This document shows, piece by piece, positions 1-29,287 of a stretch of 29,287 bases of DNA. The position numbers were made by a program, and so were the translations under genes. The notes below the pieces were generated by a model. The model did no database searches and had not been told where the DNA came from. It was given only the letters and a program-made list of their open reading frames with translations. Position 1 is the stretch's first letter; the number at the start of each line of letters is the position of its first letter. The DNA lies in IMG/VR virus record IMGVR_UViG_3300036398_002640, positions 1-29,287 of that record; one strand, 5' to 3'. This stretch comes from a virus.

Positions 1-243
1 ACCGAAGTAGATGAAGTTATTTTTTACAACAAAAAAAATTTAAAAAAGATGTGGAGTAAATTTGATGTTATTGTAACATCAAACCCAGAATTATTAGAAT
101 GTAAACCAAAAAATAAAATTTCAATAAAAGTTTCAACAGAATATAACAAAAATATAAACGCGGATTTCAACATAGATACCATAGAAGATTTTACTTCATT
201 ATATAATCAATTAAATTTAAAACATGTTAAAAGTATTAGGTGA
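1..243 (+). CDS. C-terminal fragment of an unidentified protein (5' end outside window)
   Basis: The reading frame is open from base 1 and ends at 241-243, giving 80 residues of a gene that starts outside the window. The upstream codons are in frame, so the internal ATG at 49 is probably not the start. The fragment contains W-x-K-F-D-V-I-V-T-S-N-P followed by a Lys-Pro pair and K-I-S-I-K-V, then an acidic tail. This weakly resembles the C-terminal part of HAD-type phosphatases in phages, but no catalytic Asp motif is in view and I do not assign a function. It overlaps the next gene by 20 bases, indicating one transcription unit with it. Confidence 0.7.
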   Translation, partial: TEVDEVIFYNKKNLKKMWSKFDVIVTSNPELLECKPKNKISIKVSTEYNKNINADFNIDTIEDFTSLYNQLNLKHVKSIR

Positions 244-490
244 AGAATATTTCGTTGATTTTCAAAAAATTGAGGAAATAATAACAATCAAACAGGAAAC
301 CACAGGAGATACAGAACAAAACATTAGTATTGTTAAATTTGAACTAATAAAAACTATGTTAGATGTTTTATTTACTGAATCAACAGAATTAGATGATAAA
401 ATGTTAATGAAAGGAAGTAATGATGTTACAATCCCTTTTAAAATAGCATTTAACACTTTAATAAGATATAATATATTACAATCATTTTAA
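224..490 (+). CDS. Hypothetical small phage protein, 88 aa
   Basis: I do not recognise a family with certainty. The protein begins M-L-K-V-L-G-E-E-Y-F-V-D and ends in a hydrophobic, helix-like tail with I-P-F-K-I-A-F-N-T-L, without Cys motifs, signal peptide or membrane segment. Small proteins of this general shape occur in T4-like phages, but that is an impression. It overlaps the preceding frame by 20 bases and is followed after 3 bases by the glycosyltransferase gene, so it belongs to the same plus-strand operon. The ATG at 224 is preceded by an A/T-rich stretch with no Shine-Dalgarno sequence, as for most genes here. A minus-strand frame over the same bases lacks any supporting context. 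Confidence 0.65.
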   Translation: MLKVLGEEYFVDFQKIEEIITIKQETTGDTEQNISIVKFELIKTMLDVLFTESTELDDKMLMKGSNDVTIPFKIAFNTLIRYNILQSF

Positions 491-493
491 AAT

Positions 494-1549
494 ATGAATA
501 CAGAACTTATCCCAAAAATTCAAGAATCAATTCAAAAACTAAAAAATAAAGAATGTAGAATCTATTTTTTAGTACAAGACACAAAAGGCAATGCAAAAGC
601 GTCAGTTAGATTTATCTATGAAATTGCATACACCCTAAAACAAAACGGATTTAATTCAATCATCATGCACGAGCAGAATGATTATAAAGGAGTATCTTCT
701 TGGTTATCTGAAAAATACATGGAGTTACCACATAAATCGATTGAAGACCAAAATTTAGAGTTGTCTCCTGAAGATTTTTTAGTTATTCCTGAATTATATG
801 GACACGTTATGGAACAAATTTCTAAATTCCCTTGTGGAAAAATTGTGATTTCACAATCATATGATTATATGTTAGAAACTTTATCTCCAGGCGCCACTTG
901 GTCCCAATATGGATTTTTGAAGTGTATTACAACATCAGAAGAACAAAAAGATTATTTAGAAAAAATAATGAAAAATATTTCGTATGATATTTTAACACCA
1001 ACAATAAGTGAGTCTTTTAAAGAAAAAGAAATACCTGCAAAACCAATTATTTCTGTTCACACTAGAGACCAAAGAGATACAATGAAATTAATTAAAACTT
1101 TTTATCTAAAATACCCACAATACAGATGGTTTACTTTTAGAGATATGAGAGGTTTAAGTGAAAGTGAATTTGCTGAGCTTTTAAAGGATTCTTTTGTTTC
1201 TGTTTGGATAGACAATGAATCATCTTTTGGTACTTTCCCGTTAGAAAGCATGAAGACAAAAACACCTGTAATTGGTAAAATACCAAATATAAAACCTAGT
1301 TGGATGGATGAACATAACGGTATTTGGGTAAATGATACTTTGTTAATTGTTGATGTTTTGGCGGAATTTATACAGAATTGGTTAGAAGACAACATTTCTG
1401 AAAAATTATATGAATCTTCAATGGAAACAGCTAAAAAATTTAGTGATGTTCAAAAATTTGAAAATGACACAGTAGAATTATTTTCAAAGTATATAAACAA
1501 AAGACTTCAGAATTTTGAAGAGCAATTAGAAAAAATACAATTAAATTAA
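494..1549 (+). CDS. GT-B fold glycosyltransferase (GT4-like)
   Basis: The likely role is transfer of a sugar from a nucleotide-sugar donor. The N-terminal half (about 20-170) looks like a Rossmann acceptor domain, with hydrophobic strand I-Y-F-L-V, then A-S-V-R-F-I-Y-E-I-A and a strand N-S-I-I-M. The C-terminal half carries the GT4-type donor-site signature: E-S-S-F-G-T-F-P-L-E-S-M at residues 242-253, followed by K-T-P-V-I-G and later G-I-W-V-N. The length of 351 aa is normal for a single-domain-pair GT-B enzyme. The next gene, 2 bases after the stop, is a GT-A enzyme, so the two may act in sequence on the same target. Candidates are virion proteins or modified phage DNA; nothing in the sequence decides between them. 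There is no signal peptide, so it should be cytoplasmic. Confidence 0.75.
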   Translation: MNTELIPKIQESIQKLKNKECRIYFLVQDTKGNAKASVRFIYEIAYTLKQNGFNSIIMHEQNDYKGVSSWLSEKYMELPHKSIEDQNLELSPEDFLVIPELYGHVMEQISKFPCGKIVISQSYDYMLETLSPGATWSQYGFLKCITTSEEQKDYLEKIMKNISYDILTPTISESFKEKEIPAKPIISVHTRDQRDTMKLIKTFYLKYPQYRWFTFRDMRGLSESEFAELLKDSFVSVWIDNESSFGTFPLESMKTKTPVIGKIPNIKPSWMDEHNGIWVNDTLLIVDVLAEFIQNWLEDNISEKLYESSMETAKKFSDVQKFENDTVELFSKYINKRLQNFEEQLEKIQLN

Positions 1550-1551
1550 TT

Positions 1552-2361
1552 ATGAATACTAAATTAGATATATCAGTAATACTTCCAATATCTTCTTCAT
1601 TTGGAAAAGATTTTGAAGAGCTTTTTGATAAAGCAATACAATCAATAAAAAAACAATCAGTTGGTGTGGGTGAATTAGTTATTGTACATACCGATGAAGA
1701 AAACCTTTGTAACTTTTTAAGTTCTTACGATTTTGAAGATTTAACAGTTAATAAAGTTTTAAATACAAGTTCGGACACGGATTATGCAAGTCAAATAAAT
1801 TTAGGAGTTAAAAATTCAAAATATGATTGGGTTAGTTTTTTTGAATACGATGATGAATATTCATTTATTTGGTTTAAAAATGTTAAAGATTATATAAATT
1901 ATCACCCTGAATGTGATGGATTTTTACCAATCGTTGTTGATGTAGATGAAAAAGGAATATTTGCAGGATACACAAACGAAGCAACATTTGCAGCATCATT
2001 TAATACTGAGATTGGTATTTTAACAAATGATTTATTAAACATGTATCAAAATTTCCAATCTAGTGGTATGGTGTTAAAAAAATCATTAATTGATAATTTT
2101 GGTGGATTCAAAAAATCAATGAAATTAACTTTTGTTTATGAATTTTTACTTAGACTAACTTATAATTCGGCAAGAATTATGACAATACCGAGACTTGGTT
2201 ACAAACATATCAACATGAGAGAGTCTTCAATTTTTTGGAGTTATAAAAATGGTAAAACACCAATGTCTGACAATGAAGTTAAATTTTGGATTGATACCGC
2301 AAAAAAAGAATATTTTTTCAATTCCGATAGAAATATAAAATATGAAGAAACAAATTCTTAA
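1552..2361 (+). CDS. GT-A fold glycosyltransferase (GT2-like)
   Basis: This 269-aa protein begins with a typical GT2 first strand, I-S-V-I-L-P-I at 7-13, and a following helix containing the A-I-Q-S-I-K-K-Q-S pattern of this family. A second core block, N-L-G-V-K-N-S-K-Y-D-W-V-S-F-F (residues 83-97), precedes an acidic D-x-D-like motif, E-Y-D-D-E-Y, at 98-103, which would bind the metal and nucleotide-sugar. The third conserved part is less clear, with an F-x-x-S-G-M-V-L-K-K block near 165-175. It follows the GT-B gene after 2 bases, and its stop overlaps the sigma-factor start as TAATG, so the three are surely co-transcribed. The substrate is unknown. The family call is firmer than any role. 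Confidence 0.72.
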   Translation: MNTKLDISVILPISSSFGKDFEELFDKAIQSIKKQSVGVGELVIVHTDEENLCNFLSSYDFEDLTVNKVLNTSSDTDYASQINLGVKNSKYDWVSFFEYDDEYSFIWFKNVKDYINYHPECDGFLPIVVDVDEKGIFAGYTNEATFAASFNTEIGILTNDLLNMYQNFQSSGMVLKKSLIDNFGGFKKSMKLTFVYEFLLRLTYNSARIMTIPRLGYKHINMRESSIFWSYKNGKTPMSDNEVKFWIDTAKKEYFFNSDRNIKYEETNS

Positions 2362-3119
2362 TGATTTTAGAAGATATCAATTCAACTGGTATTACGCAAG
2401 ACCATCAAAGTAAACGTGGAAAAAAAAATACTTCTACAACTAATTATTTTGATGTTAGAGAAGAAAATGCGGTAGTTCTTTTTCTAAATGCGGAAACTAT
2501 TGAAGAAAGAAATAAGATTTACAATGAGTTTTTGAAGAAACCTATCGAAAAAATGGTTTCTTCTATTATTAGAAGGTACAAACTTTATAGGAAAGATATG
2601 TCGTTTGATGAAATATTAAACGACACTCATTCGTTTTTAATAACTAAATCAGATAAATTTGTTCCTGATAAAAATAAAAAGGCGTATTCTTATTTCGGTA
2701 CAATTTGTAAAAATTATTTAATGGGTCAAATTATTAAAGACCAAAAAGAAATAAACCGAAAAGTATCTTATGAGGATATATCATCTAACTTAGAAAATAG
2801 ACCAGATATGGTTTATTATATTGAAAACGACGCTGTTGAATCGGATAAAATAATATCTGATTATATTGGTATGTTAAAAGAATTTATTAAGAACAGTAAT
2901 TTAAACGAGAATGAAACAAGACTAGGAGAAGCATTACTTCAATTATTTGAAACATACGACCAAATTTTTGTTGCTCACGATAATAAAAAGTTTAATAAAA
3001 ATTTAGTTTTATTGTCTTTAAGAGAAATGACCAATCTGTCAACCAAAGAAATAAGATTAAGTATGAAAAGGTATAAAAAACTTTATTTTGATTTTGTCAA
3101 AAAAATAGATTTAAGATAA
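2361..3119 (+). CDS. Late-type sigma factor, T4 gp55-like
   Basis: Probable phage sigma factor that redirects host RNA polymerase to late promoters. Residues about 57-130 fit sigma-70 region 2: a first helix P-I-E-K-M-V-S-S-I-I-R-R-Y, then D-E-I-L-N-D-T-H-S-F-L, then F-V-P-D-K-N, then Y-S-Y-F-G-T-I-C-K-N-Y-L, matching the core-binding and -10-recognition helices. At 252 aa it is slightly longer than T4 gp55. The C-terminal part (about 214-245, L-S-L-R-E-M-T-N-L-S-T-K-E-I-R) resembles a helix-turn-helix and could serve as a reduced region 4. The start overlaps the preceding stop as TAATG. The recurrent TATTTAT(A/T) sites in this window are its most likely targets, which is inference. A generic DNA-binding protein is the alternative. 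Confidence 0.72.
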   Translation: MILEDINSTGITQDHQSKRGKKNTSTTNYFDVREENAVVLFLNAETIEERNKIYNEFLKKPIEKMVSSIIRRYKLYRKDMSFDEILNDTHSFLITKSDKFVPDKNKKAYSYFGTICKNYLMGQIIKDQKEINRKVSYEDISSNLENRPDMVYYIENDAVESDKIISDYIGMLKEFIKNSNLNENETRLGEALLQLFETYDQIFVAHDNKKFNKNLVLLSLREMTNLSTKEIRLSMKRYKKLYFDFVKKIDLR

Positions 3120-3134
3120 AAAGTGATAATAAAA

Positions 3135-3142
3135 TATTTATA
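3135..3142 (+). promoter_or_regulatory. TATTTATA motif, putative late promoter
   Basis: TATTTATA lies in the 26-base gap after the sigma gene, ending 3 bases before the ATG at 3146. It is one of twelve such sites, always read toward the following gene. If it is a -10 element, the message would be leaderless or nearly so. Confidence 0.55.
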
Positions 3143-3145
3143 AGC

Positions 3146-3523
3146 ATGACAAGACCTAAAAAAAAAGAAATACTTTTAAACAAAGAATCTATATTGTCTT
3201 TAATGCAAGAAATATATAATGAATTGGTTGAACAAAGAGCAACCGCAATAAGAATTCAAAATAAAATGTTGTCAATGATGAAAGACAGTTCTGATATGGC
3301 AATAATTGGACCAATAATTAAAGAACAACAAAAGATTGTAAACGATACTGTTGAAAAAAAATTAACATTATCTAAACTACAATCAACTATTTGGGAAAAG
3401 GCAATCAATAAAAATGATAAAGAAAATTTTTCTGTGAGCGATTTTGACGATAAACTAATCCAAGATTTACTATTGAAAGATATTTCAAATACAACAGACG
3501 AAGGATATAAACTTAACAAATAA
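3146..3523 (+). CDS. Hypothetical protein, 125 aa, helical
   Basis: No family recognised. The protein is highly charged and predicted mostly helical, with a basic N-terminus (T-R-P-K-K-K) and long amphipathic stretches rich in Lys, Gln and Ile that could form coiled coil (about 12-95). It ends in a more polar tail. It sits between the sigma factor and the large presumed baseplate gene, preceded by a TATTTATA site 3 bases before the ATG and followed after 10 bases by the next start. A chaperone or assembly role in the tail or baseplate would fit the position, but nothing in the sequence proves it. The next internal Met is at residue 20, so the first ATG is preferred. Confidence 0.7.
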   Translation: MTRPKKKEILLNKESILSLMQEIYNELVEQRATAIRIQNKMLSMMKDSSDMAIIGPIIKEQQKIVNDTVEKKLTLSKLQSTIWEKAINKNDKENFSVSDFDDKLIQDLLLKDISNTTDEGYKLNK

Positions 3524-3533
3524 TTTTTAAGAT

Positions 3534-5708
3534 ATGTCCGAATCAACAACAACTACGGAAGATTATAAAAAATTAAATAAAGTCATTAATTCATATAAAA
3601 AAACAAAAAGAATTAATGAACAGCAAAAAGAACTAAGAAAAAATCCTCAAAATTCCAATAGTCAAACATCTAAAGAAATTGAGGCCACAGAATCTAAAGT
3701 AAAAAAGAAAGTTGAGACTTACACTCAAAAGGCAAAAGATTTACCAAAATCTTTTAAACAAAATAGTGAAAATCAATTAAGAAAATTGGTTCAAACATAT
3801 ATTACATCAAAAGAAAATAACGACGTTGATGGTAAAAATATAAATAACGAAACAGAAAAAATAAAAGAGTTAAAACAAAAAGAAGCACAATTTCAAAAAG
3901 AATTAACCAATGCGGTTGTAACTAATAACGTCCCTGAACAAAAAAGATTAAATGGGTTATTAGAAAAGACTAAAAAAGATATTAGAAGAGCTGAACTTAA
4001 TGTTTTTAAAACAGATACCAAAAAAGACGCGATTGCAGCTTTAAGAAACTCACTTATTCAAGCCGTAACTAGAACTAAAGACGAAATAAAAGACATATTA
4101 AAAAATGAATATGTAAGTGCTTTAGGGTGTTCTCAGGAACAAAATTACCAAGACAAAGAAATTTATATAAAAGTATCAAATATAGATATATTTGGAAAAA
4201 CATTACAAACAAATCCAAATGGAGTTCCTGGTAAGTACGTTTATGAATTTAAACCATTTACCGCATCTTCAATTCCAAGGTCGTTTAATCGCGAATTATG
4301 GAATAGAATACAAAAAGAAGGGCAAACTTATGAGGATGAATACAGTACACCGTATGTTGGGGTTTCAGGACAAGACTTATTTGATATTGAATTCATTAAA
4401 GACCCAACACCAACATTAACAGGTGAATTTTTTAAAGTTACACTAAAAAAAAGAATTGGTGGAAACAGTGTCGCAGAATTTTTATTGGACTATCTAAACA
4501 CAATTGATGTTCTTAATTTTAACGAACTTTTTTCTAATGTTTTAAATCTGTTGATTGGTTCAATAAACATGAAAAATTTGATTGGTTATGATGATTTAAG
4601 AAATCAAACAGTATTTGAAAAACTAATACAAAGAGTTCTTGGTTTATGTTTTGACAATAAACAAGAAATAGATGTTACAGGAACTGGTAAACTAGATTCT
4701 TCAGACCAAATTGATGATAGTTTTTTTGAATTAACAGAAGAAGATTTATTAGAAATTGAAAATAAAATAAAAAATATTCAAGAAAACGTAGTGCAGTATA
4801 AGGATTGTGGTGCGTTGTCATTACCTGTAAATGTTGATGGTTCATTATCGTTAATTGATGAATTTTTAGTTGAAGATATGACCGCTCAGGATGCAGATAA
4901 AGCAGCTCAAAACATGTTAGACAGCTTAGGTTCAAATCCCGATTGGTTAGTTGAATATCCGCAATTTAATTTTTCAAATATCATTAATGAAGAATTTATA
5001 AATCTATTACCAATAGCAGTTTTAAATTCAGTTTTATCTCCAAAACATTTATTTCCATTATTTGTAATGGCAAAGGCATTACAAAAAGATTATGTTGATG
5101 GTATTGATACAACTGAAGATTTCTTTAAAGAATTTAGAAAAATGGTTATAAACATTACTTCTAAAATACAGGCGATTTTTGTTAAACAACTTTTTATTGC
5201 GATAAAACAAAATTTAAAATCTTTGATGGCATCAATTGTGAGACAGACCGCAGATGAAATATTAACAAATAAACAAAAACTAATATTAGCTGGTGTTAAT
5301 TTAGCTCTGACCACACTTGCAACAATTCAAGATTTTAGAAGATGTAAAAACGTTGTTGATGAATTATTGAATATTGTTTCTTTAAGTTTAGCACTAAAAA
5401 ACGCACTAAGAGGAACATCTTCTGACGTACCAACAATAATAAACTATATAGCCGCGGCAACAAAACCAGGCATGAGCCCAACTAGCATATTAACAAAATT
5501 TATTGAAAAAATGGAGGAGCAAGGAGTTCCAACAGGTGATATGCCAAGTGGAAAACCAAATATTGGGTTATTAATGACTAAAAGTTTAAATGAGGCAATA
5601 ATTGACGAAATGACACAAAATGGTTATGCTCAAACAACCGTAACCGCAAAAGAAATAGGTATAATATCACAAACTGGTTTTGTTAAAATAAAAGGAAATG
5701 TTTTATGA
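3534..5708 (+). CDS. Large uncharacterised protein, probable virion/baseplate component
   Basis: This 724-aa protein has no family I can name. Its N-terminal 170 residues are Lys/Glu/Gln-rich, low-complexity and probably coiled coil. The middle (about 190-330) looks like a compact beta-rich domain with several aromatic residues and a G-C-S-Q-E-Q segment. The C-terminal half (about 480-650) is alpha-helical and hydrophobic, with segments such as I-N-L-L-P-I-A-V-L-N and L-A-G-V-N-L-A-L-T-T-L-A, which look like buried helices more than true membrane spans. It ends with a short V-K-I-K-G-N-V-L tail. The stop overlaps the next start as ATGA. Translational coupling to a gene lying directly before the gp5-like gene argues for a baseplate or tail role. 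This is context-based inference. Confidence 0.7.
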   Translation: MSESTTTTEDYKKLNKVINSYKKTKRINEQQKELRKNPQNSNSQTSKEIEATESKVKKKVETYTQKAKDLPKSFKQNSENQLRKLVQTYITSKENNDVDGKNINNETEKIKELKQKEAQFQKELTNAVVTNNVPEQKRLNGLLEKTKKDIRRAELNVFKTDTKKDAIAALRNSLIQAVTRTKDEIKDILKNEYVSALGCSQEQNYQDKEIYIKVSNIDIFGKTLQTNPNGVPGKYVYEFKPFTASSIPRSFNRELWNRIQKEGQTYEDEYSTPYVGVSGQDLFDIEFIKDPTPTLTGEFFKVTLKKRIGGNSVAEFLLDYLNTIDVLNFNELFSNVLNLLIGSINMKNLIGYDDLRNQTVFEKLIQRVLGLCFDNKQEIDVTGTGKLDSSDQIDDSFFELTEEDLLEIENKIKNIQENVVQYKDCGALSLPVNVDGSLSLIDEFLVEDMTAQDADKAAQNMLDSLGSNPDWLVEYPQFNFSNIINEEFINLLPIAVLNSVLSPKHLFPLFVMAKALQKDYVDGIDTTEDFFKEFRKMVINITSKIQAIFVKQLFIAIKQNLKSLMASIVRQTADEILTNKQKLILAGVNLALTTLATIQDFRRCKNVVDELLNIVSLSLALKNALRGTSSDVPTIINYIAAATKPGMSPTSILTKFIEKMEEQGVPTGDMPSGKPNIGLLMTKSLNEAIIDEMTQNGYAQTTVTAKEIGIISQTGFVKIKGNVL

Positions 5709-5905
5709 TTATAGATTTAGAAAAAATAGAAAAAATAATTTCAGAACCAAGTAGTTTTAATAATAAAGAACTTATGGAATGTATGGATATACTTGCAAAC
5801 GAACATGAAAAAGTTAAAGAGTCTATCATACAAATGACATATCAAGTAGATAAACTTGAAAATTCTTATAATAAAATTTTGGAAGAATATAAGAAAAGAA
5901 AATAA
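5705..5905 (+). CDS. Small helical protein, 66 aa
   Basis: A short, almost entirely helical protein with heptad-like hydrophobic spacing from about residue 25 onward (I-I-Q-M-T-Y-Q-V-D-K-L-E-N-S-Y), consistent with a coiled coil, and a basic C-terminus. It is coupled on both sides: its ATG overlaps the upstream stop as ATGA and its stop overlaps the downstream start as TAATG. This double overlap in a virion operon is good evidence that it is real. A small assembly factor or structural linker is plausible. No homologue is recognised and no function is assigned. Confidence 0.7.
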   Translation: MIIDLEKIEKIISEPSSFNNKELMECMDILANEHEKVKESIIQMTYQVDKLENSYNKILEEYKKRK

Positions 5906-7464
5906 TGAATCGTTTTAATGATTATACAAATTTACCAAAAAAATATACACAGGTTTTTAATTTTGGTAGAGTAATTGACAACAAAGACCCAATGAATTTG
6001 GGCAGAATTCGTTTGCAAGTGGATAACTGGCAAAATGAAGATATTATTAATTCGTTTAAAAACCCTGTAACAGGTAAACCTTTAACAGAAAATGACTATT
6101 GGACCGATGTTGACCCATTGGTTTTTATGCCGTTATTACCACAATTTTTTAGCCAAGTACCACAAATAAATGAATCAGTTCATGTCGTATATTATAATTT
6201 AGATTACCAAGACAGAAATAAGTACTACATACAAGGTATGTTTTCAAGTCCAAACGAATTAATTGGAGAACCTTTTGAATCTTCTCAAGCATTTACATCA
6301 AAAGGGGAAAGAAACAAACTACCACAAGATATTAGAAATAAAGATGGTTCAATGAAAGAAACATCACAGTCAGGATTATATCCAGATGTAAAAACAATTG
6401 GGATTTTAGGTAGAAATAATTCTGATATGTTATTACCTCCTGACTCAGCAATGTTTAGAGTATACAAAAAAAATGTGAATGAAAATGGTAATCCAATCTT
6501 TAACAAAAAATTTGGTATGGTTGGATTACAAAAATTTGATACGAGAAAAGTTGAAAATACTAATCAAACTTTTACAGAACAAGGAAATGTAGTACAAAAA
6601 ATAAAATATTTGGTTGAGTATGATGTATATGGTGGTGTTGGTAGTTTATTGGGTAGGTTTTCGGGATACGTTAGGATATATAAAATATCTGATTATAGAC
6701 CCGTATACTCAACAAGTGTTTTAAATGGTTTTTATAGTTTTCCTGAAGAAAGTTTAATTGGTCCTGTATATCAAAAAGATTTTACATTTGATTCTCGTGA
6801 TGACATTATATCTGGTATTAATAATGTAATATCACTTATGAATAGTGGTTCGTTTTCTTTGGGGGGAACAGGAACAACAATAAATGAACCAATACCTTTC
6901 GTTTTCCAACCATCAAAAAATTTTTGGGATAAATACGAATTAAATGTTGATGTTTCAGCAACTGAAGTTATAAACTTAAGGAGATTCTTTGAAGGTATAT
7001 ACTTAAACAAGCAAGACTCAACTAGAGGTATTGGATACGTTTCAGAAAAAGATAGATTAGGACCACTAAAATCATTTCAGACATATAAAATCCCTAATGA
7101 ACAATACGAATTTAACCCTATTGTTTACGGAATAAATGTTGCCAATACTTCTTTTTTTCTTTCACATGATACACAAGTAGGTGTAACCAAAATTGATTTT
7201 GATACTATAGATTTTTCAGGAACAACAATACCGCAACAATTTATTGAAAATATTATGATTCCAAATACTAATTCTATGGTGAGAGGTGAACAATTATTGG
7301 ACCTTATAGAATTAATTGTTAGGTTTTTAGTTTCTCACGTACATCCATACCATAATATGGGTCCAGATTCACAAAGTGTTGATGGTACACAAGTACAAAC
7401 TATTTTAACAAAACTTTACGATGCCGATAGTAAAATTTTAAATAAAAACTTACGCATTAACTAA
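5905..7464 (+). CDS. Baseplate hub/spike protein with N-terminal OB fold (gp5-like)
   Basis: Probable component of the tail tip that pierces the host envelope. The N-terminus has the phage OB-fold pattern: F-N-F-G-R-V-I-D-N-K-D-P-M-N-L-G-R-I-R-L-Q-V, followed by W-T-D-V-D-P-L-V-F-M-P-L-L-P, then E-S-V-H-V-V-Y-Y and Y-Y-I-Q-G-M-F-S-S-P. This parallels the first domain of T4 gp5 and its cyanophage relatives. The C-terminus (about 450-519) holds a helix followed by H-V-H-P-Y-H-N-M-G-P, also usual in this class. I see no lysozyme domain like that inserted in T4 gp5. The 519-aa length, and position between uncharacterised structural genes, fit a baseplate block. The following TATTTATA touches its stop codon. 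Confidence 0.78.
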   Translation: MNRFNDYTNLPKKYTQVFNFGRVIDNKDPMNLGRIRLQVDNWQNEDIINSFKNPVTGKPLTENDYWTDVDPLVFMPLLPQFFSQVPQINESVHVVYYNLDYQDRNKYYIQGMFSSPNELIGEPFESSQAFTSKGERNKLPQDIRNKDGSMKETSQSGLYPDVKTIGILGRNNSDMLLPPDSAMFRVYKKNVNENGNPIFNKKFGMVGLQKFDTRKVENTNQTFTEQGNVVQKIKYLVEYDVYGGVGSLLGRFSGYVRIYKISDYRPVYSTSVLNGFYSFPEESLIGPVYQKDFTFDSRDDIISGINNVISLMNSGSFSLGGTGTTINEPIPFVFQPSKNFWDKYELNVDVSATEVINLRRFFEGIYLNKQDSTRGIGYVSEKDRLGPLKSFQTYKIPNEQYEFNPIVYGINVANTSFFLSHDTQVGVTKIDFDTIDFSGTTIPQQFIENIMIPNTNSMVRGEQLLDLIELIVRFLVSHVHPYHNMGPDSQSVDGTQVQTILTKLYDADSKILNKNLRIN

Positions 7465-7472
7465 TATTTATA
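7465..7472 (+). promoter_or_regulatory. TATTTATA motif, putative late promoter
   Basis: This octamer directly follows the stop of the gp5-like gene and ends 4 bases before the ATG at 7477, filling almost the whole 12-base gap. It is read in the direction of the next gene like the other sites. Confidence 0.55.
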
Positions 7473-7476
7473 GTTA

Positions 7477-8976
7477 ATGTCTATACACAAATCATATCTA
7501 AATAGAAATAACACAATTATTTCTAGCGGTACTACAAATACAGGACAAAATCCTGTAACTGAATTATTTTTTGGTAGGGTTGATAATGTTTTATCCACAC
7601 CAGGATATTCAAGATTTATTTTTGACATAGATTTGTCACAACTACAAGAAAAAATCACAAATGGGATTGTTTACACAGGAAGTCCAATGACTCATGTGTT
7701 TAAAATGACCAATACGATAATGTTTAATTATGAATTATTAAACACAACAACATCTGACAATAGAAGAAGAGCCACGGGTTTTAATTTAAATTTGTTTAGA
7801 ATACCTAAATTTAATTTAACAGGTACACCACAAAATTGGGATGAAGGTGTTGGTTATGATTATTACAACAATAATAATTTAAATTCTTCTAACGCTAGTT
7901 TAACATCAAGAAACTACAGGGATAATGACAAGTCATATTCTAATCGACCATCAAATTGGTTTAATTCAACAACAATTAGTGGGTGGAGTACAAATGGTGT
8001 TTATAACAATTTAAATAACGGTATTGGAAATGTTATAAATTTTTCAGCCTTAACATTAGTCGATACTCAATATTTTGAATTTGGTAATGAGAATATTGAA
8101 TTTAACATGACTAATGAAATTAATAATATTTTAACGGGTGCAACAACAGGTGTTACAGGATATATTATTTCATTTGACCCCGAAATAGAAAATATAACAG
8201 GATTAACTGAAAATTATTCGGTAGGTTTCTTTACAAGACATACACAAACATTCTACGAACCATTTTTAGAAACAACATATGATGATTTAATTTTAGATGA
8301 TAGAACTAAATTTTTTGAGAATAAAGTAAATAAATTATACTTATATTCTTATATAGACGGCACACCAACGAATTTAGATTTTAACCCAACAGTTAATATT
8401 GCAGACTCAAATGAAGATTTAATATCTTCTTTAACGGGTTTAACAACAGTTTTAAGAACTCAAGGTATATACGAAGTAGAAATACCTGCAATTACAGGAT
8501 ATTCAACACCATGTCAATTTAACGATATTTGGGTTAACTGTACACTAAATGGAAGAGCAATTGGTAATATAACCAATGAATTTATTCTAAGACCCGCAAC
8601 CGAGTACTATCAAATTGGTACTCTATCAAAAAACCCTGAAACTTACGGGTTTAGTTTTTCAGGTATTAAACAAGATGAAAAAATATTAAATACCGATACA
8701 AGAAAAGTTGTGGTAACTATTAAACAGGCTTATTCTTCAAATATTGTATATCCTGATTTTAAGGCATACTACAGAGTATTTGTTAACGAAGGTACAACTG
8801 AAGTTATTGTCCAAGATTGGACTAGAATAAATCAAACATCAAATGAATATTATTTTATCTTTGATACAAAAGATAAAGTTCCAAACCAATATTTTGTAGA
8901 CATAAAAGTTCTTTCTTCGGGAGAAGTAGATACTTATAAAAGACAACTTAAATTTGAAATAGTAAATAAGAAATGA
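7477..8976 (+). CDS. Probable virion structural protein, beta-rich, 499 aa
   Basis: The composition is dominated by Asn, Thr, Ser, Gly, Tyr and Phe with many short alternating hydrophobic segments, the profile of a beta-sandwich or fibre-type phage surface protein. Segments such as L-S-T-P-G-Y-S-R-F-I-F-D-I-D near the N-terminus and an Ig-like C-terminal part (about 380-495, with Y-R-V-F-V-N and F-V-D-I-K-V-L) are visible. A low-complexity Asn-rich stretch, Y-D-Y-Y-N-N-N-N-L-N, occurs near 128-137. I see no enzymatic motif or signal peptide. It follows the gp5-like gene with its own TATTTATA site, and its stop overlaps the next start as ATGA. A baseplate-attached or tail-surface role is inferred from order and composition only. 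Confidence 0.72.
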   Translation: MSIHKSYLNRNNTIISSGTTNTGQNPVTELFFGRVDNVLSTPGYSRFIFDIDLSQLQEKITNGIVYTGSPMTHVFKMTNTIMFNYELLNTTTSDNRRRATGFNLNLFRIPKFNLTGTPQNWDEGVGYDYYNNNNLNSSNASLTSRNYRDNDKSYSNRPSNWFNSTTISGWSTNGVYNNLNNGIGNVINFSALTLVDTQYFEFGNENIEFNMTNEINNILTGATTGVTGYIISFDPEIENITGLTENYSVGFFTRHTQTFYEPFLETTYDDLILDDRTKFFENKVNKLYLYSYIDGTPTNLDFNPTVNIADSNEDLISSLTGLTTVLRTQGIYEVEIPAITGYSTPCQFNDIWVNCTLNGRAIGNITNEFILRPATEYYQIGTLSKNPETYGFSFSGIKQDEKILNTDTRKVVVTIKQAYSSNIVYPDFKAYYRVFVNEGTTEVIVQDWTRINQTSNEYYFIFDTKDKVPNQYFVDIKVLSSGEVDTYKRQLKFEIVNKK

Positions 8977-9704
8977 AAAAACAAATAGTAAAAGAATCAT
9001 TTGATTTTTGGAGCACCATATCAAATTTTGTGGGTGACTTAGCCAGACAAACCGCAGGTGCTGTTGACGTTTTAGGTGACCCAATAGTAATTGCATCGTT
9101 AGTGAAAAACTACAATGAAATAGAAGAAACCCTTCAAAGATTTGAAAATTTAAAAAATCAATTATTAGGTCCTGAAATGGAATTAAACTATGAGAGTCTA
9201 AAAGAAGAAATGTTAGACATTAGAAACGATTTGGAAGTAGACGTTATTGATACTTTACAAGGTTTTGTTGAATTAACCCCAACAGGTCCTTTAGGTTCTC
9301 TAGCGTCGGGTATCGCACCATTACTTTTGAAGATGACAATAGAAGAGCTTATTGATACAATTCAGGAGTACATTCCACAAGATTTAGATGTTCCATTATT
9401 AGGAACACTAACTAATGCCGCTAGAGCAATTTATTTTATTGATAATATAGAAAAAGTTCAAAAAGAAATGAAACCGCTTCACGATGACCCATCAGTTTTT
9501 TCAAAGGAAGTTATTGAAAGATTAATGGTACATGAAGGAAAAAAGAAATCAGGAACAAAACTTTGTAGTAGAGGCAAATCGGCTGCGAAAGCAAAATTTG
9601 ATGTTTACCCTTCTGCGTACGCTAATGGATATGCAATTCAAGTATGTAAAGGTAAAATTAAAGGATTAGACGGAAAAAAAAGGTGTTCACCACCTTATTG
9701 TTAA
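8973..9704 (+). CDS. Virion-region protein with C-terminal Cys/basic module (DUF5872-like)
   Basis: The first about 180 residues are helical with hydrophobic stretches (G-P-L-G-S-L-A-S-G-I-A-P-L-L-L near 110-124). The last about 50 form a different module containing K-L-C-S-R-G-K-S-A-A-K-A-K-F, then Y-P-S-A-Y-A-N-G-Y-A and V-C-K-G-K, with a Cys at the C-terminus. This pattern recurs at the ends of many environmental T4-like phage proteins and resembles DUF5872; its function is not known to me. Four Cys and many Lys suggest metal or nucleic-acid binding. The gene starts by ATGA overlap and is the last of the plus-strand run. Its stop overlaps that of the convergent gene, which carries a related Cys-rich module. 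Confidence 0.75.
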   Translation: MKKQIVKESFDFWSTISNFVGDLARQTAGAVDVLGDPIVIASLVKNYNEIEETLQRFENLKNQLLGPEMELNYESLKEEMLDIRNDLEVDVIDTLQGFVELTPTGPLGSLASGIAPLLLKMTIEELIDTIQEYIPQDLDVPLLGTLTNAARAIYFIDNIEKVQKEMKPLHDDPSVFSKEVIERLMVHEGKKKSGTKLCSRGKSAAKAKFDVYPSAYANGYAIQVCKGKIKGLDGKKRCSPPYC

Positions 9705-10870
9705 TTGATTTTTAAATCGTCAATTTTTTTAAATTTATCTTCACTATAATCAGTAAATTTTCTAATTATATTCATTAATTGACCGTACTTATCTGTTTTG
9801 TCAAATAAGTTCATGATTTTGTTAGAATCCATTGGGTCATTAATATCGTTATAAAAAATAATTCCTTGTGGTGATGGATATCTACCACCTAAGTAATTTT
9901 CACCTGGTTTGTTTATATACATACCAAATTTAGAAGATTCTAATTTGGCTTGTAATTCTTTATTTTTTATTATTATATAACCTAAAGAACCCATTCTATT
10001 ATGTTTCTTAAACATATCATCACTATCTTTAGATGTTGTACACCATTTTGTTCCCGCACCATATTTACATGATGCGTCAAACGTCAAAGGTATTACTAGT
10101 AAAAAATCATCATTTTCAAAAAGTTTAATATATTCATGTGGTTCAACTTTAAACTTTTCAGAAATCACGCTTTTACTTAATATACTTTCTTTTTTTGGTT
10201 TATAAGATGTATATATTGGTTTTTGACCTTTACCTGTTTGTGTGTCTTTTTTCTCCGCTTTCCTTTTTTGTGAACACGCAGATTTTTTTTGTGAGTCAGA
10301 CATTTTACCTGCAACACCCGCCGCTCTACATTTTGGATATGCACCCTTAGACGTATCAGGTCTTCCACATGGTGGATGTTTACCATCTACTTTTCTACAA
10401 ATATTAACCCAAGGACCTTTTGGTTGTTTACTTCCTTTTGGTTTTTTCTTAGTTCCAAACCAAACCGCCAAATCTTCAGTGAGCAAATTAACTAAATTTA
10501 AAATTTGTTCAGATACACTACCGCCTGATTCACCGCCAGCGTTATCACCATCTCCCAATCCATCACTATCAACTCCTTGAAATTTGTGTTTAAGTTTTTT
10601 AGCCATTTTATGTGCTATATGTTCTTTTGTTTTTACGTTTTTTGAATCTATTATTCCATCTAAACTATCGTAATTAACTTCAGCACTTTCATATTTTGAG
10701 ATTGGTACGATAAAAGGTGATAAAGCATTTTTTTCCCAATCCATTAGACCAGGACTAATTGGCGGTTTATAACTACCAGAACCACCTGATACCGTAGCTT
10801 CATTTATATTTTCCCAAACAGTAAAATCATTTGATTTTATATCCTTGTATATTACTTTATCTTTTGACAT
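9701..10870 (-). CDS. Protein with DUF5872-like Cys module and C-terminal GxGTKWCT domain
   Basis: I place the start at the ATG at 10870 (389 aa). A longer frame to 10960 adds a Lys/Ile-rich leader and runs over the divergent gene and the TATTTATA site. Residues 30-50 are Gly/Ser/Pro-rich. Residues about 152-208 hold a basic module with Cys at 158, 168, 181 and 199, including P-P-C-G-R and Y-P-K-C-R-A-A. The C-terminal domain (about 235-389) contains K-Y-G-A-G-T-K-W-C-T-T at 269-279, a signature found in assorted phage proteins whose activity I do not know. It is the last minus-strand gene, downstream of the capsid gene but separated by the 78-aa plus-strand gene. Conserved Cys, His and Trp leave an enzymatic role open. 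Confidence 0.72.
   Translation of the reverse strand: MSKDKVIYKDIKSNDFTVWENINEATVSGGSGSYKPPISPGLMDWEKNALSPFIVPISKYESAEVNYDSLDGIIDSKNVKTKEHIAHKMAKKLKHKFQGVDSDGLGDGDNAGGESGGSVSEQILNLVNLLTEDLAVWFGTKKKPKGSKQPKGPWVNICRKVDGKHPPCGRPDTSKGAYPKCRAAGVAGKMSDSQKKSACSQKRKAEKKDTQTGKGQKPIYTSYKPKKESILSKSVISEKFKVEPHEYIKLFENDDFLLVIPLTFDASCKYGAGTKWCTTSKDSDDMFKKHNRMGSLGYIIIKNKELQAKLESSKFGMYINKPGENYLGGRYPSPQGIIFYNDINDPMDSNKIMNLFDKTDKYGQLMNIIRKFTDYSEDKFKKIDDLKIN
9703..9730 (+). terminator. Possible weak terminator for the plus-strand virion operon
   Basis: Bases 9703-9711 (AATTGATTT) can pair imperfectly with 9714-9725 (AAATC, bulge, CAATT), followed by a T run at 9724-9730. It lies directly after the stop at 9704 but is A/T-rich with a bulge, so it would be weak. 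It is coding for the convergent gene. Confidence 0.3.
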
Positions 10871-10886
10871 TTTAATTCTATCATTA

Positions 10887-10894
10887 TATAAATA
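10887..10894 (-). promoter_or_regulatory. TATTTATA motif (minus), putative late promoter
   Basis: Read on the minus strand this is TATTTATA, 16 bases before the ATG at 10870. Read on the plus strand it is TATAAATA, the T4 late consensus, 9 bases before the ATG at 10904. It sits alone in a 33-base divergent gap and could serve either or both genes. Confidence 0.5.
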
Positions 10895-10903
10895 TTTCAA
10901 ACT

Positions 10904-11140
10904 ATGGTTAATTATAATATTTTTGATATTTTTAAATTTAAAAATGACGAAGAATTTCAAACATTACTAGATTCTTTAAATAAAGAACAATCTATCTATT
11001 TTTTAATAAATTCTGTAAAACATGCTAATAGACAAGGTGTTTATACATTAGAGGAATCAGAATTAATTTCTAAATGTATTAGAAAACTGTATTCACCGAA
11101 TGAAAATCAATCGGATGTAAACGAAAAAAGGGACGAATAA
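10904..11140 (+). CDS. Hypothetical small protein, 78 aa
   Basis: A short acidic, helical protein with no recognised family: N-terminal aromatic and Asn residues, F-Q-T-L-L-D-S-L-N-K-E-Q-S-I-Y-F in the middle and a polar Asn/Glu-rich end. It is a single plus-strand gene inserted between the capsid gene and the 389-aa gene, both on the minus strand. Its stop codon lies in the loop of a strong hairpin terminator at 11130-11147, which supports a genuine transcript ending here. The upstream region is the 33-base divergent gap with the quasi-palindromic TATAAATATTT. Function unknown; a small accessory gene is the best description. Confidence 0.65.
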   Translation: MVNYNIFDIFKFKNDEEFQTLLDSLNKEQSIYFLINSVKHANRQGVYTLEESELISKCIRKLYSPNENQSDVNEKRDE

Positions 11141-11154
11141 TCGTCCCTTTTTTT
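11124..11154. terminator. Bidirectional intrinsic terminator
   Basis: A perfect 7-bp stem, GGGACGA (11130-11136) with TCGTCCC (11141-11147), has a 4-base loop, a preceding A run and a following T run. It can end both the 78-aa plus-strand gene and the minus-strand capsid transcript, which stops at 11173. Confidence 0.85.
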
Positions 11155-11172
11155 ATAGTTAGATATGTTAGA

Positions 11173-12999
11173 TTATCTCAATTCTCTCAAATCAAATGTT
11201 CTAACACCATCAACAGTCACTTTACCGTAGAAACGGTTGTTAACCATCTTCTTAGCGTATCTTGTCATGATACCTTTGATTGGTGTGAAGTTGAATGGGT
11301 TATACATTGTTGGAGTTAATTGTAGAGGAACATATGGTGCGTAAACATAACCAGTGTCTAACAACGAGTTACCTTTGTGACCCAACAACAATGTGTTTGG
11401 TGGGAAATAAGGGTCTCTGTAGACTTGGTATCTACCTGCCAATGTACCTACTCTTTCAATACCCATGTTGTATTGGTCTTGCTCAGGTGCTGCGTTTGAT
11501 ACGTGGAAGTATTCCAAATCATCAAAAATTGCACTGATTTCAGAAGATACAACAATCCAGTTAGCTCCACCTCTTAATGTAGATTTGTGGATTTGAGCCG
11601 ACAATTGGTTGATTGCTGTCATCAACGTTTGGTTCCAATCTTTTTGAGTATATTGAGTTAATGGATTTGCGGTTGTACCTCTCTTCCATCCGTTGTAATC
11701 CCAACGTAAAGTCCATGCCGCACCTTTTCTTAAGTCTCTCAAGATTTCTCTGTCGATTTCAGCAGCAACTTGCTCTGACAATAAAGCAGTTAATTCAGCT
11801 TCAGCATCAATATTATGGAACGCTGCAACGTCTTGTGCTAATTCAGGTGACCACTGAGCTCTTAATTTTCTTTCAGTAACTGATACTGTAACAGATTCAA
11901 GGTCAAATGAAACTTCACCGATTTGGTCTTCAAATTCCAATTCTTTATAGATTCTATAAGTCATTGAGAAATCTAAACCATTAGTTGAGCTTACTGTTGT
12001 AGTTAAACCAGAATATCCGTCTAATGAACCTGCTCCGATTGAACATGGAACTTGAGCATCAACTTCTAAGTAAATAATACCGTCTGCATCACAGATATTA
12101 TCATATGTACCACCGTTACCACCAGGGTTAGAACCACTTGTGTTAGGGAAGTTTGTAGTTGTGCTTGAACCATATTGTACAATACCTTTACCATATTTTT
12201 GAGTAACAACTCTGAACAAACATGGAGCTGACATTCCTGAGAATGGGTGGTTAACACCTGCTTCTGTGATTGGTGCGATTGTCATACCAGCCAAGAATTC
12301 TTCAGTATCCATTTCATTACCGTTTGGTCCGATTAATTTACCAGCACCACTGTAGTTAAATCCTGAGAAAGCTACTAAAACTTTTCTGTATGGACCACCA
12401 GTTGTAGTATAACCTGAATTAACTAATTGACCTCCATTCCAAACTTGTGTACAACCTGTAACTGTTCTAGCTGAGAATGCTCCTTTAGAATAATCAAATA
12501 ATCCAGGTGGGTCTAAATCTGGTTCAGTACCTTCATAGAATCTATCATATAAATTCTTATCATTTGCACCATAACCAGTGTCAGGTGAAGAAGGTCCGTT
12601 AGGTGCTCCAAAAGGTGAATAGTGGTAGCCACCAGTGGTTGGGTCTTGTTGACCTGTTGTGTAACCTTGAATTTTAGGTACAAAGTAGAACAATTTACCG
12701 ATAGGTAAGTTCATTGCTTGTACAGAAACGATGTCGTTAGCTAACAACTTAGAGAAAACTCTTCTTACGATTGGGAATACAACCGTTTCGAAAGAACCGT
12801 CTGAAGATGTGCTAGCAGCTTCGTTTATTAAGTGTGATGCTTGGTTTTCATAAAGTTGAGCGATGTTTTCTTTAACATGACCTCTCAAACCTTCTAGGAA
12901 CCCAAGTCTGTCCCATTTGTTGATTGTATCTTCTTTGATAACTTTAAGGTGCTTAAGACCAATGTTACCAACAAGACCTGATTCTAATAATGCTCCCAT
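11173..12999 (-). CDS. 23: Major capsid protein, T4 gp23-like
   Basis: Main shell protein of the head. The N-terminus matches the gp23 family: W-D-R-L-G-F-L-E-G-L (29-38), N-I-A-Q-L-Y-E-N-Q-A (45-54), then F-E-T-V-V-F-P-I-V-R-R-V-F (70-82) and L-A-N-D-I-V-S-V-Q-A-M-N-L-P (86-99). The match continues to an internal block with F-D-L-E-S-V-T-V-S-V-T-E-R-K-L-R-A and to a basic C-terminus. The sequence I-N-E then A-A at 58-62 fits the gp21 cleavage rule (Ile/Leu-x-Glu), so the mature protein probably begins near Ala61, close to the T4 cleavage position. At 608 aa it is longer than T4 gp23, with Gly/Thr/Ser-rich segments around 110-320 that may be surface loops. No TATTTATA lies in the 28-base gap before it, so it is presumably read through from the scaffold gene. 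Confidence 0.95.
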   Translation of the reverse strand: MGALLESGLVGNIGLKHLKVIKEDTINKWDRLGFLEGLRGHVKENIAQLYENQASHLINEAASTSSDGSFETVVFPIVRRVFSKLLANDIVSVQAMNLPIGKLFYFVPKIQGYTTGQQDPTTGGYHYSPFGAPNGPSSPDTGYGANDKNLYDRFYEGTEPDLDPPGLFDYSKGAFSARTVTGCTQVWNGGQLVNSGYTTTGGPYRKVLVAFSGFNYSGAGKLIGPNGNEMDTEEFLAGMTIAPITEAGVNHPFSGMSAPCLFRVVTQKYGKGIVQYGSSTTTNFPNTSGSNPGGNGGTYDNICDADGIIYLEVDAQVPCSIGAGSLDGYSGLTTTVSSTNGLDFSMTYRIYKELEFEDQIGEVSFDLESVTVSVTERKLRAQWSPELAQDVAAFHNIDAEAELTALLSEQVAAEIDREILRDLRKGAAWTLRWDYNGWKRGTTANPLTQYTQKDWNQTLMTAINQLSAQIHKSTLRGGANWIVVSSEISAIFDDLEYFHVSNAAPEQDQYNMGIERVGTLAGRYQVYRDPYFPPNTLLLGHKGNSLLDTGYVYAPYVPLQLTPTMYNPFNFTPIKGIMTRYAKKMVNNRFYGKVTVDGVRTFDLRELR

Positions 13000-13027
13000 T
13001 TTTTTATTTTTTTAAGTTTTGTTTAGT

Positions 13028-14413
13028 TTATTTTAATTTTGACATCAAATCTTTCATTCTTAAGAATTGTGGATTTTCATATGTCTTGTTTTCAACCAAG
13101 TTTGTTGAACCTTTAGTTGGTGTTCTATCAATAGATTCTACGATAGATTCTTTAACAACTGTATTTTCTTTAACACCTAATTCATTTTTTATTTGTGAAT
13201 AAAGATTTTTTGATTCCTTGATTGTTTCGACGTTATCAAAACGTCTCATGATGTTTATTTTTTCTTGTTTAGTTGTAGAATGTTCTGTAAACAATCTAGT
13301 TGCGTATGCCAAGTTTGAATTAAAGACTGCAACCTCATTAAGTTTTTCTCTGAAGATATTCAAAGCTTTTCTGTATTCTTCGTTTTTAAGTCTTAAAACT
13401 CTAACTTCTTCTTCTAAAGCTTTGTTAGTAACAACTTTCATTTTAGGAAGACCTCTACCTGGGTAATTTCTTGAACCATTACCATAGGTTCTTGAAGCTT
13501 CTTTCATTTCATCTTCACGTGTCTCAAAACCAGCATCATCTCTTCTTGATTTCATTGATTTTAAATCTTTCTTAGATAACGCTCCATGTTCCATTCCTTC
13601 TTTTTCATCTTCATGGTCATCATAACCTTGACCTTCTTTAAATTCACCTTTTACGTATTTTTTAGCTTCAGGTGCTGATTTACCATGAGGCCCTTTGTGA
13701 ATGTTTTCACCCTTGAACGATACCTTACCAGGTCCTTTACCCATACCTACTCCTACATAGGTTTTTTCTTTAGATTCCATCATACCTTCTTTTTCATCAT
13801 CATAGTCACTTATTCCATCTTCATCATCATCAGAGATTTCAATTTCATAAACAACTTCTTCTGCTAGTTCATCATTAGAATCATCATCATCCATTGATGG
13901 TTCTGATAAATCTTCACCACCACCAATAGGAAATGTCATTGTGTCTGTTTGAGATAAAACATCAACATCTAACTCATCACCCATTTTTTGAACGATAAGT
14001 CTGTCACTGTCACCCATACCCATAACAATCTTCATTAATTCTTCATCTGATGCACCAACCATGTTTAAAGGTTCGATTTCATCATCCATCATGTCATCAT
14101 CATCGTTCATCATAGTGATGTCATCTGTCATTGACATTTCATCACCAGCGTCGTCAGATGCTGTCATGTCGATAGTCATAGAATCTTCGTCTTCATCTTC
14201 ATACATACTCATGTGAGTACCTTCTGTGTTGTAAGATTCATCTGCCATCATTTCTTCCTCAGTCTTATCGTATAAAGACTCTTTTACTAATTCTTCGATT
14301 TCTTCCTTCATTGTAGAAGCAAGTATTCCTTTTGCGTTTTCAGAAACCACATTTTCCAAATTTTTCATTTGTAAAAGAGCTTCTTCAACTAATGATTTTT
14401 TTTCTGAATTCAT
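13028..14413 (-). CDS. 22: Prohead core scaffold, T4 gp22-like
   Basis: Assigned from position between protease and capsid genes and from composition. The ATG at 14413 (M-N-S-E-K-K, 461 aa) is preferred over the upstream TTG at 14422. The N-terminal 50 residues are helical. Residues about 55-125 are extremely acidic and Met-rich (runs such as D-D-D-D-M-M-D-D-E), typical of internal core proteins that are later degraded. A further acidic patch follows near 165-205, then a basic Lys/Gly region, then a long helical C-terminus with a coiled-coil-like stretch (V-L-R-L-K-N-E-E-Y-R). Several Leu/Ile-x-Glu sites suitable for the gp21-like protease are present. It is longer than T4 gp22 and may merge roles of smaller core proteins. 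Confidence 0.82.
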   Translation of the reverse strand: MNSEKKSLVEEALLQMKNLENVVSENAKGILASTMKEEIEELVKESLYDKTEEEMMADESYNTEGTHMSMYEDEDEDSMTIDMTASDDAGDEMSMTDDITMMNDDDDMMDDEIEPLNMVGASDEELMKIVMGMGDSDRLIVQKMGDELDVDVLSQTDTMTFPIGGGEDLSEPSMDDDDSNDELAEEVVYEIEISDDDEDGISDYDDEKEGMMESKEKTYVGVGMGKGPGKVSFKGENIHKGPHGKSAPEAKKYVKGEFKEGQGYDDHEDEKEGMEHGALSKKDLKSMKSRRDDAGFETREDEMKEASRTYGNGSRNYPGRGLPKMKVVTNKALEEEVRVLRLKNEEYRKALNIFREKLNEVAVFNSNLAYATRLFTEHSTTKQEKINIMRRFDNVETIKESKNLYSQIKNELGVKENTVVKESIVESIDRTPTKGSTNLVENKTYENPQFLRMKDLMSKLK

Positions 14414-14444
14414 TTTTTGCAATAAAAATTTGTTTTATTTTCCA

Positions 14445-14452
14445 TATAAATA
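14445..14452 (-). promoter_or_regulatory. TATTTATA motif (minus), putative late promoter for scaffold-capsid unit
   Basis: It reads TATTTATA on the minus strand, 31 bases before the ATG at 14413 and just downstream of the hairpin terminator at 14494-14520. This arrangement, terminator then motif then gene, supports a promoter role. It has the longest spacing of the twelve sites. Confidence 0.6.
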
Positions 14453-14493
14453 TATCCATTTACCAAAAAAGTTAGTTTTGAACGGGTGCTAAA

Positions 14494-14520
14494 ATAAAAA
14501 AACCCGATTTCTCGGGTTTT
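14494..14520 (-). terminator. Intrinsic terminator after the DUF4494-like gene
   Basis: Stem AAAACCCGA (14499-14507) pairs with TCGGGTTTT (14512-14520) around a 4-base loop, and the minus-strand transcript then enters a U run (A run 14494-14502 on the plus strand). It separates the protease unit from the scaffold-capsid unit. Confidence 0.8.
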
Positions 14521-14545
14521 AATTAACTTTTAAATTTAAAATTTT

Positions 14546-14755
14546 TTATTCAAAAACTTCGTCAATTTTGCTTTCGGCAACTGCGGTTATTCTCCAATCA
14601 TGTTGAAATCCTTTAAATTTTTCTGTTACTTTGGCTTCAACATCGGTAACGTTATAACCTTTAACAAGTTTTTCTTCTCTGATTTTTTTAATTTTTCCTG
14701 AATTTTCGTCAATCAAGTCGTATTGAACTTTTGCTACAAAATATTTTTCGTCCAT
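14546..14755 (-). CDS. DUF4494-like small protein, 69 aa
   Basis: The sequence Y-F-V-A-K-V-Q-Y-D, an acidic-basic turn, E-E-K-L-V-K-G-Y-N-V-T-D-V-E-A and the end I-D-E-V-F-E follow the layout of DUF4494: a strand, a variable turn, a strand ending in a helix with an E-A pair, and a last strand. DUF4494 proteins are common in Bacteroidota and their mobile elements, and their function is unknown to me. The gene starts 10 bases after the protease stop and ends before a strong terminator, so it is probably the second gene of the protease unit. The match is by eye. Confidence 0.65.
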   Translation of the reverse strand: MDEKYFVAKVQYDLIDENSGKIKKIREEKLVKGYNVTDVEAKVTEKFKGFQHDWRITAVAESKIDEVFE

Positions 14756-14765
14756 AATTTTAATT

Positions 14766-15488
14766 TTATCTATGTCCCAAATAATCGTTCAATTTTGTCA
14801 TTAAGTCAAGTGATTTTCCTAATCCGCCATCAATTCTTGGTTCTTGTTTGTCTTTTTTGTCTACATCTATATTTTCGTCATACAATTTTCTATCATCTTT
14901 ATTAGAATAAAGATACGCACCTGGTGTAGATGGATTCATAACCAAATCAAAACATATAATTTCAAAATCATCTTGAACTTCGTTGTGTTCGCCTTTTTTT
15001 GCTAAAGAACCAACTCCTCTTGAAGATATCCCCATAGTAACACCTTGTCTCATTAGATTGGCCGCGATATCTCCTTTTGTAGATACAACACCTCTTTCAT
15101 GAAAACCTGGTGAAGTTAATAATCTTAACTTACCCATTAAAATATTATCATCCCACCATACATCATCAATTATGTGTGACACTCTGTCCAAATCAATTAG
15201 GGAAGATTCAGGATGATTTAATTCTGAAGTTGATAAACCTTTTTGAATTAATGATTTATATTTATCCGCTTCTCTTCTTAATATTTTTTCAGGGTAAACT
15301 CTGCCGTTTCTATTTGGTACCCCATACTTTTGTAAAGTCGCGTAAAACACAAAAGGTTTTGAATGGTCAATTTGAGTTTTATTTGCTTGTCCAAAATTCT
15401 CGTTTAAAGAATCTTTCCAAGAAATACTACCCGCATCATATTCAATTAATATACCTTTACCAGTTTCGTTTGGTCCTAAAATTTTCAT
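14766..15488 (-). CDS. 21: Prohead maturation protease, T4 gp21-like
   Basis: Serine protease that cleaves the capsid and core proteins during head maturation. The family blocks are clear: N-R-N-G-R-V-Y-P at 59-66, E-L-N-H-P-E at 89-94 with the likely catalytic His92, V-S-H-I-I-D-D-V-W-W at 103-112, and G-I-S-S-R-G-V-G-S at 153-161 with the catalytic Ser in the S-S pair. It ends the core with D-L-V-M-N-P-S-T-P-G-A. At 240 aa it is close to T4 gp21. The last 40 residues are acidic and polar, probably a removable tail. It is preceded by a TATTTATA site at 15502-15509 and followed by the DUF4494-like gene. Its expected recognition rule (Leu/Ile-x-Glu) is met in the capsid protein. Confidence 0.92.
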   Translation of the reverse strand: MKILGPNETGKGILIEYDAGSISWKDSLNENFGQANKTQIDHSKPFVFYATLQKYGVPNRNGRVYPEKILRREADKYKSLIQKGLSTSELNHPESSLIDLDRVSHIIDDVWWDDNILMGKLRLLTSPGFHERGVVSTKGDIAANLMRQGVTMGISSRGVGSLAKKGEHNEVQDDFEIICFDLVMNPSTPGAYLYSNKDDRKLYDENIDVDKKDKQEPRIDGGLGKSLDLMTKLNDYLGHR

Positions 15489-15501
15489 AATCCTTTTTCA
15501 T

Positions 15502-15509
15502 TATAAATA
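15502..15509 (-). promoter_or_regulatory. TATTTATA motif (minus), putative late promoter for protease
   Basis: TATTTATA on the minus strand, 13 bases before the protease ATG at 15488, in the 31-base gap after the 148-aa gene. Confidence 0.55.
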
Positions 15510-15519
15510 TAAGGACTAT

Positions 15520-15966
15520 TTAAACTTTCATTTTTTCTTTTGTTTTGGCATATTGAATTGTAAAATATTTTGAATCAGATAAAACCTCGTTGTATATTTT
15601 GTTAATTATTTTTATTAGTTCTTCAGATATTTCATTTGATTTAAAATCGACATCTTGTTTTGTAAAAAAAGTTATTTCTAAATTTAAGAATGATGATTTT
15701 TTTAATCTTATACCACTTGTTCTTAAATCCATGTCAACTATAAAGTGGTCTTTAAATAATTTTTTATTTGATATTTCTAATATTTTGTGTTTTATTGTTC
15801 TTGTTATAGAACCTACGGTGATACTCCAATTTTCCTTTTCCACTTTTGGTGTCACCCATGTTTGTAATACTAAATAAATTGATTTTAATTCTGTCGTGTT
15901 GACACTACCAAAATAACATTTGGCATCTTTAAACAATTCTAATTTGAATGTTTTTCCTTTTTTCAT
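15520..15966 (-). CDS. Hypothetical protein, 148 aa, in head-gene cluster
   Basis: No family recognised. The protein mixes short beta-like segments (K-L-E-L-F, S-I-Y-L-V-L-Q-T-W-V, W-S-I-T-V-G-S-I-T-R-T-I) with a helical C-terminal third (E-I-S-E-E-L-I-K-I-I-N-K-I-Y). Its N-terminus is basic, with no signal peptide or Cys motif. It lies between the plus-strand bS21/membrane-protein island and the protease gene, on the same strand as the head genes. The ATG at 15966 follows an A/T-rich stretch lacking both TATTTATA and a clear host-type promoter, so how it is transcribed is unclear. Small core or head accessory proteins occupy this interval in T4, but no homology is claimed. Confidence 0.68.
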   Translation of the reverse strand: MKKGKTFKLELFKDAKCYFGSVNTTELKSIYLVLQTWVTPKVEKENWSITVGSITRTIKHKILEISNKKLFKDHFIVDMDLRTSGIRLKKSSFLNLEITFFTKQDVDFKSNEISEELIKIINKIYNEVLSDSKYFTIQYAKTKEKMKV

Positions 15967-16050
15967 TTTTAAATGAGTTCATATAAGTAAGTTTATTTTT
16001 ACAAAATATAAGAAAAAAAAAGATATTAACAAAATTGAAAAAAGTTTTTA

Positions 16051-16058
16051 TATTTATT
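16051..16058 (+). promoter_or_regulatory. TATTTATT motif, putative late promoter for bS21 gene
   Basis: TATTTATT on the plus strand, 18 bases before the ATG at 16077, in the 110-base divergent gap (15967-16076). The rest of that gap is A/T-rich with no hairpin or other motif I can support. Confidence 0.5.
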
Positions 16059-16076
16059 ATCATATAACAAAAAAAT

Positions 16077-16271
16077 ATGATTGTAATAAAAATAGAAAAA
16101 GGTGAAAGTTTGGACAGAGCATTAAAAAGGTACAAATATAAAGTTATTTCAACTAAACAAATTGAAGAGTTGAGAAAAAGACAAGAGTACGTAAAAAATA
16201 CGGTTATAAAAAGGGAAAAAATGAAAAAAGCCAAGTACAAACAATCTTTGATGAATAAGTTTGAAAACTGA
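16077..16271 (+). CDS. rpsU: Ribosomal protein bS21 homologue
   Basis: Predicted small-subunit ribosomal protein bS21 encoded by the phage. The N-terminal strand I-V-I-K-I-E-K-G-E-S (2-11) and following L-D-R-A-L-K-R-Y-K (12-20) match the family signature (V-x-E-x-E-x-x-x-x-A-L-R-R-F-K in proteobacteria). The next helices, I-E-E-L-R-K-R-Q-E-Y-V-K (29-40) and I-K-R-E-K-M-K-K-A-K-Y-K-Q (44-56), follow the Bacteroidota form, in which L-R-A-R-Q-x-F-x-K-P and K-R-x-x-x-x-K-A-A-Y are usual. The 64-aa length is that of Bacteroidota bS21. In Flavobacterium ribosomes bS21 helps sequester the 16S anti-Shine-Dalgarno tail, so a phage copy could replace the host protein and alter initiation. No Shine-Dalgarno precedes this gene. 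It begins a two-gene plus-strand island inside the head cluster. Confidence 0.85.
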   Translation: MIVIKIEKGESLDRALKRYKYKVISTKQIEELRKRQEYVKNTVIKREKMKKAKYKQSLMNKFEN

Positions 16272-16273
16272 AA

Positions 16274-16281
16274 TATTTATT
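16274..16281 (+). promoter_or_regulatory. TATTTATT motif, putative late promoter
   Basis: TATTTATT begins 3 bases after the bS21 stop and ends 20 bases before the ATG at 16302. It is followed by TTGTTAACTAAATAACAA, an inverted repeat (TTGTTA / TAACAA) that might be an operator or a weak RNA hairpin. Confidence 0.5.
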
Positions 16282-16301
16282 GTTAACTAAATAACAATAA
16301 A

Positions 16302-16550
16302 ATGAAATCAATTAAAAATTTTATTAAATCACTTTTGGGTGATGGTTCTGATGTATCATCTAAAAGATTTTCAGGTATTGTTACATTACTAAACTTAATT
16401 GTTTTAGCTTATGTTGCAACACAAAAGACTGGTGTTTGTCCTGAGTACATGTACGACACACTTTCATTATTGTGTGGTGGTTTTTTAGGACTCACAACTA
16501 TTGAGGCTATTTTTGGTAAGAAAAAGAATCCTGAAACAAAATCAGAGTAA
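16302..16550 (+). CDS. Small two-helix membrane protein, possible holin
   Basis: This 82-aa protein has two hydrophobic segments long enough to span a membrane: residues about 23-40 (G-I-V-T-L-L-N-L-I-V-L-A-Y-V-A-T) and 50-71 (L-S-L-L-C-G-G-F-L-G-L-T-T-I-E-A-I). They are joined by a short loop and flanked by Lys-rich ends. The basic N-terminus with S-S-K-R-F and the short charged C-terminus (K-K-K-N-P-E-T-K) are the size and topology of class II holins and similar phage membrane proteins. No endolysin gene is adjacent, so the holin call is tentative. It follows bS21 with its own TATTTATT and ends at a strong terminator. Confidence 0.7.
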   Translation: MKSIKNFIKSLLGDGSDVSSKRFSGIVTLLNLIVLAYVATQKTGVCPEYMYDTLSLLCGGFLGLTTIEAIFGKKKNPETKSE

Positions 16551-16553
16551 ATG

Positions 16554-16582
16554 AAAAACCCATCGATTTCGATGGGTTTTTA
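16554..16582. terminator. Bidirectional intrinsic terminator
   Basis: AAAACCCATCGA (16555-16566) pairs with TCGATGGGTTTT (16569-16580), flanked by A and T runs. It closes the plus-strand bS21/membrane island and also the minus-strand unit ending at 16585. Confidence 0.88.
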
Positions 16583-16584
16583 TT

Positions 16585-17313
16585 TTAAAGTCCTTCTGAA
16601 AGTTTTTTAAGTTTATAATAAGAAATTGTATCTACAAATGTATTTTCTACTCTTTCTTTCGTTTCTTTAATTTTAGTTTTTGTTTCTTCATCTGAAGGTT
16701 CAACTGAATCTAATTTTGTAATAACTTCAGTCTTTAATCTTTCAATACCTTCATTAAGTTCTTCTGTGCTCATTTTTAATAATGACCTTAACTCAAACAA
16801 TTCAGACTCAGATAATGTTGAAAATTTTTTTGAGAATGTATCAGCAGCGATTCCAAGCATATTTTCAAGAGGAATATTAATTGTTTCTGTTATTGGTTTT
16901 TTATCAATTTTTGTTTCAGTTAATTTCTTGTGTAATTCTTTTTTTGATTCAACAAGATTAACAAAATCTTCTGAAGTTTTAGCAAAAACTAAATCATCTA
17001 AAAGTTTGTAGTTGTTTTCAACTTTTTCATTTAAAGTTTCAACCCAATATTCAAATTCTTCAAATTGTTTTTTATTTTCTTTAATTGTGTTTTTGATGTC
17101 TTCAATAGACAATGATAAGAATTCTTTAGCAACATCTTCTTTCAAATTGTTCATTTTCATAATTGAACTGTAGTTCAGATATACTTTACCAACTTCTTTG
17201 TTGTCTTCCATAAATTCTTTGAACTCTTTTAAAACCCTTTTGAATTCAGGTTTTTTATATACACTAACAAAGTGGTTTTCTACTATACTTTTTAATACTC
17301 CAAAATTTCTCAT
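16585..17313 (-). CDS. Hypothetical helical protein after portal gene, possible prohead core
   Basis: A 242-aa Lys/Glu-rich, nearly all-helical protein with extended coiled-coil-like stretches (about 60-135 and 165-235) and no Cys motif or membrane segment. In T4 the genes directly after the portal gene encode small prohead core proteins (67, 68). The location here, 13 bases after the portal stop and before the protease, suggests a comparable internal core role, though no sequence match is claimed. Leu/Ile-x-Glu sites occur in it, for example L-S-E and L-F-E around 167-172, and would allow cleavage during maturation. A TATTTATT ends 3 bases before the ATG. Confidence 0.7.
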   Translation of the reverse strand: MRNFGVLKSIVENHFVSVYKKPEFKRVLKEFKEFMEDNKEVGKVYLNYSSIMKMNNLKEDVAKEFLSLSIEDIKNTIKENKKQFEEFEYWVETLNEKVENNYKLLDDLVFAKTSEDFVNLVESKKELHKKLTETKIDKKPITETINIPLENMLGIAADTFSKKFSTLSESELFELRSLLKMSTEELNEGIERLKTEVITKLDSVEPSDEETKTKIKETKERVENTFVDTISYYKLKKLSEGL

Positions 17314-17316
17314 ATC

Positions 17317-17324
17317 AATAAATA
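17317..17324 (-). promoter_or_regulatory. TATTTATT motif (minus), putative late promoter
   Basis: On the minus strand TATTTATT is followed by GAT and then the ATG at 17313, a 3-base spacing. It fills most of the 13-base gap after the portal stop. Confidence 0.5.
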
Positions 17325-17326
17325 TC

Positions 17327-19138
17327 TTATTTATTTAATAGTTCGTCCAATTTATTTTCTATTTCTAATAAAGATTTTCTTCCTTTCGACAAATCTATCT
17401 CATCAATTCCACTCAACATGTCGTTTTCTAATATTAAATTCATATCTCTATCTACGATAGATTCGGGAGCCAATTCACCACCTGGAGGTGGTGGTCCGCC
17501 CAATTCTTCGCCACCCATAGGAGGAGCACCTAAATCACCACCCATAGGAGGTTCGCCACCTTCCGCTCCACCTTCAGGTGCGGTTCCTGCTGGCTCATCA
17601 GGTTTTTTACCATAAAGTTTATCAATGTTATCAAATATACCTGTGTGAATGATAACTTCAGGGGTTTTTGTAAGCTCAGCACCAACCGCTTTTTCAATTC
17701 TCTGTTGTTGTAAATCAAGTTTAATTTCTTCATCAGAAAATCCAAGAATATGTTTTTTAGCCCAAGTAACAGATACTGGTGAAATACCCTCAATACCCGT
17801 AACTGCATCTTTATACAACAACATTTTTTCTTTCCAAGTATCAATTTTTAATAAATCCGCTTGTGTAGAAGGATTTGTAAGACCTAATGTAAAGTTTGTT
17901 AATTCATCTTCAAATCCTAAAACAAATAAGTGAATGATTGCAATCTTGTTTAATTCTTGAATCATTGATTTTTGAATTCTGTTAATTGTACGAGCAAATC
18001 TAATATCTTGTAATGCCAAGTTTTTACCATCACCAACAACTTCTTCAAAACCTAAGAATGCTTTAGGTACACGAAGTGCCGTAACTAATTTTTTCTGAAT
18101 ATATTCAATATCAGCAATTTCAGAAAGGTTCTGAGCGCCTGCTAAGGTTTCAATTGGATTTGCTTGTGCTGGGTCACGAACAGGAATAAAGAAATCTTGG
18201 TCAACAGCCATTTGGTTCATACGTAAATCAACATTACCCGTTTTTGGGTCAACAACTTGGTCACGTTTGAACTTGTTGGCAATTCTTTGGATATATGGTT
18301 CAACATCCTTGTCGTCCATATTTCCAACAAATATTTTAAACACCCTTCTTTCGGGTGCTCTTGATGTTCTATAAATCAACATTGCGTCTTCAGAAAGTAA
18401 AAGTTGTTTCCAAACTCTTCTCGCTTTTTCTAACATAGAAGTACCATAAGGAAGTTTTCGGTCATCACCTAATAATCTAAAGTGTGCCACTTCCCAAGTA
18501 TTAAATTCCATATCTTTTACTTTCCAAACAAATTTCAACGCTTTAGCCTCATCAGATGTGTTATGTGCTGGTTTAACTTTCATACCCCTCTCTAATCTTT
18601 CGATTTCGATATTTGGTAATTGTTGACATCCAACAATACCTTTTTCAGGGTCTAATTTTAGGTAAACAAAGTTATCGCCATACTTACATGTGTTTCTTGT
18701 CCACATTGGTAAGTTTGTGTTAATATCTAATCTGTTATTAAACAAGTCGGCCAATACACCTTTAATACGAGATGATTCAGAATAAATCTGTAAAATAAAG
18801 CCGTCTTCATTTGTTGTTGTAGATTCCTCAGCGTATATGTCTAAAGCGGTAGAAATCTCAGGTGTATATTCCATTGATTCATAATCATAATATGAAGCCA
18901 ATCTTGTTGGTTCATAATAGATTGCTTGAGTATAAAGATTGTTTTCAATCTTAGCCCATTGTTGTCCTAAATAATAACTTTGCTGTGCTTGAAGTTTTTG
19001 TTTTTCAAACTCTTCCTTATTATCAGTTTTAAGAAGTTCTTTTTTGTCGAATTTGTATACTGGTGGTTGTTGGCTCAGTGTTGAGTCAGGACCAAAGACT
19101 CTTGTAAGTCGTTGCCATACGGTTAAATTATCTGCCAT
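17327..19138 (-). CDS. 20: Portal protein, T4 gp20-like
   Basis: Twelve-fold vertex protein through which DNA enters the head and on which head assembly starts. The gp20 family blocks are visible: Y-Y-D-Y-E-S-M-E-Y-T-P-E-I-S-T-A-L-D-I-Y (83-102), K-Y-G-D-N-F-V-Y-L (152-160), the Y-G-T-S-M-L-E-K-A-R-R-V-W-K-Q-L block (231-246), R-A-P-E-R-R-V-F (260-267), and G-D-G-K-N-L-A-L-Q-D-I-R-F-A-R-T-I (369-385). The last about 85 residues include a Gly/Pro/Glu-rich extension with P-P-M-G-G repeats (about 515-558), not part of the T4 core and probably flexible. It follows the terminase gene with a 40-base gap lacking TATTTATA, so it likely shares the terminase transcript. Confidence 0.94.
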   Translation of the reverse strand: MADNLTVWQRLTRVFGPDSTLSQQPPVYKFDKKELLKTDNKEEFEKQKLQAQQSYYLGQQWAKIENNLYTQAIYYEPTRLASYYDYESMEYTPEISTALDIYAEESTTTNEDGFILQIYSESSRIKGVLADLFNNRLDINTNLPMWTRNTCKYGDNFVYLKLDPEKGIVGCQQLPNIEIERLERGMKVKPAHNTSDEAKALKFVWKVKDMEFNTWEVAHFRLLGDDRKLPYGTSMLEKARRVWKQLLLSEDAMLIYRTSRAPERRVFKIFVGNMDDKDVEPYIQRIANKFKRDQVVDPKTGNVDLRMNQMAVDQDFFIPVRDPAQANPIETLAGAQNLSEIADIEYIQKKLVTALRVPKAFLGFEEVVGDGKNLALQDIRFARTINRIQKSMIQELNKIAIIHLFVLGFEDELTNFTLGLTNPSTQADLLKIDTWKEKMLLYKDAVTGIEGISPVSVTWAKKHILGFSDEEIKLDLQQQRIEKAVGAELTKTPEVIIHTGIFDNIDKLYGKKPDEPAGTAPEGGAEGGEPPMGGDLGAPPMGGEELGGPPPPGGELAPESIVDRDMNLILENDMLSGIDEIDLSKGRKSLLEIENKLDELLNK

Positions 19139-19178
19139 TATCTATTAATTATAATTCATTTGGTTTATGAATAAAGAT

Positions 19179-20954
19179 TTATCTTCTTCCTCCACCGAAT
19201 AACCATAAATACTTTTCATAATCACTTTTTGTCGGATTACTTCCAAATCTATCACCATAAGATGAAGGGGACATCACAGGTAATCCAGGATTAAAATCGG
19301 TTACTTCTTTATGGTCATTACTTGTTTGAACACTCCACGAGTTTAATATTGCTTTTGTTTGTTCTGTAACTTTTTCTAATTGATTATATGCATTTTGTCC
19401 TACATATAGTGCCATAGATATTGACATAATTAAATCGTCATGATGACCTTTCATATGGTCAGGTCTACCATTTATATAAACAAATGTATTCATTTCACCC
19501 AACAACCTTGGTGAATATACTTTAAATCCATGTCTTAACGCCTCCTCAAAAGCCGAAATAATCTGAACACGTTTGGCGTTAAAATTAATTCCTGGAATTT
19601 TTTCCATTGCTTTAGGATTATAATCCCATACATTAGCATAATTAACACCATCAACATAAAGATTTTTATATCCCATTTCTTGTAGTTTTCTTGATGTTGA
19701 TACACCCATACCACCTGTAATATCTACAACCACTAATGTGTCATAATACACCGCCCATTTATATGCAATTTCAGCCGCAACATCAGGTGGAATTTTACCA
19801 AGATATTCAGCAACTTGTTCTCTATCATCAAAATCAATAATTTGAAATGATGTATAATCTTCAGAATCCCCTCTTGAAACGTCAATACCCATAATGTATC
19901 TATGACCAACTTGTGGTTCTTTCCAAATCCAAAGTTGGTTTTGAACCATTTTACTTTCAGGTTGACAAACCATTTCGGTTCTTATCCTTTCGATTATTTT
20001 ACTATCAATAACATTATCACCTGAACCCAAAAAGTTACATTCCAATTCCTGTGATATTTTTCTTCTATCAAATTTTAATTTTTTGGCCATTTTTTCAAAC
20101 CAATCTGAATGTGGTTTGTATCCATTGTCCATTAATTTTTTAAATTCTTCATAGTTTCTTTCATTATGTGGAACACCTTCATAAGAAATTGTTTCTAAAT
20201 CTTTGTATTCATCTCTATTAAGATAATAATGAATAATATCGTTAACCTTAATAAATTGCAGGTCTTTTGTATATCTTGGGTCTCTCCACCAAAACATTTC
20301 AGTTATTTTAAAGTTATTCATTCCCTTAATTGATTGGTCATAGATTGGATAATAAATTGAATCATAACCATTGGGGGTTGAAATAACTATAACTTTACCT
20401 CCTGTTGAAAGGGATGCCATACAAGCAGCCCAAAAGTCGTCACCCGCTTCAATATATGCGGCTTCGTCAAATATTAATACGGTAGGGGTATAACCACGAA
20501 GTGCGTCATTGGATGTTGCAACAGCCTTTACTTCACAACCGTTTGTTAATTTCCAATGACGAGCAGCGTTTTTTTCACTTGAGAAGTCAATTCCCATCCA
20601 ATTTGGCCACTGTTCAGTAAATTGTTTAATCTTGTTTGCAAATTCGACAGATGTGTCCAATTTGTTGGCAATAATAAGAATCTTTTCAGGTTTTTCTTTT
20701 TTTGCAAATACCAATTTTTTTGATGTCCAAGCTGCCGTTACGGTAGAAACGCCCGCTTGACGATATTTTAATGCGATGTTTTCTTCATATTCATCGTAGT
20801 CATTAACAAGTTGTATTTGGTCGGAAAATAAATCTAAAGGTACAAAACGTTGTACTGTGTTGTCATATGTTTGAAGATATGTTCTTAATGCGTAAGGTGT
20901 ACTCTTAACACATTTTGCATATTCAATAAGTGCTTGTTCTCTTGTTAAACTCAT
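19179..20954 (-). CDS. 17: Terminase large subunit, T4 gp17-like
   Basis: ATP-driven DNA-packaging motor with nuclease. In the N-terminal ATPase the Walker A variant Y-R-Q-A-G-V-S-T (64-71), Walker B T-V-L-I-F-D-E (158-164) with catalytic Glu164, and coupling motif V-I-S-T-P-N-G (190-196) are all present. The C-terminal RNase H-like nuclease shows I-D-V-S-R-G (357-362, Asp358), V-V-V-D-I-T-G (408-414, Asp411) and G-H-H-D-D-L (503-508). At 591 aa it is close to T4 gp17 (610). A TATTTATA lies 4 bases upstream of the ATG. I could not identify a gp16-like small subunit; one of the uncharacterised genes upstream may take that role. Confidence 0.96.
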   Translation of the reverse strand: MSLTREQALIEYAKCVKSTPYALRTYLQTYDNTVQRFVPLDLFSDQIQLVNDYDEYEENIALKYRQAGVSTVTAAWTSKKLVFAKKEKPEKILIIANKLDTSVEFANKIKQFTEQWPNWMGIDFSSEKNAARHWKLTNGCEVKAVATSNDALRGYTPTVLIFDEAAYIEAGDDFWAACMASLSTGGKVIVISTPNGYDSIYYPIYDQSIKGMNNFKITEMFWWRDPRYTKDLQFIKVNDIIHYYLNRDEYKDLETISYEGVPHNERNYEEFKKLMDNGYKPHSDWFEKMAKKLKFDRRKISQELECNFLGSGDNVIDSKIIERIRTEMVCQPESKMVQNQLWIWKEPQVGHRYIMGIDVSRGDSEDYTSFQIIDFDDREQVAEYLGKIPPDVAAEIAYKWAVYYDTLVVVDITGGMGVSTSRKLQEMGYKNLYVDGVNYANVWDYNPKAMEKIPGINFNAKRVQIISAFEEALRHGFKVYSPRLLGEMNTFVYINGRPDHMKGHHDDLIMSISMALYVGQNAYNQLEKVTEQTKAILNSWSVQTSNDHKEVTDFNPGLPVMSPSSYGDRFGSNPTKSDYEKYLWLFGGGRR

Positions 20955-20958
20955 TAAA

Positions 20959-20966
20959 TATAAATA
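20959..20966 (-). promoter_or_regulatory. TATTTATA motif (minus), putative late promoter for terminase-portal unit
   Basis: On the minus strand TATTTATA is followed by TTTA and then the terminase ATG at 20954, in the 19-base gap after the preceding gene. Confidence 0.55.
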
Positions 20967-20973
20967 TCCCGAA

Positions 20974-22320
20974 TTATCCCTTCGGTTTATCTATACCAAA
21001 ATCATCTAAAAATGATAGGTCAACATTATCGTCATCATCGTCATCATCTGATGATGGGAGTGTTGGCATATCATCATCCTCATCATCTTCATACGATTCA
21101 AAACCACCTAATATTTCTTCAAGGTCCATCCTATTTAAATCTTCAATTACTGTATCTGCAATTTCTTCCATTTCAGTATATGCTGATGGGTCACCACTAT
21201 TAACTCTTTGTGCTAATGAAATAAATCTTCTTTTTGGAATTTTAATCATTTCTCTAAAGATAAGTCCTTGAACCGTTTTCATTCCTTCTTCATCTTCAAA
21301 TACTTTTGCAGGTAAAGCGTCTCTCAGTTTTTCCCAAAGATATGCACCGATAATAATATCAAAAATTTCATTAACTGCAGTATCTGCAACACCTCTAACC
21401 ATTTGAGCTTGTACTGGGTCTTCAGGTAGTGAAGGTGCTAAAATAATATCTTTATAACCTTTTAATAGCTCGTGAACTAATATTGGGAATATTACACCTC
21501 TAGCTCTTACTATTAAATTACCTGTTAATTCACCTGTTTCATCATCTTCTTCAAAAACAACTTCTTCATCACCACCAAAACCTTGACCTGATGCCGAAAT
21601 TTGTTCTAATGTTTCGGGTGGAAACATCCAATACAAATAATCATTCATAGACATTAAAGCACCATATTTGTCAGTAATACCTGGTTCCATTTGTTCAAGT
21701 CTTTCTCTAACTAACTCAAACATAAAATGTCCTTTTTTGGCAAATCCCTGTGAAATTGCATTAAAAAACCTACGTCTTGCAACCATATAGTCAAAGTTTT
21801 CAAACGCATCCATAAACTCATTTACATCCTCACCATGTGAAGCAAACGCTTGTTCAATATCTTCAGATGAAAACTCTTCAGATGTTTTCTGAAGATTTGG
21901 ATTTACAGGACCACCTATTGGCATGAACTTCGCATCAAACTTGATATAACCTCTATATTTTGGGTCTAACAATTCATTTTCAGCCAATTCTACTGCCATG
22001 TTTTCAAGTTCTCTTTCTCTTGAAGTTTCAAATCTTTTGATGTCGCCCAAAGTTCTCATCATAGTCATTTGAAGACCCATCATGTCTCTTGGTGCGTTTA
22101 CACCCAAATACCTTTGTAATTTACCAACAACATCGGCAAATCTTTTAGTTGCTGCTTTTTCTTCAAAAGACTGTCTTTCACCTTCTTTCTTTTTAGGTAA
22201 GAATGGACTATCAGAATATGGAGTTTCTCCACGTTCAATTTTTGATTTTAACTGAGGGTTCATTCTAAAACCTTCAGGTTCATCTATAGGAGCTTCAAAT
22301 ATACGATTTCTATTTTTCAT
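20974..22320 (-). CDS. Uncharacterised head-region protein, 448 aa, acidic C-terminus
   Basis: No named family. The N-terminus is polar and basic (M-K-N-R-N-R-I-F-E). The central part (about 60-390) looks like a globular helical domain rich in Met, Phe and Glu, with blocks such as Y-L-Y-W-M-F-P-P-E-T and I-L-V-H-E-L-L-K-G-Y-K-D. The C-terminal 50 residues contain two acidic runs, including eight consecutive Asp-class residues near 428-435, before a short hydrophobic end. Long aspartate tracts of this type often bind basic partners or occur in internal head proteins. The start overlaps the preceding stop (TAATG), and it lies directly upstream of terminase, so a packaging or head-completion role is possible. 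Confidence 0.75.
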   Translation of the reverse strand: MKNRNRIFEAPIDEPEGFRMNPQLKSKIERGETPYSDSPFLPKKKEGERQSFEEKAATKRFADVVGKLQRYLGVNAPRDMMGLQMTMMRTLGDIKRFETSRERELENMAVELAENELLDPKYRGYIKFDAKFMPIGGPVNPNLQKTSEEFSSEDIEQAFASHGEDVNEFMDAFENFDYMVARRRFFNAISQGFAKKGHFMFELVRERLEQMEPGITDKYGALMSMNDYLYWMFPPETLEQISASGQGFGGDEEVVFEEDDETGELTGNLIVRARGVIFPILVHELLKGYKDIILAPSLPEDPVQAQMVRGVADTAVNEIFDIIIGAYLWEKLRDALPAKVFEDEEGMKTVQGLIFREMIKIPKRRFISLAQRVNSGDPSAYTEMEEIADTVIEDLNRMDLEEILGGFESYEDDEDDDMPTLPSSDDDDDDDNVDLSFLDDFGIDKPKG

Positions 22321-23315
22321 TATTTTAAATTATAACCTAATTTAGTGAAAGTATCAAAACTTAACCATTTTGGTGCTCTACCTTTAGGACCTGGCTTTTG
22401 AGCTGGTTCTATTTTAAATGGATTTTTTGTTTTTGGTTTTTCCTTTTCTTTTTCTTTGGTTCTTTCGGGTGCTTTAGCAGGTGCAGCACTTCCACCTTCT
22501 TCTATTTCACCTTTAGGACCTGGCTTTTGAGCTGGTTCTATTTTAAATGGATTTTTTCTACTTGGTTTTTCTTTTTCCTTTTCCTTTTCTTTAGTTCTTT
22601 CTTTTTCTTTTGGAGCCGCTTCGCCAGCACCTTTAGGGCCTGGCTTTTGAGCTGGTTCTATTTTAAATGGATTTTTTCTACTTGGTTTTTGTTTTTCCTT
22701 TTCCTTTTCTTTGGTTCTTTCAGGCGCTTCTTTAGTTCTTGTTGAAGATTCAATTAAATCCATGAGTTCTTTTTTACTTATTGACTCAGGTATATACTTT
22801 TCAATTAACTTTGTCAAGCTCTCTTCTAATTTCTTTTCAGGTAATTTAGAAAAATCTGTTTTATCTGAAAATTCTTTAGCCCATTTACACCATTTCTTTT
22901 TTGTCTTTTCAGTTCTTGAGTTGTTACATTTAGCCCAAAATAATTTTTGTTGGTTTTTAGATTCAAATTTTTCTGATAGTTCAGTTTCAAACATACCCAT
23001 TCCGTCCGCACTTTTATCAGGGTCGTTAACAACTGTAACCGTATCATCTTCTTCATTCATTTCTTCTTCCATCGGGGTAACTTTTGTTGACCCACCTGTC
23101 GTGTCAATTTCCAAATTACCAATCATTGTCTTGCTATTTGGTTTTACTTGATATGTTTTTATATTTTTAGTAATTATTTGTGTATTTGGTGGTGTCGATT
23201 GCTCTACCAATCTATTATACAACAAATTTATCTGAGATTCTGATAAACCTCTTAATGTATTATAACTGAATCCGTCAGCTATTAATTTTTCTATTTTTGA
23301 ACCTATGTTAGACAT
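22320..23315 (-). CDS. Lys-rich repeat protein, 331 aa
   Basis: Its first half includes a distinct small module at about 118-160: S-K-N-Q-Q-K-L-F-W-A-K-C, then K-K-W-C-K-W-A-K-E-F-S and D-F-S-K-L-P-E-K-K. It has two Cys and several aromatic residues, resembling short basic modules in other environmental phage proteins. The second half consists of three copies of a roughly 40-residue unit, each with R-T-K-E-K-E-K-E-K followed by K-N-P-F-K-I-E-P-A-Q-K-P-G-P-K-G. It is strongly basic and probably disordered, so nucleic-acid or capsid-interior binding is a reasonable guess. The start overlaps the end of the upstream gene and its stop overlaps the downstream start, so it belongs to a coupled operon. 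Confidence 0.75.
   Translation of the reverse strand: MSNIGSKIEKLIADGFSYNTLRGLSESQINLLYNRLVEQSTPPNTQIITKNIKTYQVKPNSKTMIGNLEIDTTGGSTKVTPMEEEMNEEDDTVTVVNDPDKSADGMGMFETELSEKFESKNQQKLFWAKCNNSRTEKTKKKWCKWAKEFSDKTDFSKLPEKKLEESLTKLIEKYIPESISKKELMDLIESSTRTKEAPERTKEKEKEKQKPSRKNPFKIEPAQKPGPKGAGEAAPKEKERTKEKEKEKEKPSRKNPFKIEPAQKPGPKGEIEEGGSAAPAKAPERTKEKEKEKPKTKNPFKIEPAQKPGPKGRAPKWLSFDTFTKLGYNLK
22381..22740 (-). repeat. Three in-frame tandem repeats, about 120-129 bp each
   Basis: Near-identical copies of a segment encoding K-N-P-F-K-I-E-P-A-Q-K-P-G-P-K-G begin near 22381, 22510 and 22630, each followed by a Lys/Glu-rich stretch. The period is about 129 then 120 bases, always a multiple of three. DNA identity is high even at silent positions, suggesting recent duplication or gene conversion. 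Confidence 0.9.
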
Positions 23316-23712
23316 GTGTTAAATCTTTTTCTATTTTTAATACTATATCTCTTTCGTATAGTTTATCGATTACTTTTTCTTCTGTGTCACCAAAATGAAA
23401 AACTAATCGTGTTTGGCTTTCATCGTAATATTCGTTTTCTATATCTTCCCACGCTAACGCAATTACATTATCCACCGCATCATATATGGAAAAAAAGTCA
23501 GAGTTTTGAATGACGTTTAATTTTATTTTGTCACTTTTCAAAACACCGACTTTAGATATAAAATCAATGTGTGGAGGTTGGGGGTTTCCCCCTGCTGGAG
23601 ATGAATCCCAACCTTCACCATCTATTTTTTCTTCTGTTGAGAATATAAACTCATAAAGATTATCACCTTTAAAGTTTGGCCCCAACTCATTTACAAAAAC
23701 TAACTTGTTCAT
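23308..23712 (-). CDS. Hypothetical protein, 134 aa
   Basis: No recognised family. The sequence alternates beta-like segments (K-L-V-F-V-N-E-L, N-L-Y-E-F-I-F-S-T, I-K-L-N-V-I-Q-N-S-D) with an acidic middle and contains A-L-A-W-E-D-I-E and R-L-V-F-H-F-G. A Gly/Pro-rich loop (S-S-P-A-G-G-N-P-Q-P-P) lies near 37-48. It appears to be a compact alpha/beta domain without Cys motifs. It overlaps the upstream gene's stop and overlaps the downstream start by 8 bases, so it is translationally coupled inside the four-gene run that precedes terminase. A head-associated accessory role is inferred from position. Confidence 0.72.
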   Translation of the reverse strand: MNKLVFVNELGPNFKGDNLYEFIFSTEEKIDGEGWDSSPAGGNPQPPHIDFISKVGVLKSDKIKLNVIQNSDFFSIYDAVDNVIALAWEDIENEYYDESQTRLVFHFGDTEEKVIDKLYERDIVLKIEKDLTHV

Positions 23713-24977
23713 AGAATTTCACCTCTTGGAGAAACTTTGATTTGTTTTCCTTCGTTTTCAAAAACTAAGTTTTTTAAATTAGTTTTACCTACAAACTTAG
23801 CGTTTTCATTTTCACTTAATATAAATTCTGCGGTTAATTCTTGCTCTATTGTTTCGGAAAGTTTTTTTATTTCATCAATAACACCAACTTTATTGATTTT
23901 TCTTTTGATAAAAGTTGAAACTTGTTTTTTATTATTTTGTTTTTTTTCATTTTCTGTTATGACAAAATACTTTGATAAAAGTTTATCAACTTTTGATTCA
24001 AACATTCCATTCATCATATTATACGCTCCATTGCTAGTTTCTGCAACTTCAGGTTGTACAGACACTTCATCAGAACCATCAGAACCTAAATCTAATGGTA
24101 CTTCATCGGATGATGGTTTCATCGCTGGCTCACCAGTATCACCCATACCCATATCTTCTTCAGTTCCTTCAATTTTTCCAACAATTTCTTCAATATCAGT
24201 ATCTTCTAATACTGACAAATCCAATGCGGATAATACAGAATTTAAAACATATTTAACATCTTCAGGTGTCATTTCATTCTCATCACCAAAAGTTCTTAAT
24301 TTTTGTCCTAATTTACCCGTTAACTTTTGAATTGTTTTAAATGTTACTTCTTCTCCTTCGTCACCACCCATGTCTCCGCTTGGTTCGCCACCCATGTCAT
24401 CCATTGGTTCACTGCCCATATCTGCACTCATGTCATCCATTGGTTCGCTACTCATGTCTCCACCCATATCATCCACAGGAAGTGGTGGAACATCTGTTCC
24501 CGTATCACCCATAGGTGCGGATGCAGGTTCTGATGGTGCTGCTGGAGGTGTTGGTAATTCAGGTGCTGGTTCTGATGGTGCTGCAGGTGCCTGTTGTTTT
24601 GGTGTTTTTAATACAAACTTTTTTTCTTCACCAAACAATTCAGTACCCTGAATATTTTCATTAACTCTATTTAATTCACCAGCTAAAAGATTTAATTTCT
24701 TTAACGCTTGTGAGTATGACTTCAAATATTTTCTATTAGCCATTGGTTCTACATAATCCAAAGAAGATTCTGTCAAACCTCTTTTAAGAATGTAACCATT
24801 TTTTTCATTAACAATTCCATAAACATATCCATCAGCCAATGTTCTTGTGTATGAAGTTGTTTCATTAATATTTATTTCTTCTTTAGGAGCTTCACCGTAT
24901 CTTGCAATTTCCATGATACGTGCAATTTTTTCCATTCCTTGAAGTTTTTCGCTACCTATTGGTTTTAAATCTGCCAT
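23709..24977 (-). CDS. Uncharacterised protein, 422 aa, with Pro/Ala and Asp/Met/Gly linkers
   Basis: Three parts are visible. Residues 1-128 are a mixed alpha/beta domain containing Y-G-I-V-N-E-K-N-G-Y-I-L-K-R-G. Residues about 129-168 are Pro/Ala/Glu-rich, and about 168-210 hold degenerate repeats of D-D-M-G-G-D-M and S-E-P-M-D-D-M, clearly a flexible acidic linker. Residues about 210-275 include F-K-T-I-Q-K-L-T-G-K-L-G-Q-K-L-R, a likely second folded domain, and the C-terminus is helical and basic. Similar modular acidic proteins accompany head genes in environmental T4-like phages, but no function is known to me. It opens the coupled four-gene run and has neither TATTTATA nor a clear host-type promoter before it. 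Confidence 0.75.
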   Translation of the reverse strand: MADLKPIGSEKLQGMEKIARIMEIARYGEAPKEEININETTSYTRTLADGYVYGIVNEKNGYILKRGLTESSLDYVEPMANRKYLKSYSQALKKLNLLAGELNRVNENIQGTELFGEEKKFVLKTPKQQAPAAPSEPAPELPTPPAAPSEPASAPMGDTGTDVPPLPVDDMGGDMSSEPMDDMSADMGSEPMDDMGGEPSGDMGGDEGEEVTFKTIQKLTGKLGQKLRTFGDENEMTPEDVKYVLNSVLSALDLSVLEDTDIEEIVGKIEGTEEDMGMGDTGEPAMKPSSDEVPLDLGSDGSDEVSVQPEVAETSNGAYNMMNGMFESKVDKLLSKYFVITENEKKQNNKKQVSTFIKRKINKVGVIDEIKKLSETIEQELTAEFILSENENAKFVGKTNLKNLVFENEGKQIKVSPRGEIL

Positions 24978-25001
24978 TTTTATATTGTTTAATTTTTATT
25001 T

Positions 25002-25400
25002 TTATGAGTTTAGTCCATTAAATCCTCCCAATGTAATTGCTCCAGGTTGTGGTGCCAATCCCCTTTGGTTTCCCATCCAAATTGGATTATTTGTGTCAAA
25101 CGTAACAATATCTCCAACAGTATCGCCTGTACCAGGTACATATCCAACTATAGGCATGTTATAAATACTTACATCTGCTTTAGTAGGAAAATTAGAAGGT
25201 GTTGGTGTTACTGTAGGAGTAACGGTTGATGTTACGGTTGGTGTAACGGTTTTTGTTGGCGTTATTGTTGGTGTAACTGATGGTGTTACGGTTTTTGTTG
25301 GCGTGATTGATGGTGTTGGCGTATTCGTTGCTGTTACAGACGGTGTTGGCGTAACTGTTGGTGTTTGGGTTGGGGTAGGTGTAGGTGTTTCGGTTGCCAT
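25002..25400 (-). CDS. Thr-Pro repeat protein, 132 aa, probable surface protein
   Basis: Residues about 5-70 are almost pure Thr-Pro-Ser-Val repeats ([16 protein letters not shown] and variants of T-P-T-x-T-V-T-P), giving an extended, rigid stalk. The last 60 residues form a separate domain with [16 protein letters not shown] and an end G-F-N-G-L-N-S. No signal peptide or membrane segment is visible, so export is unlikely; a decoration on the virion is more plausible. Such Thr-rich stalks are typical targets of O-glycosylation, and two glycosyltransferases are encoded in this window, a link that is only inference. A TATTTATA lies 12 bases before the ATG. Confidence 0.75.
25199..25397 (-). repeat. 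Degenerate tandem repeats encoding Thr-Pro motif
   Basis: Short units of roughly 12-18 bases, such as GTTGGTGTAACGGTT and GATGGTGTTACGGTT on the plus strand, recur through this stretch. They stay in frame with the gene, so this is a coding repeat and not a CRISPR or iteron array. Length variation between related phages would be expected. Confidence 0.85.
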
Positions 25401-25412
25401 TTATTTTTTCTT

Positions 25413-25420
25413 TATAAATA
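25413..25420 (-). promoter_or_regulatory. TATTTATA motif (minus), putative late promoter for Thr-Pro gene
   Basis: TATTTATA on the minus strand, 12 bases before the ATG at 25400, within the 30-base gap following the nucleotidyltransferase gene. Confidence 0.55.
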
Positions 25421-25430
25421 TACTATTTAC

Positions 25431-26207
25431 TTAAAATATTCTATTTTCTTTAAGCGATAGTTGTTTATCTATGATTTTATCTTCGGCTTCTTTAAATTTA
25501 CCGATATAACCATTTCTTCTTAAAACTTTAAAAACTAAATTTTCGTAGGAATATTCGCCACCTTTTTTAAGGCCACATTCCCTATAATTTTTTAATTTTT
25601 TACCATATTTTTTGAATAATTCTGACGAGGTTTCAATATCTTCATTACTCGCAGCGTCAATAACACCATCAATAATTTCCATCCATTGTTCAGATTTTTC
25701 TTTAACTTTATTCAAATCAATTTTTGGATTTTCTCTTTTAGGTGCAATTACCCAATCATTATCTAAAACAGAATAAATCCCCGCAGAAAAACGAGGACCG
25801 CCACTACTGTCTTCAATATACACCTCAACATCGTACCCTTTAATTTTTATATCGTGTTTTAAATTAAAAGCTTTTTTCTTTAATTTAAATAACTCTTCAT
25901 AAAGTTCAGAATCTTTACCGTAATTTGATAGTGATGTTATTATATGTAAATCAACGTCTGAATATTCAGACCAATTGTAATTCGCCAAAGAACCAGTCAT
26001 TCTAATGTCTTCAATAAAAACATCAACTTTAACGTAGTCAATAAAAAGTTCGGCAATTTTTAATAATCTTTCTCTTATTTCAGGTTTTAGTTTCAACGAC
26101 GAAGCCTCAACCTCGTTCATAGGTTTGTCAGTTGGATTGCTCCAAATTTCAGATGATAACACATCTTTTACTTCAAAACTTTTTATTATTGTTTCGACAT
26201 TCTTCAC
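25431..26207 (-). CDS. Pol-beta-type nucleotidyltransferase-fold protein
   Basis: The nucleotidyltransferase signature is clear: G-S-L-A-N-Y at 72-77, then Y-S-D-V-D-L-H-I-I at 82-90 giving the two metal-binding Asp (84, 86), and D-V-E-V-Y near 126-130 for the third acidic position. The active site therefore looks intact. The remaining C-terminal half is helical and unassigned. I choose the GTG at 26207 (258 aa) because a TATTTATT ends 3 bases upstream, the same spacing as at several other genes. An open frame with TTG extends to 26228 and the first in-frame ATG is at 26120, which would leave the fold complete. Related proteins may transfer AMP or GMP to RNA, protein or small molecules; the substrate here is unknown. 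Confidence 0.78.
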
Positions 26208-26210
26208 AAT

Positions 26211-26218
26211 AATAAATA
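26211..26218 (-). promoter_or_regulatory. TATTTATT motif (minus), putative late promoter
   Basis: Minus strand reads TATTTATT, ATT, then GTG at 26207. The 8-mer and the 3-base spacing match the KTSC gene exactly (TATTTATT, ATT, ATG), which helps decide the start codon here. Confidence 0.5.
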
Positions 26219-26228
26219 CAACAAACAA

Positions 26229-26471
26229 TTACAATTTTTTAAAATCGAATTTTTTGTTGATTTGTGAAGAAAAATATTTTCCTTGTGATTCTGCAAGTCT
26301 GAACTGAACATACATTTCATGTGGTACATCTTTGTATTCATACTCTTGACCTGTATTAAATTTTACCGTCATTGTTTTAGTTGCAGTATCATATCTACTT
26401 TCTGTAATGTTCGATGATTTAACAATATTATATATTACAGTTCCTTTGATTTCTTCTCTTAAAATAGCCAT
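26229..26471 (-). CDS. KTSC-domain protein, 80 aa
   Basis: After a 17-residue lead the sequence fits the KTSC domain: S-S-N-I-T-E-S-R-Y-D (19-28), then M-T-V-K-F-N-T-G-Q-E-Y-E-Y-K-D-V-P (34-50), then F-R-L-A-E-S-Q-G-K-Y-F (57-67) and a final I-N-K-K-F. The domain is found alone in many phages and at the end of some lysyl-tRNA synthetases; its biochemical role is unclear to me. No alternative start exists between the ATG at 26471 and the domain. A terminator of the preceding gene and a TATTTATT (3 bases before the ATG) lie just upstream, so it opens its own transcript. Confidence 0.8.
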   Translation of the reverse strand: MAILREEIKGTVIYNIVKSSNITESRYDTATKTMTVKFNTGQEYEYKDVPHEMYVQFRLAESQGKYFSSQINKKFDFKKL

Positions 26472-26474
26472 AAT

Positions 26475-26482
26475 AATAAATA
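26475..26482 (-). promoter_or_regulatory. TATTTATT motif (minus), putative late promoter for KTSC gene
   Basis: It lies immediately downstream of the hairpin terminator at 26485-26513 and 3 bases before the ATG at 26471. The order terminator, motif, start codon leaves almost no room for another promoter, which supports a promoter function and a leaderless message. Confidence 0.6.
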
Positions 26483-26484
26483 CG

Positions 26485-26513
26485 AAAAAACCCCCACATT
26501 GTGTAGGGGTTTT
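26485..26513 (-). terminator. Intrinsic terminator after UVR-motif gene
   Basis: CCCC..ACA (26491-26498) pairs with TGT..GGGG (26502-26509) with one C-A mismatch and a 3-base loop; the minus-strand transcript then enters a U run (A run 26485-26490). Confidence 0.75.
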
Positions 26514-26516
26514 ACT

Positions 26517-26984
26517 TTAAGACTTCATTTTATTTATTTTGTCTCGGAGCTTTATTGCTGACTCAAAGTCTTGTTTTGAAATTGCTTCGTCAAGTTTTCC
26601 TTGTAGTTCCAAAAGTTCATTTTGGTTTGATTCAAATTTTCTAATCTTATCTCTCAACTCAACCGCTTTTTCAAATTCTTGTTTTTCAACACATAATTCT
26701 AATTCTTGTTTTAATTTAGAAATTGTGTCGTCAGTTTTTTTACCTTTTTGTTTATGACTTCCATTGGTTAATGTTGTAATAACATGATACCTAAATGAAC
26801 CGTCGGGTGTTGAATAGGTAGTTTTGGTCCATTCACCATTTTCATCACTACCTTTTTCTTCTTTTAATTTTGGGTGTTCATCATAATTAATGTCGAATCT
26901 GTTCATACCTTCCATCATTTCATCAAACTCTTTCATTAATTGTTTAATCGATTTTCCGTAATTTTTTCCAAATAAGTCAAACAT
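26517..26984 (-). CDS. Protein with two UVR motifs, possible ClpC adaptor
   Basis: The C-terminal half contains two consecutive UVR motifs: about 90-118 (E-L-C-V-E-K-Q-E-F-E-K-A-V-E-L-R-D-K-I) and about 126-153 (L-D-E-A-I-S-K-Q-D-F-E-S-A-I-K-L-R-D-K-I). UVR motifs mediate contacts in UvrB/UvrC and in the McsA adaptor and the ClpC middle domain. The N-terminal 80 residues (with E-W-T-K-T-T-Y-S-T-P-D-G-S-F near 51-64) are unassigned and lack the Cys zinc sites of McsA. The gene is divergent from a ClpC-like gene that itself carries a UVR motif, so a substrate adaptor or regulator for that ATPase is the best hypothesis. A DNA-repair role is the alternative. It has its own host-type promoter and terminator. 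Confidence 0.8.
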   Translation of the reverse strand: MFDLFGKNYGKSIKQLMKEFDEMMEGMNRFDINYDEHPKLKEEKGSDENGEWTKTTYSTPDGSFRYHVITTLTNGSHKQKGKKTDDTISKLKQELELCVEKQEFEKAVELRDKIRKFESNQNELLELQGKLDEAISKQDFESAIKLRDKINKMKS

Positions 26985-27020
26985 ACTTTTTTATTAAATT
27001 TAAAATGTTTATTTTTTTCA

Positions 27021-27051
27021 CAAATATACAAAAGTGTGCCAATTAAACAAT
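27021..27051 (-). promoter_or_regulatory. Bacteroidota-type promoter for UVR gene
   Basis: On the minus strand the -7 element TATATTTG (27021-27028) fits TAnnTTTG, and an ATTG -33 element (27048-27051) lies exactly 19 bases upstream. Transcription would start near 27014, about 30 bases before the ATG at 26984. The 142-base divergent gap 26985-27126 holds this, the opposite promoter, and nothing else evident. Confidence 0.65.
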
Positions 27052-27089
27052 ACTGACTTTTTGTCATATTTACGTGACAATTTGACACA

Positions 27090-27120
27090 TTTGATATTTT
27101 GGAAATAAATTTTATATTTG
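27090..27120 (+). promoter_or_regulatory. Bacteroidota-type promoter for ClpC-like gene
   Basis: TTTG at 27090-27093, a 19-base spacer, then TATATTTG at 27113-27120, a full match to the TTTG/TAnnTTTG consensus of Bacteroidota housekeeping sigma. The start of transcription would fall close to the ATG at 27127, so the message is either leaderless or is translated from the ATG at 27157. Confidence 0.7.
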
Positions 27121-27126
27121 AACCAT

Positions 27127-29199
27127 ATGATAGACGCTGAAGACCGTAATGAAAAAATGGGTGATAAGAAAAACCCAAAGGCAGATTCAAAATCAAACAC
27201 TCCCGTATTGGACAACTTTTCTCGTGACCTTATTAAATTGGCTCAAGAAGGAAAGTTAGACCCTGTTATTGGTAGAGAGAATGAAATTATCAGACTTGCT
27301 CAGATTCTTTCAAGAAGAAAGAAAAATAACCCAATATTGGTTGGTGAACCAGGTTGTGGTAAAACTGCAGTTGTTGAAGGACTTGCGATGAAAATATTTG
27401 AAGGTGATTGTCCACAAAATCTTTTGGATAAAAGAATTGTAAGTTTGGATATGACATCAATCGTTGCTGGTACAAAGTATCGTGGTCAGTTTGAAGAACG
27501 AATGAAAGTTATTACTGACGAGTTGCGTGAAGCCCATGATGTGATTATCTTTATTGATGAAATTCACACAATCATCGGAGCGGGTAATTCTTCAGGTTCT
27601 TTGGACGCGTCTAACATATTCAAGCCCGCTCTTGCTCGTGGAGAACTCCAATGTATCGGTGCAACTACTTTGGATGAATATCGTGAACACATTGAAAAGG
27701 ATGGTGCTTTAGAAAGAAGATTTCAGAAAGTACTTGTAGAACCTACATCAATTACTGACACGATTAAGATTCTTGAGAAAGCGAAAGAAAACTACGAAAA
27801 ACACCACAAAGTACATTTCAGTGATGAAGCAATTAAGGCTTGTGTTTATTTGGCGGATAGATACATCACAGACCGTGAGTTTCCTGACAAAGCCATTGAC
27901 ATCATGGATGAAGTTGGTGCTAGATGTCAAATTACAGTTAAAGTTCCCGAAATTATTGAGGAACTTAAAGAAGAAGCTAACAAAATTAAACAATTAAAAA
28001 TTGATGTTGTTAGAAACCAAAGATTTGAAGAAGCAGCAGAATTACGTGACCGTGAAAGAAAGGTTTTAAAAAGACTTCAAGAAGAAAAAGAAAACTTCGA
28101 GAACAACAGAAGCAACAACCGAAAGGAAGTTGGTGATGACATGGTTTATGAAGTTGTTGCGGCAATGACCAAAATTCCCGTGACAAAACTTTCACAAAGT
28201 GAATCAGAGTCATTGTTACATTTAGAAGAAAACCTACAACAATCCGTTATCGGTCAAAACGAAGCAGTTGCAAAGATTTCAAGAGCAATCCGTAGAAACA
28301 GGGTTGGTATTAAAGAACCAAATAAACCTATAGGTTCATTTATCTTCTTGGGTTCTACAGGTATTGGTAAGACTCACTTGGCAAAACAATTGGCAAGAGA
28401 AATCTTTGGTGATTCAGAAGCTTTAATTAGGGTTGATATGTCCGAATATCAAGAAAAATTTACAATGACAAGATTGATTGGTTCACCTCCTGGTTATGTT
28501 GGACACAATGAAGGTGGACAATTAACTGAACAGGTAAAAAACAAACCTTATTCTGTTATCTTGTTTGATGAAATTGAAAAGGCACACAAGGACATATTCA
28601 CCCTTCTTCTTCAAACTATGGACGAAGGATTCTTAACAGATAGTTTGGGTCGTAAAATCAACTTCAAAAACACTTTGATTATTATGACTTCAAATATCGG
28701 AGCAAGAAAAATTCAAGACTTCGGAACTGGTGTTGGTTTTGGTACAACAACAAGAATTGAAAAAGAGGTTGAAATGAAGAAGATGATGATTGAAGATGAG
28801 CTTCGCAAATTCTTTCCACCTGAATTTATTAACCGTGTTGATGACATTGTATTTTTCAATCCTTTGAAAGAAAATGAAATTTCACAGATTGTTAATATTG
28901 AATTGGGCAAACTTATCAAGAGATTAGAAGGTATGAAATACTTCATTAAGATTGATGAAAGTTTGGTTTCAAAAATCTCTGAAATTGGTTTTGATGAAAA
29001 GTTTGGAGCTCGACCAATCAAAAGGGCAATTCAATCTCAAATCGAAGATTTTATATCTGATGAAATCTTGAAGGGTAATGTTGTGATTGACAAACCATAT
29101 ACTTTGGGTTATCAAGATGACAAAGTGGTTTTCATTGAAGAAAAGATTGAGGAACCGAAACCTAAAAAGACAAGAAAGAAAAAGTCTGAGGTAGAATAA
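27127..29199 (+). CDS. clpC: ClpC-like AAA+ unfoldase lacking N-terminal domain
   Basis: Double-ring AAA+ unfoldase of the ClpC type, 690 aa from the ATG at 27127 (a TTG at 27118 overlaps the promoter; ATG 27157 is an alternative). First ATPase: Walker A G-E-P-G-C-G-K-T (73-80), pore loop K-Y-R-G (117-120), Walker B I-I-F-I-D-E (140-145). A UVR-type middle segment, [11 protein letters not shown] (300-310), follows. Second ATPase: Walker A G-S-T-G-I-G-K-T (409-416), pore loop G-Y-V-G (456-459), Walker B V-I-L-F-D-E (477-482), sensor G-A-R-P (627-630). V-G-F at 536-538 is in the position of the ClpP-docking loop. The usual about 150-residue N-domain with two Clp_N repeats is absent. No phage ClpP is in the window, so it would use the host peptidase. 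The end is Lys-rich. Confidence 0.92.
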
Positions 29200-29228
29200 A
29201 AAAAGGGGTCGATTAAGACCCCTTTTTT
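29198..29228. terminator. Bidirectional intrinsic terminator
   Basis: Stem AAAAGGGGTC (29201-29210) pairs with GACCCCTTTT (29217-29226) around a 6-base loop with flanking A and T runs. It lies directly after the ClpC-like stop and faces the end of the truncated minus-strand gene. Confidence 0.88.
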
Positions 29229-29230
29229 AT

Positions 29231-29287
29231 TTAACTAAATAACATCCATTGTTGGACTTTTGGAACATTTGAATACATATCGTATCC
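29231..29287 (-). CDS. C-terminal fragment of a minus-strand gene (start outside window)
   Basis: Nineteen codons are open from the window edge to a TAA at 29231-29233 on the minus strand, giving an end ...V-P-K-V-Q-Q-W-M-L-F-S. The stop lies 2 bases from the bidirectional terminator, the expected position for a convergent gene. Too short to identify; another frame is also open to a nearby stop, so the call is tentative. Confidence 0.45.
   Translation of the reverse strand, partial: GYDMYSNVPKVQQWMLFS

Follow-up and report, generated by a model that had tools for sequence, protein, structure and literature searches.

A candidate gp55-type late sigma factor and its predicted promoter element in a phage close to the Far-T4 clade

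One of the closest described systems is the late transcription apparatus of phage T4, with gp55, gp33 and gp45. T4 late promoters carry a -10-type element only, TATAAATA, with no -35 element and with virion genes downstream, and gp55 ends in a short tail with a hydrophobic/acidic motif that binds the sliding clamp. In the cryo-EM structure of gp55, E70, D74 and E77 contact the beta' clamp helices, while L54, R57, F86, H95, Y97 and T99 contact the -10 element, with Y97 stacking on A-12 and H95 facing A-9 (PMC7892883). A review of T4 late transcription asks why nature has no fused late sigma (PMC2988020). Among T4-like phages, the Far-T4 clade has been described (PMC4360716; PMC7198788), and Roux et al. 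(2015, PMC4360716) report finding in it none of the T4 core genes that regulate transcription.

In this study, we analyzed a stretch of 29,287 nucleotides comprising positions 1 to 29,287 of the virus record IMGVR_UViG_3300036398_002640, hereafter the window. Our analysis makes it quite probable that ORF 2361-3119 encodes a Far-T4 late sigma factor with a gp55-type sigma-2 domain, which drives TATTTATA promoters and whose C-terminal domain may permit action without gp33 and gp45. From computation we infer both the sigma activity of this protein and its pairing with TATTTATA. Far-T4 phages occur widely in both freshwater and the sea, and the gene is a candidate for their missing late sigma factor, together with its promoter.

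Genomic setting and relatives of the sigma gene

The sigma gene sits at the end of a glycosyltransferase/metabolic block, upstream of TATTTATA. The features of the locus are as follows:

494..1549, + strand: weak GT1-like glycosyltransferase match, in the block upstream of the sigma gene
1552..2361, + strand: GT2-like glycosyltransferase, GT2 match with E 3.9e-4, below the Pfam cut-off
2361..3119, + strand: predicted late sigma factor, 252 aa, ATG start, gp55-type sigma-2 plus C-terminal helical domain
2427..2771, + strand: sigma-2-like domain, residues ~23-137, by hhalign to gp55 and fold match to RpoS region 2
2829..3116, + strand: C-terminal helical domain, residues 157-252, conserved core, well-predicted model
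3135..3142, + strand: TATTTATA, predicted -10-type late promoter element, behind the sigma gene in 129/131 relatives and enriched upstream of genes
3146..3523, + strand: companion gene, 125 aa, opening the predicted late operon; a relative lies behind the sigma gene in groups 1 and 2 and Mel-JY01
3534..7464, + strand: genes 3534-5708, 5705-5905 and 5905-7464, further along the predicted late operon, with a weak baseplate OB-domain match in 5905-7464

The first-pass annotation had described the sigma gene as coupled to the glycosyltransferase gene. A 1-base overlap (TAATG) indeed joins ORF 1552-2361 to ORF 2361-3119, but the linkage is local: a glycosyltransferase lies beside the sigma gene in 80/80 close relatives vs 0/110 more distant ones, which rules out the coupling as a general feature of the family. 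Unlike in T4, the sigma factor is encoded beside a baseplate operon, and in immuto the equivalent position behind the sigma gene runs into baseplate genes. The companion gene (~115-131 aa) is conserved behind the promoter, and its forms in groups 1 and 2 are probably homologous, as their comparison scored 27 vs a shuffled maximum of 18. Its product in the window and in relatives of both groups is small and helical.

In a close relative (G010), the sigma gene closes a co-directional block of ~20 kb (67.5-87.6 kb) that has no TATTTATA promoter, except for one TATTTAT abutting a start codon, and a promoter follows directly after it. This arrangement suggests that the sigma factor is made before late time and then opens the adjacent operon and others. 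The earlier proposal that it sets off its own downstream operon is thereby broadened and corrected: a conserved promoter-like site would drive that operon, but because the sigma gene lies upstream of TATTTATA, the factor would switch on the next operon together with many others and never its own gene.

Scans of viral contigs yielded >500 matching stretches encoding relatives of the sigma protein. The annotated relatives are gp118 of Flavobacterium phage immuto and WWT39502 of Microcystis phage Mel-JY01, and p020 (Rm378p020) of Rhodothermus phage RM378 is a very distant homologue; in all three phages the gene carries only the label 'hypothetical protein'. Sigma proteins of group 1 and group 2 share only ~25% identity. 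The window capsid is nearest to those of LR756508, Mel-JY01 and immuto, then RM378, and a T4-type gp23 capsid was present in 16/16 relatives tested; we therefore assigned the window to the vicinity of the Far-T4 clade among T4-like phages. Its likeness to the described Far-T4 phages (RM378 and the Lake Pavin contigs), immuto and Mel-JY01 lies in these closest capsids and, for RM378, also in the distant sigma homologue and a related motif, TTATTTAAA. One further relative, with 48% identity in the best segment, comes from a Prochlorococcus single-cell genome, where it is carried by a contig of 64 kb (QCKH01000009.1), which could belong to an infecting or a co-sorted phage; several other bins holding sigma relatives are Bacteroidota. 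At the right edge of the window, the large protein of 27118-29199 matches phrog_4871, an ATP-dependent protease ATPase, with E 2e-241.

The sigma-2 domain and the C-terminal domain

The window sequence by itself carries a weak region-2-like signal, which becomes firm at the level of the family. For the window protein alone, PHROG_234 'late sigma factor' was the best PHROG (E 0.044) and Sigma70_r2 reached E 0.16. No sequence match to solved structures was found. Profile-profile comparison (hhalign) of the family with T4-type gp55 gave E 1.8e-7 over residues 23-137, and a larger family scored 50 against gp55, where 40 column-shuffled controls reached at most 21. The first-pass annotation had called the protein region-2-like and had named beforehand a profile comparison with gp55 and sigma-70 region 2; that comparison bore it out on the gp55 side, and by these profiles the sigma-2 domain is homologous to that of T4 gp55. 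Against E. coli sigma factors, the family profile scored 20.2 vs 18.0 for shuffled profiles, barely above the controls. Pfam Sigma70_r2 was weakly matched by 27/54 family members; the best PF04542 score in the genomes searched was 17.6 bits vs a cut-off of 24, and the window protein scored 12.2 bits. In 14/16 phage records the only gp55-type match was the gene of the ORF 2361-3119 type and the other two had no match, so that no second gp55-type gene was found elsewhere in the 16 genomes. The homologous sigma-2 domain, the single gp55-type gene and the T4-type virion are thus shared with T4.

Residues that contact the polymerase and the promoter in gp55 were retained in part. Y97 maps to Y111 of the window protein and is Tyr in 56/56 family members, F86 maps to F/Y in 56/56, L54 maps to I/L/M, and the clamp-contact acids E70 and D74 are kept as D/E in 51/56 and 53/56 members, respectively; at E77, H95, T99, R57 and R114, most or all members carry another residue. 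The AlphaFold model of the whole protein (pLDDT 79, pTM 0.42) found sigma factors as its best PDB fold matches, in whole-factor alignments over ~260 columns, and phage sigmas and gp55 among its best viral fold matches (BFVD), with none reaching E 0.001 in either search; RpoS region 2 alone (5h6x) gave a TM of 0.70 on target with an rmsd of 3.1. The predicted fold accordingly aligns with whole canonical sigma-70 factors (SigD, RpoH, SigA) and has the same order, sigma-2 followed by a C-terminal helical domain. Unlike in those factors, no sigma-3 or sigma-4 sequence is detectable, and the C-terminal domain, when modelled by itself, gave no fold match to sigma-4.

In place of the short tail of gp55, about 95 C-terminal residues of the window family form a domain. 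Residues 157-252 were predicted as a helical domain in a domain-only model (pLDDT 85, pTM 0.75), with the conserved core NKKALYIxIREMTxxxTxxITxVI. The C-terminal helix-turn-helix proposed earlier is upheld as far as a conserved, helical and well-predicted domain goes; its helix-turn-helix nature is suggested by the pattern of its helices. No sigma-4 was found in it by profile, Pfam or fold, and a region 4 at this position was rejected, as profile comparison with four E. coli sigma factors stayed under the shuffled controls and no sigma fold matched the domain-only model. A disguised gp33 was likewise rejected for both the C-terminal domain, which has no detectable likeness to gp33 in sequence or fold, and the companion gene, in which no gp33 similarity was found. 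Whereas the T4 tail motif is hydrophobic/acidic, the window protein ends in the basic KKLYFDFVKKIDLR, and by inspection the family has no acidic tail that is conserved. Any role of the C-terminal domain in late transcription is speculative.

The element TATTTATA before virion genes

Directly behind the sigma gene, where the first-pass annotation had placed a promoter-like site, TATTTATA occupies 3135-3142 and is followed by 3 nt and the ATG of ORF 3146-3523. Among distinct relatives, TATTTAT stands directly behind the sigma gene in 58/58 of group 1 and 71/73 of group 2 (129/131), and the remainder of the gap varies freely; it was also present in 7/10 relatives from bacterial bins. A third, Mel-JY01-like set has the motif there in only 39/76, vs a shuffled baseline of 5%, and many of its sigma genes have a terminator or another gene behind them instead.

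At the window's GC content of 31%, plain TATTTATA is mildly enriched, with 9 copies vs 4.6 expected. The longer ATATTTATA has 7 copies vs 1.5 expected, a number reached in 0/100 shuffles, and all 7 lie directly before genes in sense orientation. Elsewhere in the window, TATTTATA precedes the following genes:

7465..7472, + strand: before gene 7477-8976
10887..10894, - strand: before gene 9701-10870
14445..14452, - strand: before 13028-14413 (head-region gene, listed as ORF 13028-14422 with a TTG start), then 11173-12999 (major capsid, gp23 type)
15502..15509, - strand: before 14766-15488 (head maturation protease)
20959..20966, - strand: before 19179-20954 (terminase large subunit), then 17327-19138 (portal)
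25413..25420, - strand: before gene 25002-25400

Two intragenic copies, 3839-3846 (-) and 25160-25167 (-), have no leading A and are likely due to chance.

For all motif statistics, genes were called by a simple longest-ORF script rather than a trained gene finder. ATATTTAT occurred upstream of genes 13 vs 0.35 and 32 vs 1.18 times expected in two relatives and 8 vs 0.16 times in the window, and TATTTATA 22 vs 1.3 times in immuto and 13 vs 1.8 times in Mel-JY01. The top upstream 8-mer was ATATTTAT or TATTTATA in the two relatives, the window and immuto. Read along the coding strand, TATTTATA corresponds to the reverse complement of the T4 element TATAAATA, and across five genomes the sense element stood before 81 genes vs 13 for TATAAATA (15 vs 2, 24 vs 4, 7 vs 0, 22 vs 5 and 13 vs 2). 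A T4-type late promoter is thereby ruled out, and this orientation marks TATTTATA as a different -10-type element of this clade. As in T4, the element lacks a -35 partner, none being found over 68 + 22 + 13 motif sites, which also sets these promoters apart from those of canonical sigma-70.

Among the genes with the motif are those for tail fibre, baseplate wedge, tail tube, connector and terminase, and in immuto those for terminase, gp20, a tail spike and a virion structural protein; it is missing before such genes as helicase, exonuclease and sugar genes. Of 81 motif starts, 13 have an intrinsic terminator upstream, compared with 11 of 588 others (odds ratio 10, p 4e-7). Counted from its start, the motif is most often 11-12 nt away from the ATG in group 1 (31/68 sites), mostly 18-29 nt in immuto and mostly 39-51 nt in Mel-JY01. 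As usually only 3-4 nt separate the end of TATTTATA from the ATG in group 1, the late mRNAs of many group-1 genes would be leaderless or nearly so, an arrangement unlike that of T4. In the literature library searched there was no paper on a TATTTATA phage promoter, nor one joining gp55, Bacteroidetes and a late promoter.

Proposed late transcription without recognisable gp33 and gp45, and rival readings

Whereas T4 has gp33 and gp45, neither is recognisable in the window's relatives. Profile searches of 16 relatives gave no credible match to gp33 (phrog_254; T4 control 1.6e-33), and no gp45-type clamp (phrog_223, PF02916) exceeded the cut-off in relatives, with a positive T4 control; absence here means unrecognisable by profile, in relatives that are for the most part incomplete contigs. 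Nor was a bacterial-type (DnaN) clamp found in the relatives in place of gp45. This pattern is consistent with a clamp- and coactivator-free sigma factor, and a divergent gp55-type late sigma working without gp33 and gp45 is likely. In the mechanism that we propose, the sigma-2 domain would dock on the host RNA polymerase at the beta' clamp helices and open promoters in which TATTTATA alone is conserved; the promoter directly behind the sigma gene would drive the next operon, and further TATTTATA promoters would serve the operons for head, tail, baseplate, portal and terminase. The C-terminal domain would touch the beta flap of the polymerase, the DNA upstream or both, allowing the factor to act without gp33 and gp45. 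A stricter version is a one-piece late sigma, in which a gp55-type sigma-2 and a new C-terminal domain doing the work of gp33 (beta-flap grip and upstream DNA contact) serve leaderless -10-only promoters with no clamp coupling; this we put forward tentatively, with more doubt than belief. The gp55-like family would then be a candidate for a natural fused late sigma, for which an isolated phage, Flavobacterium phage immuto, is available.

It is rather unlikely, in our judgement, that TATTTATA is a real late promoter read by another factor (a host sigma, a SigA-like sigma or an unknown regulator), with the 2361-3119 protein in a different transcription role. The -10 boxes of flavobacterial hosts are also AT-rich, and a second, canonical SigA-like sigma (R2 to R4; in the contigs ~274 aa long) is encoded in four large group-1 contigs (G001:C1:166730-167554, that is L199:6730-7554, G002, G003 and G004) and in RM378; it possibly serves early or middle genes and could serve some motif promoters. 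However, no Sigma70_r2 protein over the cut-off was found in immuto, Mel-JY01 or LR756508, and since immuto and Mel-JY01 nevertheless have the motif set, the gp55-like protein is the common denominator. Every motif-bearing genome examined has a gp55-like gene with the motif directly behind it, and a -35 element is lacking. A motif behind the SigA-like gene was given no weight, since in two of three further contigs it forms part of a terminator-like hairpin.

That TATTTATA is a signal for translation initiation or mRNA processing and no promoter at all seems to us very improbable. Its modal spacing before the ATG in group 1 resembles a ribosome-binding distance, and Bacteroidota are not known to have strong Shine-Dalgarno signals; but this spacing shifts between lineages, which points to a promoter with a lineage-specific leader, and the motif is found on a minority of genes only, has terminators enriched just upstream, and marks virion genes and not replication genes. 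We give scarcely any credence to the 2361-3119 protein being a helical DNA- or RNA-binding protein that simply resembles sigma-2: the marginal single-sequence E-values and a C-terminal domain that matches nothing would fit it, yet the family match to gp55 is far above shuffled controls, several contact residues are conserved and the fold matches are to sigma factors.

For the preferred reading, a gp55-type late sigma acting on TATTTATA, the shift from TATAAATA to TATTTATA, accompanied by altered residues in the gp55 pocket, amounts to a natural experiment on how the -10 element is recognised. If the elements are aligned base by base, the base facing H95 (A-9) is T in TATTTATA, and the changed H95 is in line with this substitution. 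In addition, TTATTTAA/TATTTAAA are enriched upstream of genes in RM378, where a shifted motif, TTATTTAAA, occurs upstream of genes 8 times vs 0.34 expected (L311, 1-50 kb) and also directly behind the sigma homologue (L288:3500-3540); it is possible that sigma and promoter changed together in this phage.

Follow-up and report, generated by a model that had tools for sequence, protein, structure and literature searches.

The phage gene described here encodes a full-length ribosomal protein bS21 of the Bacteroidia type, and its message lacks a Shine-Dalgarno (SD) sequence. We consider the best explanation, at a probability of about 0.5, to be that the phage protein, made late in infection, secures a phage-controlled supply of complete SD-blind ribosomes that is free of host feedback. 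The core finding, bS21 in the head cluster of Bacteroidetes jumbo phages, has been known since 2022 (PMC9723584); what is added here, and what merits a test, is a probable escape from feedback, a residue signature and a tie to non-canonical copies in cells.

A bS21 gene in a T4-like head cluster

The DNA analysed, here called the window, spans 29,287 bases and is a single virus fragment that makes up the entire IMG/VR record. Its portal gp20, capsid gp23, S77 protease and T4-type terminase (Pfam E values of 3.2e-75, 1.1e-70, 1.5e-21 and 2.8e-11, respectively) identify a T4-like myovirus, most likely a jumbo-type myophage of Bacteroidota whose host group is the Flavobacteriales. A scan of the window for Rfam families and tRNA found none. 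The bS21 reading frame lies on the strand opposite to the surrounding head cluster (Table 1). The first-pass annotation had seen the main interest of the gene in this placement, together with apparently leaderless late genes. The placement is real, with T4-type head genes as neighbours, but it appeared in print in 2022, as did the reverse orientation, the late transcription and Tyr54 (PMC9723584).

In the profile search proposed by that annotation, the protein scores above the curated cut-offs for bS21: 43.4 bits against 27 for PF01165 (E 2.9e-11, profile positions 2-54 of 55) and 36.7 bits against 28.95 for the NCBIfam model TIGR00030. It also matches PHROG 21469, ‘ribosomal protein S21’, and its best match in the PDB, at E 1.3e-12 across residues 1-63, is 7jil_z, a chain of the Flavobacterium johnsoniae ribosome (PMC9976891). 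The bS21 helices are present in the predicted structure, a two-helix AlphaFold model with a pLDDT of 86 and a pTM of 0.42. A Foldseek search with this model returned 11 matches, all of them chains of ribosome entries and all weak (E 0.05-1.3); four are named bS21 in the PDB sequence search and the others were taken as bS21 by size and identity, and the fold search supports the assignment without proving it. In each of the 14 pairs of phages compared, bS21 is under purifying selection (pN/pS 0.03-0.30). A chance reading frame was rejected on the profile scores and the selection, and the full-length Bacteroidota form, recognised early on from the sequence, is confirmed by these scores and by Tyr54. 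A protein with no ribosomal role, be it a relic or one reused elsewhere, for instance in the head, would suit the position among head genes and the divergent copies of sister phages, but the strong profile match, the conserved rRNA-tail residue and the purifying selection make this very improbable.

Relatives were collected in a viral scan with bS21 (34 loci) and a terminase scan (80 of 135 kept). Some contigs came from both, so that many loci are the same contig found twice, and we therefore count distinct leaders or proteins. Unnamed genes are referred to by their first coordinate. Of 73 loci spanning the 15520 gene to the portal gene, 69 contain bS21 (32 distinct proteins), in every case between those neighbours and opposite to them in strand; it was not found in the spanning loci L108, L110, L112 and L115, where the terminase is 60-63% identical. 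In the annotated phage collection, the top-ranked terminase match has 29.5% identity, and none of the 1446 records reaches 60%. The 15520 gene sits where PMC9723584 places bS21_CN, the neighbour on the opposite strand, a likeness that is positional. The small protein encoded 3' of bS21 has no Pfam or NCBIfam match and a PHROG match at E 0.08 only. Elsewhere in the window, the genes at 9701-10960 (-) and 8973-9704 (+) share, by eye, a similar basic Cys-containing stretch, which in 9701-10960 has a weak PHROG match of unassigned function (phrog_23735).

A gene for a protein with two UVR motifs (26517-26984, -) is divergent from that of a ClpC-like unfoldase (27118-29199, +), which itself contains a UVR-like stretch scoring just below the Pfam cut-off. 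The two resemble the adaptor-unfoldase pair McsA-ClpC. Their presence within the same window would suit a counter-defence or plain dosage role, in which the phage only replaces bS21 lost or removed in the host during infection. However, we know of no such loss of host bS21, and a strict link between ClpC and bS21 was rejected: ClpC-like genes also occur in L108 and L110, two of the loci for which no bS21 was found. Although bS21 binds loosely and can be exchanged (PMC6375957) and McNutt et al. suggested a protease-and-replacement contest (PMC9976891), we regard this role as unlikely.

Table 1. Features of the window, with coordinates counted from its first base
Feature	Coordinates	Strand	Evidence or remark
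Candidate late sigma factor (weak)	2361..3119	+	phrog_234
gp23-like major capsid protein	11173..12999	-	Pfam/PHROG; upstream region without TATTTAT
Prohead protease (S77)	14766..15488	-	Pfam/PHROG; TATTTAT at 15503-15509
Conserved gene, 148 aa, divergent from bS21	15520..15966	-	present too at 4 loci lacking bS21
TATTTATTATCATA, candidate late promoter element of bS21	16051..16064	+	
Phage rpsU, bS21, 64 aa, Tyr54/Val23/Lys27/Gln28	16077..16271	+	profiles, AlphaFold, Foldseek, residue counts
Small protein, 82 aa, 3' of bS21, membrane-/holin-like by eye only	16302..16550	+	own TATTTAT 21 nt before ATG
Hairpin with A/T runs on either side, likely two-way terminator ending the bS21 unit	16554..16581	.	
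Conserved head-cluster protein, 242 aa, no assigned function	16585..17313	-	TATTTAT 17318-17324 ends 4 nt before ATG
gp20-like portal protein	17327..19138	-	Pfam/PHROG
Large terminase	19179..20954	-	Pfam/PHROG; TATTTAT 20960-20966 ends 5 nt before ATG
KTSC-domain protein	26229..26471	-	TATTTAT 26476-26482 ends 4 nt before ATG

Shine-Dalgarno pairing and the TATTTAT element

SD pairing was scored 4-25 nt upstream of the start against what we take to be the 16S tail string. None of 36 distinct phage bS21 leaders (75 loci; the count omits L035 and leaders below 25 nt, including L058 and L104) has an SD of at least 5 nt, and one has a 4-nt match; their median pairing of +1.6 kcal/mol is the same as in shuffles, and the lowest value is -3.3. 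Three loci with other bS21 types (L032-L034) were scored separately, and two of these have an SD of at least 5 nt. For host rpsU, the best 80 of 546 genome matches gave 55 distinct leaders with a median pairing of -19.6 kcal/mol, 49 of them with an SD of at least 5 nt and 46 with one of at least 7 nt. Among 30 distinct leaders from 296 Bacteroidota genomes, almost all from the best-scoring loci, an SD of at least 5 nt is present in 27; their median is -14.8, and 21 lie at -10 kcal/mol or below.

The rpsU gene of F. johnsoniae is autoregulated via an extended SD that is read by bS21-lacking ribosomes, as described in 2023 by McNutt et al., who also mention phage bS21 (PMC9976891). Without bS21, or with a C-terminally cut form of it, ribosomes initiate more rapidly on SD-bearing rpsU but more slowly where the mRNA has no SD; the Y54A exchange raises SD reporters (PMC9976891). 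The extended SD with pairing below -13 kcal/mol that marks autoregulated rpsU is absent from the window bS21. Where host rpsU is autoregulated through its SD, the phage copy with its SD-less leader should therefore escape that feedback. But does every host have it? About 80% of Flavobacteriales fall into the strong SD class of McNutt et al. (PMC9976891). In the order to which genome G227 belongs, taken as Flavobacteriales from its Flavobacterium-like members, 137 genomes gave a match; of 29 loci among the best-scoring of these (L328-L356, a list rich in small genomes, many of 1.1-1.9 Mb), only 10 have an SD of at least 5 nt. None of this length precedes rpsU in L330, L332, L333, L336-L338, L343, L346, L349, L352, L353 and L355, several of them from genomes of 1.1-1.8 Mb, and F. 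johnsoniae-type autoregulation is probably missing in those small genomes. Since SD-less rpsU thus also occurs in cells, feedback escape matters only in hosts having that feedback. Within the window, an SD-like site before the gene at 23308-23712 was rejected as regulation: it falls within the preceding gene, and in just 2 of 20 distinct leaders is the pairing as strong as -10 kcal/mol.

Most phage bS21 leaders have a different sequence in common. TATTTAT lies no more than 40 nt before the start in 24 of the 30 distinct leaders counted without L052 and L058; in those lacking it (L084, L086, L090, L095, L099 and L100), a TAT(A/G)TATC-like string stands in its place by eye. The window contains TATTTAT 20 times on both strands together, 10 times in sense orientation within 40 nt of one of 32 gene starts and twice in antisense. 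These 10 starts compare with 0.37 in random windows and with a mean of 1.06 (maximum 6) in 2000 trials of leader shuffles; a Fisher test of unit-head against internal genes used a grouping set after the counts were seen, and its p value is not relied on. In distinct leaders of relatives, TATTTAT precedes the protease (27/27), 13028 (12/12), 16585 (30/34), terminase (28/40), 16302 (7/9), KTSC (10/15) and portal (15/35) genes. It was not found upstream of the capsid (0/22), 14546 (0/22), 15520 (0/31), 20974 (0/13), 22320 (0/11), 23308 (0/20), 23709 (0/18), UVR (0/8) and ClpC (0/10) genes, and families with fewer than five leaders gave 0/4 (25431), 0/1 (9701), 1/1 (7477) and 1/1 (25002). The distribution fits a promoter element at the heads of transcription units, though the late capsid gene is without one. 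By eye, a different, ATAAAC-like string lies ahead of the 15520 gene, of the capsid gene and of most of their relatives, many capsid leaders included, where TATTTAT is absent; in the capsid leader of the window, it overlaps the stop codon of the preceding gene.

That TATTTAT is common to bS21 and other late genes, the capsid gene excepted, points indirectly to late expression of bS21. A literature search on TATTTATA as a phage promoter gave nothing apt as judged by title and abstract opening, and one on late promoters or leaderless messages in Bacteroidetes phages gave nothing apt among the matches listed. A late-sigma-like protein is weakly suggested by the family of the 2361 gene, in which 14 of 17 members match phrog_234 at E values up to 0.1 (best 5.5e-4); against the PDB, nothing better than E 0.2 was found.

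The T4-type late -10 box offers a model for how TATTTAT might act. If the element acts in this way, messages with TATTTAT 4-5 nt before ATG would be leaderless or nearly so, a geometry seen at 5 of the 10 window sites and, among relatives, in 13/34 leaders of 16585, 19/40 of the terminase, 7/15 of KTSC and 3/30 of bS21. The KTSC gene appears to be the strongest near-leaderless case: a hairpin terminator (26487-26513, -16.3 kcal/mol, z -3.8) is directly followed by TATTTAT, and since it ends just before the element, there is hardly any room for a leader. The bS21 message of the window, with 19 nt between TATTTAT and ATG, would carry a short leader. Of the leaderless late genes proposed in the first-pass annotation, some near-leaderless starts are thus consistent with the sequence, but the proposal depends on the inferred promoter element. 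Moreover, SD-less does not equal leaderless: SD-less messages are the published rule in Bacteroidota, and 3 of the 32 gene starts in the window have an SD of at least 5 nt.

Residue signature and cellular relatives

Tyr54, described as unique to Bacteroidia, stacks on A1534 of the 16S rRNA (PMC9976891) and is present in the window bS21 at the F. johnsoniae position. Residue 54 is Tyr in 29, Phe in 3 and His in 1 of the 33 distinct phage proteins (L032-L035 and L104, of other type or truncated, are omitted), which we count as aromatic in all 33. In cells, Tyr54 occurs in 49/49 proteins of the Flavobacteriia/Bacteroidales-type set and in 4/29 of other Bacteroidota. The earlier idea that phage bS21 retunes initiation preference toward leaderless messages is unsupported as worded, as the residue whose change frees SD use is kept; the phage protein should therefore preserve the SD-blind mode of the host rather than open a new one.

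Other positions set the phage proteins apart from 78 host proteins, a set that leaves out the chromosomal gene L117 and the later-found extra cellular copies. Gln28 is present in 33/33 phage against 0/78 host proteins, Lys/Arg27 in 32/33 against Gly27 in 77/78, and Val/Ile23 in 33/33 against Phe/Tyr23 in 77 of 78, while Pro41 is retained in 4/33 against 78/78. Chen et al. had named residues 21, 23, 25 and 28 as divergent in 2022 (PMC9723584); new here are the invariance of Gln28 and the loss of Gly27 as measured quantities. The signature is not purely viral: cellular copies in genomes G001 and G119 (L314) also have Lys27-Gln28. In AlphaFold models, the phage helix runs unbroken from residue 12 to 36 and the host has two, 12-26 and 28-36, with a break at 27, a predicted difference that amounts to one residue.

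Chen et al. sited their divergent residues where mRNA would bind and suggested that phage bS21 replaces host bS21 and favours phage mRNA (PMC9723584). On this reading, found in outline also in the first-pass annotation, the altered alpha1-alpha2 region of ribosome-bound phage bS21 would select phage over host mRNAs. The phage-wide residues 23, 27 and 28, the unbroken helix and the mRNA-proximal site would all suit such a selection. However, we found no mark on phage mRNAs that such ribosomes could read; the remaining 29 of the 32 window starts are without an SD of at least 5 nt, like most Bacteroidota messages, and both the cellular copies with Lys27-Gln28 and the single-residue difference between the models speak against it. 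We hold a selection of this kind to be possible but doubtful.

Nine of the 33 phage proteins lack both Arg18 and Tyr19 and retain Lys/Arg27-Gln28 and the aromatic residue 54; in a tenth protein, that of L053, residue 18 is Lys and Gly27 is retained. Loss of Arg18/Tyr19 with the other residues kept is seen at L079, L081, L082 and L085, and at L084, L086, L090, L095, L099 and L100. The loss of Tyr19, a core residue, is odd and counts against plain replacement of host bS21. Could the phage protein instead be an inhibitor that leaves ribosomes poor at host initiation? The conserved N-terminal residues lost in several related phage copies would suit this, as would the bS21 of a pelagiphage, which enters E. 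coli ribosomes and leaves them about 5% active (PMC6375957). Yet that value came from a mismatched host, all 33 proteins retain the aromatic residue that clamps the tail, and related phages express bS21 late with capsid genes, when translation is needed (PMC9723584), all of which makes an inhibitor improbable.

For the origin of the gene, a first tree grouped all phage bS21 with L117, a chromosomal gene of a Flavobacteriaceae genome (100/97). The reading of L117 as a co-assembled phage was set aside, its neighbours being host-like by eye; a terminase search there was empty, which by itself shows nothing. Of 296 Bacteroidota genomes, nine have at least two bS21 matches, and seven of these were examined (G097 and G253, with two matches each, were left out). 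G001, G089, G104, G119 and G199 combine a canonical copy with an SD (-17.5 to -19.4 kcal/mol) and an SD-less copy (-0.8 to -1.5 kcal/mol), G119 featuring a third copy with a weak SD (-9.8 kcal/mol); both copies are SD-less in G038 and both have an SD in G141. In a second tree with host rpsU, built on 64 columns without L359 and L360 and with host rows L118-L195 thinned to one in four, the 33 phage proteins fall together with 10 non-canonical genes from cells (86/77, not starred). These 10 comprise six extra copies, two of them from G119, the single matches of G227, G065 and G179, and a gene of G313 from outside the 296-genome search; nine are without a clear SD. An AU test does not reject a clade made up of phage proteins alone (p 0.40). 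Descent straight from canonical Flavobacterium rpsU, allowed by the first tree, was set aside when the 10 cellular genes joined the phage. With moderate confidence, the tree suggests that non-canonical genes are the nearest cellular kin of phage bS21, with no direction of transfer implied.

In the passage by McNutt et al. on bacteria that have additional bS21 genes, Bacteroidota are not mentioned (PMC9976891). We read 10-kb neighbourhoods of seven non-canonical copies (L375-L381, from G104, G199, G119, G119, G089, G227 and G001, respectively; that of G227 is its only match). A sigma-70 family gene adjoins bS21 or is one gene off in five of them, and none was found at L376 and L381. Four of the five bS21-linked sigma proteins were scanned, and all pass the general sigma-70 model, with the best named model, RpoD (RpoS for L377), below its cut-off. 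A related 247-aa gene is found in the cluster of two non-canonical chromosomal copies. The sigma-linked copies would be a cellular counterpart if the SD-less phage bS21, akin to the extra Flavobacteriales copy, silences SD-dependent host rpsU and its Lys27-Gln28 helix tunes ribosomes to short-leader or leaderless late messages, a combination that we think rather unlikely.

Proposed role and comparison with known bS21 systems

In the explanation that we prefer, a phage-controlled supply of SD-blind ribosomes, phage bS21 would be made late from a TATTTAT-type phage promoter and enter host 30S subunits, displacing host bS21. Judging by the F. johnsoniae biochemistry, Tyr54 would hold the 3' tail of the 16S rRNA in the platform pocket, and the ribosomes would thereby remain SD-blind and efficient on SD-less, partly near-leaderless late messages. 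Because the phage mRNA has no SD, it stands outside host feedback where bS21-lacking ribosomes prefer SD-bearing rpsU mRNA; with the site filled by phage bS21, translation of host rpsU would be switched down. The net effect would be phage-controlled complete ribosomes late in infection, with no new start-site code. Besides the lost Tyr19, two points speak against this explanation: if the true host is without the feedback, that part of the model fails, and the pelagiphage protein in E. coli ribosomes suggests that replacement can inhibit (PMC6375957).

The SD-less phage gene bears on why phages carry bS21. As F. johnsoniae has revealed both how bS21 influences the choice of mRNA and how it feeds back on its own gene, the SD-less gene turns the general idea of a ribosome takeover into a question for reporters, namely whether phage bS21 reduces SD-bearing rpsU'-gfp and leaves SD-less messages unaffected. 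The signature residues are what to alter, and the extra bS21 genes without an SD in some Flavobacteriales are what to compare.

Finally, we would compare the window with described bS21 systems. The 47 phage genomes reported by Chen et al. carry bS21 on the reverse strand within the same set of head genes; their hosts were predicted to be Bacteroidetes, residue 54 is aromatic, and bS21 is transcribed late, its transcripts being high together with those of capsid genes (PMC9723584). The window phage agrees with them in bS21 lying on the opposite strand within the terminase, portal, prohead protease and capsid genes, in the aromatic residue and in its low GC, but unlike their jumbo phages it is represented by a 29-kb fragment. 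Here, bS21 occurs in loci with terminases only 59-61% identical to that of the window, whereas Chen et al. found none below about 70% similarity, a different measure with a different reference (PMC9723584). The SD state, the promoter element, the near-leaderless starts and the cellular non-canonical bS21 were not met in the available excerpts of that paper (PMC9723584), and those of PMC13157829 hold nothing on Bacteroidota bS21.

The bS21 of F. johnsoniae (7jil; PMC9976891) is co-linear with the window copy over residues 1-63 and has Tyr54, Ala52, Arg46, Lys51 and Gln56 in common with it. The window copy is 44% identical, has Lys27-Gln28 for Gly27-Thr28, has lost Pro5 and Pro41 and is without an SD. 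The non-canonical Bacteroidota genes are like the phage gene in a turn without Gly27, in being mostly SD-less and in their tree group, but unlike it they are chromosomal. Pelagibacter phage HTVC008M also carries bS21 on a myovirus genome, and there entry into ribosomes has been demonstrated, but its protein is closest to that of its Pelagibacter host, which has a different translation system (PMC6375957). The bS21 paralogues of Francisella are cellular genes, but they share with the phage protein the idea of ribosomes specialised by bS21 variants (PMC9578407).
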